From positions 1 through 64,000 of the forward strand of contig CAMCUN010000007.1 in assembly GCA_945878995.1 (NCBI GenBank): a stretch of DNA of 64,000 nt. Reading direction: 5' to 3'. Below are positions 1 to 64,000 of the stretch, in pieces. The stretch's first letter is position 1, and each line of letters starts with the position of its first letter. A model generated the notes under the pieces. It searched no databases and had not been told where the DNA came from. It saw nothing but the letters and a program-made list of their open reading frames with translations. The DNA comes from Polaromonas sp. YR568 (GTDB lineage: Bacteria; Pseudomonadota; Gammaproteobacteria; Burkholderiales; Burkholderiaceae_C). Both the position numbers and the translations under genes were made by a program.

Positions 1-22
1 CAAGCAGTCTCTGCGAATTGCT

Positions 23-43
23 CCCTCCCCCTCTGGGGGAGGG
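23..43. terminator. GC-rich perfect hairpin downstream of the sulfatase A operon
   Basis: The arms CCCTCCCCC and GGGGGAGGG (9 bp, perfect) enclose the loop TCT. The hairpin lies about 75 bp beyond the last gene of the minus-strand operon ending at 119, so it may stop transcription. There is no clear T-run, so it could equally be a dispersed GC-rich repeat. The 118 bases before the first gene hold nothing else recognisable. Confidence 0.4.
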
Positions 44-118
44 CCGGGGTGGGGGCAAGGCGTGGCACCGACCGTGCGAAAGCCCACAAGGCCAGGCCTG
101 AAAGGGCCAAATAACCAC

Positions 119-1471
119 TCATGCCACAGCCTCCACAAACACCCGAGCCACGCGGCTCATGCTGCACCAGTAAAAGTCTCGGCTAAGCCCTGGACTGGGA
201 AACACCACCCCCTGGCTCCAGCCGCCCACACGCACCCTGCCCTTTTCTTGGCCAGTGAGGATGTCCAGCAGCACCACCTCTTCGCCCAAGCGGCGCCAAT
301 CGTTGAGCACCACCTCGCCACTGTCGGGATAGAGCAGCATGTGGCTGGCGCAGCCAAAACCGTCTTTGCGCCACAGGGGCGTGAGCGCAGTCAATCCATC
401 TTCGGTGGCAAATGCAAAGGCTTGCACGCAGTCGTTGGCCGAGTCGTACGCCAGCACCACCTGGCGCTGGGCGTCGACCAGCGGTGGGTTGGTGATGCTG
501 CCGTGCGGCAGGCCGCTCACCTCCAGGCTCTGGTGGTCGGCGGCGTCGCTCAGGCTGACGCGGTGCAGGCGGTTGGCGCCTGGGCTCACGCCCGCGCCGC
601 GCATTTGAAAGCGGTAACGGTGCTTGCCGTTGTCCATGAACCAGCCGTGGCCAGCCGCAAGCACCAGGTCCCAGCCAAAGCTGTGGCTGGGGACACTCAG
701 GTAAAAGTAACGCCAAGCAGGGTCCAGGTCCAGGCGGGACTGGGCGGCGTTCCAGTGAAAACGCATTACGCTGTGCGTGCCCACCACGTAGACCGTGTTG
801 CCAAGGGCGCTGAGCCGCGCCACCGAGGGTTCTGGGCACAGCGTGTCGGGGCCCACGGAAGCCAGGGTGTTGGGGGCCAGCACGCTGAGCCGGGCTGCTT
901 GCGTCTCAGACAGGTTTTTGGTGACCACCAAGCCATTGGCCAGCGTGACAAAGCCGTTGTAGGCCTGGGCCTCTGGCAGTTGGCGCACAGCCAAAGGCTG
1001 GCAGTCCAGGTCAAGCCGGTGCGCGTGGCGGCCGTAGACCACGATCAAGCTGCCATTGGGGTGCAGCGCCATCCCGCCCGGCCACATGGGGCCGCCGTCC
1101 AGGCGAGGCGAGCGCTGCAAGCTGTGCAGCCCGGTGGGGTGAATGCGCTCCACAAGCGCGGTGGTGGCCATGCCCAGGTGCGCCCGCAGCGCCGAATGCG
1201 TGAGCAAATACACCTGTCCCTGCGGGCCCAGCACCGTCATGGTGGACAGCAACGTGGCCCGGCTGCGACACACCAGCCGCTCGCCTGGCTGCAGCGCCAG
1301 CCCGCTGGCCTGGGCCACGGCTTGGGTGCGCTGGGCGCCGCCGTCTTCACTGGGCCAGGCGCTGGTGGCAGTCCCCGCCGCAAGCACCTTGTGTGCGGCA
1401 AGCGTCTGTCCAGCTTCGCCCCGTGTGGCCAGCGCGCCAGCGTCGCTTTTCAAGGCAGGTGCTGCAGTCAT
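119..1471 (-). CDS. predicted beta-propeller protein of the sulfatase A operon
   Basis: About 450 residues, not assigned to a named family. The sequence has recurring short beta-strand blocks of the kind found in NHL, SMP-30 or PQQ-type propellers, for example GGMALHPNGSLIVVYG, NGLVVTKN and LGNTVYVVGTHSVMRF. A glycine/tryptophan-rich end (DWRRLGEEVVLLDILTGQ) also fits a folded propeller. No signal peptide is obvious from the chosen start. The ATG at 1471 overlaps the sulfatase stop as ATGA; the reading frame stays open 28 codons further upstream, inside the sulfatase gene, and that extension is rejected. It is the last gene of a tightly coupled three-gene operon and is presumably translated with the sulfatase. 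A role in binding or processing the sulfatase substrate or product is inference only. Confidence 0.72.
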   Translation of the reverse strand: MTAAPALKSDAGALATRGEAGQTLAAHKVLAAGTATSAWPSEDGGAQRTQAVAQASGLALQPGERLVCRSRATLLSTMTVLGPQGQVYLLTHSALRAHLGMATTALVERIHPTGLHSLQRSPRLDGGPMWPGGMALHPNGSLIVVYGRHAHRLDLDCQPLAVRQLPEAQAYNGFVTLANGLVVTKNLSETQAARLSVLAPNTLASVGPDTLCPEPSVARLSALGNTVYVVGTHSVMRFHWNAAQSRLDLDPAWRYFYLSVPSHSFGWDLVLAAGHGWFMDNGKHRYRFQMRGAGVSPGANRLHRVSLSDAADHQSLEVSGLPHGSITNPPLVDAQRQVVLAYDSANDCVQAFAFATEDGLTALTPLWRKDGFGCASHMLLYPDSGEVVLNDWRRLGEEVVLLDILTGQEKGRVRVGGWSQGVVFPSPGLSRDFYWCSMSRVARVFVEAVA

Positions 1472-3333
1472 GGGGCGGCCCTGTTCAAGCGCCGCACGCG
1501 CCGCCTGCGCCACGCCCAGGCGCCCACCAGCACCAACAAACCCAGCACCCCCCAAAAAGCAGTGCGGTAGCGCGGCACGTACACGTTGAAAAACGCGTTG
1601 ATCTCCACCTGCCGAATCGGGTCGTACCCCTCGGGCATGGGCAGCACGCCGTGGCGTTGGGCGTAGTCGGCATAGGCCCGTTGCATGGCGGCAAAGACCT
1701 GGGGCATGTCAGCGGCCAGGTCTTTGGTCTCGCCCGGATCGCGCACGATGTCGTACAGGCGCCACTGCCCGTCGCCCACAGGCGCAATGTTGCGCAAAAG
1801 CTTGAGGTCACCCTGGAACAGCGCCTCGTTGCCCGAGAGTTCATAACCTATGGCGGCCTCGGGCGCGTGCACGCGGTCGGCGCGGCCGGTCAGCACGGGC
1901 AGCAAGCTGCGGCCAGTCATGGGTTCCACCGGCTGGCCTTGGTGGCTGCCGGTCTGTGGCGACAGGCCTGCCAACTCCAGCAAGGTGGGCGCCAGGTCGT
2001 TGACATGCGCAAAGCGCGGGTGAACCGCCCCGGGCTGCACGCCTGGCACGCCCGCCACGATGAGCGGCACGCGGATACCGCCCTCCCCCGAGTAAAACTT
2101 GTAGGTGGCCAGTGGCGAGGCCACGGCACTGGCCCAGCTCGGGCCAATCACGGCGTACCCGCCCTTAGCCCCCAAGCTGGCCAAGTCGCGTTTGTACTGC
2201 CAGTCCAGCCACAAACGGCCCGAGAGCTTGGCATACGGGTCTGAGGCTTCGGCCCCGTTGTCTGAAAGAAAAACAAACACCGTGTTGTCGTATTGCCCGC
2301 TTTGCTTGAGGTGAGCCACCAGGCGACCGACCTCGTGGTCCATGGCCTCGGCCATGCCGGCGTAGACCTCCATGCGGCGCTCTTCGTACAGTCGCTCCTC
2401 GGGGCTCAGGCTGGCCCAGTCGCGGGTGCTGGCCATCTCCACCATGGGCGTGCCTGCGGGCACCAGGCCCAGTGCGGCAGCGCGGTCGCGGCGCTCGTGG
2501 CGCAGGGCGCTCCAGCCGTCTTTGTAGCGACCCCTGTATTTGTCAATGAAAGCGGGCGGGGCCTGCACGGGGATGTGGTTGGCCTGAAAGGCCACGTAGG
2601 CCAAAAAAGGCTGGGGCTTGGCCTGGTCTTGGCGCAGGTAGCCCAGCATCTTGTCCATGAAGTAGGTGGACGAGTAATAGTCCGCAGGCATCTGGGCCTC
2701 GCGGCCGTCTTCGTACCAGTGCACCTTGTCGGTCAAATCAAGGTAGCGGCGCGCAGTTTCCCAATTGTCAGAGCCGCTGTCCCCTTGCACCAGCGAGCGG
2801 TCAAAGCCGCGCTGGGGCGGCAGGTTGTGCGGCTCCTTGCCCACATGCCACTTGCCCGTCACGTAGGTGCGGTAGCCGCTGGCCTGCAGCAAGCTGGAAA
2901 ACGTCACCACCCGCTCGCTGAGCACGGCCAGGTAGCCCGGGCGTCCCGCGTGCGCGCGCGGTATGGTTTCCCGCATATTGCCCACGCCGTTGAGGTGGTT
3001 GTCCACCCCGGTCAGCAGCATGGCCCGAGTGGGCGAGCACGAAGCGGCGACATGAAAGTTGGAAAAGCGCATGCCCCGTGCGGCCAGCGCGTCGAGGTGG
3101 GGCGTGGCGATTTCACCGCCAAAGGCGCCCACGTCAGAAAAGCCCCAGTCGTCGGCCAGCAGCAGGACGATGTTGGGGCGTTTGGTGGTGGCTGTGCTGA
3201 CTGGCTTGGCTTGGCCTGCGGCCTGCGTTGAACCAAGCGAAACGGCAGGCGTGGCCGCGAGCACTGTGTGGACCGGCAACGCCATGAGGGCAAGCCACAC
3301 CAGGCCCAAGCGGCACATGTTCAACACCGTCAT
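1468..3333 (-). CDS. AtsA-type arylsulfatase with C-terminal membrane anchor (sulfatase A)
   Basis: 621 residues of the alkaline-phosphatase/sulfatase superfamily, hydrolysing sulfate esters. Residues 5-27 look like a Sec signal peptide ending at LAA. The metal-binding segment LLLADDWGFSDVGAFGG lies at about 58-73. The formylglycine motif is C99-S-P-T-R103, the same form as recalled for Pseudomonas AtsA, followed by AMLLTGVDNH. Later motifs include TGKWHVGK, the metal site FLSDNGAEA, and a basic tail. The last 30 residues form a hydrophobic helix plus RRRR, so the enzyme is probably periplasmic and tethered by its C terminus. The ATG at 3333 overlaps the stop of the upstream gene (ATGA); a 38-codon upstream extension is rejected. 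No maturation enzyme is encoded in this operon; one is encoded at 20618-21709. Confidence 0.93.
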   Translation of the reverse strand: MTVLNMCRLGLVWLALMALPVHTVLAATPAVSLGSTQAAGQAKPVSTATTKRPNIVLLLADDWGFSDVGAFGGEIATPHLDALAARGMRFSNFHVAASCSPTRAMLLTGVDNHLNGVGNMRETIPRAHAGRPGYLAVLSERVVTFSSLLQASGYRTYVTGKWHVGKEPHNLPPQRGFDRSLVQGDSGSDNWETARRYLDLTDKVHWYEDGREAQMPADYYSSTYFMDKMLGYLRQDQAKPQPFLAYVAFQANHIPVQAPPAFIDKYRGRYKDGWSALRHERRDRAAALGLVPAGTPMVEMASTRDWASLSPEERLYEERRMEVYAGMAEAMDHEVGRLVAHLKQSGQYDNTVFVFLSDNGAEASDPYAKLSGRLWLDWQYKRDLASLGAKGGYAVIGPSWASAVASPLATYKFYSGEGGIRVPLIVAGVPGVQPGAVHPRFAHVNDLAPTLLELAGLSPQTGSHQGQPVEPMTGRSLLPVLTGRADRVHAPEAAIGYELSGNEALFQGDLKLLRNIAPVGDGQWRLYDIVRDPGETKDLAADMPQVFAAMQRAYADYAQRHGVLPMPEGYDPIRQVEINAFFNVYVPRYRTAFWGVLGLLVLVGAWAWRRRRVRRLNRAAP

Positions 3334-4715
3334 GGCTTTGCCCCTTGTGAAAATTGGGACTGAGCGCACACCGCCGCATGCACCATGCCCAGCCGGTCTT
3401 GGCCCCACACGGCCACATCGCCCACCCGGAACGAGGGCACGCCCCACAGACCCAAAGACAGCAGTTCTTGGCGGTTGGCCTCGGCCACACTGCGCCAGCC
3501 GCCAACGGCCGAGCCGTCTTCTTGCAGCACGGCTCTAGCCTGGGCCCAAGACAGTCCAGCCTGCTCGACGATGCGGCGCAGGCCCGCGTCTGAGCCCGCA
3601 TCCACGCCCTGGGCCCACACGCCTTGCATAAAAGCCAACACATAAGCCTCGCCCTTGCCCTCGCGCTCGGCCCAGGGCATCAGGCTCAAGCCGCGCTCTG
3701 TGGGCCGACCCACGGGATCATTGAGGCGGCCAAAGGCCACACCGCGTTCGTGCGCCTCACGCGCCGCATCGAGCGCAATGTAAAAGCGCTTGTCTTTGGG
3801 CACCGCCAGCCCCCGCATGACCATGGGCAGCACATAGCGCAGGTGTACACGGGCGCCCGTGCGCCGCGCCAGTTCGAACACCCGAGGCGCCACGATGGCC
3901 GAATACGGGCTGCGCAGCGAAAAGAAAAAATCAATGTTGGGCGCGCCTGCCAGCGGCTGCGCGGGGAAGTCATGGTCTTCGGGCGGGAACAAAAACGGTT
4001 GGGCAAATGCAGCAGGGCTGAGCCCGGCGTGCGTGCCCTTCTGCGGCTGCCCCCCTTCGCCGCGGCCGGCGCCCAAGGCTTGCAGTCGCTTTTCAAGGTG
4101 GTACAGCCGGTCCAACCCCCAGTACCACTCGCCGCCGTAATAAAAAGTGGCGCCCAGGTAGTGCCCCAGGCGCGCGCGAAGCCGCTGACCTTGGTCCAGC
4201 GCAAGATGGAGCCGCCGCAACTGGTCCGCCGGTGGCTCTGGCAGCGCGGGCGCAGCCGCCACCGCTGGCGCCCACAGGGCTGCACTCAAGCGGCTGGCCG
4301 TGCGAGTGAAGCTGCCATCGGCAATGGCATCGAGCAAAGCCAGTGAGGTGGCCGTCACCGCGGGCGCAGGCGGCTGGCACTGTGGGTCTGTAAAGCTCAG
4401 GCCATGCAAGAGCGCCAGGCGCTGGGCGTCAACTCGGCTGTAGGCCACCAGCCTGGCCCGGTCAGGCGCGGCGGCCTCGGCGGGCGGGCCCACCAAGTGC
4501 GGTTCAATGCGCAGCTCGTAGCGCTGCGCCAAGGCCTCAAGGGCCTGGGCTGCCAAATGGCTGTAAGGATCGTCCACCTGGTGGAAGTACAGCAGCACAT
4601 GCGGCAAGCCCTTGGCCACGCGGCGCGACTCGGCACGCTCGCGCTGACGCAGCAAGCGCTCGCGCGACAACAGGTGCGCAGAGACAAAAGGGGTAATGAG
4701 GGTGCGCAGCGACAT
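3330..4715 (-). CDS. tandem DsbA / 2-hydroxychromene-2-carboxylate isomerase-like protein
   Basis: 461 residues with two thioredoxin-fold DsbA-like domains in one chain. The first (about 38-200) begins VLLYFHQVDDPYSHLA. The second (about 255-450) begins IDFFFSLRSPYSA and ends with LGLWGVPSFRVGD plus WGQDRL, typical of the HCCA isomerase (kappa GST-like) family. The CxxC of true DsbA is replaced by DPYS and SPYS, so a thiol-disulfide role is unlikely; glutathione-dependent isomerisation is the usual family activity. The protein lacks a signal peptide, so it is likely cytoplasmic. It is the first gene of the sulfatase A operon and a palindromic operator lies 5 bp upstream of its ATG. The leader would be very short, with no evident ribosome binding site. 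The substrate is unknown. Confidence 0.85.
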   Translation of the reverse strand: MSLRTLITPFVSAHLLSRERLLRQRERAESRRVAKGLPHVLLYFHQVDDPYSHLAAQALEALAQRYELRIEPHLVGPPAEAAAPDRARLVAYSRVDAQRLALLHGLSFTDPQCQPPAPAVTATSLALLDAIADGSFTRTASRLSAALWAPAVAAAPALPEPPADQLRRLHLALDQGQRLRARLGHYLGATFYYGGEWYWGLDRLYHLEKRLQALGAGRGEGGQPQKGTHAGLSPAAFAQPFLFPPEDHDFPAQPLAGAPNIDFFFSLRSPYSAIVAPRVFELARRTGARVHLRYVLPMVMRGLAVPKDKRFYIALDAAREAHERGVAFGRLNDPVGRPTERGLSLMPWAEREGKGEAYVLAFMQGVWAQGVDAGSDAGLRRIVEQAGLSWAQARAVLQEDGSAVGGWRSVAEANRQELLSLGLWGVPSFRVGDVAVWGQDRLGMVHAAVCAQSQFSQGAKP

Positions 4716-4720
4716 GGCAA

Positions 4721-4740
4721 ACAGTACACAAGTGTATTGT
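4721..4740. promoter_or_regulatory. palindromic operator ACAGTACA-N4-TGTATTGT of the sulfatase A operon
   Basis: ACAGTACA (4721-4728), CAAG, TGTATTGT (4733-4740): an inverted repeat with one mismatch. It abuts the ATG at 4715 and overlaps a TACAAT -10-like hexamer read on the minus strand (4741-4736), a position suited to repression. The same palindrome, perfect, lies upstream of fadD at 25106-25125. A TetR-family protein is the natural candidate; the gene at 17631-18272 is nearest to the second operon. The binding partner is inferred. Confidence 0.7.
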
Positions 4741-4988
4741 AAGAATAAGGCAACTTAAGCCAGGCCCGCGATGGGGTTTACACCATGGACGCCCAAGTGG
4801 TGCAGCGCAGGAAAAGCGCCTGTCGTGTGCAATGAGCGCAAGCGTCATGTGTGCGTCAGATCGAGCCCGACCTGGCCCATCCTCGGGCCATGCTTGACCT
4901 ATCATGCCCGCCAACCAGCGTGGAGAAAAATGCATGCCGAACAAGCATGGAACTGCCAACGCACTTTTTGAACATTCAGGAGCAAACC

Positions 4989-5924
4989 ATGCGCGCCGTA
5001 GGATTTTATGAATTTGGTGGACCCGAGGTTTTGCAAGTCTTAGACCTGCCCGAAGGCCAGCCCGGCACAGGCCAAGTGCGGGTGCGCGTGCATGCCGCCA
5101 CGGTCAATCCCACCGACACCTTGCTGCGCAACGGCTCGCGCGCCCAGGCTTTGCGCGCCATCCCAGCGCCCCATGTGCCAGGCATGGACGTGGCGGGCGT
5201 GATCGACGCCATCGGCCCCGGCACCACCACAGATTTGGCGGTGGGCGACCAGGTGATGGCCATGGTGGACAACCAAGGCAGCCACGGGGGCTACCGGGAA
5301 AGCATTGTTTTATCGGCCGATGCGGTGGCACCTATTCCGGAGGGCGTCAGCTTGGTAGAAGCGGCCACCTTGCCCATGAACGGGCTGACCGCCCGCCAAA
5401 CCCTGGACCAGTTGGCCCTGCAAGCTGGGCAAACTTTGGCCGTCACCGGGGCTGCCGGTTGCTACGGAGGCTATGTGATACAGCTGGCCAAACAAGCTGG
5501 CCTGCGCGTGATTGCCGATGCCTCGCCCGCCGATGAGGCCTTGGTGCGCTCCTTCGGCGCCGATGTCGTGGTGCCCAGAGGTGCGGACATCGCCGCGCAA
5601 ATTCGCCAGGTCATGCCCCATGGCGTGGACGGACTGGCCGATGGTTCTTACCAATGCGAGCAAGCCATGGGCGCGGTGCGCGACGGCGGCGGCTTTGCCA
5701 CTGTGCGGGGCTGGTCCATGCAAGAGCGCGGCATTGTTTGCCACGCCACCTGGGTGCGCCAGTACAACCACCGGGCAGATGTGCTGCGCCAATTGCGGCA
5801 AGACGTGCACAAGGGCCTGATCACGCTGCGCGTGGCCGCCACCTATGCGCCCGAGCAAGCGGGTGAGGCGCACCGCCGGCTCGAAGCGGGCGGGACACGC
5901 GGCCGATTGGTGCTTGTTTTTTAA
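4989..5924 (+). CDS. NADPH:quinone oxidoreductase-like zinc-independent MDR enzyme
   Basis: 311 residues, medium-chain dehydrogenase/reductase superfamily. The N-terminal GroES-like domain starts MRAVGFYEFGGPEVLQ and contains VRVHAATVNPTDTLLR and HVPGMDVAGVID. The nucleotide domain starts near VTGAAGCYGGYVIQLAKQAG; the AAGCYG stretch is the usual AAGGVG-type NADPH loop. The structural-zinc cysteines of alcohol dehydrogenases are absent, as in quinone oxidoreductases. The ATG at 4989 is preceded by AGGAG at 4978-4982; the open frame extends 46 codons upstream without protein-like sequence. It appears monocistronic, between the divergent sulfatase A operon and meaB. Its substrate (quinone, enone or similar) cannot be read from sequence. 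Confidence 0.88.
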   Translation: MRAVGFYEFGGPEVLQVLDLPEGQPGTGQVRVRVHAATVNPTDTLLRNGSRAQALRAIPAPHVPGMDVAGVIDAIGPGTTTDLAVGDQVMAMVDNQGSHGGYRESIVLSADAVAPIPEGVSLVEAATLPMNGLTARQTLDQLALQAGQTLAVTGAAGCYGGYVIQLAKQAGLRVIADASPADEALVRSFGADVVVPRGADIAAQIRQVMPHGVDGLADGSYQCEQAMGAVRDGGGFATVRGWSMQERGIVCHATWVRQYNHRADVLRQLRQDVHKGLITLRVAATYAPEQAGEAHRRLEAGGTRGRLVLVF

Positions 5925-6074
5925 GCACTCGGGGTCTGGTACTTTGACGCTCAACCAGCTTGTCTATGAACGACCGCAGACGTCAATCAATTCAGCCTGA
6001 CCTTTGTGATGGACTCCAACACGGTCACTGGGCCTTAGGGCTCATCTATCCCAGTTGTTAACATCAGTTGCATC

Positions 6075-7037
6075 TTGAGCACACCAAATTCCTCGTCTCC
6101 GCAGGCCCAGCCTCCAGCTTGGCTGAGCGCGGCGCTCGACGGTCAGCGGGCCGGCTTGGCCCGAGCCATCACAGCCGTGGAAGAACACACCCTTGATGCG
6201 GCTGCCGTGCTGGCAGCCGTCTACCCCCGGGTGGGTCGGGCGGTGGTGGTCGGCTTTACCGGCGCCCCGGGGGCGGGCAAATCCACCTTGATTGCCGCCT
6301 GCATCACCGAGGCGCGACAGCGCGGTTTGCAGGTGGGCGTGGTGGCGGTTGACCCCTCTAGTCCCTTGACCGGTGGGGCGGTGCTGGGCGACCGCATCCG
6401 CATGCTGGCCATGGCTGGCGACAGTGGTGTGTTTGTGCGCAGCCTGGCTGCCCGAGGTCATTTAGGGGGCTTGTCGGCGGCGGCGTCTAGGGTGGTTGAT
6501 GTGCTTGATGCGGCCGGCAAGGACCTGATCATTGTCGAGACGGTGGGGGTCGGGCAGTCCGAGACCGAGGTCAGCGGTCTGGCCCAACTGACGGTGCTGG
6601 TGTGCGCTCCGGGCATGGGCGACGAGGTGCAGATGATCAAGGCCGGTGTGCTCGAAATGGCCGATGTGTATGCCGTCAACAAGTCCGACCTGCCGGGCGC
6701 GCAGGGACTGGCTCGGGCGCTGCAGGCAGCCGCCCATCTCGGCAATGGCCCCATACCGCCGGTGATCGCCACCACCGCCAGCACCGGTGCGGGCGCCGCC
6801 GACCTGCTCGATGCGGTCTATGCGGCCCACGCTGCCCGGGTGACGGCGCCCGCGCAGGAGCGCATGCGCCGCTTGCAAAAAACGCTGGCCGCGATGGCCG
6901 GTCAAGTCTTGCAGCAGCGCATCGCGGCGCTGGACAACGCCAGCCTGCAAGCCATAGGCCAGGCTTTGCTGCAAGGGCAGCAGGATTTCCCAGGGGCGGT
7001 GCAGCAGTTGCTCGCCCGAGCGCTTGAGCCGGGCTGA
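6075..7037 (+). CDS. meaB: MeaB/ArgK-type GTPase, chaperone of a B12-dependent mutase
   Basis: 320 residues, G3E-family P-loop GTPase of the MeaB/ArgK group, which protects and reloads adenosylcobalamin-dependent acyl-CoA mutases. Visible motifs are Walker A GAPGAGKST (residues 63-71), VAVDPSSPLTGGAVLGDRIRM, the ETVGVGQSE switch and NKSD for guanine recognition. The start is TTG at 6075; no in-frame ATG lies near the conserved N terminus. It is separated from the mutase genes by a TetR gene on the opposite strand, so it has its own promoter within 5925-6074. The cognate mutase is almost certainly the one at 9841-11977. Confidence 0.93.
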   Translation: MSTPNSSSPQAQPPAWLSAALDGQRAGLARAITAVEEHTLDAAAVLAAVYPRVGRAVVVGFTGAPGAGKSTLIAACITEARQRGLQVGVVAVDPSSPLTGGAVLGDRIRMLAMAGDSGVFVRSLAARGHLGGLSAAASRVVDVLDAAGKDLIIVETVGVGQSETEVSGLAQLTVLVCAPGMGDEVQMIKAGVLEMADVYAVNKSDLPGAQGLARALQAAAHLGNGPIPPVIATTASTGAGAADLLDAVYAAHAARVTAPAQERMRRLQKTLAAMAGQVLQQRIAALDNASLQAIGQALLQGQQDFPGAVQQLLARALEPG

Positions 7038-7049
7038 CTGGTCCTCAGG

Positions 7050-7718
7050 CTAATTGAGGCCGCTGCGCACCAGGCGCATATAGGTCTTGATGACCTCCTC
7101 CGGCAGGCGGGCACCGGCGCCCTGACCCTTGACGTAGCGCATGTACAGGTAGCTGCGCGCCGCCATCAGCACATACACCAGGGTTTCGATCTCGCTGAGC
7201 TTGAAGTTGCGGACCTGGCCGGCCTGCATCGCCGACTCAATGGCATGCACAAAGTGGCTCACCGTGCGCCTAAAGTGTTCCTCGTGCGCCTTGGGCGCGG
7301 CCACCTCCGCCTCATTGAGGATGCGAAAGAAGCCCGGGTTAGGACCCAGGAATTCAAAGAAAGCTCTAAAACCGCGCTCTTCCATCTCCAAGATGTCCTG
7401 GGCGCCGGCCACCCGACTGCCTACAAAGTGCAGCATGTCCTTGCCCACATGCGGCAGGAGTTCGTCAAACAGGCTCTGCCGCGAAGAAAAGTACAAATAA
7501 AAAGTACCCTGCGCCATGCCCGCCTCTTCGGTGATGCGGGTGATCGAGGCTGAGGCATAGCCGTGTTCGCCCACCACCTTGGCAGCTGCAGCGAAGATTT
7601 GATCGCGCGCATCGGGCGCGCGCTCCTCGCGGGTCTGCCGCTTGCGGCTGCGGCCGGCAGCAGTGAGCTTGTCGGCGCCTGTGGCTTCGTTTTTGCTGGT
7701 CAGCATGTTCCAGCTCAT
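7050..7718 (-). CDS. TetR/AcrR-family repressor of the mutase cluster
   Basis: About 222 residues. The N-terminal helix-turn-helix is clear: ARDQIFAAAAKVVGEHGYASASITRITEEAG, followed by GTFYLYFSSRQSLFDELL. The C-terminal two-thirds is the helical ligand-binding domain. The ATG at 7718 is chosen because the longer frame begins with TTG at 7739, only 12 bp from the divergent gene. ATG 7706 is another option. It is convergent with meaB and divergent from the crotonase/acyl-CoA dehydrogenase/mutase operon, the classic position for a local repressor that responds to an acyl-CoA or related acid. The inducer is unknown. Confidence 0.88.
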   Translation of the reverse strand: MSWNMLTSKNEATGADKLTAAGRSRKRQTREERAPDARDQIFAAAAKVVGEHGYASASITRITEEAGMAQGTFYLYFSSRQSLFDELLPHVGKDMLHFVGSRVAGAQDILEMEERGFRAFFEFLGPNPGFFRILNEAEVAAPKAHEEHFRRTVSHFVHAIESAMQAGQVRNFKLSEIETLVYVLMAARSYLYMRYVKGQGAGARLPEEVIKTYMRLVRSGLN

Positions 7719-7752
7719 TGTATTTAAAAGAAATTCCAAGGGTTCATCCCAA

Positions 7753-7766
7753 TGAATGACGATTCA
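7753..7766. promoter_or_regulatory. palindrome in the TetR / mutase-operon divergent promoter
   Basis: TGAAT-GACG-ATTCA, perfect 5-bp arms with a 4-nt centre, in the roughly 100-bp region between the TetR start (7718) and the preferred crotonase start (7818). Spacing and position fit a TetR-type operator. The arms are short, so chance occurrence is possible. Confidence 0.4.
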
Positions 7767-7817
7767 GTGAGTGTTGATTCTTTGTCCCATGTTTGCCATC
7801 ATTGGGTCAATAGATTG

Positions 7818-8627
7818 ATGGGAGCAGAGCCAGTGCATTTCGATACCTACACCACCCTGAGCTTTGTGCGTCGGGGTCGCATTCTTGAGATCACCATGAA
7901 CCGGCCGGCCACGCTCAATGCGGTTGACGAGGTGATGCACGAGGAACTGGCCCGGGTTTTTACCGACGCGTCCAATGACGCAGACTCCGACATCGTGGTG
8001 CTCGCCGGCGCCGGCCGCGCCTTTTCTTCGGGCGGCGACGTGGTGTTTTTCCAGAAGATGATTGACGAGCCGGCCTCCTTTGAGAAAACCGCGCGCGAGG
8101 CCAAACAAATCATTTTTTCGCTGCTTGACTGCGAAAAGCCGGTGATTGCCAAGCTCAACGGCCATGCTACCGGTCTGGGTGCCACCATCGCCCTGTTTTG
8201 CGACATCGTGTTTGCTGCCGACAGCGCCAAGATCGGCGACCCCCATGTCTCGGTCGGCCTGGTCGCCGGTGACGGCGGTGCGGTCATCTGGCCTCAGCTC
8301 ATAGGCTATGCCCGCGCCAAGGAATACCTGATGACCGGCAACCTGATGACAGCCACCCAAGCCGCTGGCATGGGCCTGATCAACCATGTGGTTCCGCTGG
8401 CAGAGCTCGACGACCGGGTGGGCCAGTTTGCCGACGGCCTGGCAGCCGGTGCGATCAAGGCCATCAAGTGGACCAAGCTTTCCATCAACATCGGTCTCAA
8501 GCAACTGGCCAGCAGCATCATGGACGCCTCAATCGCCTATGAAGCCATGTCCAACGTGACGGTCGACCATCAGGAGGCGGTCAACGCCTTCCGGGAAAAG
8601 CGCAAGCCGGTGTTTGTTGGGCGCTGA
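7818..8627 (+). CDS. crotonase-superfamily protein (enoyl-CoA hydratase-like) lacking both catalytic Glu
   Basis: About 269 residues with the crotonase fold: ITMNRPATLNAVD, GRAFSSGGDV, ATGLGATIALFCD, GDPHVSVGLVAGDGG and the C-terminal FREKRKPVF. At the positions of rat enoyl-CoA hydratase Glu144 and Glu164 I align Thr (in GATIALFCD) and His (in GDPHV), so ordinary hydratase chemistry is doubtful. The GDPH-GLVAGDGG form marks a distinct subgroup. The frame opens at an ATG at 7752, but its first 22 residues look unlike protein and would leave no room for a divergent promoter, so 7818 is preferred. It is the first gene of a nine-gene operon. Confidence 0.85.
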   Translation: MGAEPVHFDTYTTLSFVRRGRILEITMNRPATLNAVDEVMHEELARVFTDASNDADSDIVVLAGAGRAFSSGGDVVFFQKMIDEPASFEKTAREAKQIIFSLLDCEKPVIAKLNGHATGLGATIALFCDIVFAADSAKIGDPHVSVGLVAGDGGAVIWPQLIGYARAKEYLMTGNLMTATQAAGMGLINHVVPLAELDDRVGQFADGLAAGAIKAIKWTKLSINIGLKQLASSIMDASIAYEAMSNVTVDHQEAVNAFREKRKPVFVGR

Positions 8628-8668
8628 AGCGCCTCCCGCGCCGCCCACCCTCGATAAAAAAGGCCAGG

Positions 8669-9844
8669 ATGAATTTCACCGAACCGGACAACATACGCCA
8701 ACTGCGCGACGTCCTGGAGCGTTTTGTGGACAAGGAAATGCCCCGCCCACTGGCGCAGCGTTGGGACCGGGACAACTATTTCCCGCGCGATGTCTTTGAC
8801 AAGCTGGCCCAACTTGGCGTGATGGGGCTGACGGTGCCCGAGGAATACGGCGGCGCTGGCCGCGACATTCTGGCCACCATGGTGGTGATTGAAGAGCTCT
8901 CCCGTCGCAGCTCGGCCGTCGGCATCCCCTACATCATGGGCGCCTGCTACGCCGGCATGAACATCGTCGACTGCGCCACCGAAGAGCAAAAGCGCCAGTT
9001 CCTGCCCAAGGTGGTTGATGGCTCGCTGATCTTCTCCTATGGCTGGACCGAGCCCGACACCGGCGCCGACCTGGCCAGCGTGAAAACACGGGCGGAACGG
9101 GTGGCAGGTGGCATGGTGCGCATCAACGGCGCCAAGCGCTTTTGCACCGGCTCGGCCATCTCCGACTACATCTACGCCCTGGTGCGCACCGGCCCTGAAC
9201 AAGAGCGCTACAACAACCTGTCGATGGTGATGATCCCGCCCGACACCCCTGGCGTCACCATCACCCCCATCCACACCCTGGGCACCCACGGCGCGGCCAC
9301 CACCGACGTGAGCTTTGACAACGTCGAGGTGCCTTTTGACAATGTCATGGGCGGCGAAGAGGGTTGGAACCGCGGCTGGAAGATGATCGTCGGCTCCGGC
9401 CTCGATGTTGAAAAACTCGAGGTGGCCGCCATTGCGGTGGGCATTGCCCGCGCGGCACTTGACGATGCCTGGGACTACGCCCGCCAGCGCCGCCAGTTTG
9501 GCAAGACCATCGAAAACTACCAGTCCATCCAGCACAAGCTGGCCGACATGAAAACCCAGTTGCACGGCGCACGCCTAATGCTTTACCACGCCGCCTGGAT
9601 GGCCAACGAGCGCATCCCCTGCGGCGTCGAAACCTCCATGGCCAAGCTGTTTGCCACCGAAGCCTCTAAGACCATTGCGCTTGAATGCCAGACCATTCAC
9701 GGCGCCTATGGCTATGTGAAGGACTTCGACGCTGAGCGCTATGTGCGCGATGCCTTGCTGCTGCCCATCATTGGCGGCTCCTCGGCAGTGCAGCGCAACA
9801 ACATCTACAAATGGTCCAGCTCCAAGACAAGGGCGGGCGCATGA
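8669..9844 (+). CDS. acyl-CoA dehydrogenase with isovaleryl-type catalytic base
   Basis: 391 residues, FAD acyl-CoA dehydrogenase, full length. Motifs: YGWTEPDTGADLAS (flavin/substrate loop), GAKRFCTGSAISDYI, RRQFGKTIENYQSIQHKLADM and HGAYGYVKDFDAERYVRDA. The usual YEGT catalytic Glu near the C terminus is replaced by Gly369-Gly370 (PIIGGSSAVQR). A Glu instead lies at residue 248 in SGLDVEKLE, which aligns with isovaleryl-CoA dehydrogenase Glu254 (SGLDLERL). This placement suggests a branched or bulky acyl-CoA substrate. ATG 8669 is 41 bp after the crotonase; the stop overlaps the mutase start (ATGA). Confidence 0.93.
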   Translation: MNFTEPDNIRQLRDVLERFVDKEMPRPLAQRWDRDNYFPRDVFDKLAQLGVMGLTVPEEYGGAGRDILATMVVIEELSRRSSAVGIPYIMGACYAGMNIVDCATEEQKRQFLPKVVDGSLIFSYGWTEPDTGADLASVKTRAERVAGGMVRINGAKRFCTGSAISDYIYALVRTGPEQERYNNLSMVMIPPDTPGVTITPIHTLGTHGAATTDVSFDNVEVPFDNVMGGEEGWNRGWKMIVGSGLDVEKLEVAAIAVGIARAALDDAWDYARQRRQFGKTIENYQSIQHKLADMKTQLHGARLMLYHAAWMANERIPCGVETSMAKLFATEASKTIALECQTIHGAYGYVKDFDAERYVRDALLLPIIGGSSAVQRNNIYKWSSSKTRAGA

Positions 9845-11547
9845 GCGATTCAGCGACATCTACCGATGCTTCAGGCAGCGCCAACCTGGCCGAGGCGATG
9901 AAGCGCTGGCATGAGCAAACGCTCTCGCCGGTGCTCAAGAAATCACCAGAACGCAAGGCCGAGTTCATCTCTGAAGCCAACATCCCCATCAAGCGCCTGT
10001 ACACACCGGCCGATCTGGCGGGCCGCGACTATGAGCGCGACCTTGGTTTTCCAGGCCAGGCGCCTTTTACCCGGGGCGTCTACCCGACCATGTACCGCGG
10101 CCGACTCTGGACCATTCGACCCTACTCGGGCTTTGGCACGCCGCAGGAGACCAACCAGCGCTTCAAATACCTGCTCGGACTCAATGAGAAGGCCTTGACC
10201 ATCGCTTTTGATCTGCCTAGCCAGATTGGTTACGACTCCGATGCGCCGCAGGCCAAGGGCTCGGTCGGCAAGGTGGGCGTGGCCATCGACTCCATCGATG
10301 ACATGCACACCCTGTTTGACGGCATCCCGGTGCAGGATGTGAGCGTGGCCATGACCATCAACTCGACGGCCCCCATCATCCTGGCCTTTTACCTGGCGAT
10401 GGCGCAGGAGCGCGGCATCGATATGCGGGTGCTGCAGGGCACGACGCAAAACGACATCCTCAAAGAGTATGTTGCGCGCGGCACCTACATTTTTCCGGTG
10501 CGTCCCTCGCTGCGCCTGACCACCGACCTGATCGAGCACTGCTTTCACCATGTGCCCAAGTGGAATACCCTGTCCATCACCGGTGTGCACATGCGCGAGG
10601 CCGGCGCGACTGCGGTGCAAGAGGTGGCTTTTGCCCTGGCCCATGCCATCGTCTACATTGAATCGGCGCTGGAGCGGGGCCTGGATGTCGATGAATTCGC
10701 GCCACGTCTGTCGTATTCGCTGGGCTGCTACCGCGACCTGTTTGAAGAAGTGGCCAAGTTTCGGGCGGCCCGGCGCCTGTTTACCCGAGTCATGCAAGAG
10801 CGCTTCCAGCCCAAGGACCCGCGCTCTTCGATGTTCCGCATCTATTGCGGCACGCTGGGCTCCACCCTGACCCGCCAGGAGCCTGAGAACAACATTGTGC
10901 GCATCGCCATGCACGCCCTGATTGGAGCGCTGGGTGGGGCCCAGGCCATTTTCACGGCGGGCCTGGATGAGGCCTTCGCGCTGCCGACCGAGCGCGCCGC
11001 CAAGATCGCGCTGCGCACCCAGCAGATGATGGTCGATGAATTTGGCATCACCAACACCATAGACCCGCTGGGCGGATCGTATTACGTCGAGTCGCTCACC
11101 AATGAGATTGAAGAGCGCGCCGCAGCCATCCTCCAGCAGATCGACGAGATGGGCGGCATGATTGCCGCGCACGAGAGCGGCTGGGTCCAGCAAGCCATTG
11201 AAGAGTCCAGCTACGCCTTTCAGCAGAAGGTCGAAAGAGCAGAGCATGTGTTTGTCGCGATGAACAAATACCTGCCAGAAGAAGGTCGTGAGGCCGACCC
11301 GATCGAGACCTTCCGTGTCGACGACAGCCTGGAAAAGGCCCAGTGCGAGCGCCTGGCCCAGCTGCGCCAGCGGCGTGACGCGGACCGCGCTGCCGCCCTG
11401 CTCGAGCGCATTGAGCAGGCTGCGCGCGGCAGCGACAACCTGATGCCCTTGTTCATCGAGGCCGCCAAGGCCCGCGTCACCCTGGGCGAGATCTGCGGCG
11501 TGCTGCGCCGCTGCTGGGGCGTGCACAACCCAATGCAGAGTTACTGA
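9841..11547 (+). CDS. cobalamin-dependent acyl-CoA mutase, large (catalytic) subunit, divergent
   Basis: 568 residues, the TIM-barrel subunit of the methylmalonyl-CoA mutase family without the B12 domain. Compared from memory with Propionibacterium shermanii MCM, the alignment is nearly gapless. Tyr95, Gln203, Arg213 and His250 match Tyr89, Gln197, Arg207 and His244, so a carboxylated acyl-CoA substrate is likely. However, Tyr243 becomes Val249, His328 Tyr335, Gln330 Gly337, His364 Phe371 and Asn366 Ala373; Glu370 is kept as Glu377. Several of these line the adenosyl pocket. It is split from its B12 subunit, as in isobutyryl- and 2-hydroxyisobutyryl-CoA mutases, but has Tyr/Arg rather than their replacements. 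The start overlaps the previous stop; the B12 subunit begins 1 nt after its stop. Confidence 0.92.
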
Positions 11548-11548
11548 T

Positions 11549-11977
11549 ATGCAAGCCAAAGACCCAAAGGGCAAGATACGCATTATCGCCGGCAAGCCCG
11601 GGCTAGACGGGCATGACCGCGGCATCAAGGTGGTGACCCGCGCGCTGCGTGACGCCGGCATGGAGGTGATCTACCTGGGCATGCGCCTGTCGGTCGACCA
11701 GATCGCCAGCGCCGCCGTCGATGAAGACGCCGATGTGGTCGCCATTAATTTTGCGGCCGCCGACCACCTGCAACTCGGTCCCGACCTGATGCAGGCTCTG
11801 CGCTCGCGCGGCTGCCGCGACGACCTGATGGTGGTGGCCGGGGGCATCATCCCCGACGAGGACATCCCGGCGCTCAAGGCGGCAGGCATGAGCGAAATCT
11901 TTTTGCCTGGCACGCCCATTGAAAAAATCATCACTTACATCGAGAAGAACGCGCCGCGCCGATCCGTCGGCATTTGA
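11549..11977 (+). CDS. cobalamin-binding small subunit of the acyl-CoA mutase
   Basis: 142 residues, B12-binding Rossmann-like domain. The cobalt-ligating motif D20-G-H22-D-R-G25 (DxHxxG) and the later GG (98-99, VVAGGIIPDED) are present. The SxL that normally follows the third strand is replaced by N67-F-A69 (AINFAAADH), so contact with the cobalamin nucleotide tail may differ from known mutases. It follows the large subunit by 1 nt and must form the holoenzyme with it. MeaB at 6075 is the expected partner. The length is typical of free-standing small subunits. Confidence 0.93.
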   Translation: MQAKDPKGKIRIIAGKPGLDGHDRGIKVVTRALRDAGMEVIYLGMRLSVDQIASAAVDEDADVVAINFAAADHLQLGPDLMQALRSRGCRDDLMVVAGGIIPDEDIPALKAAGMSEIFLPGTPIEKIITYIEKNAPRRSVGI

Positions 11978-12018
11978 GACCTTTGAGACCTTGTGCCCAA
12001 AACCACCTGGAGACTGCC

Positions 12019-12993
12019 ATGAAACCCATCGCTTTTCCCCGCCTGCTTGGCGCCCTGAGCCTTGTTCTGTCTTGCGCTTGTGCGTTTGGACAGACAAGCT
12101 TTCCCGACAAACCCATTCGCATCGTCGTGCCCTTTGCGCCCGGCGGCGGCACCGACGTGCTGACCCGCATCGTGGCCCAGCAGATGGCCGAAGACATGAA
12201 AGCGCAGATCATCATTGAAAACCGACCCGGTGCCGGCGGCGGCCTGGGCGCAGCGCTGGTGGCCAAGGCCGCACCTGACGGCTACACCTTGTATGTAGGC
12301 ACCACAGCCACCTCCATGATGCCCTCGCTCAGCAAAAACCTGAGTTTTGATCCCATTGGTGACTTTGTGCCCATCGCGCTGATCGGCAGTTCCCCCTTTA
12401 TTTTGATCACCCACAACAAGTTGCCGGTCAACAACCTGGATGATTTGCTGGCCCTGGCCAAGGCCAAGCCGGGCAGCTTGTCCTACGGATCGGCCGGCAA
12501 TGGCTCGATCAACCATGTGGGCATGGAACTGTTCAAGTCCATGGCCCAGGTTGATATTCTGCATGTGCCTTACAAAGGAAGCTCGGCCGCTCTGGCCGAT
12601 GTGCTGGGCGGCCAGCTCAGCATGATGATGGACACGGTGGTGTCTTCGTCGCAGCATGTCAAGAGCGGGTCGGTCAAGGCACTGGCTGTGACCAGCCTGG
12701 AAAAAGCCAGCCTCACGCCGACCATACCTACGATTTCTGAGCAAGGCGTCAAGGGCTTTGATGTCACCGCCTGGTATGGTTTTGTCGCCCCCAAGGGCAC
12801 GCCTCAGGCGGTGCTGCAGCGACTGAACACCGAGGTCAACAAAGCCCTGGCCAATCCAGCTGTGCGGGCTCGCTATGAAAAGCTGGGCGCCGAGCCGGTG
12901 CCCAGCACGCTAGAGGGCTTTGGCAAGATGTGGATCGCCGAAGAAAAAAAATGGACCAACGTGGTTCGCAGCGCCAACATCCGTTCGGAATAA
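12019..12993 (+). CDS. Bug/TctC-family periplasmic binding protein 1
   Basis: 324 residues, tripartite tricarboxylate transporter substrate-binding family. A Sec signal peptide ends around CAFGQ; the mature part opens with FPDKPIRIVVPFAPGGGTD, and the family carries NRPGAGGGLGA, DGYTLYVGT, SYGSAGNGS and HVPYKGS. The ATG at 12019 replaces an upstream in-frame start that would precede the signal peptide. It is embedded in the mutase operon, 41 nt after the B12 subunit, so its ligand is probably the acid consumed by this pathway or a pathway inducer. No TctA/TctB membrane subunits are encoded in the window. Confidence 0.9.
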   Translation: MKPIAFPRLLGALSLVLSCACAFGQTSFPDKPIRIVVPFAPGGGTDVLTRIVAQQMAEDMKAQIIIENRPGAGGGLGAALVAKAAPDGYTLYVGTTATSMMPSLSKNLSFDPIGDFVPIALIGSSPFILITHNKLPVNNLDDLLALAKAKPGSLSYGSAGNGSINHVGMELFKSMAQVDILHVPYKGSSAALADVLGGQLSMMMDTVVSSSQHVKSGSVKALAVTSLEKASLTPTIPTISEQGVKGFDVTAWYGFVAPKGTPQAVLQRLNTEVNKALANPAVRARYEKLGAEPVPSTLEGFGKMWIAEEKKWTNVVRSANIRSE

Positions 12994-13003
12994 GGAGCCC
13001 ATC

Positions 13004-13978
13004 ATGAACCAGAGTACCCGTCGCAGTTTCATCACCCTGACTGTGGCTGCAGCCGCTGGCAGCAGTTGGGCCCAGACTGGGTTTCCGAACAAGCCCATGC
13101 GCATCATCGTGGCCTTTCCGCCCGGCGGCAGCACCACCGTGGTGGCCCGCCTGCTGGGTCAAAAGCTCAGCGAGCGCCTGGGCCAAGGGGTGGTCGTTGA
13201 CAACAGACCCGGTGGCAATGGTGTGATTGCCTCCGAGGAGTTGCTCAGGTCTGCGCCCGATGGGCACCACATGGTGATGGTGGTCAACACCCACACCATC
13301 AACCCGCACATGATGGCCCGCCTGCCCTACAACACCGAGCGTGACTTCTCGCCGGTCAGCACGCTTTACAGGTTTGACCTGATCCTTGTGGCGCACCCGG
13401 CCGTGCCGGCGAACAATCTGCGTGAGTTCATCGCCCTGGCCAAGTCCAATCCCTCGGCCATCAATTTCGCCGCTGGCGACAACGCGGGCCTGACCCATCT
13501 GGCGGCTGAAACCTTCAACACAATGGCCGGCGTCAAGCTGCAGGTGGTGCCCTACAAGGGCAGCGGCCCGGCCCTCAGCGACACGCTGGCGGGGCATGTG
13601 CAAGCGTATTTCAGCTCGCCGATCGCGGTCATCTCCCAGATCAAGGCGGGCAAGCTCAAGGGCGTGGCCATTTCAGGCCGCACACGCTCGGTGGCGCTGC
13701 CTGAGGTGCCCACCTTTGCAGAGGCCGGCCTGCCCGGCTATGAGGCAGGCACCTGGGCCGGCATCCTGGCCCACGGCTCAACGCCCAAAGAGTTGGTGAA
13801 CAAACTGGCCGCCGAGATCGCTGCCGTCATGGCCTTGCCCGATGTGCGCGAGAACCTGCAGAGCCAGGGCCTGGAGCCCACCACCACCTCACCGGCTGAG
13901 TTTGCTGCCATCATCAAGTCGGACATGACCCGCTTCGAAAAGGTGATCCAAGCTGCCAACCTCAAGACCGAGAAATAG
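13004..13978 (+). CDS. Bug/TctC-family periplasmic binding protein 2
   Basis: 324 residues, same family as the preceding gene but clearly a different sequence. The N terminus has a twin-arginine-like motif (TRRSFIT) before AAAAGSSWAQ, so Tat export is possible. Mature landmarks: FPNKPMRIIVAFPPGGST, NRPGGNGVIAS, INFAAGDNAG, VVPYKGSG. ATG 13004 is preceded by AAGGAG right at the stop of the first Bug gene. Two unrelated Bug proteins inside one operon suggest two related ligands or a sensing role for one of them. Confidence 0.9.
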   Translation: MNQSTRRSFITLTVAAAAGSSWAQTGFPNKPMRIIVAFPPGGSTTVVARLLGQKLSERLGQGVVVDNRPGGNGVIASEELLRSAPDGHHMVMVVNTHTINPHMMARLPYNTERDFSPVSTLYRFDLILVAHPAVPANNLREFIALAKSNPSAINFAAGDNAGLTHLAAETFNTMAGVKLQVVPYKGSGPALSDTLAGHVQAYFSSPIAVISQIKAGKLKGVAISGRTRSVALPEVPTFAEAGLPGYEAGTWAGILAHGSTPKELVNKLAAEIAAVMALPDVRENLQSQGLEPTTTSPAEFAAIIKSDMTRFEKVIQAANLKTEK

Positions 13979-13985
13979 GCCTTCC

Positions 13986-15215
13986 ATGGCAGAAGCAGCC
14001 TTGGGGTCGAAAGACCTGGCGCCTCCCTTGCAGAACCTGGTGGTGATAGACCTGACGCGCGCGCTGGCCGGTCCCCACTGCACCATGATGTTGGCCGATC
14101 TGGGCGCGCGGGTGCTCAAGATTGAGCCGGTGGAAGACGGTGAAGGTGACTCCACCCGCGGCCTGGCGCCGCATCTGGGGGCGGGCGTGTCGTCCTACTT
14201 TGCCGGCGTCAACCGCAACAAGGAGGGGCTGACGCTCAACCTCAAACATCCGCAGGGTGTGGCGCTGCTGCGTCAGCTGTGCGCGCAGGCGGACGTGATC
14301 ATCGACAACTTCAGGCCCGACACCATGGCCCGCTTCGGCGTGGACTATGAGGAGCTGCGCCAGGCGGTCAATCCGCGCTTGGTGTCCTGCTCCATTTCAG
14401 GCTTTGGCAACACCGGCGAGTACCGGCTGCGTTCGAGCTTTGACCTGATCGTGCAGGCCATGGGCGGAGCGATGAGCGTGACCGGCGTGCCCGGCGGCCC
14501 GCCCGTGCGGCTGGGCTTGCCCATGGGCGACATCGCCGCCGGCATGTATGCCTCCACGGGCATCTTGGCCGCGCTGCAGGCACGGCAGCTCACCGGCCGC
14601 GGCCGGCATGTGGAAGTCAGCATGCTCGACTGCATGGCCGCCCTGCTCAGCTACATGGGCGCCAACTACCTCAACACTGGCCAGGTGCCCGGCCCGCAGG
14701 GCTCAGGCCATGTGGTCAATGTGCCCTACCAGGCCTTTGAGACAAAAACCCAGTGGATGGTGATCGCCATCTTTGGCGAGCGCTACTGGAAGGAAACCTG
14801 CGAGGTGCTGGGCATGGCCCATCTCGCCGCCGACCCGCGGTACGCCAGCGCCGATCAGCGATCGCAGCACCGCGAAGAGTTGCTGACCATCATCAAGGCC
14901 ATTCTCAAGACCCGGCCGGCTGCCCAGTGGCTCGAGCAATTGCTCGCTCAACGCGTGCCCTGCGCGCCCATCAATACCGTCGACCAGACCCTCAATGACC
15001 CGGTGGTGCTCGGGCGCCACATGGTGGTGCAGACTGACCACCCCGCCTACGGCCGGGCGCGCGCACCGGGAAACCCGATGAAGGTCGAGGGCATACGCGA
15101 CGGCCAGGCCAGCGCCGCACCGGTGCAGGGCGAACACACGGTGGCGGTGCTGCGCGAATTGCTCGGCGCCAGCGATCAGCAGATTGACGAACTTAAGAAA
15201 GCAGGCGTGATATGA
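13986..15215 (+). CDS. family III (CaiB/BaiF) CoA-transferase of the mutase cluster
   Basis: 409 residues. Family III transferases move CoA between carboxylic acids through an aspartyl-CoA thioester. The nucleophile is Asp182 in GLPMGDIAAGMYAS, matching formyl-CoA transferase Asp169. Other landmarks are VIDLTRALAGPHCTMMLADLGARVLKIE at the N terminus and GRGRHVEVSMLD after the active site. It lies 7 nt after the second Bug gene and overlaps the MmgE/PrpD gene by ATGA. In context it probably activates the imported di- or tricarboxylic acid to its CoA ester. The donor, possibly succinyl-CoA, is inferred. Confidence 0.93.
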   Translation: MAEAALGSKDLAPPLQNLVVIDLTRALAGPHCTMMLADLGARVLKIEPVEDGEGDSTRGLAPHLGAGVSSYFAGVNRNKEGLTLNLKHPQGVALLRQLCAQADVIIDNFRPDTMARFGVDYEELRQAVNPRLVSCSISGFGNTGEYRLRSSFDLIVQAMGGAMSVTGVPGGPPVRLGLPMGDIAAGMYASTGILAALQARQLTGRGRHVEVSMLDCMAALLSYMGANYLNTGQVPGPQGSGHVVNVPYQAFETKTQWMVIAIFGERYWKETCEVLGMAHLAADPRYASADQRSQHREELLTIIKAILKTRPAAQWLEQLLAQRVPCAPINTVDQTLNDPVVLGRHMVVQTDHPAYGRARAPGNPMKVEGIRDGQASAAPVQGEHTVAVLRELLGASDQQIDELKKAGVI

Positions 15216-16588
15216 CCGTCAGCCAAGCCTTGGCCCAGTTTGTGGGCAATGCCAAATTCGATATGCTCAGTGCCGCCGACCTGGCCGGCGCCAAGGCCGC
15301 GATTTCAGACTGCATAGGCTGCACGGTGGCGGGTGCGGCCACGCCCACCGGGGCCATCGTGCGCAAGGTGGCAGACGCATCCAGCGGAGAAGGTTCGGCG
15401 ACGGTGATTGGCTCAGGCCGCAGCCTGAGTCCGCAGGCCGCTGCTCTGGCCAATGGCACCGCCGGCCACGCCCTCGACTACGACGACATCCTCTGGACCC
15501 AATACGGTCACCCCTCGGTGGCGGTGCTGCCGGCAGCCCTGGCGCTGGCCGAGGCCACAGGTGCATCGGGCCGCGAACTCATCATGGCTTATGCCATCGG
15601 CGTCGAGATCATCGGCAAGTTCGGCCGTGCGGCCAACCCCCAGCACTATGAGCACGGTTGGCACTCGACCGCCACCATGGGCGTGATCGGCGCGGCGGCC
15701 GCCAGCGCCAAGCTCATGCGCCTGGACCCTCAGCAAACCGCCATGGCTTTGGGCCTGGCCGCCTCGCAGGCCAGCGGCGTGCGGCGCAACTTTGGCACCA
15801 TGACCAAACCCTTTCATGCGGGCAATGCTGCCCGCGCCGGCATTTTGTCGGCCGAGTTGGCGCGGGAAGGCTTTACCTCCGACCTGCGGGCCTTTGAGGG
15901 CGAGGTGGGCTGGGCCCAGGTGCTGCAAGCGCGCAGCACGCCTACTCCTGAGGAGTGGGCCGCCAGCCTGGGCCAGCCCTGGGAGCTGAGCGCGCCGGGC
16001 ATCGTGCTCAAGCGCTACCCGGCCTGCGGCTGCACCCATTGCGCGCTCGATGCCCTGCTGGCCATTTGCAAGGAGCATCAGATAAAGGCCGAAGAGATAG
16101 ACAAGATCGACTGCGATGCCAGTCCGCTGGCCAAGAAGGTCTTGCTCTACCCCCGACCCGTCACCGGGCTGGAGGGCAAGTTCAGCATGGAGTTCAGCCT
16201 GGCAGTGGCAGCGGTCGAGGGCCAGGCCGGGCCTAGCCAGTATGAGGACCACTGGACGCAAGATGCCCGGGTGCAGGCCTTGCTGCCCAAGATCAGCTTT
16301 CGCTCGCGGGCCGACCTCGAGCCCGATGTATCGGCCGACGCGGTGCCGGCCGAGGTCACGGTACACGCACGTGGGCAGAGCTACACCCGCAAGGTGCTGG
16401 TGCCCTCGGGCGATCCGCGCAACCCAATGACGCAGGCCGAGCGCCGCGAAAAATTCATGGCCTGTACCCTGGCTCTGGTGCCCACTGAGGCTGCCAGCGG
16501 CCTGTTCAATGCGCTTGAAGACCTGGAACATTGCACAGACCTGCGCAGCTTGCTCGCGCCGCTGCGGGGCGCAAGGGCCAGCACCTGA
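15212..16588 (+). CDS. MmgE/PrpD-family dehydratase/decarboxylase-like protein
   Basis: 458 residues, the family of 2-methylcitrate dehydratase and cis-aconitate decarboxylase. All the polar active-site positions I can align with cis-aconitate decarboxylase are present: Asp in ALDYDD (89-92), His100 in YGHPSV, His151 in GWHSTAT, Lys199 in MTKPFHAG and Lys267 in LKRYPACGCTH. An active enzyme on a di- or tricarboxylic acid is therefore likely. The start overlaps the CoA-transferase stop, so the two are translationally coupled. Within the cluster it may dehydrate, isomerise or decarboxylate the carboxylic acid substrate before or after CoA transfer. The exact reaction is unknown. Confidence 0.9.
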   Translation: MTVSQALAQFVGNAKFDMLSAADLAGAKAAISDCIGCTVAGAATPTGAIVRKVADASSGEGSATVIGSGRSLSPQAAALANGTAGHALDYDDILWTQYGHPSVAVLPAALALAEATGASGRELIMAYAIGVEIIGKFGRAANPQHYEHGWHSTATMGVIGAAAASAKLMRLDPQQTAMALGLAASQASGVRRNFGTMTKPFHAGNAARAGILSAELAREGFTSDLRAFEGEVGWAQVLQARSTPTPEEWAASLGQPWELSAPGIVLKRYPACGCTHCALDALLAICKEHQIKAEEIDKIDCDASPLAKKVLLYPRPVTGLEGKFSMEFSLAVAAVEGQAGPSQYEDHWTQDARVQALLPKISFRSRADLEPDVSADAVPAEVTVHARGQSYTRKVLVPSGDPRNPMTQAERREKFMACTLALVPTEAASGLFNALEDLEHCTDLRSLLAPLRGARAST

Positions 16589-16590
16589 AC

Positions 16591-17379
16591 ATGGGCAGCC
16601 CGGACGACACCCTGCAACTGGCCATAGACGGCCCGGTGGCCACGATCGTCTTCAACAGACCACAGGCGCGCAATGCCCTGACCGGCGCCATGCTGCAGGG
16701 GCTGGAGGCCGCCTTGGGCAAGTGTTCTGCGCACGAAGACTTGCGGGTGGTGGTTTTGCGCGGTGCTGGCGAGCTTGCCTTTTCTGCGGGTTACAACCTC
16801 GACGAATTACCAGCGCACCCGCTCAGCGCTGCTGACGCGCGCGCCATTCACGCGCCCGTGCGCCAGGCGGCCCAGGCCATCGCCCACTGCCGCCACCCTG
16901 TGCTTGCTGCCGCCCGCCGGTTTGTGATTGGCGCTGGGCTCGACCTGTTTTGCCATGCGGACATGCGCATCTGCGACCAGGCCTGCAACTTTTTCATGCC
17001 GCCCAACAAGTACGGCTTTGTCTACCCAATGGAAGGCCTGGCTGCGCTGGCCCAAGCCGCAGGCATGGCGCGAGCGGCTGACATGTTGCTCAGCAGCCAG
17101 CCCCTGAGCAGCGAGCAGGCCATGGCCTGCGGGCTGGTGCACAGAGTGTTCAAGTCCGAGGACTTTGAAGCCGACATCGCCTCGCTGGCACAGACACTGG
17201 CCGCCAACGCCCCCCTGAGCATGCGCACGAGCAAGCTGGCCCTGCGGGCCATGCAGACTCTGCCTGCCAGTGACCCGGCCTACTACCAACACATGGCCGA
17301 CTGCCTCAACAGCCTAGACAGCCGTGAGGCCATGGTCGCCTTCCGAGAAAAGCGCAAGCCGGTATTTACTGGGCGTTGA
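16591..17379 (+). CDS. second crotonase-superfamily protein of the mutase cluster, atypical active site
   Basis: 262 residues. Crotonase landmarks are IVFNRPQARNALT, AFSAGYNLDEL, RRFVIGAGLDLFCHADMRI and the C-terminal FREKRKPVFTGR, nearly the same tail as the first crotonase of this operon. The two catalytic Glu positions carry Asp118 (GAGLDLF) and Pro138/Asn139 (MPPNKYG), so it is not a standard hydratase; isomerase, hydrolase or C-C bond activity is possible. ATG 16591 follows the MmgE/PrpD stop by 2 nt; an upstream in-frame start lies inside that gene and is rejected. It is the last gene of the operon. Confidence 0.87.
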   Translation: MGSPDDTLQLAIDGPVATIVFNRPQARNALTGAMLQGLEAALGKCSAHEDLRVVVLRGAGELAFSAGYNLDELPAHPLSAADARAIHAPVRQAAQAIAHCRHPVLAAARRFVIGAGLDLFCHADMRICDQACNFFMPPNKYGFVYPMEGLAALAQAAGMARAADMLLSSQPLSSEQAMACGLVHRVFKSEDFEADIASLAQTLAANAPLSMRTSKLALRAMQTLPASDPAYYQHMADCLNSLDSREAMVAFREKRKPVFTGR

Positions 17380-17389
17380 GTGGGTGAAA

Positions 17390-17403
17390 TGGGCGCAAGC
17401 CCA
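17390..17403 (+). terminator. small GCAA-tetraloop hairpin after the mutase operon
   Basis: TGGGC-GCAA-GCCCA, 11 bp after the last stop codon of the operon. The stem is short and lacks a T-run. The rest of 17380-17630 shows no gene or repeat and presumably carries the promoter of the TetR gene at 17631. Confidence 0.3.
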
Positions 17404-17630
17404 CGCGCTGTCAAACACAAGCAGCGCCAAGATCACCCGATCACAGAGCCTGATCCGTCAAGTCGCTGAGCACACCTCGACCTTGCTCACGCAGGCTGAA
17501 GATTGCCACAACGCCGCAAGGCTGTTTGGGGTCGGCCGGACATGCCCTAGCCAGACACCTTCGGCACAAGATCTGGCCTTGACCTGCTCATGTCCACACA
17601 GGCTCCTTAAAATAAGTAAAAAATTCCTAC

Positions 17631-18272
17631 ATGCCAGACCAAACCGCCTCCCCTCCCCCGCCCAGCCGCCCACGCAGTGCAGCGAACACGACACGTTTGA
17701 CATGCGAGGACTGGCTGGATGCGGCGTTTGCGGCGGTGGTCGAAGCTGGCTTTGACCAGGCGCGCGTGCTCTTGCTGGCCGAGCGCCTGGGGGTGACACG
17801 GGGCAGTTTTTACTGGCACTTCAAAGACCACGCGGCCTTGATTGAGGCCTTGCTGGCCCGCTGGCAGGGACTGGAACAAGCCGTATGCGAGCTCCAGCGG
17901 CAAAGCGACAGCGCAGACCCTCATGCGGATTTGGAGCACTTGTTGGATGCGGCTCTGACGCACGCCGGCCCCAAGCTGGAGAACGTGCGCTTTGAGCTGG
18001 CCCTGCGCGATCTAGGCCGGCGCGATGCGGCCGTGGCCACCATGCTGGCCGAGATCGACAGCCAGCGCATGGACTTGTTCACGCACAAGTTCAATCGCCT
18101 CACGGGCGATGCATTGCGGGCGCGCGAGCTGGCGGCTTTGTTTTACCTGGCCATCACGGGCAGCAACCAAGCGCTGAGCCGGCCTCACACCTCTGAGGCG
18201 GTCAAGGCTTACATCAAAGCGGTGATCACGCGGCACGTGATTGGGCAGGCGGCAGTGAAGCCGGCCGCATAA
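17631..18272 (+). CDS. TetR/AcrR-family regulator, candidate repressor of the sulfatase operons
   Basis: 213 residues. After a proline-rich, arginine-containing leader comes the HTH domain, LTCEDWLDAAFAAVVEAG, then RLGVTRGSFYWHFKDHAALIEALL. The remainder is a helical effector domain of usual size. The gene is convergent with the fadD-sulfatase operon and shares a terminator-like palindrome with it. Since both sulfatase operons carry the same palindromic operator and this is the only regulator adjoining either, it is the leading candidate to bind it. An acyl-CoA, alcohol or sterol-like inducer would fit the genes. No copy of the operator is seen upstream of the gene itself. Confidence 0.88.
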   Translation: MPDQTASPPPPSRPRSAANTTRLTCEDWLDAAFAAVVEAGFDQARVLLLAERLGVTRGSFYWHFKDHAALIEALLARWQGLEQAVCELQRQSDSADPHADLEHLLDAALTHAGPKLENVRFELALRDLGRRDAAVATMLAEIDSQRMDLFTHKFNRLTGDALRARELAALFYLAITGSNQALSRPHTSEAVKAYIKAVITRHVIGQAAVKPAA

Positions 18273-18298
18273 AGTGCCTGCCCCTAGAGGTGGGCACT
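18273..18298. terminator. bidirectional hairpin between convergent TetR and hydroxylase genes
   Basis: A 26-bp near-palindrome: arms AGTGCC and GGCACT with further pairing inward (two wobbles, one mismatch) around a central CTAG. It fills the whole 28-bp gap between the two convergent stop codons, so it plausibly ends transcription from both sides. Confidence 0.55.
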
Positions 18299-18300
18299 GC

Positions 18301-19158
18301 TCAAGCGGGTGGGCCGTGCGGGCCATCTCCCAGCACCGTGGCGGGCCGAGCTGACTTTCTGAGCGGGTAGCTGATTTGCGTGAGCCAGTGTTCCTGGCCG
18401 TGCTGCCTGTCGTCTTGCAGCCCATAGGCCGCAGGGTAGCGGCGCGAGAGGTGGGCGGTGCCAAACAACAAGTCCCACACAAACAGCAAATTGCCGTAGT
18501 TGCCGCTGAAGTGGCCCACGCCGTCACCCTCCACCAGGGCGTGGTGCGCAAAATGCGTGGCGGGTGTAGAAATCGTGCGCTCCAGCACCCAGGCCAGGGG
18601 CCGCAGCGCAGGCCGCTGGTACAAAAACTGGTCCCAACGCACGGACGAGTGGGCACCAATGATGACAGACACCTTGAGCGCTGAATACGCCACATAGACC
18701 CAGCCAAAGCCCAGGAACAACAGCACACCCGACAGCCAAATGCCGGGCATCATGGCGTAGTAAAAAATGTTGTTGCGGTAAACCACGCGCACGCTCATGT
18801 AAGCGGCCGAGTGGTGGGCCCGGTGCAGCGGCCACATCGCGCTGGTGTGGCTCAAGCGGTGCCAGAGGTATTGGGTGAGGTCGTCGGCCACCAGCAGCAC
18901 CAACAGCATTTGCCACCAGGCCCAGTGGGCCCAGGCACCGCGCTGCTCGGGCATGAATTGAAGGCACAGGGCCATAGACGCCATGAGCACCAGGCCAGAG
19001 ATGACAGGCAGCAGCAGCGCCATGGCGATGTCCAGCTTCAGGTCGCCACGCGAGGCTTCTTTGGGGAACAAGAGGCCGCGGCCCCATTCGGCCAAGGCAA
19101 AGCCCAGCATCACGCCGCTGACCACCAAGATTTGCAGCAGTTGCTGATCGCCGTTCAT
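18301..19158 (-). CDS. sterol desaturase / fatty acid hydroxylase superfamily membrane protein
   Basis: 285 residues, di-iron membrane oxygenase family. The histidine clusters are complete: H100-RLS-H104, H112-RA-HH116 and H202-FA-HH206. Four or more hydrophobic segments are visible (about 8-28, 43-66, 82-92, 137-160). Substrates of the family are sterols, fatty acyl chains, carotenoids and similar lipids, attacked with O2 on the cytoplasmic membrane face. The ATG at 19158 lies 1 nt after the stop of the aldehyde dehydrogenase, so it is co-translated as the last gene of the five-gene operon. It suggests that a lipophilic alcohol or sterol-like compound is handled. The precise reaction is unknown. 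Confidence 0.9.
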   Translation of the reverse strand: MNGDQQLLQILVVSGVMLGFALAEWGRGLLFPKEASRGDLKLDIAMALLLPVISGLVLMASMALCLQFMPEQRGAWAHWAWWQMLLVLLVADDLTQYLWHRLSHTSAMWPLHRAHHSAAYMSVRVVYRNNIFYYAMMPGIWLSGVLLFLGFGWVYVAYSALKVSVIIGAHSSVRWDQFLYQRPALRPLAWVLERTISTPATHFAHHALVEGDGVGHFSGNYGNLLFVWDLLFGTAHLSRRYPAAYGLQDDRQHGQEHWLTQISYPLRKSARPATVLGDGPHGPPA

Positions 19159-19159
19159 G

Positions 19160-20581
19160 TCAGCGGCTCTTTCCTGTGACAAAGCGCCAGGCAGATTCCA
19201 GCAGCCGGCCGTAGGGCGGACTCACCAGGTTCATGCCGTGCCACCTCGATTGCACAAAGATGGGCTTGAGGTGGCTGAAGGCCTCAAAGCCGCGCTGGCC
19301 GTGGTGCGCGCCCTGCCCGCTCGCGCCCACGCCGCCAAAGGGCTGGTGCAGCTGGCTGACATGGAGCAGGCAGTCGTTGACCGACACCCCGCCCGAGACG
19401 GTGCGCTTGAGCGTGTCTTCCAGCAGGCGTTTGTCCTCGCCAAACCAATACAACGCCAGTGGCCGCTCGCCAGCGGCCACGGCGTCAATGGCTTGGGCAA
19501 AGTCGTCGTAGGGCACGATGGGCAAGATGGGGCCAAAAATTTCTTCTTGCATCAGGCGCATGGCGGCCGTGGTGCCAGTGACCAAGGTGGGCGCCATTTT
19601 TTGGCTGGCCGCGTCAAAGCTTTCTTGCGCCGGGTTGATGGTGTGCACCTGGGCGCCCAGGGCGCGGGCGTCGTCCAGCAGCGCGTGCAGCCGCCCCAGG
19701 TGGCGGGGGCTGATGATGCTGCAGTAGTCGGGATTGCGTGCCAGGCTGGGGTACATGCGGGCCATGGCCTGCTCCAGCGCGCGGCACAGAGCGGGAATTT
19801 GGGCTCGGGGGGCCAGCACATAGTCGGGGGCAATGCAGGTTTGCCCGGCGTTGAGCAGCTTGCCCCAGGCCAGGCGCTCGGCCGCGCGTTCCAAGTTGCA
19901 GTCGGGCGCCACCAGCACCGGCGACTTGCCGCCCAGCTCCAGCGTCAAGGGCGTGAGGTTGGGCGCAGCAGCAGCGGCCACTTTGCGGCCCACGGCGGTG
20001 GAACCGGTGAATATCAAATGGTCAAAGGGCAAGGCGCTGAAGCGGGCCGCCAACTCGGCATCGCCAGGCACCACCACCAGTTCGGTGGCGTCAAAAGCTT
20101 GCGCCACCAGTTGCTGCAGCAAGGCGCTAAAGCGAGGCGTGAGCTCGGAGGGCTTGATCATCACCCGGTTGCCCGCGGCCAGGGCGTCTATGGTGGGCGC
20201 CATGCACAGGTCAAAGGGGTAATTCCAGGGGCTGAGCACGCCCACCACACCCAGAGGCTGGGGCATTTGCCAGTTGCTGGCCAGGCCGTAATGAAAGGTG
20301 GTGGGCACGCGGCGGCGTTTCATCCAGCCGGCGAGGCGGCGGCGGCTAAAACGCAGGCGCTCGTCAAACATGGCGAACTCGGCCACCAGGGTTTCTTGCC
20401 AAGGCCGGTGGCCAAAGTCGTCGCTGATGGCTTGCGCAATCTCACGGGCATGGTCAAAACCCAAGCGCCGCAGGCGGTCCAGGCGGTCGCGGCGGGTGGC
20501 GGCGTCGGGCAGCGGGTCGCCCGCGTGGGCCTGCCGCTGAGCGGCCAGCAGCGCGTGAAGGTGAATCGGCTCTGCAGTCAT
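19160..20581 (-). CDS. coniferyl-aldehyde-dehydrogenase-like NAD(P)+ aldehyde dehydrogenase
   Basis: 473 residues. Catalytic Glu215 is in LELGGKSP and Cys249 in NAGQTCIAPDY; the oxyanion Asn is in SPWNYPF. The NAGQTCIAPDY form groups it with the class 3-like/coniferyl aldehyde and long-chain fatty aldehyde dehydrogenases. Either the ATG at 20581 or one 12 bp upstream may be used. In this operon it would oxidise an aldehyde derived from the alcohol freed by the sulfatase to an acid that FadD can activate. No alcohol dehydrogenase is encoded in the same operon. Confidence 0.92.
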   Translation of the reverse strand: MTAEPIHLHALLAAQRQAHAGDPLPDAATRRDRLDRLRRLGFDHAREIAQAISDDFGHRPWQETLVAEFAMFDERLRFSRRRLAGWMKRRRVPTTFHYGLASNWQMPQPLGVVGVLSPWNYPFDLCMAPTIDALAAGNRVMIKPSELTPRFSALLQQLVAQAFDATELVVVPGDAELAARFSALPFDHLIFTGSTAVGRKVAAAAAPNLTPLTLELGGKSPVLVAPDCNLERAAERLAWGKLLNAGQTCIAPDYVLAPRAQIPALCRALEQAMARMYPSLARNPDYCSIISPRHLGRLHALLDDARALGAQVHTINPAQESFDAASQKMAPTLVTGTTAAMRLMQEEIFGPILPIVPYDDFAQAIDAVAAGERPLALYWFGEDKRLLEDTLKRTVSGGVSVNDCLLHVSQLHQPFGGVGASGQGAHHGQRGFEAFSHLKPIFVQSRWHGMNLVSPPYGRLLESAWRFVTGKSR

Positions 20582-20617
20582 GGCGAGGGGCATTTAGTCA
20601 ATCGGGTTCATTGAGGA

Positions 20618-21709
20618 TTATTGAAGCAGAGCCGGGCCAGGCGCATGCAGCACCGTGCGAAACCCCACATGGCTGGTGCCCAAATCGTCGTCTTGGGGTT
20701 GGCGCGAGCCGGGTCGGTAGCGCAAGCAGTAGTCAGGCGAACACAAAAAAGAGCCGCCCTTGATCACGTATTGCTTGGCGGCCACAGCGCGCACCGTCAG
20801 GGGCGGCCCGGCTTCTTGAGGCTGGCCGTGCAGGCCAAACACGTCACCCGTGAGTTCCCAGACATTGCCCACCATGTCCTGCAAGCCCAAGGGGTTGGCT
20901 GCAAAGCAGCCCACGGGGGACAGGCCCGCAAAACCGTCTTGGCGGGCGTTGGTGTGCGGAAATGGGCCCTGCCAAGTATTGGCATCGCGTGGTTGTTCTT
21001 TGAGTGGCATGGCCTCGTCACGGCCGCCACGGGCGGCCCATTCCCACTGGGCCTCGCTGGGCAGGCTGCGGCCCAGCCAAGCGGCGTAGGCGCGCGCGTC
21101 TTGTACGGTGACGGCCACCACGGGGTAAGCGCCTCGGCCTTCAATGCTGGTTCCAGCGCCGCCCGGCTGTCGCCAGTGGGCACCAGGCACGTAGCGCCAC
21201 CAGGCGCTGACGTCCACCCCAGCTTGCAGCTTGTCGGGCGGGCTGAACACCAAGGCGCCGGGTTGCGAGAGCGCGGCCGGCATGCCGGGCGCTTGGCGCG
21301 AGGCGTCCACCGCCCGCTCGGCCACGGTCACGTGGCCCGTGGCTTGCACAAAGCGGGCGAACTCGTCGTTGGTGACCTCGGTGCGGTCCATCCAAAAGCC
21401 CTTGACCTTGACGCGACCGGCAGGCCGCTCCTCGGGGTAGACCGTGTCGCCCGGGGTGTATTGCCCGGCGGGCACCCAGACCATGCCCGCGTGCGGGGTG
21501 GGCGCAGAGGGTGCGGGCAAGGGGCAACTGGCGGCGGGCTCTTGAGCTTGAGCCGCGGCGGATGACGCTGAAGTTTGGGAGGCCTTGGAAGAGGCCGTGG
21601 AAGAAGCCTTGAACTTCCAGGCCACGGCAGCTGCAACGGCCAGGCCCAGGACGGCCAAGCCAAGCCACAGCGCCAGTTGCCAACGCGCCACACCACGCCA
21701 GTGCGGCAT
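20618..21709 (-). CDS. membrane-anchored formylglycine-generating enzyme (SUMF1/FGE family)
   Basis: 363 residues. FGE converts the sulfatase active-site Cys to formylglycine using O2 and copper. The catalytic pair C323-SPDY-C328 in GGSFLCSPDYCLRYR is intact, as are FWMDRTEVTNDEFARFV, RSLPSEAQWEWAARGG, DMVGNVWELTGD and the terminal HVGFRTV. Unusually, residues 11-31 form a transmembrane helix followed by a Ser/Ala/Pro linker to residue 75, so the catalytic domain may face the periplasm. The ATG overlaps the sulfatase stop (TGATG), and the pair must be translationally coupled. It likely matures sulfatase B and perhaps sulfatase A as well. Confidence 0.94.
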   Translation of the reverse strand: MPHWRGVARWQLALWLGLAVLGLAVAAAVAWKFKASSTASSKASQTSASSAAAQAQEPAASCPLPAPSAPTPHAGMVWVPAGQYTPGDTVYPEERPAGRVKVKGFWMDRTEVTNDEFARFVQATGHVTVAERAVDASRQAPGMPAALSQPGALVFSPPDKLQAGVDVSAWWRYVPGAHWRQPGGAGTSIEGRGAYPVVAVTVQDARAYAAWLGRSLPSEAQWEWAARGGRDEAMPLKEQPRDANTWQGPFPHTNARQDGFAGLSPVGCFAANPLGLQDMVGNVWELTGDVFGLHGQPQEAGPPLTVRAVAAKQYVIKGGSFLCSPDYCLRYRPGSRQPQDDDLGTSHVGFRTVLHAPGPALLQ

Positions 21710-23361
21710 CAGTTGCTCCAGTAGGTGTATTCGTCCACGGCAGGGTCCAGCCGCTGGTCCAGCGTTTTGTCAATAAAGACTGGCAACTGAATAAAAGACT
21801 TCCACAGCGGCTGGGGCATGCCCGAATGGTGGGCTTGCTGCAGCGCCTGCAGCTGGGCCAGTTTGGCGGGCTGGCTTTGGGCCAAGTTGTTCCGCTCGGT
21901 GGGGTCTGCGCGCAGGTTGAACAACCAGTCTTTGCGCGGATTGTCAGAGGCAATGAGCTTCCAGCCCTGGTGCTGCACAGCGCGCATGGGGCCATCGCGC
22001 CAGAACAAGGGCCGCTCAGGCTGCAGCTGGGCGGGTGCGGCCAAGTGGGGAATAAGGTTGACGCCATCGACCACGCGGTCAGTCGGCGCGGGTGCACCGG
22101 CGGCGCCCAAGGCGGTGCTGAAAATATCCATGCCGCTCACAGGCGGGGCGTAGCGCGTGCCCGCAGGGATGCGGGCGGGCCACTGGGCCACAAAAGGCAC
22201 GCGCACGCCGCCTTCAAAAAAGCTCAGCTTCCAGCCTCGGTAAGGCTGGTTGACCTCGGGAATGCCTATGTAGCCGGGGGCGCCGTTGTCGCTGGTGAAC
22301 ACGATGAGCGTGTCTTTTTCCAGGCCCTGCTCGCGCAGGCTTTGCAGCACGCGGGCCACGCTGCGGTCCAAGGAGCGGATCATGGCGCCATACACACGAC
22401 GGCGGTGGTCGGCAATCTGGGGCAGCGCGTCGTAATCTTCTCGGCTGGCCTGCAGGGGGGTGTGCACGCCCCAGTGGGCCAGGTACAAAAAGAAGGGCCG
22501 GTTTCGGTTGGTCTCAATCACCTTGACGGCCTGGTCCGTGAAATAGTCGGTCAGGTACTTGTTGGGCTCGAACCAGCGGCCTGCGTTGTAGCTCACGGCC
22601 AAGCGCATGTTGGGCCACAAAAAATTGTCTATGGGGTCAAATGTTTGCTTGGAATTGACCACGCGCTTGTCGTCCTCATGCAGGTACAAGCCGCTTTCCA
22701 TGAACAAACTCTCGTTAAAGCCCTGGTTGTTGGGCCGCATCTCGGGCGTGCTGCCCAAATGCCATTTGCCCACATGGACCGTGTGGTAGCCCTGGGCCTT
22801 GAGCGCCTCGGCCATGGTGTGCTCAGAGGCGGGCATGCCCAGTTCGTTAAAGCGCTTGGCCGAGCGGGCGGCCGGCCGGTCTATGAAGGGCGGCGGCTGG
22901 TAAGGGTACAACTCGCCCGCCACCAAGGCCATGGCACCAGGGGTGGGGGTGTACTCCACCCCAAAGCGCCAGGGGTAGCGGCCTGTCATCATGGCCGCAC
23001 GTGAGACCGTGCACACGGCGCTGCCAGCGTAGCCATTGTCAAAGCGCACGCCCGCTTGGCCCAGGCTGTCAATGGCCGGTGTGCTCACGCCCCAGCTGGC
23101 ATGGCCGCCGCCGTGGGTGGTCACGTCGTTGATGCCCAAATCGTCGACCATGATGACGATGATGTTGGGCGGGCGCTTGCCCTCAGCAGGTTGCGCCGGG
23201 CCAGGCTGCCAAACCACGGGCTGCTCGGCAACGCGGGGGTTCTCCCAGTCGGTGTACCAGCCCAAGGAGTGCTGAAGAATAAGCAGTCGATTGGCATAAG
23301 CCAGGCCTGTCACCAGCAGCAAGGCAAGAGCCAGCCAGGCCATTTTTTTTCGCCAACTCAT
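21709..23361 (-). CDS. sulfatase B with non-canonical CTVSR maturation motif
   Basis: 550 residues, sulfatase superfamily. Residues 7-23 are a signal anchor or signal peptide. Metal ligands lie in VIMVDDLG (Asp73, Asp74). The maturation motif is C117-T-V-S-R121 followed by AAMMTGRYPWR; the proline of the CxPSR consensus is Val. Further motifs: VHVGKWHLGS, the metal site FTSDNGAPG and GGVRVPFVAQWP. Length is typical. It starts 17 bp after fadD and overlaps the FGE gene. The protein should be periplasmic or membrane-tethered, with a hydrophobic sulfate ester as likely substrate given the neighbours. The loss of Pro raises the question whether the adjacent FGE is specialised for it. Confidence 0.93.
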   Translation of the reverse strand: MSWRKKMAWLALALLLVTGLAYANRLLILQHSLGWYTDWENPRVAEQPVVWQPGPAQPAEGKRPPNIIVIMVDDLGINDVTTHGGGHASWGVSTPAIDSLGQAGVRFDNGYAGSAVCTVSRAAMMTGRYPWRFGVEYTPTPGAMALVAGELYPYQPPPFIDRPAARSAKRFNELGMPASEHTMAEALKAQGYHTVHVGKWHLGSTPEMRPNNQGFNESLFMESGLYLHEDDKRVVNSKQTFDPIDNFLWPNMRLAVSYNAGRWFEPNKYLTDYFTDQAVKVIETNRNRPFFLYLAHWGVHTPLQASREDYDALPQIADHRRRVYGAMIRSLDRSVARVLQSLREQGLEKDTLIVFTSDNGAPGYIGIPEVNQPYRGWKLSFFEGGVRVPFVAQWPARIPAGTRYAPPVSGMDIFSTALGAAGAPAPTDRVVDGVNLIPHLAAPAQLQPERPLFWRDGPMRAVQHQGWKLIASDNPRKDWLFNLRADPTERNNLAQSQPAKLAQLQALQQAHHSGMPQPLWKSFIQLPVFIDKTLDQRLDPAVDEYTYWSN

Positions 23362-23378
23362 GCCTGGGTCTCCATGCC

Positions 23379-25085
23379 TCAGTTCCTCGATGCGGATGTG
23401 GTGCTGGCCGAGTGCTCGGCCCGTTCACGCAACTCCCGGCGCAAGATTTTGCCTACATTGCTTTTGGGCAACTCGTCCACAAACTCCACCAGCGACGGCA
23501 CTTTGTAGCGCGTCAGGTGCTCGCGGCAGTGGGCCTGCAAGGCCGCAGCGTCCAAAGAAGGCGATTTTCGCACCACAAACACCTGCACCCGCTCGCCCGA
23601 GTTGGCATCGGGCCGGCCCACGGCCGCGACCTCCAACACCTCGGGGTGCATCATCACCACCTGTTCCACCTCGTTGGGGTAGACGTTGAAGCCAGACACC
23701 AAAATCATGTCTTTGAGCCTGTCCACGATGCGCAAAAATCCATGCTCGTCCATGGTAGCCAAATCGCCCGTGCGCAAAAAACCGTCGGCCGTCATCACCT
23801 GGGCGGTTTCCTCGGGACGCTGCCAGTAGCCCAGCATCACCTGCGGACCACGCACACACAACTCGCCTGGCTCGCCCACGCCCAGCGGCTGGCCTTGCGC
23901 ATCGCGAATAGACACTTCGGTGGAGGGCACGGGCAGGCCAATGCTGCCGTTGAAGGCCGACATATCAAACGGGTTGACGCTGACCGTGGGCGAGCACTCG
24001 GTCAGGCCGTAACCCTCAATCAGCGGGGCGCCTGTGATGTGCTGCCAGCGCTCGGCCACCGCCCTCTGCACGGCCGCACCGCCGCCTATGGCGATGCGCA
24101 GCTGGCTGAAATCGACCTTGGCAAAGTCGGGGTGGCGGGTGAGGTCGTTGAACAAGGTGTTGACGGCTGGAATAGAGGTGAAAGGATAACGCGTGAGCAC
24201 CGCCACAAAAGCCGCCGTGTTGCGCGGGTCGGCCACCAGCACATTGGTGCCCCCCAACCCGGCAAAGCCCAAGCAGTTGCCCAGCGCAAAGATGTGATAG
24301 AGCGGTATGGCCGTGATGTTCACGGGCACTTCGCCCTCCGCCAAAAACGGCTTGCACCAGGCCAGGCCCTGGCGGGCATTGGCCAGCACATTGCGGTGAG
24401 TGAGCATGGCCCCCTTGGCCACGCCCGTGGTGCCGCCCGTGTACTGCAAAAAAGCCAAGGCGCTTGAATCGACTTGCACGCTGTCGGATGGAGGCAAAGG
24501 CGCACGCGCCAGCACCTGGCGCAGTCGCACATGCCCAGGCAAGCGGTAGCTGGGGATGGCGCGCTTGACGTGGCGGATCACAAAGTCGCCTATCAGCCGC
24601 TTGGCCAGCGGCATGAGGTCGGTCAAGCCTGAGACCACCACATGGCGCACGGCGCTGCCTTCGCGGGCTTTGTCCACGGTGGCCGCAAACGGTTCGGCCA
24701 CGATCATGGCCTCGGCGCCGCTGTCCACCAATTGGTGCTTGAGCTCACGGGGCGTGTACATGGGGTTGACATTGACCACCACGCAGCCGGCGCGCAAGAG
24801 TCCAAGCAGGCACACGGGAAACTGCAGCAAATTGGGCATCATCAGCGCCACCCGAGTGCCCGGCTTGAGCATCAAGTCCGCCTGAAAATAGCCTGCCACG
24901 CGGCGGCTAAACTCATCGAGCTGCGCGTAAGTGAGCGCTACACCGGTGGCCCCGCTGACAAAAGCGCAGCGATCTGGAAATCGGGCCGCGATGTCGTCAA
25001 AGTACGCCCCAATCGAGCCTATGTCGTCCAGCTCAATCTCATGCGGCACGCTCGCGGGGTAACTTTTGAGCCAGATTTTTTCCAT
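23379..25085 (-). CDS. long-chain fatty-acid--CoA ligase (FadD-like)
   Basis: 568 residues, ANL superfamily. P-loop YTGGTTGVAKG, motif GYGLTECSP, the TGD and hinge region FLRTGDLATMDEHGFLRIVDRLKDMI, and the C-terminal lysine in SNVGKILRREL are all present. It forms acyl-CoA from a long-chain acid, ATP and CoA. The ATG at 25085 starts MEKIWLKSYP; a start 21 bp upstream is less likely. It is the first gene of the operon and a perfect 20-bp palindrome lies 20 bp upstream. No strong ribosome binding site is visible. In this context it would activate the acid produced by the aldehyde dehydrogenase. Confidence 0.92.
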   Translation of the reverse strand: MEKIWLKSYPASVPHEIELDDIGSIGAYFDDIAARFPDRCAFVSGATGVALTYAQLDEFSRRVAGYFQADLMLKPGTRVALMMPNLLQFPVCLLGLLRAGCVVVNVNPMYTPRELKHQLVDSGAEAMIVAEPFAATVDKAREGSAVRHVVVSGLTDLMPLAKRLIGDFVIRHVKRAIPSYRLPGHVRLRQVLARAPLPPSDSVQVDSSALAFLQYTGGTTGVAKGAMLTHRNVLANARQGLAWCKPFLAEGEVPVNITAIPLYHIFALGNCLGFAGLGGTNVLVADPRNTAAFVAVLTRYPFTSIPAVNTLFNDLTRHPDFAKVDFSQLRIAIGGGAAVQRAVAERWQHITGAPLIEGYGLTECSPTVSVNPFDMSAFNGSIGLPVPSTEVSIRDAQGQPLGVGEPGELCVRGPQVMLGYWQRPEETAQVMTADGFLRTGDLATMDEHGFLRIVDRLKDMILVSGFNVYPNEVEQVVMMHPEVLEVAAVGRPDANSGERVQVFVVRKSPSLDAAALQAHCREHLTRYKVPSLVEFVDELPKSNVGKILRRELRERAEHSASTTSASRN

Positions 25086-25105
25086 TAAACAGACCGAAAA
25101 GTACA

Positions 25106-25125
25106 ACAGTACAGCAGTGTACTGT
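25106..25125. promoter_or_regulatory. perfect palindromic operator ACAGTACA-N4-TGTACTGT of the fadD-sulfatase operon
   Basis: ACAGTACA (25106-25113), GCAG, TGTACTGT (25118-25125), perfect 8-bp arms. It is the same motif as at 4721-4740 and lies 20 bp upstream of the fadD ATG at 25085. Spacing and symmetry suit a dimeric TetR-type repressor. A further GTACA half-site precedes it at 25101. Confidence 0.75.
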
Positions 25126-25274
25126 CTAATGTTTTCAAATTTGCAATTGTTTGCTCAAGCCCTCTTTATGTCAAACCCTAGGCACGTCTCGATACGTCAC
25201 GCCCTCTGTCTTGGTAAGGGCTCACCTGCTGGCGATGCATGGCGGTCCACAGACATCACCTCAGGCCACCCTTT

Positions 25275-25614
25275 GCTGGCAGGCCAGCTCCTACAGGGAG
25301 AAAGCTGGCTTGCTTTTGGAGGAGCCAGCTTGCTGGCGAAGCGATCCAATGAACGGTCTACACCGCAGGCGAACATTCGCTGGCAGGCCAGCTCCCACAA
25401 GGAGAAAGCCATCTTGCATTTGCAGGAGCCAGCCTGCTGGCGAATCGTGCCAATGAACGGTCAACACCGCAGGCGAACATTCGCTGGCAGGCCAGCTCCT
25501 ACAGGGAGAAAGCTGGCTTGTTTTTGGAGGAGCCAGCCTGCTGGCGAATCGTGCCAATGAACGGTCAACACCGCAGGCGAACATTCGCTGGCAGGCCAGC
25601 TCCTACAGGGGAAG
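25275..25614. repeat. 104-bp tandem repeat, 3.3 copies, built from inverted REP-like units
   Basis: Copies start at 25275, 25379 and 25483, with a partial fourth at 25587; the period is exactly 104 bp. Each unit carries GCTGGCAGGCCAGCTCC(T/C)AC and, inverted, GGAGCCAGC(C/T)TGCTGGCGAA, then a spacer with AATGAACGGTC and CACCGCAGGCGAACATTC. The copies differ at only scattered bases. The same core occurs at 57056-57319. The gap 25126-25647 between fadD and the LysR stop contains no gene; small frames across the repeats are products of the repeat itself. Confidence 0.9.
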
Positions 25615-25647
25615 AAGCCGGTAAATGTTGGCCGGAGTTGGCCAATG

Positions 25648-26574
25648 CTAGTCGCTGGCCGACTCGGCCGCCGTGCCAAAACTGAACACCCCCAGCCGCA
25701 TGAGCCTTGAAAACTCGGCCTCCACCAGCTCTTGCACCAGGGTTTGCGCCACGCTGGGCCGCGCTTCCAGGCGGGTGGCCAAGACCAGCAAGCGGTTGAG
25801 CTGCACGCCAGAGACTTCGGACATCACGATGTCGGGCTCGCGGCCCATGTCTTTGAACACGGACACCGGCATCACGGTGGCCCAGCGGCCCCGGCGCAGC
25901 AGCTCGCGGATGGAGTCCACCGAGTCAATCTCGGCCTGAATCAAGAGTTGCTTGCCCAGAGCCAACATTTGTTGCTCCACGATGCCGCGGTGCAAGCTGG
26001 TCATCAGCAACGGAATGCGCGTGAGCTGGTTGACCGAGACCACCGGCCCCACCCGCATGGCCTTGTGCGACACCAGCGCAAAGGGCTCGCCCAGCAAGGG
26101 CTGCAAGGACAGCGCCCGGCCGGTGCCCGGGTTGGTGACGATGGCCATGTCGATCACGCCTTTTTCCAGCCAGTCCATGAGCGCAGGGGTAAAAGCCTCG
26201 CGCGTGCGCAGCTCTATGCCGTCCAGCGTGTTGAAGCAGTTTTCCAGCAAGCCGGGCAACAAGACCCGGGCCAGCGTGGGCGAGGCGCCCAGCACCACGG
26301 TGGACTGGGCCAGGTGCTGGCCGTGCGAGAGCCGCTGGCGCAAGCGCATGGACTCGGCCAAGATGCGTTGGGCCGACTCGTAGAAAGTGACGCCGGCCTG
26401 CGTCAGCCGCACGCCGCGGGGCATGCGCTGCAAGAGCTGCACGCCCATTTCAGACTCCAATTCGCGCAGCTGGCGGGTCAAGGCCGGCTGGGCAATGGGG
26501 ATGGCGGCGGCGGCGGCGGTCAGGCTGCCCGCATCGGCAATGGCAATGAAGTAGCGCAGGGTTCTTAAATTCAT
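25648..26574 (-). CDS. LysR-family transcriptional regulator
   Basis: 308 residues. The N-terminal winged HTH reads MNLRTLRYFIAIADAGSLTA with AQPALTRQLRELESEMGVQLLQR, the standard LTTR layout. The C-terminal two-lobed effector domain follows from about residue 90. It is divergent from the Ldh2/SSADH/TRAP cluster with about 160 bp between the starts. It probably activates that cluster in response to its substrate. Inverted repeats in the divergent region and upstream of the TRAP genes are candidate sites. Confidence 0.93.
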   Translation of the reverse strand: MNLRTLRYFIAIADAGSLTAAAAAIPIAQPALTRQLRELESEMGVQLLQRMPRGVRLTQAGVTFYESAQRILAESMRLRQRLSHGQHLAQSTVVLGASPTLARVLLPGLLENCFNTLDGIELRTREAFTPALMDWLEKGVIDMAIVTNPGTGRALSLQPLLGEPFALVSHKAMRVGPVVSVNQLTRIPLLMTSLHRGIVEQQMLALGKQLLIQAEIDSVDSIRELLRRGRWATVMPVSVFKDMGREPDIVMSEVSGVQLNRLLVLATRLEARPSVAQTLVQELVEAEFSRLMRLGVFSFGTAAESASD

Positions 26575-26603
26575 CGCAGCTCAAAGCCTTACATCGATCA
26601 CAC

Positions 26604-26633
26604 AATGATATGGCAGAACAAAAATTTATCATT
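26604..26633. promoter_or_regulatory. inverted repeat AATGATA-N16-TATCATT in the LysR divergent promoter
   Basis: Perfect 7-bp arms at 26604-26610 and 26627-26633, located 30 bp from the LysR start and 101 bp from the Ldh start. The AT-rich centre could hold a promoter. Position fits autoregulation by the LysR protein; binding is not shown. Confidence 0.4.
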
Positions 26634-26733
26634 GGACCCTCCCCGCTCACTCCTCTAAAGTTGCAACTTTCCATCGCTGCTGAGCATGACTGCGCCCTTT
26701 TTAAGCGGGCAGCAGCAGCCAAGCCACAGGCCC

Positions 26734-27795
26734 ATGAGCACACCCCACACCCTTTCATTCGATGCGCTGCAGCAATTCACAGAGCGCGCGCTGGCCAGCC
26801 AAGGCCTGCCTGCGGCAGATGCCCTCAAGGTTTCGCAGCTGATGGCCGAGGCCGACTTGCAAGGCTCTGACGGCCACGGCGTCATCCGTCTGCCCCAGTA
26901 CATCAAGCGCATACGCGCAGGCGGCATCAACAAAAACCCCCACATCCGCGTGGTGCATGAGCGCAGCGCCATGGCCGTGGTGGACGGCGACAACGGCATG
27001 GGCCACCTGGTGGTCTCGCACGCGGTGGACCTGGCCATCCAAAAAGCCAGCGAAGCGGGTGTGGCCTGGGTCAGCACCCGCATGAGCAACCACGCCGGCC
27101 CGGCTTCGCTCTACTCGCGCATGCCTTTGCAGCACAACATGCTGGGCTTGTATTTCGCGGTGGGCAATGCCAACCATTTACCGCCCTGGGGCGGCATGGA
27201 CATGCTGCTGTCGACCAACCCGATTTCAGCGGGCATTCCAGCGGGCGACGAGCCGCCCGTGGTGCTGGACATGGCCACCACTGTGGCGGCCTACGGCAAG
27301 GTCAAGGTCAAGGCCAAGCGCGGCGAGATGATGCCGCCCGGCTGGATGATTGACCGCCAAGGCCAGCCGCTGCTGGACCCCAACAAGGCGAGCGACGGCT
27401 TTTTGCTCCCCATAGGCGAGCACAAGGGCTATGGACTGGCGCTCATCGTGGGCCTGCTGGCGGGCACCCTGGGCGGCGGCGCCATGGGCCGCGATGTGGT
27501 GGACTTCAATACCGACCACGTGACGGTGACCAACACCGGCCAAGCGATTTTGGTGATTGACCTGTCGGCCTTTGGCGACCCGGCGCACTTCAAGGGCCAG
27601 GTGGACGCGCTGGTGCGCGACCTGCGCAGCAGCAAAAAACTTCCCGGCGTGGAGCGCATTTGGCTGCCCGGCGAGCAAAGCCATGAAAAGCGCAGCCGTT
27701 ATGCTCAAAGCGGTATTCCCGTGGCCCCCAGCCTGGTCCAAGAGCTCAATGCCTTGGCCGCTGAGTGGGGCGTAGCGCCGCTCACTTCCAACTGA
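26734..27795 (+). CDS. Ldh2-family (malate/L-lactate/sulfolactate-type) oxidoreductase
   Basis: 353 residues, NAD(P)-dependent family that includes malate, ureidoglycolate and (R)-sulfolactate dehydrogenases and piperideine-2-carboxylate reductase. The catalytic His is in TRMSNHAGPASLYS; other landmarks are DLQGSDGHGVIRLPQYI, STNPISAGIPA, DMATTVAAYGKV and HKGYGLALIVGLLAG. ATG 26734 (MSTPHTL) is chosen over an in-frame start 48 bp upstream. It is first in a plus-strand cluster with an SSADH-like enzyme, a cupin and a TRAP transporter. It likely oxidises a 2-hydroxy acid imported by that transporter. The exact substrate is not evident. Confidence 0.9.
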   Translation: MSTPHTLSFDALQQFTERALASQGLPAADALKVSQLMAEADLQGSDGHGVIRLPQYIKRIRAGGINKNPHIRVVHERSAMAVVDGDNGMGHLVVSHAVDLAIQKASEAGVAWVSTRMSNHAGPASLYSRMPLQHNMLGLYFAVGNANHLPPWGGMDMLLSTNPISAGIPAGDEPPVVLDMATTVAAYGKVKVKAKRGEMMPPGWMIDRQGQPLLDPNKASDGFLLPIGEHKGYGLALIVGLLAGTLGGGAMGRDVVDFNTDHVTVTNTGQAILVIDLSAFGDPAHFKGQVDALVRDLRSSKKLPGVERIWLPGEQSHEKRSRYAQSGIPVAPSLVQELNALAAEWGVAPLTSN

Positions 27796-27824
27796 AACAC
27801 TCCACAGACGCACCAAGCCAGACC

Positions 27825-29198
27825 ATGATCACCTCGTTCAACCCCGCCACCGGCGAGACCCTCGCCACCTTTGCGCCCCACGACGACGCGCACATCGCCA
27901 CCACGCTGGACCGCGCCGACAAGGCTCAGCAGCAATGGGCCCAGTTGCCGCTGGCCGAGCGCCTGCCGCACTTGCTGAGCATTGCCCAAACCCTGCGCCG
28001 CAACAAAGAGGCGCTGGGCCGCATCATCACGCTGGAAATGGGCAAGCCCTTGGCCGAGGCCATTGGCGAGGTGGAAAAGTGCGCCTGGAACTTTGAGTTT
28101 TACGCCAGCAGCGCACCGCAGTTTTTGAGCGACTTGATGGTGCCCACGGCGGCGGCGGACAGCCGCATCGTTTACGACCCGCTGGGCCTGGTGCTGGCGG
28201 TGATGCCCTGGAATTACCCGTTTTGGCAAGTCATGCGCGCGGCCGCACCCGTGCTGGCCAGCGGCAACGGCCTGGTGCTCAAGCACGCCAGCAACGTGCC
28301 CCAGTGCGCGCTGGCCCTGGAAGGCGTGTTCAAAGAAGCCGGCCTGTTCGAGGGCCTGTTTTCTACCCTGCTGGTGGGTGCTGACAAAGTGCCTGCCCTC
28401 ATTGAAGACGCCCGCATCTCGGCCGTCACCTTCACCGGCTCCACCCCGGCGGGCCGCCAGATTGCCGCCACCGCCGCCCGCGCTTTAAAGAAACAAGTGC
28501 TTGAACTTGGCGGCTCAGACCCTTTCATCGTGCTGGCCGACGCCGACATAGCGCAAGCGGCCACCCTGGCGGTGAAGGCGCGCTTTCAAAACACCGGTCA
28601 AAGCTGCATTGCGGCCAAGCGCTTTATTGTGGAAGCCAGCGTGGCCGACCAGTTTGTAGAGGCCTTTTGCGCCACGGCCCGCCAGTTGGTGGTGGGCGAC
28701 CCCTTGGCCGCCAGCTCCACCCAAGGCAGCATGGCGCGCTTGAACCTGCGCCAAGAGCTGGACGCGCAGGTGCAAGCCAGCGTCCAAGAAGGCGCCAAGC
28801 TCTTGATGGGCGGCCACGCCCTGCCCGGCGCAGGCGCGTTTTACGAGCCCACGGTGTTTGACCATGTGCTGCCCCACATGACCGTGGCGCGTGATGAAAC
28901 CTTTGGCCCGGCCGCCGCCATTTTGCGCGTGGCCAACGCCCAAGAAGCCGTGCGCGTGGCCAACGACAGCCCCTTTGGCCTGGGCGCAGCCTTGTGGACG
29001 CGTGACCTGGACCAAGCGCACCGCTTGTCCAGGCAAATCCAGTCCGGCGCCGTGTTCATCAACGCCATGGTCGCCTCGGACCCGCGCATTCCCTTTGGCG
29101 GCATCAAGGCCTCGGGCTATGGCCGCGAACTGGGCATGCTGGGCATGCACGAGTTTGTGAACATCAAAACCGTGTGGCGTGGTCCGAACAAGACCTGA
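27825..29198 (+). CDS. succinate-semialdehyde-dehydrogenase-like aldehyde dehydrogenase
   Basis: 457 residues. Active-site residues are Glu227 in LELGGSDPF, Cys261 in NTGQSCIAAKRF and Asn130 in MPWNYPF. The sequence SFNPATGE at the N terminus and FGGIKASGYGRELG near the C terminus are typical of the GabD/Sad group, which acts on short omega-carboxy aldehydes. ATG 27825 lies 29 bp after the Ldh2 gene; the frame extends upstream into that gene without coding character. Within the cluster it would oxidise an aldehyde intermediate to an acid. Confidence 0.92.
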   Translation: MITSFNPATGETLATFAPHDDAHIATTLDRADKAQQQWAQLPLAERLPHLLSIAQTLRRNKEALGRIITLEMGKPLAEAIGEVEKCAWNFEFYASSAPQFLSDLMVPTAAADSRIVYDPLGLVLAVMPWNYPFWQVMRAAAPVLASGNGLVLKHASNVPQCALALEGVFKEAGLFEGLFSTLLVGADKVPALIEDARISAVTFTGSTPAGRQIAATAARALKKQVLELGGSDPFIVLADADIAQAATLAVKARFQNTGQSCIAAKRFIVEASVADQFVEAFCATARQLVVGDPLAASSTQGSMARLNLRQELDAQVQASVQEGAKLLMGGHALPGAGAFYEPTVFDHVLPHMTVARDETFGPAAAILRVANAQEAVRVANDSPFGLGAALWTRDLDQAHRLSRQIQSGAVFINAMVASDPRIPFGGIKASGYGRELGMLGMHEFVNIKTVWRGPNKT

Positions 29199-29252
29199 TG
29201 GCGCCCCACTCAAATAATCGCAATATTAGATTCAACTCACCTGGAGTTCTTC

Positions 29253-29660
29253 ATGACCACCCTCACCCACGCCGTTCTGCGCCCCGACCAACTCAAAAGC
29301 CACGACCGTGGCGGCGGTGCCCGCACCACCCCGCTGGTGCTGCCCAGCTTGGGCGCGAGCACCTTCATCAACGGAATCACCGAATTTGCAGGCGGCACGG
29401 CCATTCCCTTTCACAGCCACAACTGTGAAGAAAGCGTGATGCTGCTGGAAGGCCACGCCTTCTTGGACATCAACGGCGAAGTCCACGAGCTCAAGCCCTT
29501 TGACACCACCTTCTTGCCCCCCAATGTGTCGCACCGCTTTCGCAACCAGTCGGCCACCGAGCCCATGAAGATTTTCTGGACCTACGCCTCGGTCCACGCC
29601 ACCCGCACCCTCACCGAGTCGGGCCAGACCAGCCCCATCTCCGCCGAGCACAACAAGTAA
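29253..29660 (+). CDS. small cupin-domain protein
   Basis: 135 residues with one cupin barrel. Motif 1 resembles FHSHNCEESVMLLEGHAFLDING and motif 2 FDTTFLPPNVSHRF, giving the usual metal ligands His, His, Glu and His. Family members bind ligands or act as small isomerases, dioxygenases or decarboxylases. It lies between the dehydrogenases and the TRAP genes, 54 bp after the former, so it belongs to the same utilisation cluster. Function not assignable. Confidence 0.85.
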   Translation: MTTLTHAVLRPDQLKSHDRGGGARTTPLVLPSLGASTFINGITEFAGGTAIPFHSHNCEESVMLLEGHAFLDINGEVHELKPFDTTFLPPNVSHRFRNQSATEPMKIFWTYASVHATRTLTESGQTSPISAEHNK

Positions 29661-29753
29661 GCAGGTCTGCGCCAAGCCCTCCGCCAGTGGCTTGCGCGCT
29701 GTCGCTCACCCACTCGCACTCAGGCTCAGCACGGCCATTCGGGTCATTGCTGA

Positions 29754-30812
<1,059 letters not shown>

Positions 30813-30824
30813 GCGCGCCCATGT

Positions 30825-31391
30825 GTGGACAGCAGCCATGCGCTGCATGGCTGGAAGCTTGACGTGCAACTGCTGCAAAACTGGTTCGGACATCTGTTCA
30901 CCGCCTTGGCCATGCTGGCAGCCGCATTGCTGCTGGGCATGGTGCTCATCATCAGCGGCGATGTGCTGCTGCGCAACGTGCCCTTGGTGCCCGGAATGAT
31001 GGGGCTGGACTGGGCCAATCAAGTCTCCGAGAGCATGCTCATGCTCATCACCATGCTGGCCGCCCCGTGGCTGCTGCGCCGAGGGCAGCACATTCGGGTC
31101 GACATTGTGCTTAGAGCCATCCCCAAAACCCTGGCTTGGTACACAGAATGGCTGGCCGATCTGCTGGGTTTGGCCTGCTGCTTGCTCATGATGTTCTACA
31201 GCTGGAACGCCTTGATGGCCAGTTATCGCTCAGGCTCGCTGGCCATCAAAACCCTGATCACCCCTGAATGGTGGTCGCTGGCACCCATGCCGGTGGCTTT
31301 TGCTTTGCTGTCCATAGAAATGTTATTTCGCATGCACCGCTTGCTGCATGCCGACAAGGGGCCGCGCGACGATGCGGTGTCCGCATCATGA
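30825..31391 (+). CDS. TRAP transporter small permease (DctQ-like)
   Basis: 188 residues with four hydrophobic segments (about 25-48, 65-82, 105-128, 148-165). Typical features are ISGDVLLRNV, WANQVSESMLMLITMLAAPWLLRRGQHIRVD and the loop before the third helix. The start is GTG at 30825, 12 bp after dctP; no in-frame ATG is available. The stop overlaps the large permease ATG (ATGA). Small TRAP subunits pair with the large permease in the inner membrane. Confidence 0.9.
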   Translation: MDSSHALHGWKLDVQLLQNWFGHLFTALAMLAAALLLGMVLIISGDVLLRNVPLVPGMMGLDWANQVSESMLMLITMLAAPWLLRRGQHIRVDIVLRAIPKTLAWYTEWLADLLGLACCLLMMFYSWNALMASYRSGSLAIKTLITPEWWSLAPMPVAFALLSIEMLFRMHRLLHADKGPRDDAVSAS

Positions 31392-32701
31392 ACTGGGAGT
31401 TGGCCGCTTGGCTGCTGCTGGGCGGCTCGACCGCGCTCATTTTTTTGGGGCTGCCCGTCGCCTTTGGCTTTTTGGTCATCAATCTGGTGGGCGCATGGCT
31501 TTACCTGGGCGGTGAACCCGGTTTAGTGCAACTGGCCCGCTCCAGCGTGGTGTCGGTGTCCAGCGCTGCGCTCACCCCCATCCCCTTGTTTGTGCTGATG
31601 GGCGAGGTGTTGTTTCACACCGGGCTGGCAGTCAAGGTGATTGACGGCATAGAACGCTTGATCAAAGAGGTGCCCGGCCGCTTGGCCGTGGTCGCGGTGG
31701 TGGCGGGCACTGTGTTTTCTGCCATCTCGGGCTCGACCATTGCCACCACCGCCATGCTGGGCAGCCTGATGGTGCCGGTGATGTTGGCGCGCGGCTACCA
31801 CCCCACCATGGCCACCGGTCCCATCATGGCCATTGGCGCGGTGGACATGCTCATTCCCCCTTCGGCGCTGACCGTGCTCTTGGGCTCGCTGTCGGGCATT
31901 TCCATTTCCAAGCTGCTGCTGGGGGGCGTGGTGCCTGGCCTGCTGCTTTCAGTGGCCTTTGTGGCCTACATCATCGTGCGATCGCGTCTAAGCCCCGGCT
32001 TGGCGCCCGTGGGCGAAAGCACCCCCTACCGGGGCTGGGACAAATACCGCTTGCTGGTTTTATACGTGCTGCCGCTGACCTCCATCTTTGTCATCGTCAT
32101 CGCGTCCATGACCTCGGGCTGGGCCACCCCCACCGAGTCGGCGGCCATTGGGGCTTTGGCCACCATGCTGTTTGCTCTGGCCTACCGCGCCCTGACGCCG
32201 AAAAACCTGATGGCGGCTTTGCTGGGCACCATCAGCATCTCCGGCATGATTTTGTTCATCATTGTGGGAGCCACCACGTTTTCACAAATCTTGTCTTTCT
32301 CTGGGGCCAGCAACGGCTTGGTCCAATGGATCACTGGGCAAGAGCTGGAGACCTGGGTGGTGGTGGCGGCCATGATGGCCTTGCTGATTTTTTTGGGCAT
32401 ATTTGTCGACCAAGTCAGCATGATGATGATCACCTTGCCCATCTTCATGCCGGTGATCACCAGCTTGCAAGTGGACCCCGTGTGGTTTGGCGTGATGTTT
32501 CTCATTTGCATGCAACTGGGCATGTTGCTGCCCCCGCATGGCATGTTGCTCATGACCATGAAAGGGGTGGCCCCGCCTGCGGTCACCATGGGTCATATTT
32601 TCAGGGCTGTCACGCCCTATGTCATCATGAGCATTTTGTTGCTGGTGCTGGTGTTTTTCTTTCCCATGGTGGCGGTTTGGTTGCCCAACTTGATGGACTG
32701 A
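31388..32701 (+). CDS. TRAP transporter large permease (DctM-like)
   Basis: 437 residues, about 12 hydrophobic segments, the ion-coupled transport subunit. Landmarks: FLGLPVAFGFLVINLVG, FSAISGSTIATTAMLGSLMVPVML, IMAIGAVDMLIPPSALTVLLG, WATPTESAAIGAL and the C-terminal MLLPPHGMLLMTMKG. It begins inside the small permease stop. Na+- or H+-driven uptake of an organic acid is the family role. Its close coupling with the dehydrogenase genes indicates that their substrate is imported by this system. Confidence 0.93.
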   Translation: MNWELAAWLLLGGSTALIFLGLPVAFGFLVINLVGAWLYLGGEPGLVQLARSSVVSVSSAALTPIPLFVLMGEVLFHTGLAVKVIDGIERLIKEVPGRLAVVAVVAGTVFSAISGSTIATTAMLGSLMVPVMLARGYHPTMATGPIMAIGAVDMLIPPSALTVLLGSLSGISISKLLLGGVVPGLLLSVAFVAYIIVRSRLSPGLAPVGESTPYRGWDKYRLLVLYVLPLTSIFVIVIASMTSGWATPTESAAIGALATMLFALAYRALTPKNLMAALLGTISISGMILFIIVGATTFSQILSFSGASNGLVQWITGQELETWVVVAAMMALLIFLGIFVDQVSMMMITLPIFMPVITSLQVDPVWFGVMFLICMQLGMLLPPHGMLLMTMKGVAPPAVTMGHIFRAVTPYVIMSILLLVLVFFFPMVAVWLPNLMD

Positions 32702-32768
32702 TTGCACGGCCTTTTTCGCCATGGGTGACTGCATCGCCCTCCCCTTGCCTTTCATCCCGGAGACTTTT

Positions 32769-33578
32769 ATGAATGCCTCAATCAGTGCCTTGCCCACCCG
32801 CGATGGCATCAAAAACCAGGTCAGCGCGCAAGAGTGGGAGACCCGCGTGCAACTGGCCGCCTGCTACCGTTTGGCGGCGCACTTTGGCTGGACCGATTTG
32901 ATCTACACCCACATTTCTGCGGTGGTGCCGGGCAGCGACAACCAGCATTTTTTGCTCAACCCCTTTGGCCACACCTTTGATGAAATCACCGCCTCCAGCT
33001 TGGTCAAGATCGACCTGGAAGGCAACAAAGTCGATGGCTCGCCCCACAAAGTGCACAAGGCCGGCTTTGTGATCCACAGCGCCATCCACCAAGCCCGGCC
33101 CGATGCAACCTGTGTGCTGCACTCGCACACCCGCGCTGGCATGGCCCTGTCCATGCTCAAGTGCGGCTTGCTGCCTTTGTCGCAACACGCCTATTTGTTT
33201 TACGGCCAAGTGGCCTACCATGACTCCGAGGGCCTGTCCATCGATCTCGACGAGCGAGCCTCTTTGCAACGCGACTTGGGCGACAAGTCCGTGATGATTT
33301 TGCGCAACCATGGCACTTTGGTCGCGGGCTCAAGCATCCCCATGGCCTTTAGCATGATGTCGCACCTTGAAAAAGCCATGCAAGCCCAGATGGATGCGAT
33401 GGCCACCGGGCAAGAGCTGACCACCACCCCGCACGAGGTGTCACAAGCGACTTGCGAGCGCGGCTTCACCAGCCGCACCGTCGCCGAGTACCAAGAAGGC
33501 GAGAGCCCACTCGGTCGCTTGGAGTGGCCCGCCATGCTGCGGCTGCTCGACCGCATGGACAGCTCCTTCCGCAATTAA
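32769..33578 (+). CDS. class II aldolase/adducin-family protein
   Basis: 269 residues. Zinc-binding His residues are visible in CVLHSHTRAGMA and LRNHGTLVAG, the latter being a hallmark of the family; FLLNPFGHTFDEITASSLVKID matches the substrate loop. Members split or decarboxylate sugar phosphates or 3-oxo acids, or act as dehydratases. ATG 32769 is preceded by CCGGAG. It lies 67 bp downstream of the TRAP permease and probably belongs to the same pathway, handling a hydroxylated acid. Confidence 0.88.
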   Translation: MNASISALPTRDGIKNQVSAQEWETRVQLAACYRLAAHFGWTDLIYTHISAVVPGSDNQHFLLNPFGHTFDEITASSLVKIDLEGNKVDGSPHKVHKAGFVIHSAIHQARPDATCVLHSHTRAGMALSMLKCGLLPLSQHAYLFYGQVAYHDSEGLSIDLDERASLQRDLGDKSVMILRNHGTLVAGSSIPMAFSMMSHLEKAMQAQMDAMATGQELTTTPHEVSQATCERGFTSRTVAEYQEGESPLGRLEWPAMLRLLDRMDSSFRN

Positions 33579-33661
33579 GCACCGCACCCTTGCCTGCCCT
33601 GCCCTGCCCTTGCCCAACGGCACAGGGCAATGACCCACCTTGCCACGAGATCTCTGACACC

Positions 33662-34672
33662 ATGAGCGTTGCTGTTTGCGCCTTGCCTGAAATGCCCCAC
33701 CTCGACCCCTTGCTCGATGGTGTGCGCCAGTGGCTGGCGGCGCACCATATTCCTCACCACAATCTGCCCCATGTGCAAGCGCTGCTGAGCGATCCCGGCT
33801 TGATGGCGCAGGTGCAAGTGGCCGTGGGTTTTGGCAACATGCCCATGACGGCTCAAGTCTTTGATGCGGCGCCCCAATTGCACGCCGTGGTGTCGTGCGT
33901 CTCGGGCACCGATGGCTTTGATGTGAACGCAGCCAGCGAGCGCGGCATCTTGGTGGCCAATGCGGCCACCCCTGACAACCACCGCGGCATGGCAGAAGCC
34001 GCCGTCATGCTCATGCTCAACTTGGTCCACGACTTGGACGGCTCGCGACTAGCCATGCACTCCAACTTGCCACGGCCCTACCCCTTGAAAGCCCAATCAC
34101 TGTGGGGCAAAACCGTGGGCTTGGTGGGCTGGGGGCGCATCAGCGCCCTGGTGGCCCAATTGCTTCGCCCTTGGGGCGTTCGCATTTTGGTTTACAGCCG
34201 ACGCGACCAGCCTGGAGGGCTGCCAGACCATGTCGAGCTCAGCGGCCTGGACACCTTGATGCGCGACAGCGACGTGGTCTGCGTGCTGGCCGGAGCCATC
34301 GCAGGTGCGCCACCCGTGGTGACCCGAGGGCATTTAGAGCAGCTTAAACCCTCGGCGTTTTTCATCAGCCTGTCCCGGGGCTCCACGGTGGACGAGGCGG
34401 CCCTGGCCGACTTGCTCGCGCAGCAGCGCTTGGCCGGTGCCGCGCTGGATGTGTTTCAAAAAGAGCCCTTGCCTGCAGATTCTGCGCTGCGAAGCCTGGA
34501 CGCTGTGATCCTCACGCCCCACCGCGTCGGCCACACCTTTGAAGCTGACAATTCCTTGATTAGCGCCACCATCGCCAATGTGCAAGCGCTTTGGAAGGGT
34601 CAAGCTCCGCCACTGCTGTGCAACCCCCAAGCCCTGCCCGCGTGGCAGCTGCGGCGCAAAACGCCAGATTGA
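33662..34672 (+). CDS. D-isomer-specific 2-hydroxyacid dehydrogenase
   Basis: 336 residues. Catalytic residues are visible: Arg in SLSRGSTVDEAAL, Glu in FQKEPLPADS and His in TPHRVGHT. The nucleotide loop reads VGLVGWGRIS, so the third glycine of GxGxxG is Ser. NADPH or NADH reduction of a 2-keto acid or the reverse oxidation is expected. The ATG at 33662 gives a family-like N terminus; a large upstream open frame is the shadow of the preceding gene. It ends the hydroxyacid cluster. Confidence 0.9.
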   Translation: MSVAVCALPEMPHLDPLLDGVRQWLAAHHIPHHNLPHVQALLSDPGLMAQVQVAVGFGNMPMTAQVFDAAPQLHAVVSCVSGTDGFDVNAASERGILVANAATPDNHRGMAEAAVMLMLNLVHDLDGSRLAMHSNLPRPYPLKAQSLWGKTVGLVGWGRISALVAQLLRPWGVRILVYSRRDQPGGLPDHVELSGLDTLMRDSDVVCVLAGAIAGAPPVVTRGHLEQLKPSAFFISLSRGSTVDEAALADLLAQQRLAGAALDVFQKEPLPADSALRSLDAVILTPHRVGHTFEADNSLISATIANVQALWKGQAPPLLCNPQALPAWQLRRKTPD

Positions 34673-34814
34673 AGGGTGGTCGTGAAGTCCTTCTGCGCAC
34701 AGCAGGGTCTTTAAACTTTTACGATAAATATTTTGGCAATGGGTGTCGCGCCGCTGAGAAGCTGCGTTTTTTGTGAGTGTGCGCGGCCTTGCCCCTAACA
34801 AAGGAGACTACAAA

Positions 34815-35792
34815 ATGCACACACCTTCACGCCGAAAAGCCCTTGGCGCCTGTTTACTGGGCATGCTGATGACCCCCATGCTTGCCTTGGCCCAGGACTG
34901 GCCGAGCAAGCCGATCAGAATGATCGTCAATTTTGCCCCGGGCAGCTCACCCGACGTGCTCGGCCGCGCGGTGGCCACGCCCTTGTCGCAAGCACTGGGG
35001 GTTCCCGTGCTGGTGGAAAACCGCGCTGGCGCAGGCGGCGTGGTGGGTGCGGACGCTGCGGCCAAATCTCCGGGTGATGGCTACACCTTGCTCATGGCCG
35101 CAGGCAGCACCATGGTGGTGGTACCCACCATCACCGCCAAACTGCCCTACGACCCCAGCAAGGACCTGCTCCCCGTGGCCGCCACCGCACGGCTGGAGCT
35201 GTTCTTGGTGGTGCGCGCCAACTCGCCCTACCAAACGTTTGCCGATCTGCAAAAGTTTGCCCGCAGCAACCCGGGCAAGCTCAGTTATGGCAGCCCAGGC
35301 AACGGATCGACGCCACACATAGGCGCTGAGATGCTCAAAAGCATGGCAGGCATGTATGCGGTGCACATTCCCTACCGAGGCTCGGCCCCCGCGCTGCAAG
35401 ACCTGCTGGCGGGCAACCTCGACTTTTTCTTAGACCCAGGCATCGCCGCGCCCCACATTCGCTCTGGCGCTTTGCGCTTGCTGGCCGTGGGCAGCACCAA
35501 GCGGTCTTTTCTTTATCCGGACACACCCACTTTGGATGAGCTGGGCCTCAAAGGCTATGACGGGGGGTCCACCCACAGTTTTTATGCCCCGGCTGGCACA
35601 CCCCAGGCCGTGATTGAGCGGCTGAACCGCGAGATCAACCGCATCTTGGTCACGCCAGCGCTCACGCAAGTCATTCGCAGCCTGGGGGCAGAGCCAACCC
35701 CGATGACACCCGCCCAACTGCAGGCACAAAATGCCGCCGACACGCGCCGCTTTGCGGCCATCATCAAAGAAAAAGGCATCAAGGCCGATTGA
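34815..35792 (+). CDS. Bug/TctC-family periplasmic binding protein 3 (tandem copy A)
   Basis: 325 residues. A signal peptide with a possible twin-arginine motif (SRRKAL) ends at LALAQ; mature part DWPSKPIRMIVNFAPGSS, with ENRAGAGGVVGA, SYGSPGNGSTPH and HIPYRGSAP. ATG 34815 is preceded by AAAGGAGA. The next gene is a duplicate with about 24 amino-acid differences in 325 (near 93% identical). An AT-rich stretch at 34710-34740 is a plausible promoter. The ligand is presumably an organic acid. Confidence 0.92.
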   Translation: MHTPSRRKALGACLLGMLMTPMLALAQDWPSKPIRMIVNFAPGSSPDVLGRAVATPLSQALGVPVLVENRAGAGGVVGADAAAKSPGDGYTLLMAAGSTMVVVPTITAKLPYDPSKDLLPVAATARLELFLVVRANSPYQTFADLQKFARSNPGKLSYGSPGNGSTPHIGAEMLKSMAGMYAVHIPYRGSAPALQDLLAGNLDFFLDPGIAAPHIRSGALRLLAVGSTKRSFLYPDTPTLDELGLKGYDGGSTHSFYAPAGTPQAVIERLNREINRILVTPALTQVIRSLGAEPTPMTPAQLQAQNAADTRRFAAIIKEKGIKAD

Positions 35793-35888
35793 CACCAGCG
35801 TCCACCCCTGGCGCACGCTGCAACCCTTGACCCTCGTGCAAGAGCTGCGGCATGCTCGGCCCAGCCCCCCATAAAGGAGACTCCAAAA

Positions 35889-36866
35889 ATGCATATTCCC
35901 TCACGCCGAACAGCCCTTCGCGCTTGCTTGCTGGGCATGATGACGACCCCTTTGGGCGCCTTGGCCCAAGACTGGCCCAGCAAACCGATACGGGTGATCG
36001 TCAATGTCGCTGCAGGCAGCTCGCCCGACGTGCTGGGCCGCGCGGTCGCCACGCCTTTGTCGCAGGCACTGGGCATGCCGGTGCTGGTGGAAAACCGCAC
36101 TGGCGCAGGCGGCATTGTGGGTGCAGACGCGGCGGCCAAGTCCCCGGGCGACGGCCACACCTTGCTCATGGCCGCAGGCAGCACCATGGTGGTGGTGCCC
36201 ACCATCACCGCCAAACTCCCCTACGACCCGAACAAGGACCTGCTTCCCGTGGCCGCCACCGCGCGGCTGGAGCTGTTCTTGGTGGTGCGTGCCAACTCCC
36301 CCTTCCAAACTTTTGCCGATTTGCAAAAGTTTGCCCGCAGCAACCCGGGCAAGCTCAGCTATGGCAGCCCAGGCAACGGCTCGACGCCGCACATAGGCGC
36401 TGAGATGCTCAAAAGCATGGCCGGCATGTATGCGGTGCACATCCCCTACCGAGGCTCGGCCCCCGCGCTGCAAGACCTGCTGGCAGGCAACCTCGACTTT
36501 TTCTTTGACCCAGGCATTGCCGCGCCCCACATCCGCTCTGGCGCTTTGCGCTTGCTGGCCGTGGGCAGCACCAAGCGGTCATTTCTTTACCCGGACACGC
36601 CCACTTTGGATGAGCTGGGGCTCAAAGGCTATGACGGGGGGTCCACCCACAGTTTTTATGCCCCGGCTGGTACACCCCAGGCCGTGATCGAGCGGCTGAA
36701 CCGCGAGATCAACCGCATCTTGGTCACACCAGCGCTCACGCAAGTCATTCGCGGTCTGGGAGCTGAGGCAACTCCTTTGACGCCGGCCCAACTGCTGGCA
36801 CTCAATGCCGCCGACACACGTCGTTATGCGGCCATCATCAAGGAAAAAGGCATCAAGGGCGATTGA
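35889..36866 (+). CDS. Bug/TctC-family periplasmic binding protein 4 (tandem copy B)
   Basis: 325 residues, duplicate of the preceding gene; starts are 1074 bp apart and even the AAAGGAGACT leader is conserved. Differences cluster in the signal peptide and the first 60 residues; a long central stretch is unchanged at protein level. Substitutions near the predicted binding pocket are few (for example Tyr to His in GDGYTLL, Ala to Thr in ENRAGAG), so ligand range may overlap. The pair is followed by convergent genes. Confidence 0.92.
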   Translation: MHIPSRRTALRACLLGMMTTPLGALAQDWPSKPIRVIVNVAAGSSPDVLGRAVATPLSQALGMPVLVENRTGAGGIVGADAAAKSPGDGHTLLMAAGSTMVVVPTITAKLPYDPNKDLLPVAATARLELFLVVRANSPFQTFADLQKFARSNPGKLSYGSPGNGSTPHIGAEMLKSMAGMYAVHIPYRGSAPALQDLLAGNLDFFFDPGIAAPHIRSGALRLLAVGSTKRSFLYPDTPTLDELGLKGYDGGSTHSFYAPAGTPQAVIERLNREINRILVTPALTQVIRGLGAEATPLTPAQLLALNAADTRRYAAIIKEKGIKGD

Positions 36867-36922
36867 TGTGCGGGGCAGGACCCCGTGCGCCCACAACCGC
36901 CCTCAAGCCCCACGGCATTGAT

Positions 36923-36966
36923 CTGTGAGGTCAGCCTAGCCTGAGCAGCGGCGGGCGACCTCACAG
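36923..36966. terminator. inverted repeat CTGTGAGGTC-N24-GACCTCACAG between convergent Bug genes
   Basis: Perfect 10-bp arms (36923-36932 and 36957-36966) in the 118-bp gap between two convergent genes. A second small hairpin CGGGG-CAGGA-CCCCG lies at 36871-36885. Together they look like a bidirectional terminator region. Confidence 0.5.
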
Positions 36967-36984
36967 GCCAGCAGTCAAGTCAAT

Positions 36985-37974
36985 TTACTCAGCCTGGATG
37001 TTGTTGTCTTTGATGGCTTTGCCGTAGCGGGCCAACTGGTCACGCACCAAGTTGGTGGTCTGCTCAGGACGCAGGCCATTGGCTTTGAGGCCCAGTCCAG
37101 CGAAACGGGCTTTGACTTCGGGGTCGGCCAAGGCCTTGACCACTTCGCTTTGCAGGCGGTCGACAATGGGTTTAGGTGTGCCTTTGGGAGCAGCCAGAGA
37201 GAACCAAGTGCTGAAGTCAAAGCCTTGAATGCCTTGCTCTTTCATGGTGGGGGCCTCTGGATACTCGCTGTTGCGTGCGTCAGAAAGGACGCCAATCATG
37301 CGCAACTTGCCGCCCTTGAGCAGCGCTGACACGGTGGCAATGCCCTGGAAGGCCACGTCGATCTGGCCGCCGGCCACGTCCAGTGCGGCTTGGCTGGCGC
37401 CTCGGTAGGGCACGTGCTTCATTTCGATGCCCGTGTGCGCGGTGAACAAGGCGCCGGCCAGGTGCTGGGGGCTGCCGTTGCCACCCGAGGAGTAGGTGAG
37501 CTTGCCGGGCGAGGCCTTGGCGGCTGCCACCAGCTCGCTGGTGGATTTGTAGGGCGAGGTGGTGGCCACGGAAATCGAGAACTCGATGGTGGCCACTTGC
37601 GAGATGTGGGCAAAGTCGGTGACAGGGTTGAACGGGGTGTTGCGGTTCAGGTTGGGCACCATGGTCAACAAGCTGTCGTTGAAGCCGCCCAGGGTGTAGC
37701 CGTCGGCGGGCGATTTGGCCACGCGCTCGGCGCCTATCAAGCCCGAGGCGCCAGTGATGTTTTCGATCACAAAAGGCTGGCCCAAGCTGACAGACATTTT
37801 TTGCGCCAGGATTCGCGCAGCCACGTCCACCGCGCTGCCCGCGGCCAGGGGCACGATCAGGCGAATGGGCTTGTCGGGGTAATTGCTTTGAGCATGGGCA
37901 GGCAAGGCAAAAGCCAGGCTAGCGGTGGCCAAGCACAGGGCCGTGCGGCGGTTCAATGGGGTGCGAGTGGTCAT
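36985..37974 (-). CDS. Bug/TctC-family periplasmic binding protein 5
   Basis: 329 residues. Signal peptide with NRRTALCLATASLAFAL and cleavage near AHAQ; mature FPDKP-type start as NYPDKPIRLIVPLAAGSAVD, then ENITGASGLIGAERVAKSPADGYTL and HVPYRGASQ. ATG 37974 is used; the frame is open 32 codons further upstream. It is the last gene of the molybdenum hydroxylase/amidohydrolase operon, 58 bp after the amidohydrolase, so its ligand is probably the aromatic or heterocyclic acid degraded there. Confidence 0.92.
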   Translation of the reverse strand: MTTRTPLNRRTALCLATASLAFALPAHAQSNYPDKPIRLIVPLAAGSAVDVAARILAQKMSVSLGQPFVIENITGASGLIGAERVAKSPADGYTLGGFNDSLLTMVPNLNRNTPFNPVTDFAHISQVATIEFSISVATTSPYKSTSELVAAAKASPGKLTYSSGGNGSPQHLAGALFTAHTGIEMKHVPYRGASQAALDVAGGQIDVAFQGIATVSALLKGGKLRMIGVLSDARNSEYPEAPTMKEQGIQGFDFSTWFSLAAPKGTPKPIVDRLQSEVVKALADPEVKARFAGLGLKANGLRPEQTTNLVRDQLARYGKAIKDNNIQAE

Positions 37975-38032
37975 GTTGTCTCTCTGTGTGTTGAATAAAA
38001 AACGCTGAATGGAAAACTTGGGCGCGTGTGCG

Positions 38033-39148
38033 TCAAGGCGCAAGGCCCAGCACGCGAATGGCGTTTTCACCCAAGATGGCCAGGCGATCGTCGTCGCTGA
38101 GCTCGGGGGTGGCCATGACGTGGCCCACCGGGTCTTCTTCCCAGGGGATGGGGTGGTCGGTGCCTATCATGATTTGGCTGGCGCCGACTTCAGCGGTCAA
38201 ATGCCGCAGGGCTTCGCCCGTGAAGACCAGCGAGTCAAAGTAAATTTGCCGGATGTACTCGGTGGGCTTTTTCTTGAGCACGATCTCGGGGTTGCAGTTT
38301 TGCGGCGAGACAAAGCAGCTGCGGTCCATGCGCGGTGCGTAGGAGCCCAAAAATCCACCACCGTGGGCGCCCAGCACCTTGAGCTCGGGGAACTTGTCGA
38401 ACACGCCTTCAAAAATGAGCTTTTGCAGGGCAATGGTGGTGTCCAGCGGGTTGCCAATCACATTGGACAGCCAGCCGTTGCCCTTGAAGCGCGCTTGCAA
38501 TTCGGGCGTGCTTTGCGGATGCACAAACAGCATCACACCCAGCTCTTGGGCCTTGGCCAGCACCGGATGAAACTGCGGGTGCGCAAAGTCGATGCCGGCC
38601 ACGTTGCCGCCTATGGCCGCGCCCTTGAGGCCTTGCTTTTTCACGGCTTCATCCAGCATGGCCACGGCCAAGTCAGGAAACTGCATGGGCAGCGAGGCAA
38701 AGGCGGCCAGGCGCTTGGGCTGGCGGGCCGAGAGTTCGGCCAAATTGCTGTTGTGGATGCGGCAAATCGCCTCGGCGGTGTCGCGGTCTTTTTTGTACCA
38801 AAAGGGGTTGATGCTCAGCACCTGCATGTCCACGCCCATGCGGTCCATGGCCTCCAGCCGGGCCGCCAGTTGCTGGTCGACCTGCAAAAAATGCTCGGGC
38901 ACGCCCTTGACGGGGGGCAGCACGGCTTTGGCCTCCTCGCCCATGAGGTCGATGGCCGCCTGAAAGTAGCAATGCGCGTGCACATCCACGGTGCGGGCTT
39001 TTTGGCCTTTGAGCACCACAGGCGCGCGGCCTTGGGGCTCAGCTCCTCCGCCGCCTGCGGGGACGATGGGCAGGCCGGAGCAGCTGCAAAACCAAAAGCA
39101 GCCTGGGCCGTGGGATTGGACCGAAGGGAAAAGGCGGTTGTGAAGCAT
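38033..39148 (-). CDS. amidohydrolase-2 / ACMSD-like metal-dependent decarboxylase or hydrolase
   Basis: 371 residues. Metal-site motifs of the amidohydrolase-2 family are present: VDVHAHCY (His57, His59), LFVHPQS, VLGAHGGGFLGS and the aspartate in MIGTDHPIPW. Members decarboxylate aromatic or muconate-type acids (ACMSD, gamma-resorcylate decarboxylase) or hydrolyse lactones. The N-terminal 45 residues are Cys- and Gly-rich and less conserved, so the true start may lie further in. It is 48 bp downstream of the 2Fe-2S subunit. The combination suggests ring hydroxylation followed by decarboxylation or hydrolysis. Confidence 0.88.
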   Translation of the reverse strand: MLHNRLFPSVQSHGPGCFWFCSCSGLPIVPAGGGGAEPQGRAPVVLKGQKARTVDVHAHCYFQAAIDLMGEEAKAVLPPVKGVPEHFLQVDQQLAARLEAMDRMGVDMQVLSINPFWYKKDRDTAEAICRIHNSNLAELSARQPKRLAAFASLPMQFPDLAVAMLDEAVKKQGLKGAAIGGNVAGIDFAHPQFHPVLAKAQELGVMLFVHPQSTPELQARFKGNGWLSNVIGNPLDTTIALQKLIFEGVFDKFPELKVLGAHGGGFLGSYAPRMDRSCFVSPQNCNPEIVLKKKPTEYIRQIYFDSLVFTGEALRHLTAEVGASQIMIGTDHPIPWEEDPVGHVMATPELSDDDRLAILGENAIRVLGLAP

Positions 39149-39196
39149 GGGAAGGTGAGGCTTAAAGAGCGGCCAAAGTGGCGGGAATGAGAAAAA

Positions 39197-39670
39197 TCAG
39201 GCGGCCTTGGCCAACTGCTGGGCGGCTTTTTCAATGGCGCGCATCATGCGGTTGTGTGCGCCGCAGCGGCACAGGTGCTTGTCCAGCGCTTGGGCAATGT
39301 CTTGCCGGCTGGGCGTGGGGTTGACGGCCAACAGCGCGCTGGCCGAGGTCAAGATGCCAGAGACGCAGTAGCCGCATTGGGCTGCGCGCTCTTCAATGAA
39401 GGCGGTTTGCAGCGCATGCGGCACAGCGGGTGTACCCAGGCCTTCAAGCGTTGTGACTTGGCTGCCCTCGACAGACCACACGGGCAGGTTGCACGAGGTT
39501 TGCGGACGGCCATCGACCAGCACCATGCACGCGCCGCACTCGCCCTGGCCGCAGCCGAATTTGGGGCCGTTCAGGCCCAACTCGCCGCGCAAAACCGACA
39601 ACAAATGGGCCTGGGGGTCACCGTCAAAGCGCACAGCTTGTTGGTTGACATGAAACATCGGTGAGGTCAC
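39197..39670 (-). CDS. [2Fe-2S] subunit of a molybdenum hydroxylase
   Basis: 157 residues, CoxS/IorA-type. The plant-ferredoxin cluster cysteines are Cys40, Cys45, Cys48 and Cys60 (FGCGQGECGACMV, TSCNLPVW); the second cluster uses Cys99, Cys102, Cys134 and Cys136 (AAQCGYCVSG, HLCRCGAH). It carries electrons from the molybdenum site. The partner is the large subunit 45 bp upstream. No FAD (CoxM-like) subunit follows, so electrons must go to another acceptor, as with isoquinoline oxidoreductase and nicotinate dehydrogenase type enzymes. Confidence 0.94.
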   Translation of the reverse strand: MTSPMFHVNQQAVRFDGDPQAHLLSVLRGELGLNGPKFGCGQGECGACMVLVDGRPQTSCNLPVWSVEGSQVTTLEGLGTPAVPHALQTAFIEERAAQCGYCVSGILTSASALLAVNPTPSRQDIAQALDKHLCRCGAHNRMMRAIEKAAQQLAKAA

Positions 39671-39715
39671 GGGGGGCTCCGAAAGGGGTGTGGCCAGAAA
39701 GAAGTCAAAAACCGT

Positions 39716-41923
39716 TCAAGTCGCGTCGGCCGCATGCACGGCGAGCAACAAGTTGTCAGGGCTCAAGGGCAGCTCGCGCACTCGCACACCCAGCGCCTGG
39801 CAGACGGCGTTGCCCAGCGCGCCGACCACAGGGCCGTGGGCCGCCTCGCCCGCGCCAAGCGGCGCTTGGTCTGGGCGGTCAATCACATGCACGCGCACCT
39901 CGGGCACCTCGGCAAAGCGCAGCAAGGGGTAAGTCACCCAGTCGATGGAGGTGACGCCTTGGGCATCAAAGCTCACCTGCTCCTTGAGCGCCCAGCTGGT
40001 GGCTTGCACCGCGCCGCCTTCAATTTGGTTGATGACGCCGTCCAGGTCCACCACCATGCCCACGTCGACCGCCAAGTCAATCTGCAGCACGCGCACCTGG
40101 TCGCTCACTTGCACACGGGCAATGGCCGCGCACCAGGCGCCTGAATTTTTGTACCGCGCCCAGGCTAGGCCCTGGCCCACGCCTTCAGGCTCTTTTTGGC
40201 CCCACCAGCTGGACTGCGAGGTGACTTTTTCCAGCACGGCCAAGGCGCGCGGGTCCTCTAAGTGCTGCTGGCGAAAGGCCAGCGGGTCTTGGCCGCATTT
40301 CAAAGCCAGCTCGTCGACAAAAGACTCGATGGCGAACACATTGGCAAAAGCACCCAGCGCCCGCATGGCCGAGGTGCGCAAGGGCATGACCGTCAGCCGA
40401 TGGTTGAGCACCTGTAGGTTGGGCACCTTGTAGGCGGGCACCGCATTGCGCTCGGCCCCGCCGCCGGCGGCCAAAGGCGGGTTGACGGGAATGGGCATGG
40501 CCGTGGCCTGCTCTCTTTGGGTGGCGGCCAAAAGCGCAGGCGCAGCCGCACGGCCGGGGCGCGTGCTGTAGCCGTTGGCCCAGAGTGCATGCTGCCAATG
40601 GCTGATGCGGCCTTGCTCGTCCACTCGGGCGTGCAGCGCCACGCGCTGGGCCGACGCAAAAGGACTGTGCGTCAATTCATCAGACCTGGACCACAGCACC
40701 CGCACCGGTTGCCCGGGGCAGCGCAGGGCCATGAGCACGGCGTCAAAGGCCGCGTCGTCGGCGCCGTTGTGGCCGTAGCAGCCCGCACTCTCCACATGGC
40801 GCACCACAATCTGCTCTTTGGCCACGGGGGTGGCTTCAAGCGCCAAGGCCTTGACCAAGTCGTCGCGCAGGTTGTGGATGCCCTGGCTGTGACTCCACAC
40901 CTCCAAGCGGTGGCCGTCCCACAAAGCAATGGCGCAAGACGTGGCAATGGAGGCGTGGGCCAAGTAAGGCTTGAGGTAGACCGCGCTGTGCTGCAGGCCG
41001 TCCTTGGGCCAGTCTTCAAAGGCCAGTCCGCGCTCGGCGGTGACCGTGGTGTGGTGAGGTGCGTTTAGCAAAAACTCAGCCAGGGCGTGCTGATCGGGCA
41101 AGGGGCTGCCCGCTTGCCAGCGCAGCTGGGCCGCGAGCTTGGCGCTGGCGGCCTCGGCCTGGCGCTCCTCTGGGGCGACCACGGCCACAAAGCGGCCGTC
41201 GCGCCAGGCGCGCACCTCCTCGCCCAAGGCTGCTGCAGCCTCGGCGGGCCAATGCGCCAAGGTCGCGTCCAGTGTGGGCGGGCGCAGCACCCGGCCGTGC
41301 AACATGCCAGGCAAAAGCAGGTCTGCAATGAAACGGGCATGACCAAACACCTTGTCGGCCAGGTCCAAGCGGGGTGGCTTGGCTTGGCCCATCAAGCGCC
41401 TGTCTTGAGGCGCCTTGGGCTGGGCAGAGAGCGGGCATTCGATGTCCAAGTCCACGCCTTGCAGAAAGCTGGCGTAGTGGCCCAGCTCTGCGCCTTGGGC
41501 CGAGTAAAACACCCCTTCGCGCACGGAGATGGACGCCAGCTCTTGGCCAGACAACTCGGCCGCACGCCGCAGGGCCATGGCCCGCACCTCGGCGCAGGCT
41601 TGGCGCAAGGCGCCGCCGCTGTCTTGCACCGACAAGCTGCCCGAGGTCACGCCCTCGTCGGGGCCGTGGGCGGTGTTGGCGCTGTGCATGCGCACGGCCG
41701 ACCAAGGCACATCGAGCTCTTCGGCCACGATGAGCTGCAAAGCCGTCAAGATGCCCTGCCCCATTTCCACCTTGCCAACGAAGACCTGCACCTGGCCGGG
41801 CTGGCTCACATCGAGCCACTGGGCCAAGCGGCGGTTGGTGTGCAAGCTGCCGGGCAGCTGGGGGCTGCCGTCTTGCCGGTCAATGACAAAACCACGGATG
41901 GCTGGGGGGTTGGCGGTGGTCAT
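39716..41923 (-). CDS. molybdopterin-binding subunit of a xanthine dehydrogenase-family hydroxylase (IorB-like)
   Basis: 735 residues, the Mo-cofactor subunit of aldehyde oxidase/xanthine dehydrogenase-type enzymes that hydroxylate N-heterocycles or aldehydes with water. Landmarks: VFVGKVEMGQGILTALQLI near 50-68, GCYGHNGADDAAFDAVL, and the active-site Glu in GAGEAAHGPVVGALGNA near the end. No twin-arginine leader is seen, in contrast to many isoquinoline-type subunits. The start may be 41923 or 6 bp upstream. It is the first gene of the operon, facing an AT-rich promoter region at 42091-42116. Substrate unknown. Confidence 0.92.
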   Translation of the reverse strand: MTTANPPAIRGFVIDRQDGSPQLPGSLHTNRRLAQWLDVSQPGQVQVFVGKVEMGQGILTALQLIVAEELDVPWSAVRMHSANTAHGPDEGVTSGSLSVQDSGGALRQACAEVRAMALRRAAELSGQELASISVREGVFYSAQGAELGHYASFLQGVDLDIECPLSAQPKAPQDRRLMGQAKPPRLDLADKVFGHARFIADLLLPGMLHGRVLRPPTLDATLAHWPAEAAAALGEEVRAWRDGRFVAVVAPEERQAEAASAKLAAQLRWQAGSPLPDQHALAEFLLNAPHHTTVTAERGLAFEDWPKDGLQHSAVYLKPYLAHASIATSCAIALWDGHRLEVWSHSQGIHNLRDDLVKALALEATPVAKEQIVVRHVESAGCYGHNGADDAAFDAVLMALRCPGQPVRVLWSRSDELTHSPFASAQRVALHARVDEQGRISHWQHALWANGYSTRPGRAAAPALLAATQREQATAMPIPVNPPLAAGGGAERNAVPAYKVPNLQVLNHRLTVMPLRTSAMRALGAFANVFAIESFVDELALKCGQDPLAFRQQHLEDPRALAVLEKVTSQSSWWGQKEPEGVGQGLAWARYKNSGAWCAAIARVQVSDQVRVLQIDLAVDVGMVVDLDGVINQIEGGAVQATSWALKEQVSFDAQGVTSIDWVTYPLLRFAEVPEVRVHVIDRPDQAPLGAGEAAHGPVVGALGNAVCQALGVRVRELPLSPDNLLLAVHAADAT

Positions 41924-42090
41924 GGGCAAATTGTTGGCGTCAGGCTCACGCGCCAGAGGGCGCAGAAATCGGGCAAGAGGGGTTCAGGAAGCGAGGGACA
42001 AAGAAAATGAGGGCACACAGGCTGCAAGGGATAGCACATCGGCATGTCTGGCGGCTTGACACCATCAGCACACGGGTCAGACCGAGTGAC

Positions 42091-42116
42091 TGATAAATAT
42101 AAATATTGTATAAAAG
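42091..42116. promoter_or_regulatory. AT-rich promoter-like segment between the Mo hydroxylase operon and the crotonase
   Basis: A 26-bp stretch almost free of G/C (TGATAAATAT followed by AAATATTGTATAAAA) in an otherwise GC-rich 615-bp gap (41924-42538). It holds several TATAAT-like hexamers on both strands and could drive the minus-strand operon, the plus-strand crotonase, or both. The rest of the gap is occupied by a MITE-like element at 42259-42493. Confidence 0.45.
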
Positions 42117-42258
42117 CGTCCTGTCCTGGTCCAATATCAATTGCACTGTTTGCAATAGCAATGTTGGATGGCAGAGATCAGGGTAAACCAGAGCCAGCTT
42201 GGCGAAGGCGGGCTGCGGTGACGGCTTGGACCGCCACCCTGCAGCAAGGAGGACTGAT

Positions 42259-42493
42259 CCTAAACCCGGCAGTTGGCCGCTTGCTTCCGCTTCAAACACT
42301 TGATGAATCAAACACTTGCGCTCACGGCGACCTTCACCTCATGGGTGAAAGCGCTGCACGGCCGCAGGTCTGCCGCTTCAGGCCTCTGGCGTTGTTGCTC
42401 GCACCCCCCGGACAGGCAGTCCGGGGGGCACTCGCGCCTAGCCAGAGACCTGCTTCGTCAGCCCCTCGGCCCCGCCCAACTGCCGGATTTAGG
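42259..42493. mobile_element. 235-bp MITE-like element with 18-bp inverted repeats and CTGAT target duplication
   Basis: Left end CCTAAACCCGGCAGTTGG (42259-42276) and right end CCAACTGCCGGATTTAGG (42476-42493) are inverted repeats with one mismatch. Directly outside both is the 5-bp direct repeat CTGAT (42254-42258 and 42494-42498), a target-site duplication. Inside are an 11-bp direct repeat TCAAACACTTG (42292, 42308) and a perfect hairpin, 10-bp stem and AGGCA loop (42404-42428). There is no room for a transposase, so the element would have been moved by a full-length relative elsewhere. The CCT ends and 5-bp duplication resemble IS1380-type ends, but the family is uncertain. It sits 45 bp upstream of the next gene. 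Confidence 0.85.
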
Positions 42494-42538
42494 CTGATAA
42501 AGTGGTTTGCATTTAAGCAGCTTCAAAAAGGTTTGACC

Positions 42539-43369
42539 ATGTTCCAAGGCACACGCGTGGATTGCGTTTTAGAGGGCGGAGTCGCCCTGGTTCGCCTGTT
42601 CAACCCCAACCAGGGTTTGATGGACGAGGCCACGGAAAACGAGCTCTTGGATGTGTTGGCTCGCCTGGATGACAAACTGACATGGCCAGAGGGTCGGGTG
42701 GTGATTCTGACCGGGCGCGACGAGGGCGTGTTTGTGCGCCACTACGACGTGGCTGTGCTGCACCAACGGGCCCAAGCCATGGCCTCGCGTGGCAAGCGCT
42801 TTAAGCTAGACCGCCCTGTGCCGCAAGGCGGCATTCACCGCTGCATGGACGTGATTGAGCGCAGCGATCTGATCTTTATTGCTGCGCTCAACGGTGTGGC
42901 CATGGGGGGCGGTTTTGAGCTCGCCTTGGCCTGCGATTTGCGCATTGTGCAGTCGGGTGATTTCCAGCTGGGCCTGCCCGAACTGAACCTGGGTTTGCTG
43001 CCAGGCGCAGGCGGCACGCAAGCCCTGGCCCGCCTGCTGGGCACCAGCGCGGCCTTGCATTGCTTGCTCACTGCCCATGTCTTTGACCCGCAAGAGTTGG
43101 TGCAGTTGCGCTTGGCCAGCGCTTGTGTGGAAAACGCCCTGGCCCACGCACAAGCCTTGGCCAAGCAGTTGCAAGCGGTGCCCGCACGGGCCTGCGCGCA
43201 CATCAAACAACTGGTGCGCCAAGCACCTGGCTGGTCGCAAGAGCAAGGCCGCGCCAATGAGCGCACGCTGTTTTGCGACTGCATGATCGATGCTCAGGCC
43301 CTGCCCCTGATGGCCGATGTGGCCCAAGGCAGGCGAACCATTGCCGACAAGCCTGCCCAGAGCAGCTAG
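42539..43369 (+). CDS. enoyl-CoA hydratase/isomerase (crotonase family)
   Basis: 276 residues. Unlike the two crotonases of the mutase cluster, this one has both catalytic glutamates: Glu127 in GGGFELALACD and Glu148 in LGLPELNLGLLPGAGGTQ. Hydration of a 2-enoyl-CoA or double-bond isomerisation is likely. ATG 42539 is preceded by AAAAAGG; a long open frame upstream runs across the MITE-like element and is not coding. The gene is convergent with the Bug gene at 43511-44521 and appears monocistronic, with its leader altered by the element insertion. Confidence 0.9.
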   Translation: MFQGTRVDCVLEGGVALVRLFNPNQGLMDEATENELLDVLARLDDKLTWPEGRVVILTGRDEGVFVRHYDVAVLHQRAQAMASRGKRFKLDRPVPQGGIHRCMDVIERSDLIFIAALNGVAMGGGFELALACDLRIVQSGDFQLGLPELNLGLLPGAGGTQALARLLGTSAALHCLLTAHVFDPQELVQLRLASACVENALAHAQALAKQLQAVPARACAHIKQLVRQAPGWSQEQGRANERTLFCDCMIDAQALPLMADVAQGRRTIADKPAQSS

Positions 43370-43510
43370 GCCAAGCCTTGCAGCAGACTGGGTCTTTGGG
43401 CCAGACCTCAAACAGCCAGCGCCTCTGAAATGACTGACAGGCTCACTTGCTCAGCACAGGCCCAACCAAGGGCGTGTGCTGAGCTGAGCTTACTGGCTCT
43501 GAGCTGGCGT

Positions 43511-44521
43511 TCAGTCGAGCTTCACGTTGGCCGTGCGAATATAGATGCCCCAACGGTCGTACTCGTTGTTGTAGAAGCTCTGGTAGGCCTGTGGGCTCAT
43601 GCGGTCGGCCACCATGGACATTTTGCCCATGGTCTCCTTGACGCTGGGCTCGGCCATGGCAGCGTCAAAGGCTGCATTGAGCTTGGCCACAATGTCGGCT
43701 GGCGTGCCAGCTGGCGCCAAAAAGCCCAGCCAAGGCCCCATGTCAATGGCAATGCCCAGCTCTTTCATGATGGGAATGTCGGTGTAGCCAGCCAGGCGTT
43801 CGCGGGCGGTGATGACCAGCATGCGCACCAAACCGGTTTGGGCATGGCCTGCAGCCACTGGGACGGGCACGATGGCGCTGTTGATCTGGTTGGCCAGTTG
43901 CGCTTGCATCAGCGGGGCCGTGCCGTTGTAGGGCACATGGAGCAAGTTGATGCCGGCCACTTGTTTGAGCGCCTCCATGGTGATCTGGCCAGAACTGCCC
44001 AGGCCCCAGGAGCCAAATGTCAAAGGCTCTTTGGCTTCTTTCGCCATTTGCAGGAACTGCGCAAAGTTTTTAGCAGGGTGCGAGGCATGCACCACCAGCG
44101 CCAAGGGAGTAAAGCCAATGGGGGCCACCGCCACAAAGTCTTTTTTGGAGTCGTAAGGCGACTGCTTGAGGATGTGCGGCGCAATGGAGTGCGAATCGGC
44201 AGCGCCATATACCAAGGTGTAACCGTCGGCCGGGCTGCGCGCCGCAGCCAAACTGCCTATGGTGCCAATGGCGCCGGGCCGGTTGTCCACCACCACCGCC
44301 TGGCCCAGGCGCTGTGACAGCGCAGGCAGCATGGCCCGCACCAGCACGTCGCCTCCACCGCCAGCGGCCCAGGGCATGATGATGCGGATGGGCTTGTTGG
44401 GGAAGTTCGCCGCTTGGGCCCAGGCCGCAGGCGCCACGGCGCTGGCCGCGAGGCCCGCCAAGACAGTGCGGCGTGAAGGGCCAGGCAAAGGGCTGGTGTT
44501 AAATTTAATACGTGAGGTCAT
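43511..44521 (-). CDS. Bug/TctC-family periplasmic binding protein 6
   Basis: 336 residues. Twin-arginine-like signal SRRTVLAGLAAS with cleavage near AWAQA; mature NFPNKPIRIIMPWAAGGGGD, DNRPGAIGTIGS, SWGLGSSGQ and HVPYNGTAP. It is the last gene of the P450/thiolase/ligase operon, 42 bp after the thiolase gene, so its ligand may be the acid or terpenoid-like compound degraded by these enzymes. The 141 bp between it and the convergent crotonase gene show no clear terminator. Confidence 0.92.
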   Translation of the reverse strand: MTSRIKFNTSPLPGPSRRTVLAGLAASAVAPAAWAQAANFPNKPIRIIMPWAAGGGGDVLVRAMLPALSQRLGQAVVVDNRPGAIGTIGSLAAARSPADGYTLVYGAADSHSIAPHILKQSPYDSKKDFVAVAPIGFTPLALVVHASHPAKNFAQFLQMAKEAKEPLTFGSWGLGSSGQITMEALKQVAGINLLHVPYNGTAPLMQAQLANQINSAIVPVPVAAGHAQTGLVRMLVITARERLAGYTDIPIMKELGIAIDMGPWLGFLAPAGTPADIVAKLNAAFDAAMAEPSVKETMGKMSMVADRMSPQAYQSFYNNEYDRWGIYIRTANVKLD

Positions 44522-44563
44522 GCTTGTCTCCTGTGGTGGGCTAAAAAAAGTGGAAAGTTCTTG

Positions 44564-45763
44564 TCAATGCGGGCGCAGCAGGTTCTCAATCAGCAAGGCC
44601 ATGCCCTGCCCTGCGCCTATGCACAGCGCCATCACGGCATAGCGCCCGCCCGTGTCGTGCAGATGATGCATGGCGGTCATGGTCATGCGCAATCCGGTGG
44701 CTCCCGGGGGGTGGCCTATGGAAATGCCGCCGCCATAAAGGTTGGTGCGCTCACGCGGCAGGCCCAACTCGCGCTCGGCGTGCAAATTGACCACGGCAAA
44801 GGCCTCGTTGATCTCAAAGTAGTCAATGTCGGACACCGTCAGTTGGTTGCGCTGGAGCAGTTGGCGCACAGCGGGCACCGGCCCCATGCCCATGAGGCGG
44901 GGCTCCACACCCACGGTGGCCCAGTCCAGCAGCCTGGCTTCGGCCTTGACACCGCGTTCACGGGCGGCCTGGGCGTCTAGCACCGTGACAAACGCCGCGC
45001 CGTCGGTGACGCCACTGGAATTGCCCGCCGTCACCTGGCCCTGCGCATCAAAAGAGGGGCGCAGTTGCTGCAGGCGAGCGAGTGTGATGTCTGGGCGCGG
45101 GAATTCGTCTTGGCTCATGAGGCGGACTCCCTTGCCCTGCCTGAGCTCAATGGGCTCGATTTGGCGCGCCAAAAAACCACTGGCCATGGCCTGAGCGGCG
45201 CGTTGCTGGCTCATCAGGGCCCAGTCGTCCATGTCTTGGCGGTGGTGACCGTGTTCACGGGCCAAGTTTTCAGCCGTTTGGCCCATGTACTCGCGGGTGA
45301 AAGGGTCGCGGTAGGTGTTTTCCAGCCAGTCCTGCAGGTTTTGGTCGCCCCGCTTGTGGCCCCAACGGCCGGTGCGCAACACAAAGGGCGCGCGGCTGTA
45401 GTTTTCAGCGCCGCCGGCCAGGGCCACGCGGGAATGGCCAGAGATGATTTGCTCCGCAGCGGAGACGATGGCCTGCAGGCCGGCGCCGCAGCCGCGGCTG
45501 ACCGTGAGTGCAGGCACCGTGTGCGGCAAGCCCATGGCGCCAGAAATCACGCGCGCACCGAACAAGCTGTCGGGGTCCACGGGCACGGTGTTGGCATAGA
45601 CCAAGTGGTCAATGTCGGCGTCGGCCAGGCCGCTGCGCGCCATGCTGGCGCGGGCAGCGTGCACGGCCAACTGCGTCAGCGGAATGTCGCGCAGGCTGCC
45701 GCCAAAATCTCCAAAAGGGGTGCGGGCTGGAGCGGCCAGCACAATGTCATGGGCAATAGGCAT
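44564..45763 (-). CDS. thiolase (acetyl-CoA C-acyltransferase)
   Basis: 399 residues with the complete type I/II thiolase active site: Cys92 in VSRGCGAGLQAI, His near 350 in GGGISIGHPPGATG and the second Cys near 382 in CIGAGQGMAL; NEAFAVVNL is also present. It cleaves 3-oxoacyl-CoA in degradation. The ATG at 45763 (MPIAHDIV) is preferred over one 45 bp upstream. It sits between the acyl-CoA ligase and the Bug gene in a minus-strand operon. Confidence 0.93.
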   Translation of the reverse strand: MPIAHDIVLAAPARTPFGDFGGSLRDIPLTQLAVHAARASMARSGLADADIDHLVYANTVPVDPDSLFGARVISGAMGLPHTVPALTVSRGCGAGLQAIVSAAEQIISGHSRVALAGGAENYSRAPFVLRTGRWGHKRGDQNLQDWLENTYRDPFTREYMGQTAENLAREHGHHRQDMDDWALMSQQRAAQAMASGFLARQIEPIELRQGKGVRLMSQDEFPRPDITLARLQQLRPSFDAQGQVTAGNSSGVTDGAAFVTVLDAQAARERGVKAEARLLDWATVGVEPRLMGMGPVPAVRQLLQRNQLTVSDIDYFEINEAFAVVNLHAERELGLPRERTNLYGGGISIGHPPGATGLRMTMTAMHHLHDTGGRYAVMALCIGAGQGMALLIENLLRPH

Positions 45764-45816
45764 GGTCAATAAGCAAGGGTAATAGGCTTGGGCATAGGAT
45801 GCGGGCAAAGCGCAGG

Positions 45817-47436
45817 TCAGGGGGTGGGGCGTTTTTTGAATGCGCGCAAGTCCAGCCCTAGCGCACGGGGGTCCTGTCCAGACGCAAAAATCAAGTTTTT
45901 AGACACTTTGTTGGTGGCTGTCACGGGCAGGCTGTCCCTGAACACCCACCACGCGGGTGCCTTGTAATAGGCCAGCAACTCCAGGCAATGGGCTTGCAAA
46001 CTCTGCGCCAGACTCGCTTGCGCCGCATAGCCGGGGACCAGCACCACGGCGGCCAACACCTCTTCATCGCGCAATTCATCGGGCACGGCCATCACGGCCA
46101 CGCGGGCCACCGCCGGGTGCGCTGCCAGCGCTGCCTCCACCTCGGCCGCCGAGATGTTTTCGCCCGAGCGGCGGATGATGTCTTTGCGCCTGTCTACAAA
46201 GTAAAGCATGCCAGTGGCATCTTGCGTGACCACGTCGCCAGTGTGAAACCAGCCGCCGCGCCAGGCATGCTCGGTGTCTTGAGGCTGACCCAAATAACCG
46301 GAGAAAAAGCCCCTTCTCGGGTCACTGCCTGAGGCGCGCACCAGCAATTGACCAGGCTGGCCTTGTGGCACCTCACGGTCTTGGTCGTCCACCACGCGCA
46401 CCTGCACGGGCTCGGCCGCACGACCAAAGGCACGGGTCGCGGTGTGCCTCGGCTCGTGCTGGTTGCTCAAAAACCGCCCCGTCTCGGTCATGCCCCAGAC
46501 CTCCACAAACGGAAAACCAAAGCGCGCCTCGACTTGGGGATGCAAGATGGGCTCGCAACCGGCCCCCAAACCAAAGCGAATCTGGTGCTGGCGCTCGGCC
46601 AGCGTGGGCGATTGCTTGAAAAGCACGGGCGGCATGATGCCCAAGTAATGGATGGCCGTGGCCTGCGACTGCACGCAGTCCTCCCACCAAGTGCTGGCGT
46701 GAAAGCGGTCGGGCAGCACCAGGCAGTTGTCGCTCAGGCACATGGTGGCAATGCTGGTGATGCCGCAATTCATGTGGAACACCGGCAAGGGGTTGAGAAC
46801 CCGCTCTTGCGCATGGCGCAGCGTCAGGGCACCGCCCAAGTCACGGTACCAGGCGCCTGCGGTCATCATGTACTCATTGGTGAGCACGCAGCCTTTGGGT
46901 GGCCCAGAAGTGCCTGAGGTAAAGAGCACAGCCACCTCTCGCCGCCAAGGGTCCTCGGACAGTGCGGCCACGCCTGAGGGTGCGGCAGGCAGTTGCTGCG
47001 CCAATTGGCTGGCATCAAGCACCGCCATGTGCGCCAGTGGCCCATCATCTTGCAGGGCCGCGTACAACTCAGCCCGGCGAGGCTCAATGGCCACCACCAA
47101 TTGCGCACCCGACAAGCTCATGGCGTGCCGGATTTCACCGCCGCGGTGGTCAGGATTGAGTGGGACGATGGACGCCCCCAAATGATTAAGGGCTAAAAAA
47201 TGAAAAAAGTGCCTAGGGTGGTTGCCCAACGCCAAGGCCACGCGATGCCCGTGGCCCCAGCCTTGGCGGGCATAAATTTGGATCAAGTCATCGACTTCGC
47301 GGCCAGCTTCTTCAAAGCTCCAAACGCGGCCGCCACAAAAGGCAGACTCGGCCAAAAAAGGCCTGGCGCCTGCCCGCATTCGTGCGGCCGTGAAGGCTTG
47401 GTGGAGCGAGCGCGAATGGTCGGCAGGATGGCTCAT
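45817..47436 (-). CDS. AMP-forming acyl-CoA synthetase
   Basis: 539 residues, ANL superfamily. P-loop LFTSGTSGPPKGCVLTN, motif VEVWGMTETGRFLS, hinge GGWFHTGDVVTQDATGMLYFVDRRKDIIRRSGENIS and catalytic Lys in TATNKVSKNLIF. The IIRRSGENIS form recalls crotonobetaine/carnitine-CoA ligase (CaiC) relatives. It activates a carboxylic acid for the P450/thiolase pathway. Its ATG is 1 nt after the stop of the SCP2-type thiolase gene. Confidence 0.92.
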   Translation of the reverse strand: MSHPADHSRSLHQAFTAARMRAGARPFLAESAFCGGRVWSFEEAGREVDDLIQIYARQGWGHGHRVALALGNHPRHFFHFLALNHLGASIVPLNPDHRGGEIRHAMSLSGAQLVVAIEPRRAELYAALQDDGPLAHMAVLDASQLAQQLPAAPSGVAALSEDPWRREVAVLFTSGTSGPPKGCVLTNEYMMTAGAWYRDLGGALTLRHAQERVLNPLPVFHMNCGITSIATMCLSDNCLVLPDRFHASTWWEDCVQSQATAIHYLGIMPPVLFKQSPTLAERQHQIRFGLGAGCEPILHPQVEARFGFPFVEVWGMTETGRFLSNQHEPRHTATRAFGRAAEPVQVRVVDDQDREVPQGQPGQLLVRASGSDPRRGFFSGYLGQPQDTEHAWRGGWFHTGDVVTQDATGMLYFVDRRKDIIRRSGENISAAEVEAALAAHPAVARVAVMAVPDELRDEEVLAAVVLVPGYAAQASLAQSLQAHCLELLAYYKAPAWWVFRDSLPVTATNKVSKNLIFASGQDPRALGLDLRAFKKRPTP

Positions 47437-47437
47437 G

Positions 47438-48688
47438 TCAGCGCTGCAGCAAGGTCACGGCACAGGCCGCTTCGTCAAAGCCAATCACGCCCCCGCCGTT
47501 TTCGGCCAAGGCGGTGTGTGCACCTGTGACTTGGCGCGCTCCGCATTCGCCGCGCAGTTGACCGGTTAATTCGTAAATCATCGACAAACCAGTGGCCCCC
47601 ACAGGGTGGCCTTTGGAGACCAAACCGCCCGAGGTGTTGATGGGAATGCGCCCGCCCAAAGCGGTGGCGCCACTGCCCACAAATTCTCCACCTGCGCCTG
47701 TCTCGCAAAAACCCAGCATCTCGGCCTGGTAAATCTCGCAAAACGAGGTGGCGTCATGCACCTCGGCCACATCAATCTGCGAGGGCTGCACATCCGCAGC
47801 CGCGTAGGCCCGCTGGGCGGCCAAGCGAGACAAGCCAGGCTCGTCCAGCGCGCGGTACTTGCCGCCTGTGAGCACGCTGGCTTTGACCTGTACCGCGCGT
47901 TCACGGCTGGCCGCTGGCAGTGAACGCCAGACTTTTTCTGAACACAGCAAAGCGGCCGCAGCGCCATCGCCAATCGGCGAGCACATGGCGCGCGTCAAAG
48001 GCCAGCTGACAAGCCGGTCGGCCAGCACCTGCTCAGGGCTCAGTTCAAAGCGGTATTGGGCCTTGGGATTGAGCGCGCCCATGGCGTGGTTTTTGGACGC
48101 GGCAAACGCTATTTGAGCCTGGGTGGTGCCAAAGCGGCGCATGTGCCAGGCGGCTTGCATGGCGTAGGTGTCCATGAACAAGGTGCCGCTGGCGGCTTCG
48201 GGCTCAAAGGGCTTGCCCGCTTGCTCGCCTGCATCGCGGTAGTAATCCAGCCATTCCTGCCGATCGAACTGGTCAATGCCGCCTTCAAAAATCTCTTGGG
48301 TGCGCGCCGCATCGCCGGGCACAAAGGTTTTCTCCACGCCCATGGCCAGCGCCATGCCCACCTGGCCGGACAAAATGTCTTTATAGGCGCCGTGCAAGGC
48401 CATGGAGGCGGTGGCGCAGCCACCCTCCACGTTGATCAGGGGCACCCGCTCAGGAAACAGCCCCTCGCGCACCAAGGGCGTCATGCAGACCTGACCGCGG
48501 ATGTTGCGCTGGCCAAAGGTACCCATGCCGCAGTTGCCAAACCAAGCCTGCTCAATGAGAGCGCCGTCACTCAGGCCCGCGTCATGCAGCACCTCCAGGT
48601 AGGCCTGGCGGGTCAGCGCCTTGAAGCTGGTGTCCGGCTGCTTGCCAAAGGGCGTGCAAGACACGCCAATGAGGTAGACCTTGTCCAT
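47438..48688 (-). CDS. SCP2-type thiolase-family protein
   Basis: 416 residues, sterol-carrier-type thiolase without a separate SCP2 domain. Nucleophile Cys is in VEGGCATASMALHGA and the catalytic His in VSKGHPVGATGLSM; the C-terminal catalytic Cys motif reads AACAVTLL. Such enzymes cleave branched or steroid-like 3-oxoacyl-CoA, often with a partner protein. ATG 48688 starts MDKVYLIGVS; the frame is open 64 codons further into the P450 gene, which is rejected. Two different thiolases in one operon suggest successive chain cleavages or distinct chain types. Confidence 0.9.
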   Translation of the reverse strand: MDKVYLIGVSCTPFGKQPDTSFKALTRQAYLEVLHDAGLSDGALIEQAWFGNCGMGTFGQRNIRGQVCMTPLVREGLFPERVPLINVEGGCATASMALHGAYKDILSGQVGMALAMGVEKTFVPGDAARTQEIFEGGIDQFDRQEWLDYYRDAGEQAGKPFEPEAASGTLFMDTYAMQAAWHMRRFGTTQAQIAFAASKNHAMGALNPKAQYRFELSPEQVLADRLVSWPLTRAMCSPIGDGAAAALLCSEKVWRSLPAASRERAVQVKASVLTGGKYRALDEPGLSRLAAQRAYAAADVQPSQIDVAEVHDATSFCEIYQAEMLGFCETGAGGEFVGSGATALGGRIPINTSGGLVSKGHPVGATGLSMIYELTGQLRGECGARQVTGAHTALAENGGGVIGFDEAACAVTLLQR

Positions 48689-48704
48689 GGGGTGTGCGTC
48701 TCCT

Positions 48705-49964
48705 TCAGGCCAACACCAGCGGCAGCTTTTTGGGGCCACGCATGACGAGGGCATCAATCCAATCGGGCTCATGGCTGCCAGCATGCAAACCCGGAAAGCG
48801 TGCCACCAGTTCGCCCAGGCAGACCTTGGCTTCCATGCGGGCCAGGGGGGCGCCCAAGCAAAAGTGAATGCCAAAACCAAAAGTCAGGTGCCGGTTGGGC
48901 GTGCGCCCCAGGTCCAGCTCGTGCGGCTGGCTAAAAAAGCGGGGGTCCCGGTTGGCCGCGTTGATCATGGCAAACAAGCGCTCGCCGGCGCGCAAGGTTT
49001 TGCCGCCCAGCTCATGGTCTTGCGCCACCACGCGGGCAATGCTGTTGCTTGGACCGTCGTAGCGCAAGAACTCCTCAACGGCCGAATCTATGAGCGCCGG
49101 CTCGGCATGCAGGCGTGCCAGCTGTTGCGGGTGCTCCAGCAAAGCCACCACGGCGCTGCCCAGCAAGTTGGTGGTGGTTTCGTGACCGCCAAACAAAAAG
49201 AGCATGCAGCAAGCCACCAGCTCGTCCTCGCTGAGCATGCCGCCTTCGTCGCGCGCCAGCACCATGCGGCTGATGGCGTCTTGGCCGGGCTGGCGGCGCC
49301 TGAGCGCGATCAGCTCGCGAAAGTAGGCCGACATGCGGTCTGCGCCGTCTCGCGCACGGGTGTATTTGTCTGCCTCGCCCTGCGCCGTGCCAATGAACAA
49401 GCGCAAGTCGTCAGACCAGGCCTTGATGGGCTTGAAGTCCTCGCGCGGCACGCCCAGCATGTCCAGGATCACAAAGGCCGGGAAAAGCTCGGCCACTTCT
49501 TTCATGAAATCAATCTCGCGCCCGGTGTCCACACCCTTCATGATGTGATCGAAGGCATCGCGAATGGCCGGTCCCATCTCGGCCACCGTGGCTGCCGAGA
49601 TCACCGTGTTGAGCAGGCGGCGCAGCCGGGTGTGTTCGGGCGGCGCTTTGAACACCAACCAATGGTTGAGGTAGCGCATCACGCCACTCAAGATATCGCG
49701 GCGCTCGTCTTTGAGCGCGTCGTAAAAAGGGCGCAGGCGGTCCGAAGACACGCCCTGCCCCATGCAGACATGGCGCACGTCGTCGTAGCGGGTCAGGATC
49801 CAACTCTTGAGAGCGGGGCTCCAATGCACGGGGTCCTGGTCCTGCAGCTGTTCATACAGAGGAAAAGGATTGCGCCGGGTGCGCTCGTCCTTGGGGTCGT
49901 ACACAGGCAGGTCGTGAAGCTGGGTCATGCGGTCAAAGGGAACAGGGTTTGAATTTTTTGTCAT
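48705..49964 (-). CDS. soluble bacterial cytochrome P450
   Basis: 419 residues. Heme ligand Cys369 in FGFGIHFCLGAPLAR, I-helix oxygen motif GGHETTTN (259-266) and the ExxR pair Glu298-Arg301 are all present. No membrane helix is seen, so it is a class I soluble enzyme needing a ferredoxin and reductase, neither of which is encoded nearby. Start ATG 49964 or 36 bp downstream. In an operon with an enoyl reductase-like protein, thiolases and an acyl-CoA ligase it probably hydroxylates a terpenoid, steroid or fatty substrate at the start of its catabolism. Confidence 0.94.
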   Translation of the reverse strand: MTKNSNPVPFDRMTQLHDLPVYDPKDERTRRNPFPLYEQLQDQDPVHWSPALKSWILTRYDDVRHVCMGQGVSSDRLRPFYDALKDERRDILSGVMRYLNHWLVFKAPPEHTRLRRLLNTVISAATVAEMGPAIRDAFDHIMKGVDTGREIDFMKEVAELFPAFVILDMLGVPREDFKPIKAWSDDLRLFIGTAQGEADKYTRARDGADRMSAYFRELIALRRRQPGQDAISRMVLARDEGGMLSEDELVACCMLFLFGGHETTTNLLGSAVVALLEHPQQLARLHAEPALIDSAVEEFLRYDGPSNSIARVVAQDHELGGKTLRAGERLFAMINAANRDPRFFSQPHELDLGRTPNRHLTFGFGIHFCLGAPLARMEAKVCLGELVARFPGLHAGSHEPDWIDALVMRGPKKLPLVLA

Positions 49965-50028
49965 TCAACGCTAACAGCACTGCGCAGCGCCATCAATAGG
50001 GCATGCACTGCGTCCCCAAAGAGACAGC

Positions 50029-51063
50029 TCAAACAAGCGGGTAGCTTGCCCCCCGCAGCAGCACCTTGCCCTGGCGCCCATCCCTGGCTGCATGCGCCAG
50101 CGCCGCCGCCACCTCCGCCAGGTCATAAACCTGCTCCACCGCCATCTCCAGCGAGCCTTGGGCGGACAGGTTCATGAGCGCCGGGTAGACCTGCTTGCCC
50201 GCCTCCCTGTTTGCCGGATCGGCAAACCAGCGGGCCAGCCAAAAGCCGCTCATCTCCACGCCCCTGAACACCAGGTCGTGGGCTGCCATCTGGCTGGGCT
50301 GGCCGCTGAGCAGGCCGTAGACCACCAAACGGCCGCCTTCGGCCAGGCAAGCTGCCAAGGTGGCCGAGGCGCTGCCACCCACGGCATCGAGCCCCAGGGA
50401 CACAGTGGCGCCACCGGTGATTTGCCTGGCCTGCGCCACCACAGCCGCCGCGTCACCGCCCTCGTCAACCAGCCAATGCTCGGCCGAGTCGCGGGGAACG
50501 GCGTCGGCGCGCCTGACGATGTTGAGCACCTTGAGGCCCAGGTGCGCAGCAATCTGGCGCACGCATTGGCCCACGGCCGAATTGGCCGCGTTTTGCACCA
50601 CCCAATCTCCCTGCTGGAGCACCCGCTGGTGCTGGAGCAGCACCCAGGCTGTGGCCGGGTTGGCCGTCAGCATGGCTTGCTGCAGCACATCACCTTGGGC
50701 CGCCACCTGCACCAGCGCCCGGCGGTGCAGCACCCGCTCGTCGGCCCACAGGCCGCCCGCTCCCATGGGCAGCACGCGATCGCCCGCCTTCAAGTCGTCC
50801 ACCCCCTGCCCCACCTCCAAAACCACGGCCACGCCTTCGTGGCCGGGCACATAGGGCAGTTCAGGCTTGACGCCATACAGGCCCTGCATCTGCAGCAAGT
50901 CGGCGGGCAACATGTTCATGGCCAGCATGCCAATGCGCACCTGCTTGGCGGCCAAAGGCAAACGGTCTTCAGTGCGAACGCGCAGCCGCTCAGACCAGGG
51001 CAGACCGGGCTGTGTGGAGGTGACTTCGATCACGCGGGGGGAGTCAGAAAGTGTGGCGGTCAT
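50029..51063 (-). CDS. MECR/ETR-like 2-enoyl thioester reductase (MDR superfamily)
   Basis: 344 residues. The likely catalytic Tyr63 is in MLPADLLQMQGLYG, comparable to the NPxD...QGxY segment of mitochondrial 2-enoyl thioester reductases; TANPATAW and QNAANSAVGQ match the nucleotide domain. NADPH-dependent reduction of a trans-2-enoyl-CoA is the family activity. ATG 51063 is chosen over one 27 bp upstream. It is upstream of the P450 gene in the same direction (64-bp gap) and divergent from the esterase, with a 78-bp shared promoter region. Confidence 0.88.
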   Translation of the reverse strand: MTATLSDSPRVIEVTSTQPGLPWSERLRVRTEDRLPLAAKQVRIGMLAMNMLPADLLQMQGLYGVKPELPYVPGHEGVAVVLEVGQGVDDLKAGDRVLPMGAGGLWADERVLHRRALVQVAAQGDVLQQAMLTANPATAWVLLQHQRVLQQGDWVVQNAANSAVGQCVRQIAAHLGLKVLNIVRRADAVPRDSAEHWLVDEGGDAAAVVAQARQITGGATVSLGLDAVGGSASATLAACLAEGGRLVVYGLLSGQPSQMAAHDLVFRGVEMSGFWLARWFADPANREAGKQVYPALMNLSAQGSLEMAVEQVYDLAEVAAALAHAARDGRQGKVLLRGASYPLV

Positions 51064-51141
51064 GGGCAATCCATCAGGTGGGCAAAACAAGTTCAGTTTG
51101 GCAGGCTGCTAGGATTTTGATCCCCTCTGAGCCTTCACCCC

Positions 51142-52191
51142 ATGCCGCTTTACCCTGATCAACCCGCCCCCTTACTGGACGACGCCATCACCTTGCGCCA
51201 GCTGGGCAGCATGCACATTGGCGGTCGCTCCGCGTCCCTGAGCGGCTTGCCTGCGCGCGACATCACCTACTCGCCAGGCGGCCCGGCGGTCAGCCTGGAC
51301 CCCAATGGTGATTTCGAGATTGAGCAGATGTATGTGCAATTCGCCCAGTTGCTCAAGCCCCGGGCCAGCCACCCCTTGCTCATGATGCACGGCGGCGGCA
51401 TGAGCGGTGTCACCTACGAGACCAAGCCCTGCAGGCGGCCGGGATGGCAGGCGTTTTTTCTGCGCGCCGGCCATGACGTGTGGCTGGCCGACGCCGTCGA
51501 GCGCGGCCGTGCCTCCTGGGCGCGCAGTCCAGAGTTCTTCCGCGGTGAAGCCGTGTTTCGCAGCAAGCAAGAAGCCTGGGAGCTGTTTCGCATGGGGCCG
51601 CCCGGCTCCTGGCACGCCGAGCCGTCCATGCGCCAAGCCCACGACCCCATGCGCTTTCCGGTGTCGGCTTTCGACAGGTTCATGAAGCAGTCTGTGCCCC
51701 GCTGGACCAGCAACGACGCGGCCACCCAGGCCGCCTACAACGAGCTGGCCCGACTGCACGGCCCTTTTGTGATCGTGGCCCACAGCCAAGGCTGCCACTT
51801 CGCTTTTCACATGGCCCTGGCCCACCCTGAGAAAGTGCGCGCCATCGTGGCGCTGGAGCCCTCGGGCTTGGCGCAGGTGCCCGATGCGCATTTGTCGCGC
51901 TTGAAGGCCATTCCCCATTTGTTTGTCTGGGGCGACCACCTGATGGGCCATCCCCTGTGGTCGCAGCTTGGTCCCAGGCTGCAGGCTTACAGACAGCGCC
52001 TGCAAGCGCAGGGCGTGCAGGTCGACGAGTGGGACCTGCCCGCCCTGGGCATTCGCGGCAACTCCCACATGCTGATGATGGACGACAACTCCGACGAATT
52101 GGCCGCCCACGTCCACCACTGGTTGCATGAGCAAGGGCTGTGTCAGGCTGACGATCAAGCGCCCAGCGCCTTGAGCTCGGCTTCGCTATAA
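51142..52191 (+). CDS. alpha/beta-hydrolase, probable esterase
   Basis: 349 residues. The oxyanion-hole HGGG (83-86) and nucleophile Ser215 in VAHSQGCHF are clear; a C-terminal His lies in GNSHMLMMDDNS. The insert between strand and nucleophile (about 100-200) forms a cap rich in Trp, Phe and Met, fitting a hydrophobic ester. No secretion signal is seen. The gene diverges from the enoyl reductase/P450 operon and its 3' end overlaps the convergent CoA-transferase by 37 bp. Confidence 0.88.
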   Translation: MPLYPDQPAPLLDDAITLRQLGSMHIGGRSASLSGLPARDITYSPGGPAVSLDPNGDFEIEQMYVQFAQLLKPRASHPLLMMHGGGMSGVTYETKPCRRPGWQAFFLRAGHDVWLADAVERGRASWARSPEFFRGEAVFRSKQEAWELFRMGPPGSWHAEPSMRQAHDPMRFPVSAFDRFMKQSVPRWTSNDAATQAAYNELARLHGPFVIVAHSQGCHFAFHMALAHPEKVRAIVALEPSGLAQVPDAHLSRLKAIPHLFVWGDHLMGHPLWSQLGPRLQAYRQRLQAQGVQVDEWDLPALGIRGNSHMLMMDDNSDELAAHVHHWLHEQGLCQADDQAPSALSSASL

Positions 52192-53333
52192 CCCAAGTCG
52201 CGCAGCACCTCGGCCGTGTGCTCGCCCAGGCGCGGCGGGTCCAGGCGCAGAGGCGGGCGCTGGCCGTCCATGGTCAGGGGCAGCAGGGGCGCTTTGGTCA
52301 GCCGCCCGTCGGGCAGGCGCAAGGGCGCCAAGCCGCCGGTGGCGTTGAGGTGGGGGTCGTCCATCAGGTCGTGCGGGCGCGTGATGGGCGCAAACGGCAG
52401 GCCGTGATGCTCAAACACGGCCGCCAATTCGGCCGCGCTTTGTGTGGCCAAGCGCTTGCGCAGCTGCGGCATCAGCCAGTCGCGGGCACGCACGCGGTCG
52501 TTGTTGCTGCGCAGGCGCTCGTCGGCGGCCCACTCGCTCAGGCCAAAGGCGGTGCAAAACAGCCGCCACTGCGTGTCGCTGACCACCGCCAAGAAAATTT
52601 GCTCGCCGCCTGCCACGGTGAACACGTCGTAAATCGCCCAGGCCGAAATGCGCGCGGGCATGGGCGCGGCGGGCTGGCCGGTGACGGCGAACTGCATCAT
52701 GTGCTGGGCCATGAGGAAGACATTGTTTTCAAACAGCGCGCTTTGCACCTCCTGGCCGCGCCCGGTGTGCTCGCGCTGGGCCAGCGCGGCCATGGCGCCT
52801 ATGGCGCCAAACATGCCGCCCATGATGTCGTTGACGCTGGTGCCCGCCCGCAAAGGGTCGCCTGGGCGGCCGGTCATGTAGGCCAGGCCGCCCATCATTT
52901 GCACCACCTCGTCCAGCGCGGTGCGGTGGTCGTAGGGGCCGGGCAAAAAGCCTTTGTGGCTGACGTAAATCAGCCTGGGGTTGAGCAGGCTGAGTGAGGC
53001 GAAATCAAGCCCAAGCTTGGCCATGGTGCCGGGCTTGAAGTTCTCGCTGAGCACATCTGCCGTGGCCACCAAGCGCAAGGCGGCCTCCAAGCCAGCAGGC
53101 GTGTGCAGGTCCAGCACCACGCTTTTTTTGTTGCGGTTGAACATGGGGAAAAAGCCCGAGCCCGAGCCCAGCAGGCGGCGCGAGTTGTCGCCCGCAAGCG
53201 GCTCGACCTTGATGACCTCGGCGCCCAGGTCGGCCAGCACCATGCCGCAGGTCGGCCCCATCACCATGTGGGTGAACTCCACCACGCGGATGCCTGCGTA
53301 GGGCAGTGGCGGGTGGCTTGCTATATCGGTCAT
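52155..53333 (-). CDS. family III (CaiB/BaiF) CoA-transferase 2
   Basis: 392 residues. The aspartyl nucleophile is Asp169 in GTSVNDIMGGMFGA, the same number as in formyl-CoA transferase. N-terminal IRVVEFTHMVMGPTCGMVLADLGAEVIKVE is typical. It probably activates an acid of the neighbouring esterase/P450 pathway. Overlapping 3' ends with the esterase (52155-52191) mean the two transcripts are antisense to each other there. Transcription appears monocistronic. Confidence 0.93.
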   Translation of the reverse strand: MTDIASHPPLPYAGIRVVEFTHMVMGPTCGMVLADLGAEVIKVEPLAGDNSRRLLGSGSGFFPMFNRNKKSVVLDLHTPAGLEAALRLVATADVLSENFKPGTMAKLGLDFASLSLLNPRLIYVSHKGFLPGPYDHRTALDEVVQMMGGLAYMTGRPGDPLRAGTSVNDIMGGMFGAIGAMAALAQREHTGRGQEVQSALFENNVFLMAQHMMQFAVTGQPAAPMPARISAWAIYDVFTVAGGEQIFLAVVSDTQWRLFCTAFGLSEWAADERLRSNNDRVRARDWLMPQLRKRLATQSAAELAAVFEHHGLPFAPITRPHDLMDDPHLNATGGLAPLRLPDGRLTKAPLLPLTMDGQRPPLRLDPPRLGEHTAEVLRDLGYSEAELKALGA

Positions 53334-53490
53334 GGCTGAATTTTTTAGCAGAATGAGGAGCTGAGTCGGGTGCTAAGACAGGGCTTAGTGTGGCACTGAC
53401 TGAGAATTGTCCAAGAGCATCTCGCGCGCAGGGGCTGTGACAACCCACACCTGATTTTGGCAAACACCGAGTGAGGACATCGATTGCAAT

Positions 53491-54381
53491 TCACCGCCCC
53501 AAAATCAGCGCCGAGCCCGCCACCGCCATGGCAGCCCCCAGCCAGGCGCCTAAAGCGGGCCTGCGCTGGTAAATCAACCACAACAGCGGCAACAGCAGCA
53601 CGGGCGAGAGCGATGCAAAAATGGCCACCAAGTTGGCCTGGCCCTCACGCAGGGCCGCCAAAATAAGCGTCATGCCCAAAGCCATGGCCACGGCGGCGCT
53701 GGCGGCGGTGTTGCCCAAGATGCGGCGTGTCAGCGGCTGCTGCACGCGTGCAAGCTTCAAGCCTCCCCAAAGCAGCAGCAAGTGGGCGGCAAAGCTGGCC
53801 GTGGTGCGCACGGCTGAGGCGGCCACCGCGTCCACCCCGGTGGCCATGAGGGGCTTGATCATGAGCGTGGCCAGCGATTGGCACAGCGCCGCCAACACGC
53901 CCAAGGCCACACCCGAGCGCAGCGAGCCCCGGGTGAGCTCCCAAGCGTGGGCCTCGTCGGCGCGGCGGCCCCAGGCAATGGCCACCATCACGCCAGACAC
54001 CAAGAGCCCGCTGCCCAACAAGGTCCAACCCCACAAAGTCTCGCCCAGAAACACCCAGGCAAAAAGGGCTGAAAACAAGGCGTGGGTGGCAAACAGCACG
54101 CCAGAGCGCCTGGGGCCCAAACGGTTCATGCAGGCAAACAGCGCCGTGTCACCAATGAAGATGCCCACCACGCCCGAGAGCACCAGCAGGCCCACGGCGG
54201 GGCTGCTCAAGCTGCGCCATTGGCCGGTATAAAGCGCCAAGGCCCACAAGAGGCTGAGCGCAAAAAACAAGCGCCAGCGTGTGAAGGCAAAAGCCCCCAT
54301 GTGGCTGGAGGCCGTGGCCGAGAAAATACTCCCCACGGCCCAACACAGCGCGGCCAAGGCGGCCAAAAACTCAGGGCGCAA
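53491..54381 (-). CDS. EamA/DMT-family transporter
   Basis: 296 residues with about ten hydrophobic segments in two EamA repeats (about 5-140 and 150-290). The family exports amino acids, metabolites or drugs across the inner membrane. It lies 12 bp downstream of pmbA in the same direction. The 157 bp between its end and the CoA-transferase start hold nothing recognisable. Substrate not predictable. Confidence 0.88.
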   Translation of the reverse strand: MRPEFLAALAALCWAVGSIFSATASSHMGAFAFTRWRLFFALSLLWALALYTGQWRSLSSPAVGLLVLSGVVGIFIGDTALFACMNRLGPRRSGVLFATHALFSALFAWVFLGETLWGWTLLGSGLLVSGVMVAIAWGRRADEAHAWELTRGSLRSGVALGVLAALCQSLATLMIKPLMATGVDAVAASAVRTTASFAAHLLLLWGGLKLARVQQPLTRRILGNTAASAAVAMALGMTLILAALREGQANLVAIFASLSPVLLLPLLWLIYQRRPALGAWLGAAMAVAGSALILGR

Positions 54382-54392
54382 AGCTTAAGGAC

Positions 54393-55763
54393 TCAGCTGC
54401 CAGCGATTTTCATGCGCTTGATGAGAATGGAGCCCACGGTTTTAGCGCCGTAGTTGTAGGTGTCCGCACCCACAGCGGCAATGCCCTGGAACATGTCTTT
54501 GAGGTTGCCCGCAATGGTGATTTCTTCCACCGGGAAGGCAATGCGGCCGTTTTCCACCCAAAAACCCGAGGCGCCGCGCGAGTAGTCACCAGTGACGTAG
54601 TTGACGCCTTGCCCCATGAGCTCGGTGACAAAAAGGCCCGTGCCCAGCTTGTCAAGCATGGCGTCCAAGTTGTCGCCAGGCCGGGTTTGGCGGCTGGTCA
54701 TCACCAGGTTGTGCGAGCCACCGGCGTTGCCCGTGGTGCGCATGCCCAGCTTGCGGGCCGAGTAGGTGCCCAAAAAGTAGCCGCCCACCACACCGGCCTC
54801 CACGACCTGGCGAGCCTGGGTGACCACGCCCTCGTCGTCAAAGGGCGAGCTGCCCTTGCCTTTCATGACGTGCGGGTCTTCGCTGATGTTGATGTGCTTG
54901 GGGAACACGCGCTTGCCCAAAGAGTCCAGCAAAAAGCTTCTTTTACGGTAAAGCGCGCCTCCGCTGGTGGCGTGCACATAAGCGCCCAAGAGGCCGGCGG
55001 CCAAGGGCGACTCAAACAGCACCGGGCACTGCGTGGTGGCGATTTTGCGGCTGTTCAGGCGGGACAGCGCCCGCTCAGCGGCATAGCGACCCACGGCCTG
55101 GGCGCTGGCCAGTTCACGGGCGTCGCGCATGGAGCTGTACCAGGAGTCGCGCTGCATGTTGGCACCCTTGCCCGCAATGGGCGCCACCGACAAGCTGTGG
55201 CGCGACGACGCGTAGCCGCCGCGAAAGCCACGCGTGTGGGCGCTGAAAAAGTGGCTTTGCTGGGCCGACACGCCCGCCCCCTCGCTGTTGGTGATGCGCT
55301 TGTGGGTGGACAAAGCCGCGTGCTCACACTCCAGGGCCAAGGTGGCGGCTTGTTCGGCCGTCACCGCCCAGGGGTAAAAAAGGTCCAGCTCGGGGTGGTC
55401 TTGGGCAATGTCGGCCTCCTCGGGCAGGCCGGCCATGGGGTCGCTGGCGGTGAAGCGGGCAATGTCAAAAGCCGCCTGCACGGTTTGCTCAATGGCGGCG
55501 CGTGAAAAGTCGCTGGTCGAGGCATTGCCCCGCTGGTGGCCCAGGTAGACCGTGACGCCCAAGGACTTGTCGCGGTTGCGCTCTACGTTTTCAAGCTCGC
55601 CTTTGCGCACGCTGACCGACAGGCCGCAGCCCTCAGAGGCTTCGGCGCCCGCGTCGGTGGCGCCAATTTTTTTGGCGTGGGCCAGGGCGGTGTCGACAAG
55701 GTCTTCAAAAAAGTCACGGCTAAAACTGAAGCCGCTGTCAGCGGAAGTAGGTTTGGGGTTCAC
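54393..55763 (-). CDS. pmbA: PmbA/TldE metalloprotease subunit
   Basis: 456 residues from a GTG at 55763, the only start near the conserved N terminus (VNPKPTSADSGFSFSR); the open frame upstream runs antisense through yjgA and is not coding. Landmarks: GADAGAEASEGCGLSVSVRKGELENVE-type N-domain and C-terminal SHNLVMTSRQTRPGDNL, GQGVNYVTGDYSRGASGFWVENG. PmbA pairs with TldD to process peptides such as microcins and fold-impaired proteins. Divergent from yjgA, an arrangement conserved in proteobacteria. Confidence 0.94.
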   Translation of the reverse strand: MNPKPTSADSGFSFSRDFFEDLVDTALAHAKKIGATDAGAEASEGCGLSVSVRKGELENVERNRDKSLGVTVYLGHQRGNASTSDFSRAAIEQTVQAAFDIARFTASDPMAGLPEEADIAQDHPELDLFYPWAVTAEQAATLALECEHAALSTHKRITNSEGAGVSAQQSHFFSAHTRGFRGGYASSRHSLSVAPIAGKGANMQRDSWYSSMRDARELASAQAVGRYAAERALSRLNSRKIATTQCPVLFESPLAAGLLGAYVHATSGGALYRKRSFLLDSLGKRVFPKHINISEDPHVMKGKGSSPFDDEGVVTQARQVVEAGVVGGYFLGTYSARKLGMRTTGNAGGSHNLVMTSRQTRPGDNLDAMLDKLGTGLFVTELMGQGVNYVTGDYSRGASGFWVENGRIAFPVEEITIAGNLKDMFQGIAAVGADTYNYGAKTVGSILIKRMKIAGS

Positions 55764-55830
55764 AAATAGAGCTCTTGAAGATGGACAACTATGATACCGA
55801 CCCGATAGCCACACGCCCCGCGCACCCCAC

Positions 55831-56433
55831 ATGTCACGCAAACCCAAAAAAGGGTATTTCGTCAAAGGCCAATTTGTGGCCGAAGGCAGCGAGCTCGACC
55901 TGGAGCTCAAACGCGAGCTCAAAGGCGGGCTGGAGATCAGCAGAGGCGACCTCAAGCGCGAGAGCACCGAGCTCCAAGCCCTGGGCGAGCAGCTCATGGA
56001 CCTGCGGGCCGGCTTGTTTACCGCCCTTCCCTTGTCAGACAAGCTGGTCGAAGCCATCAAAGACGCCAAACACATCACCAACTTTGAGGGCAAACGCCGC
56101 CAAATGCAGTTTGTGGGCAAGCTCATGCGCCAACTGGACGCTGACACCCTGCAAGCCGTGCGCGAGGCCCTGGACGTGCAGCGCCACGGCAGCGCCAAAG
56201 AAGCCGGTGCCCTGCACGAGGCCGAACTCTGGCGCGACCGCCTGGTGGCCGGTGACGAGGCCCTGGGCGAGTGGCTCAACTTGTACCCCGACACCGACGC
56301 CCAACAGCTGCGCGCCCTGGTGCGCCAGGCCCGCAAAGACGCCAAGCCCGAGAAACCGGGCGAAGCCCTGCGCCACGGCCGCGCCTACCGCGACATTTTT
56401 CAACTCGTCAAGGAGCACATGGCCCATGGCTGA
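55831..56433 (+). CDS. yjgA: YjgA/DarP, ribosome-associated protein (DUF615)
   Basis: 200 residues. Typical features are SRKPKKGYFVKGQFV at the N terminus, the helical core LSDKLVEAIKDAKHITNFEGKRRQMQFVGKLMRQLD and DAKPEKPGEALRHGRAYRDIFQLV at the end. In E. coli this protein promotes late assembly of the 50S ribosomal subunit. The stop overlaps the mogA start by 8 nt, so translation of the two is coupled. Confidence 0.95.
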   Translation: MSRKPKKGYFVKGQFVAEGSELDLELKRELKGGLEISRGDLKRESTELQALGEQLMDLRAGLFTALPLSDKLVEAIKDAKHITNFEGKRRQMQFVGKLMRQLDADTLQAVREALDVQRHGSAKEAGALHEAELWRDRLVAGDEALGEWLNLYPDTDAQQLRALVRQARKDAKPEKPGEALRHGRAYRDIFQLVKEHMAHG

Positions 56434-57016
56434 ACATGACAGCGTGCGCATAGGCATAGTTTCAGTGAGCGACCGCGCCTCCAGCGGCGTGTATGAAGAC
56501 AAAGGCTTGCCTGCGCTCAAAGCCTGGCTGGGGACCGCCCTGCTCAACCCGCTTGAATTTGTAGAACGTTTGATCCCCGATGAACAAGCCCGCATCAGCC
56601 AGACCCTCATTGAACTGGTGGACGCTGGCTGCGCCTTGGTGCTGACCACAGGCGGCACGGGCCCGGCCCTGCGCGACGTGACGCCCGAGGCCACGCTGGC
56701 CGTGGCCCACAAGGAAATGCCCGGCTTTGGCGAGCAAATGCGCCAAATCAGCCTGAAGTTCGTGCCCACCGCCATTTTGTCGCGCCAAGTGGCGGTGGTG
56801 CGGGCGTCCAGCCTGATCATCAATCTGCCGGGGCAGCCCAAGTCCATTCAAGAAACGCTGGAAGGCTTGAAAGACGCGCAAGGCCTGAGCGTGGTGCCCG
56901 GCATCTTTGCCGCCGTGCCCTATTGCGTGGACCTGATAGGCGGGCCGTACATGGAAACCCGCGACGAGGTGTGCAAGGCTTTTAGGCCCAAAAATGCGGT
57001 CAGGCCGGTGCGCTGA
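56426..57016 (+). CDS. mogA: molybdopterin adenylyltransferase MogA
   Basis: 196 residues. Motifs: GIVSVSDRASSGVYEDKGLPAL, LTTGGTGPALRDVTPEAT (molybdopterin/ATP site) and INLPGQPKSIQETL. The enzyme adenylates molybdopterin before molybdate insertion, and so supports the molybdenum hydroxylase at 39197-41923. ATG 56426 is inside the end of yjgA; a longer open frame upstream is the shifted frame of that gene. A REP-type repeat cluster follows. Confidence 0.94.
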   Translation: MAEHDSVRIGIVSVSDRASSGVYEDKGLPALKAWLGTALLNPLEFVERLIPDEQARISQTLIELVDAGCALVLTTGGTGPALRDVTPEATLAVAHKEMPGFGEQMRQISLKFVPTAILSRQVAVVRASSLIINLPGQPKSIQETLEGLKDAQGLSVVPGIFAAVPYCVDLIGGPYMETRDEVCKAFRPKNAVRPVR

Positions 57017-57055
57017 CGGCGATTTTGCTGGCTAAGCGTCATGGCCTCAGGCCGC

Positions 57056-57319
57056 GATTCGCTTGCAGGCAAGCTCCTACAGGGGGGCAGGTGTCTTTGT
57101 TCCGATGAACAATCAACTGCACAAAGAGCTTGTCTTTGAATTTGTAGGAGCTGGCCTGCCGGCGAATTTTCGCCTGAGGTGATGCCCGTGGTCAGGGAAG
57201 ATTCGCTTGCAGGCAAGCTCCTACAGGGGAATGCGTGCCGCTGATCTGGTTGCTGTGGACTGCAGGCGCGAGACAAAGGACTTGCCTTTGAATTTGTAGG
57301 AGCTGGCCTGCCGGCGAAT
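57056..57319. repeat. two BIME-like pairs of inverted REP elements
   Basis: Forward units ATTCGCTTGCAGGCAAGCTCC... at about 57056-57085 and 57200-57229 each end in CTACAGGGG; inverted units with TTTGTAGGAGCTGGCCTG then CCGGCGAAT lie at about 57137-57167 and 57287-57319. Units alternate orientation, so transcripts would form long stem-loops. The core is the same family as the tandem array at 25275-25614. This fills the 349-bp gap between mogA and cysE; an open frame of 149 codons here is only the translated repeats. Confidence 0.88.
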
Positions 57320-57365
57320 CGTGCCTGGAAGCAGCACACGCCCGGCTGGCAAACGCTCGCCCGGC

Positions 57366-58133
57366 TCACTTGCCCATCAACTCATTGAGCTTGTCGGCTT
57401 CAAAAGACTCTTTGCGCGCCGCGTCCGCAGGGACACAGTCTTTTTGGGCCTGAGAGAGCTTTTCAATGGCCTGCCAGAGCAAGGCAATTTGGTGCTCTTG
57501 CGAGGATGCGTTGTCGATCAGGCCGCGCATGGCCTGGGACACAGGATCGTCGTTTTGCGTCACCCCGTAGGCTGAAAACCCCATCTGGCTGGCGGCCTCT
57601 TCGCGTTTGACGTCGGCATCGGCCTGGATGATGCGGGCCGGGTTGCCTACTGCGGTTGCCCCTGCAGGCACGGGCTTGACCACCACGGCGTTGGAGCCGA
57701 CGCGGGCGCCGTCGCCCACCGTGAAGCCGCCCAAGACCTGCGCGCCCGCGCCCACCACCACGTTTTTACCCAAGGTGGGATGGCGTTTGGCGCCTTTGTA
57801 GAGCGAGGTGCCGCCCAGGGTGACGCCTTGGTAAATGGTGCAGCCGTCGCCAATGATGGCCGTCTCGCCCACCACCACGCCCATGGCGTGGTCAAAAAAC
57901 ACACGCTCGCCAATGGTGGCGCCTGGGTGGATTTCAATGCCGGTGAGAAAGCGCGTGAGGTGCGAGACAAAGCGGCCCAACCACTTGAGACCGTGCGTCC
58001 AGCACCAGTGCGCCAGCCTGTGCAACACGATGGCGTGCAGGCCGGGGTAGCAGGTGAGCACCTCCCAGGCCGTGCGGGCGGCAGGATCGCGCTCAAGAAT
58101 GCACTGAATATCGGAGCGAAGGCGGGTGAACAT
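57366..58133 (-). CDS. cysE: serine O-acetyltransferase
   Basis: 255 residues, first step of cysteine synthesis from serine and acetyl-CoA. The N-terminal helical domain ([36 protein letters not shown]) precedes a left-handed hexapeptide beta-helix: [65 protein letters not shown]. The catalytic His are in DHAMG and KRHPT. The C-terminal tail is longer than in E. coli and acidic. The gene is 12 bp downstream of trmJ on the same strand. Confidence 0.95.
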
Positions 58134-58145
58134 AAGCTGACAAGT

Positions 58146-58916
58146 CTAGCTGTCTGCCTTCAAACTTGCAGGGGGCTCAGTGCCTTTGGCCGAGGCGGCC
58201 ATGGCCCGGGCGATGCCGCGCAAAATGTGAATTTCTTCTTGCGTGACTTGCGCGCGATTGAACAGCTGATTGAGCCGGGGCATGAGCTTTTTGGGCGCAG
58301 CAGGGTTCAAAAAACCAATGCCCACCAACGCGCCCTCCAAGTGGTCCAGCATGGCGGCCACTTGGGCGGCGTCGGCCAAGCGCGCTTCATCTGGGCCATG
58401 CGCTGCACCCGTGGCCACCGCATGGCCGCCCAGGGCCTCGCGCCAGTCGTAGGCAATGAGCTGCACAGCCGCCGCAATGTTGAGCGAGCCGTAATCAGGC
58501 GCCGTGGGAATGCTCAGGCAGGCGTGGCTGCGGTACACGTCTTCGTTGCGCATGCCAAAGCGCTCTGAGCCAAACAAAAAAGCCACGCCTTCTTGCGCCA
58601 CAGGGGCGGCCAGCAGCTGCGCAAAGTGCGCGCGCGGGGCCAAGGTGGGCGGGCCAAAGTCACGTGGCGTCATGGCGGTGGCGCACACATGGCTCATGCC
58701 GTCCAGCGCATCGCTCAAGCTGGCCACCACCCGGGCGCGGGCCAGCACATCGGTGGCGCCGCTGGCACGGTCCAGGGCCTCGGGGCGGCTGAGCACATCA
58801 GCCCAACGCGGGGCGACCAGCACCAGGTCGTCAAAGCCCATGACCTTCATGGCCCGGGCCACGGCGCCCACATTGCCGGCGTGGCTGGTGTGGATCAGGA
58901 CAAAGCGGGTGTGCAT
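58146..58916 (-). CDS. trmJ: tRNA/rRNA methyltransferase TrmJ-like (SpoU/SPOUT)
   Basis: 256 residues. N-terminal VLIHTSHAGNVGAVARAMKVMGFDDLVLVAPRW, the middle FLFGSERFGMRNEDVYRSHACLSIPTAPDYGSLNIAAAVQLIAYDWREA includes the SPOUT knot with the Asn-containing SLN motif. TrmJ methylates the 2'-O of position 32 in some tRNAs. It lies upstream of cysE in the same direction. In related bacteria it faces suhB directly; here an extra gene intervenes. Confidence 0.92.
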   Translation of the reverse strand: MHTRFVLIHTSHAGNVGAVARAMKVMGFDDLVLVAPRWADVLSRPEALDRASGATDVLARARVVASLSDALDGMSHVCATAMTPRDFGPPTLAPRAHFAQLLAAPVAQEGVAFLFGSERFGMRNEDVYRSHACLSIPTAPDYGSLNIAAAVQLIAYDWREALGGHAVATGAAHGPDEARLADAAQVAAMLDHLEGALVGIGFLNPAAPKKLMPRLNQLFNRAQVTQEEIHILRGIARAMAASAKGTEPPASLKADS

Positions 58917-59154
58917 GGGCGGGGCAAGAGCATCTGAGTTCTCATTGTCGCTTCTGAAAAACTGATGCTCGGGCGACGCAATCGCTTGCAGAACTGACGC
59001 TTAGCGAGCGCAGGGCTCAGATCATCAGACGACGTGAACATTTGCCTTGGATGAGCAAAACTTGCGGTTCACGAAGCTTTGCGGGTTTTTATACAAACCA
59101 AGTCAAAACAAAAAGGGGCGGTGCAACCTAGGCAGGCATTCAATTCATTAACGA

Positions 59155-59181
59155 ATGTCTGTCAAAAAAACGCTCAGACAT
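59155..59181. terminator. hairpin at the 3' end of the aspartate dehydrogenase gene
   Basis: ATGTCTG (59155-59161) and CAGACAT (59175-59181) are perfect 7-bp arms; read on the minus strand the 13-nt loop contains seven T. It directly follows the stop codon at 59184 and may end that transcript. The remaining part of 58917-59183 is relatively AT-rich and shows no gene. Confidence 0.45.
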
Positions 59182-59183
59182 GC

Positions 59184-59984
59184 CTACACCGTCAGCGCGT
59201 TGACGCGATTGTTCAAAAACCGCACTGCTGAGAGCACCGTGAGCGCCGAGGTTTTGGGGTTGTCTGCCAGCGGCTTGCCTTGCATGCGCAAGATCATGTG
59301 GCCAAACTCGCCGTGCAGTTCCATCTCATGGATGTTGTCGGTGACCGTGGGGTCGGCGACCAGGCGCACCTGTGTGGCGTCTAGGCCCAGACCGGCGAAT
59401 GACAAGGTGGCCGCTACATTGGCATTTTTGGGGTAAAGACGCGCTGCTTCGCGAGCCGAGGCCTGCAAGATCACCGTGGGCTCGGTGATTTGGCGCAGGT
59501 CAAAAGCCTGCTCGGCAGGTGTACCCAGCCAACTCAGCGGTGGTTTGCGGCCGGTGTAACTCACCGCGCTCAAGCCTGCCAAACGGGCCGCGGCCAGAGC
59601 GTCTATGCCCCCTATGGCGCCTGACAGCAGGTGCACCTGGGTGGCACCGAGCTGGGCCGCATCAGCCAGCTGTTCAGGCAAGCCAGGCTCGGCCAGTGCG
59701 CCTACCGAAAGTACGGCGCACTCGGTGCCGCGGGCCAAGGCGGGCAAAACGTGCGCGATCAAGGCGCTGTGGCCTGCGCATTCCAGCAGTAAGCTGGCCT
59801 CTTCAGGCACGCGGCTGTGCACATGCACGCCAGACCCCAGTTCGGCCTGCAAGAGGGCCTGCTGGTCGGGCCTGACCACAATGTGGGTGATGCGCACCGC
59901 CGACTGTGCAGCCATACGCCGGTAGACGGAACGGCCGATGGCGCCGAAACCCAAAAGAGTCACTGCTTGTGTTTTGCCAGACAT
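59184..59984 (-). CDS. L-aspartate dehydrogenase-like protein
   Basis: 266 residues. Nucleotide-binding GFGAIGRSVYRR near the N terminus, SGAIGGIDALAAARLAGL in the middle and the catalytic His region DPTVTDNIHEMELHGEFGHM match archaeal/bacterial aspartate dehydrogenases, which convert aspartate and NAD(P)+ to oxaloacetate via iminoaspartate. ATG 59984 (MSGKTQAVTLLG) is chosen; a 42-codon upstream extension is AT-rich and not protein-like. It interrupts the usual trmJ-suhB neighbourhood and is flanked by AT-richer non-coding segments, which may point to a later insertion. Amino-acid catabolism or NAD supply (via iminoaspartate) are possible roles. Confidence 0.9.
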   Translation of the reverse strand: MSGKTQAVTLLGFGAIGRSVYRRMAAQSAVRITHIVVRPDQQALLQAELGSGVHVHSRVPEEASLLLECAGHSALIAHVLPALARGTECAVLSVGALAEPGLPEQLADAAQLGATQVHLLSGAIGGIDALAAARLAGLSAVSYTGRKPPLSWLGTPAEQAFDLRQITEPTVILQASAREAARLYPKNANVAATLSFAGLGLDATQVRLVADPTVTDNIHEMELHGEFGHMILRMQGKPLADNPKTSALTVLSAVRFLNNRVNALTV

Positions 59985-60349
59985 GGTCTTGGTTTTTCTT
60001 AAAAATAATCGAGTGCATTTAAAACTTGCTTGAACAGGCCAATGCGTCCATTGCCACAATTTCGCAAACGCTGCTAAATTAAGCACTTGCCCCAAAGTTT
60101 CTGAGCTCAAACAAGTCCCTGAGCTGAAAACAACGAAGATCTGAAACCGATTTTCAATTCGATTTACCGCTCACTTTTGCTGCACGACACTGTAAATGAC
60201 GTAGCAAACGTCTTTTCTGCCGCACTGGCCTGCGTTCGAGCCTATCCGAGCGCCTGTTTGCGCTGAGCCTGAGCCGGTAAAATCGAGAACATTGTTCTGC
60301 CCGCCGGTTTCCGCTGCGGCAGCCTCCCCCTGCTCTTTACTCAGCTCCA
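59985..60349. other. 365-bp intergenic region upstream of suhB and the aspartate dehydrogenase
   Basis: AT-richer than its surroundings. A short hairpin GACGT-AGCAA-ACGTC followed by TTTT lies at 60198-60216. It must hold promoters for both divergent genes, but no consensus pair stands out. No gene or RNA gene is recognisable. Confidence 0.4.
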
Positions 60350-61330
60350 ATGTCCAGCAATCTCCACCCTATGCTCAACGTGGCCATCAAGGCTGCGCGC
60401 GCCGCCGGCGCCATCATCAACCGGGCGGCCCTCGATGTGGAATCTGTCCGCGTCTCGGCCAAGCAAACCAACGATTTCGTGACCGAAATCGACCAGGCGG
60501 CCGAGGCCATCATCATTGAAACCTTGCTCACGGCCTACCCCGGGCACGGCATCTTGGCCGAGGAATCGGGCAGCGAACACGGTGCCCAGGACTCGGAGTT
60601 TGTCTGGATCATTGACCCGCTGGACGGCACCACCAACTTCATTCACGGCTTTCCGGTGTACTGCGTGAGCATTGCACTGGCCGTGCGCGGCAAGGTCGAG
60701 CAGGCCGTGGTGTACGACCCCACCCGCAACGACTTGTTTTGCGCCACCAAAGGCCGGGGCGCCTACCTCAATGACAGGCGCATCCGCGTGGCCAAGCGCA
60801 ACCAGCTCAAGGACTGCCTGATCTCCACCGGCTTTCCTTACCGCCCGGGCGACAGGCTCAAGAGCTACCTGAACATGCTCGGCGAGGTCATGAGCCAGTG
60901 CGCGGGCGTGCGCCGCCCAGGCGCCGCCGCGCTCGACTTGGCCTACGTGGCTGCCGGCTATGCAGACGGCTTTTTTGAAACGGGCCTGAAAGTCTGGGAC
61001 GTGGCGGCCGGCTCGCTGTTGGTGACCGAAGCAGGCGGCCTGGTGGGCAACTTCACGGGTGACGCCGACTTCATGGAACAAAGCGAATGCGTGGCGGGCA
61101 ACCCCCGCATTTACGCGCAGCTGGTCAATTCGCTCCACAAGTACAGCAAGTTTGCCGGTGCTGGCGACAAGGCCTTGGTGCGGCAATCGCTGCAAGAGGG
61201 CAGCCAGGCGCCAGACGAAGCAGCGACTGAAGACCAAGCCGCCACAGCCAGCAAACCCAAACTCCACATCAAAGCACGCCAAACCAAGCCCAGGCCAGGC
61301 GCAGCCGCGGGTGGTGATGCACCGTTTTAA
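60350..61330 (+). CDS. suhB: inositol-1-monophosphatase SuhB with C-terminal extension
   Basis: 326 residues. Metal-binding motifs [25 protein letters not shown] and [15 protein letters not shown] are intact. SuhB hydrolyses inositol phosphate and in enterobacteria also takes part in rRNA transcription antitermination. The usual length is about 265 residues; here residues 270-326 form a polar, Ala/Lys/Pro-rich low-complexity tail. The gene diverges from the aspartate dehydrogenase. Confidence 0.95.
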
Positions 61331-61379
61331 GCCTTAAATCGAGCATGGGCTGAGCGCCCATCCGCCCTGCCCTGCAACC

Positions 61380-62048
61380 ATGCACGCCGCCCCCTTGCTG
61401 ACTGACCTGCCCGTGCTCACCGACCAGGAATGCGCTTTGTGGACGGCGCAGGTGATGGCGCTGCGCCCGCACTGGACACGGCGTGATGCGAACTTGCCCT
61501 TTTACACCTTGGGACTGGCGGCCTACCTCGATGCCGTCAAGGCAGACCCGCTCTTGGGCGGCCAACAGGCCTACCACCACAAGGTGCTGCGCCAACAAAA
61601 TAACAAGCTGCTGCAGGCCCACTTTGCGCCCTTGCTTGAGCGCTGCTGCCAGGTGCTGGCGCAATGGTCGGGGCAGCCTGCCAATTGTGTGGGTGAGCAA
61701 GCGGCCCTGCCTGGCTTTCACATCCACCTGCCTCACCCTGTGTTTTCAAAAGCGGTGGCCAGCCGGCACGTGGACCTGCAGTTCAAACAGGTCTTTGGCC
61801 TGACTCAGCCCGACCCGGCCCAGGTGCTCACGCTGACCCTGCCCGTGTCCATGCCCACAGGCGCAGGCTTGAACCTGTGGCCGGGGCCAGAGCCTGTGTT
61901 TCACCCCTACCATCTTGGACAATTGACGCTGCACACCGGCTTGGTGCCGCACCAGGCGGTGCTGCACCCCACAAGCGAGCCGGTGCCCCGCATCATGCTG
62001 CAGTGCCACGCGCTCTTGCAGCGAGGAGCCTGGGGCCTTTACTGGTAA
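61380..62048 (+). CDS. putative Fe(II)/2-oxoglutarate-type oxygenase, uncharacterised
   Basis: 222 residues, not matched to a named family. The C-terminal half looks like a double-stranded beta-helix: PGFHIHLPHP, then H130-V-D132 (an HxD metal motif), TLTLPVSMPTGAGLNLW, GQLTLHTGLVPHQAV with a distal His (185 or 191) and R204 in VPRIMLQCH as a possible 2-oxoglutarate anchor. It is followed within 30 bp by an aspartyl/asparaginyl hydroxylase-type gene, supporting an oxygenase role. The N-terminal 100 residues are helical and hydrophobic in part. Substrate unknown. Confidence 0.65.
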   Translation: MHAAPLLTDLPVLTDQECALWTAQVMALRPHWTRRDANLPFYTLGLAAYLDAVKADPLLGGQQAYHHKVLRQQNNKLLQAHFAPLLERCCQVLAQWSGQPANCVGEQAALPGFHIHLPHPVFSKAVASRHVDLQFKQVFGLTQPDPAQVLTLTLPVSMPTGAGLNLWPGPEPVFHPYHLGQLTLHTGLVPHQAVLHPTSEPVPRIMLQCHALLQRGAWGLYW

Positions 62049-62075
62049 CTTTTGAGCGAATTGACTTTAAACACC

Positions 62076-62699
62076 ATGAACACTCACATCATCCCCACCG
62101 AAGAACCGCCGTTTTGGGACGACACCCTGCACCTGGTGCCCTGGGCGCAGGATGTGCTTGCCAAGGCGGCCGACATCCGGGAGGAAATTCTGCGATTCAT
62201 TCCGCAGTTTCGGCCTTTCATGCCCTACCCCAAGTACGCCAACCTGTACAACAACACCTGGGACGCGTTTCCTCTGTCGGTGTTTCAGGGCGAGCACATT
62301 GAGCTGTCCAAAGAAAAGCTGGCGGTCAACATGGCGCCCCTGATCAGCATGTTTCGAAGCAAGCTGCCGGTGAGCTCCAGCACCATCGCACCGCTGGAGA
62401 GCGAAGGGCATTTGCGCAATGTGTTTGTCAGCCGCTTGATCCCAGGCTCGGTGATCAACCCGCACCGGGGCTGGACGCCGGACTACCTGCGCATCCACCT
62501 TTGTTTGGTGGAAGACCCGGCCTGCCGCATCACGGTGGGGCCGGTCACGCGAACTTGGCAGACGGGCCAGTTCTTGGCCTTCAAAGACGGCGGGCCGCAC
62601 CTGCACAGCGTAGTGCACGAGGGCCAGCATGAGCGCATTATTTTGTCCTACGACCTCAGCTTGAACTACCTCAAGCAATTCATCCCGGCGCTGAGCTGA
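62076..62699 (+). CDS. aspartyl/asparaginyl beta-hydroxylase-domain oxygenase
   Basis: 207 residues from ATG 62076 (an in-frame TTG at 62052 is an alternative). Family motifs: IPGSVINPHRGWTPDYLRIHLCLVEDP with the first His and conserved Arg, RITVGPVTRTWQTGQFLAFKDGGPH and HSVVHEGQHERIILSYDL with the distal His and Arg. Members hydroxylate protein side chains or lipid acyl chains (LpxO). It is cytoplasmic by sequence. The 3' end overlaps the convergent GNAT gene by 20 bp. Confidence 0.88.
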   Translation: MNTHIIPTEEPPFWDDTLHLVPWAQDVLAKAADIREEILRFIPQFRPFMPYPKYANLYNNTWDAFPLSVFQGEHIELSKEKLAVNMAPLISMFRSKLPVSSSTIAPLESEGHLRNVFVSRLIPGSVINPHRGWTPDYLRIHLCLVEDPACRITVGPVTRTWQTGQFLAFKDGGPHLHSVVHEGQHERIILSYDLSLNYLKQFIPALS

Positions 62700-63501
62700 G
62701 CGGAAAGCGGGGCCAGTCGCGCGCCTGGTCCAACAGCGCTTGGTGCGGCTGGCGGCTGATGTGGCGCTGCAGCACCCGGTTGCGCGCAAAGTCTTCACGC
62801 AACAGTGCAATTTGCACCAAGTCCTCGTAGCTGCCCCTGGCCTCGTTCCACACGGCCTGGCGCAACAGACCTTCGCGCTGAAAACCAAGCCTTTCTTGCT
62901 GCTCGGCCACCGCCTGGTTGCTGGCGTAAATCAGTCCCTGCACCTTGTTCAGGCCCAGGCAATGAAAAGCAAACAGCAAGGTGGCGCAGTAGGCGTCGCC
63001 CACCAAAAAAGAATGGTCGTGGGCGGGCAGCAGTCCCATGATGTGCTCGGCCGTGCGGTTGCGAAAGTTGATGTTCACAAACATGGCCAAACCCACGGGC
63101 TGCTCGCCCTTGAACACCACCCACTGAATGCTGCGGCTGTCGGGCAACAAGGCGGTTTGGTCCTGGGTCAGGGCTTGGAGCAGGTCGCGGGGGGTGAGCG
63201 CCTCGGGAATGTGCTTGAGCTTGGCTGAAAACTCCCGATTGAGCACCACCGACCAGACAAACTCAAAGTGCTCGGGTGCGCGCCGCTCCAGCCGTATGCC
63301 GCCAAAGTCCAGCGGCTGCCACCACAGCACATCGTGCCAGTCCACCAGCTCTTGCATGCCCGAGTGGTCGGGGTGGCGCAGGCGCAGCATGTGCAGCGCT
63401 TGGCGCGCAGCATCCAGGCCTTTTTGCAGACGCAGCCGGGCCAGCCAGTCGCGCACCCCAGGCATGTCAGGGGCGACGGTGGTCTCAAAAGCCTCGCTCA
63501 T
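62680..63501 (-). CDS. GNAT-family N-acetyltransferase
   Basis: 273 residues. The GNAT core is in the middle and C-terminal part: WVVFKGEQPVGLAMFVNINFRNRTAEHIMGLLP (strands 2-4), YCATLLFAFHCLGLNKVQGLIYASNQAVAEQQERLGFQREGLLRQAVW (acetyl-CoA loop and strand 5). The first 90 residues are extra, so it is longer than a minimal GNAT domain. It starts inside the stop of the small upstream gene (ATGA). Function is unknown; neighbours suggest modification of a protein or small molecule together with the two oxygenases. Confidence 0.85.
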   Translation of the reverse strand: MSEAFETTVAPDMPGVRDWLARLRLQKGLDAARQALHMLRLRHPDHSGMQELVDWHDVLWWQPLDFGGIRLERRAPEHFEFVWSVVLNREFSAKLKHIPEALTPRDLLQALTQDQTALLPDSRSIQWVVFKGEQPVGLAMFVNINFRNRTAEHIMGLLPAHDHSFLVGDAYCATLLFAFHCLGLNKVQGLIYASNQAVAEQQERLGFQREGLLRQAVWNEARGSYEDLVQIALLREDFARNRVLQRHISRQPHQALLDQARDWPRFPLSSAPG

Positions 63502-63749
63502 GCGCCGCCGCTCGGTGCAGGCTGAGGTTTTTGCGCCAATTCAGGCGGCGACTCAGCCACACTTTGGCGCAGCAAGGCCGCGTCCAAACGCTGGCCAACT
63601 TGGTCGCGCGATATTTTCAGCACGTTCATGCGCATGGCCGTTTGTTCGAGCTCGGCGTCTATGAACGCCAGGTAACGCAGGTGGCCCTTGGCTTCCTCGT
63701 TCAGGGTGTCGAACTCGTAGGCCAGACCGTTGATTTTGATGAGCGGCAT
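63498..63749 (-). CDS. small DUF6447-like protein
   Basis: 83 residues: PLIKINGLAYEFDTLNEEAKGHLRYLAFIDAELEQ, then a helical stretch and a Pro/Ala-rich end. I recall this pattern from short proteins annotated DUF6447. It lies immediately upstream of the GNAT gene with an ATGA overlap. No function is known. Confidence 0.75.
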   Translation of the reverse strand: MPLIKINGLAYEFDTLNEEAKGHLRYLAFIDAELEQTAMRMNVLKISRDQVGQRLDAALLRQSVAESPPELAQKPQPAPSGGA

Positions 63750-63770
63750 AAAAGATGGTCTTGGTTGGGT

Positions 63771-64000
63771 TTATTCAGAAAACGACAGCTGGCTGGCGGT
63801 TTTGCGCTCGCGCTCGGCCAGCCGCTTGCGCTGCGAGGCCGCCTTCCACTGTGTGATGGTTTGGGCCAACCACACCAGAGGCGGCAGCGCCCAGCGGTTA
63901 AGCAAGAGCGGCGTGAGCACAGGCACCAAGCGCACATAGAGCTTGCCCAGGCCCTGCACCAACAGCTCGTCATACAGGCACACAAAGCCGGCGGCGGCAC
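63771..64000 (-). CDS. 3' part of an unidentified gene cut by the window edge
   Basis: At least 75 residues remain, ending in ERKTASQLSFSE; the frame is open to the window end. A hydrophobic segment (RLVPVLTPLLLNRWALPPLVWLAQTI) is followed by a basic helical tail. It could be the tail of a membrane-associated protein in the same small operon as the DUF6447-like and GNAT genes (21-bp gap). A GTG at 63983 could also begin a 70-residue protein. Unidentified. Confidence 0.55.
   Translation of the reverse strand, partial: AAAGFVCLYDELLVQGLGKLYVRLVPVLTPLLLNRWALPPLVWLAQTITQWKAASQRKRLAERERKTASQLSFSE

Follow-up and report, generated by a model that had tools for sequence, protein, structure and literature searches.

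We describe here a two-subunit mutase of Polaromonas sp. YR568 that belongs to a new clade, and we consider it reasonably probable (about 0.6) that this is a functional adenosylcobalamin-dependent enzyme, converting a substituted succinyl-CoA to its substituted malonyl-CoA isomer and back within a catabolic gene cluster. Its genes lie in the window, the whole stretch of 64,000 nucleotides. The evidence observed directly consists of the sequence, the active-site residues, the clade, a conserved gene neighbourhood, and purifying selection.

The large (substrate-binding) subunit is encoded at 9841–11547 (+ strand) and matches PF01642 (664.9 bits) and TIGR00641 (676 bits), while the small (B12-binding) subunit follows at 11549–11977 (+ strand; TIGR00640). 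The open reading frame of the large subunit spans 9811–11547 and allows in-frame starts at 9811 or at the ATG of 9841; the latter overlaps the stop codon of the upstream acyl-CoA dehydrogenase gene (ATGA) and agrees with the residue numbers V249, Y335, G337, F371, A373, and E377. The presence of both an MM_CoA_mutase domain and a B12-binding domain with DxHxxG places the pair in the adenosylcobalamin-dependent acyl-CoA mutase superfamily. In local alignments, the large subunit is 43.3% identical to methylmalonyl-CoA mutase (MCM) of P. shermanii (4 gap runs, 11 gap letters), 43.5% to human MCM (7 runs, 14 letters), and 43.6% to 2-hydroxyisobutyryl-CoA mutase (HCM; 3 runs, 4 letters). Against the NCBIfam MCM equivalog NF006944 it scores 579 bits (cut-off 876), although this model covers the fused single-chain enzyme and a split subunit scores low in any case. 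An AlphaFold2 model built on an alignment of 7 rows has a mean pLDDT of 67.6, reaches at least 70 in 300 of 568 residues, and is poor at residues 27–97, 339–350, and 371–407, the segments that hold most of the pocket. A Foldseek search with this model confirmed the fold and nothing beyond it, with HCM (4r3u) as the best match.

The residue comparison was made by aligning the large subunit to MCM of P. shermanii, human MCM, and HCM, and we use P. shermanii numbering throughout, in which the literature number equals the chain index plus one. Tyr89, Gln197, Arg207, His244, and Glu370 are all retained, and the substitutions Y243V, H328Y, Q330G, H364F, and N366A are all present. The earlier note had listed exactly these residues and held that the nearly gapless alignment makes the substitutions genuine changes in a full-length enzyme; both statements are borne out against the three references, and we add Phe287Ser to the list. 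The six changes occur in all five rows of the clade, which also retain Tyr89 and Arg207, whereas the six positions are invariant in 31 of 31 MCM rows. Among the 78 rows outside the clade, the same residues are scarce: V243 and Y328 in none, S287 in one, F364 in two, A366 in three, and G330 in 10. In MCM, the Tyr/Arg pair binds the free carboxylate of the substrate; we take Gln197 and His244 to contact the thioester and Glu370 to contact the cofactor. The changed positions include presumed contacts of the adenosyl group. The earlier note spoke of altered adenosyl contacts; the residue changes stand, while that reading of them is the weaker part of its proposal and meets IaaG-type mutases that are changed at the same positions. 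Because IaaG-type mutases are also altered at 287, 328, 330, 364, and 366, an enlarged or reshaped substrate pocket appears likelier than a loss of adenosylcobalamin.

The small subunit retains DxHxxG and carries NFA in place of SxL, as the note had also read, and the altered B12 contact that it proposed corresponds to a genuine Ser-to-Asn change. More specifically, the Ser position of SxL is Asn in all five clade rows, which read NFA or NFS, and Ser in each of the 63 remaining ones (72 rows, of which 68 are distinct), so that the change is exclusive to the clade within this sample. The Leu position itself is M or Q in 11 of the 63 non-clade rows. SxL is usual in B12-binding domains and is possibly not obligatory. 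A bolder version of our reading would have a novel substituted-succinyl-CoA/substituted-malonyl-CoA mutase subfamily serve a catabolic pathway that is still undescribed and act there on a branched dicarboxylate of some bulk, with Asn recognising the cobamide tail differently and possibly a lower ligand other than dimethylbenzimidazole; taken as a whole, we regard this version as doubtful.

Four close homologues, 78%–96% identical to the mutase, carry the same changes, and the five sequences form a separate clade with 100/100 support in both trees. This clade adjoins one half-way relative and lies outside the MCM, HCM, ECM-like, and IaaG-type clades. For both trees, 32 redundant-looking MCM, HCM, and IaaG-type rows of the 83 were removed by eye and rows L096–L104 were left out; the second tree also omits the long branches L095, L090, L089, and L071. 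None of three unions of the clade was rejected: that with the MCM clade (p 0.38), that with the IaaG type (p 0.218), and that with the IaaG type plus L028/L070 (p 0.153). Gly330, shared by the clade and most IaaG-type rows, may be inherited or convergent, and the union tests fit either. The earlier note had proposed an undescribed subfamily acting on a carboxylated acyl-CoA and would have withdrawn it upon placement within a characterised clade of identical residues. The trees show no such placement, the separate clade speaks for the subfamily, and the retained Tyr/Arg pair favours a carboxylated substrate, a part of the proposal that we keep as a conditional one. A literature search of titles and abstracts, covering few subscription journals, found no paper on the mutase subfamily. 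The mutase would represent a new subfamily of an already known kind of enzyme.

Ethylmalonyl-CoA mutase (ECM) acts on a substituted succinyl/malonyl pair, and rows L008 and L094, which no NCBIfam model names and which we take to be ECM from a motif, retain Tyr89/Arg207 and depart from MCM at 328, 364, and 366. These rows differ from our mutase in having G328, Q330, Q364, and P366, in being only 36%–37% identical to it, and in forming a separate clade. In the published pathway of indoleacetate degradation (PMC8360864), the phenylsuccinyl-/benzylmalonyl-CoA mutase IaaGH is accompanied by an acyl-CoA dehydrogenase and a CoA transferase, both of which have counterparts in our cluster. The IaaG-type label was assigned to 11 rows from gene neighbourhood rather than accession; an IaaF-like dehydrogenase with a GGG motif is present in five of the seven neighbourhoods examined, and hydantoinase A and an AMP ligase are present in that of L052, the one scanned for both. 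IaaG-type mutases likewise retain Tyr89/Arg207, and nine of the 11 rows share Gly330 with the clade. However, they have N287, I328, G or A330, A364, and C366, retain Tyr243 and the SxL Ser, are 41%–43% identical to our mutase, and form a separate clade in both trees; no hydantoinase, AMP ligase, or GGG dehydrogenase was found among the 16 proteins scanned between 1.5 and 19.2 kb of the window. Finally, ActD and MatB-MatQ, proposed hexylmalonyl-CoA mutases of actinonin and matlystatin (PMC5719088), are of the split-subunit type with a proposed long-alkyl malonyl/succinyl-CoA pair, but are biosynthetic and actinobacterial.

The surrounding genes suggest the catabolism of an imported substituted succinate or branched dicarboxylate, because a CoA transferase, an MmgE/PrpD-family protein, MeaB, and a TctC or TRAP system are conserved with the mutase. 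The MeaB-type GTPase chaperone (6075–7037, + strand; TIGR00750, 277.5 bits, cut-off 240.75) is probably dedicated to this mutase. A TetR-type regulator gene on the − strand (7050–7739; homologue in L003, L005, and L006) lies between the MeaB gene and that of a crotonase-family protein (7752–8627, + strand, start possibly later; homologue of at least 60% identity in three of four relatives' loci), in which the pair of Glu residues known from classical enoyl-CoA hydratase seems, by eye, to be missing. Downstream of the mutase genes, all on the + strand, are a TctC-type receptor of the tripartite tricarboxylate transporter (11974–12993; PF03401, 241 bits), a second such receptor (PF03401, 225 bits) whose listed frame (12920–13978) overlaps the first and whose true start is probably later, and a family III CoA transferase (13986–15215; PF02515). 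The nearest solved relative of the transferase is succinate-hydroxymethylglutarate CoA-transferase (9br6, E 3e-82), a succinyl-CoA:dicarboxylate enzyme. These are followed by the MmgE/PrpD-family protein (15212–16588; PF03972/PF19305) and a second crotonase-family protein (16588–17379; homologue of at least 51% in three of four loci). The mutase, MeaB, CoA transferase, and MmgE genes co-occur in the loci of all four relatives; TctC genes are found in three, and the fourth has TRAP DctM/DctP at the same slot. As a caveat, the TctC, CaiB, and MmgE families each cover a wide range of proteins and occur frequently in Burkholderiales.

It also speaks against this reading of the cluster that the dehydrogenase and crotonase genes are missing from some of the relatives' loci. 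The acyl-CoA dehydrogenase (8669–9844, + strand; homologue of at least 67% in two of four loci) has IGG in place of YEG, and IaaF likewise lacks the YEG glutamate, which suggested an IaaF-like oxidative decarboxylase. The protein does have a Glu in a column that we take to be the isovaleryl-CoA-dehydrogenase position, where all five IaaF-like rows have Ile. As a control, we considered 20 further distinct dehydrogenase matches in the genome (21 listed, two frames being identical), two of which stop short of the YEG column. Among the remaining 18, none of the six with an acid at that column has the other Glu, and all 12 without it do. We therefore dropped the IaaF-like assignment, since the isovaleryl-type Glu is present, the IaaF-like rows have Ile there, and the two acids are mutually exclusive in this genome; the protein is probably no decarboxylating enzyme of that type and is more simply read as a conventional dehydrogenase. 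For the crotonase at 16588–17379, methylmalonyl-CoA decarboxylase is the third-best NCBIfam model (147 bits, cut-off 257), and a decarboxylase function is a possibility that we do not claim.

We infer the whole chemistry of the cluster, as well as its direction of flux and co-transcription, as follows. A dicarboxylate would be imported via the TctC receptors, or via TRAP in one relative, and activated by the family III transferase with CoA from succinyl-CoA. The MmgE/PrpD protein may then perform an epimerising or isomerising step before rearrangement by the mutase with its MeaB, and decarboxylation and beta-oxidation by the crotonase and dehydrogenase proteins would come last. Within the mutase, Tyr89/Arg207 would grip the free carboxylate, Gln197/His244 would hold the thioester, and Glu370 would touch the cofactor. 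Smaller side chains at 243, 287, 330, and 366, along with the replacement of two His by Tyr328 and Phe364, could create a larger and more hydrophobic pocket, and the substrate may carry a substituent bulkier than the H of the MCM substrate.

It is also conceivable that the mutase is a duplicate MCM that tolerates its changes and still performs the usual MCM reaction, now as part of an additional gene cluster linked to dicarboxylates, which would agree with the five retained residues and with the union test. Yet it differs at six positions of the pocket and in the SxL of the small subunit from the MCM of P. shermanii and human, which fall in a separate clade in both trees. Moreover, the genome already encodes a canonical MCM as a separate gene with its own MeaB beside it on contig C126, the sole MeaB match in the genome besides 6075–7037, and no propionyl-CoA carboxylase or epimerase was found among the same 16 scanned proteins; we consider this explanation unlikely. 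A C5 dicarboxyl-CoA mutase of the itaconyl, mesaconyl, or citramalyl type (unsaturated or hydroxylated), supplied with itaconate by an MmgE/PrpD protein acting like cis-aconitate decarboxylase, seems rather unlikely. The MmgE/PrpD protein does match IRG1/cis-aconitate decarboxylase (E 1e-56 to 2e-38), and succinyl-CoA:mesaconate CoA-transferase is the second-best NCBIfam model of the CoA transferase, below cut-off. Iminodisuccinate epimerase is nevertheless a clearly better match (2hp3, E 1.3e-72), the MmgE/PrpD motifs are family-wide and hence undiagnostic, and a C5 acid would need no pocket opened at several positions.

Loss of function deserves consideration as well: presumed adenosyl contacts have changed, as has the conserved Ser of SxL, and the gene could be a paralogue in decay whose product has lost the ability to carry out the rearrangement. 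The low dN/dS of the large subunit (0.034–0.148 in five pairs, with dS near 1 in four) argues against decay, as do the identical changes in all five clade rows, the conserved neighbourhood including MeaB, and the similar kind of change in IaaG-type enzymes, and we judge a decayed gene quite unlikely. The least credible proposal, which we regard as very unlikely, is a mutase for hydroxyacyl-CoA substrates, comparable to HCM or to the engineered lactyl-CoA mutase. HcmA/HcmB (4r3u) is the best solved relative in sequence (E 1e-153) and in fold, and shares the architecture of separate large and small subunits. However, HCM has Ile89/Gln207, His328, Gln330, His364, Asn366, and the small-subunit Ser, and belongs to another clade; our mutase has Tyr and Arg at 89 and 207, and all 18 rows with Ile89/Gln207 retain His328, Gln330, His364, and Asn366. 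A functional mutase for a substituted succinyl-/malonyl-CoA pair remains our preferred reading.

To our knowledge, the known B12-dependent acyl-CoA mutases are few in number, and the discovery of several has opened a pathway, as for ethylmalonyl-CoA, 2-hydroxyisobutyrate, and indoleacetate. Since the carboxylate clamp is retained while six pocket residues and one B12-side residue are changed, the clade could separate the contacts needed for radical control from those needed for substrate fit only, and its candidate substrates form a small set. If the reading of the gene cluster is true, it would reveal an undescribed branched-dicarboxylate route in Comamonadaceae-like bacteria and could serve as a basis for obtaining mutases of broader substrate range.

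A two-subunit, AdoCbl-dependent acyl-CoA mutase is encoded on the forward strand of contig C7 of the host genome (4.1 Mb, 154 contigs). Family models confirm the large subunit, at 9841–11547, and the B12-binding small subunit, at 11549–11977; the ATG that opens the large-subunit gene shares bases with the stop of the upstream acyl-CoA dehydrogenase gene. The closest solved structure to the large subunit, by both sequence (E 1e-153) and fold, is 2-hydroxyisobutyryl-CoA mutase (HCM, 4r3u). The sole other mutase match in the genome, found on contig C126, is a single-chain methylmalonyl-CoA mutase (MCM; 742 aa) that has canonical residues and is adjoined by its own MeaB.

In P. shermanii MCM numbering (literature number = chain index + 1), the alignment shows Y89, Q197, R207, H244, and E370 retained and Y243V, H328Y, Q330G, H364F, and N366A substituted, as the earlier note had read from the sequence; F287S is an additional change. 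The small subunit retains DxHxxG (GLDGHDRG) and carries NFA in place of SxL, again as claimed, and the nearly gapless alignment described there corresponds to 4, 3, and 7 gap runs against P. shermanii MCM, HCM, and human MCM, respectively.

Two maximum-likelihood trees were built, one with 51 rows and one with 47 rows lacking the longest branches. In both, the window mutase and four homologues (L003–L006) form a clade with support of 100/100, with L010 as its sister (99/98 and 100/99 in the 51- and 47-row trees). This clade stands apart from the MCM, HCM, ethylmalonyl-CoA mutase (ECM)-like, and IaaG-type clades, each also supported at 100/100 in both trees, and falls inside none of them. The ECM-like label of L008 and L094 is our own, after a sequence motif, and no NCBIfam model names either row. 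The undescribed subfamily proposed earlier holds as a separate clade. At the deeper level, one-clade tests did not reject grouping it with the IaaG type (p 0.218), with that type and L028/L070 together (p 0.153), or with MCM (p 0.38).

L003, L004, L005, and L006 are 95, 87, 83, and 78% identical to the window mutase, and all four share every large-subunit change. Among 83 rows, each locus having been reduced to a single entry beforehand, all five clade members carry each clade residue; in the 78 other rows, V243 and Y328 are absent, and S287, G330, F364, and A366 occur in 1, 10, 2, and 3. The same six positions are invariant across 31 MCM rows. At the SxL serine position, the clade has Asn (5/5) and the other distinct rows have Ser (63/63; 72 rows, 68 distinct). 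The window gene is under purifying selection, with large-subunit dN/dS of 0.034, 0.085, 0.129, 0.088, and 0.148 in five pairs (simple count method; dS about 1 in four pairs).

Relatives turned up at six distinct loci, four of them L003–L006, when one genome from each of 84,980 species was scanned with six exact peptide patterns, a method that misses diverged members. Whole-genome searches of drawn, partly overlapping samples of 299 family, 399 order, and 369 class genomes, with at most four candidates scored in most genomes, yielded no clade member besides the window's own. The nearest non-members, L010 (53%) and L096 (55%), show a half-way state of Y243, S287, F328, G330, H364, and A366. These two mutases (L047, 9074–11056, reverse strand; L105, 9382–11070, forward strand) are 71% identical to each other and share as neighbours a small subunit, an amidohydrolase 2, a carboxyl-transferase-type carboxylase subunit, a nitroreductase, and an SDR, which makes a further candidate mutase system. 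Other unusual mutases were seen. The pair L028/L050 and L070/L084 has L117 (residue), A243, G328, V330, F364, and C/A366 with Tyr89/Arg207 retained, and L050 has crotonase and TctC genes close to its mutase. A Sphingobium plasmid mutase (L090, 5962–7683), accompanied by a small subunit and MeaB, is without the carboxylate pair and catalytic His (V89, V197, V207, A243, Q244). One genome, G584, holds two odd mutases, L089 (N243, R285, M328, Y330, R364, A366) and L071 (V287, L328, T330, G364, R366).

IaaG-type rows (L017–L022, L065, L067–L069, L073, and L104 from another order) retain Y89/R207 and have N287, I328, G/A330, A364, and C366. An acyl-CoA dehydrogenase with GGG for YEG occurs in 5/7 fetched neighbourhoods; of the other two, L051 spans just 4.6 kb and L088 (16 kb) has no match. 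This replacement is described as the IaaF signature of indoleacetate degradation in PMC8360864. The L052 stretch, the only neighbourhood scanned for both, also carries hydantoinase A and an AMP ligase. By their neighbour genes, these rows are probably the phenylsuccinyl-/benzylmalonyl-CoA mutase IaaG, and positions 287, 328, 330, 364, and 366 would therefore be sites that differ where a mutase acts on a carboxylated substrate bearing a large substituent. The window mutase is altered at the same five positions but with its own residues, and additionally at 243.

The dehydrogenase at 8669–9844 has IGG where others have YEG, as do its L003 and L006 homologues, and because of this it was first read as IaaF-like. 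That reading, an oxidative decarboxylase, fails its control: the enzyme has a Glu at what we take to be the isovaleryl-type column, where the IaaF-like rows have Ile (5/5). Besides it, 18 dehydrogenases in this genome (within L109–L129) could be read; all 12 without the YEG-type acid have the isovaleryl-type Glu and none of the 6 with that acid do; the two are mutually exclusive here, which helps to separate IaaF-like enzymes, as these have neither. The window enzyme is probably an ordinary branched-chain type dehydrogenase. Homologues occur in 2/4 relatives, and L004 and L005 have different dehydrogenases nearby (30 and 28% identical).

In all four relatives, genes for MeaB, for a family III CoA transferase (nearest to succinate-hydroxymethylglutarate CoA-transferase), and for an MmgE/PrpD protein accompany the mutase; iminodisuccinate epimerase is the nearest match of the MmgE/PrpD protein, and IRG1 comes next. 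In 3/4, the small subunit is followed by two or three TctC receptor genes; in L006, from a metagenome bin, a TRAP transporter (DctM, DctP; 12038–14951), another carboxylate importer, occupies their slot. The crotonases at 16588–17379 and 7752–8627 each have homologues in 3/4 relatives, and both seem, by eye, to lack the two Glu of hydratases. A sulfatase and a DsbA-like gene (1468–4715, reverse strand) adjoin the cluster, as they do in L003.

With Tyr89/Arg207 presumably holding the substrate carboxylate, the enzyme probably interconverts a substituted succinyl-CoA and a substituted malonyl-CoA via the usual radical 1,2-shift; everything beyond a mutase of a carboxylated substrate is what we infer. 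The pocket would be widened at 243, 287, 330, and 366 and more hydrophobic at 328 and 364, a reading for which the pocket of the predicted structure is too weak to lend support. MeaB would load and protect the cofactor, as PMC10481361 describes for MCM. Flux is likely to run from succinyl to malonyl, because the malonyl form is then open to decarboxylation and oxidation. ActD and MatB-MatQ are proposed for hexylmalonyl-CoA (PMC5719088), and lower-ligand selectivity of MCM is treated in PMC6759758. As a search covering few subscription journals found no literature on this subfamily, we judge the window mutase and L003–L006 to be a new clade within an enzyme kind that is already known. The gene set fits dicarboxylate uptake, CoA transfer from succinyl-CoA, a step of epimerisation or isomerisation, and the mutase reaction.
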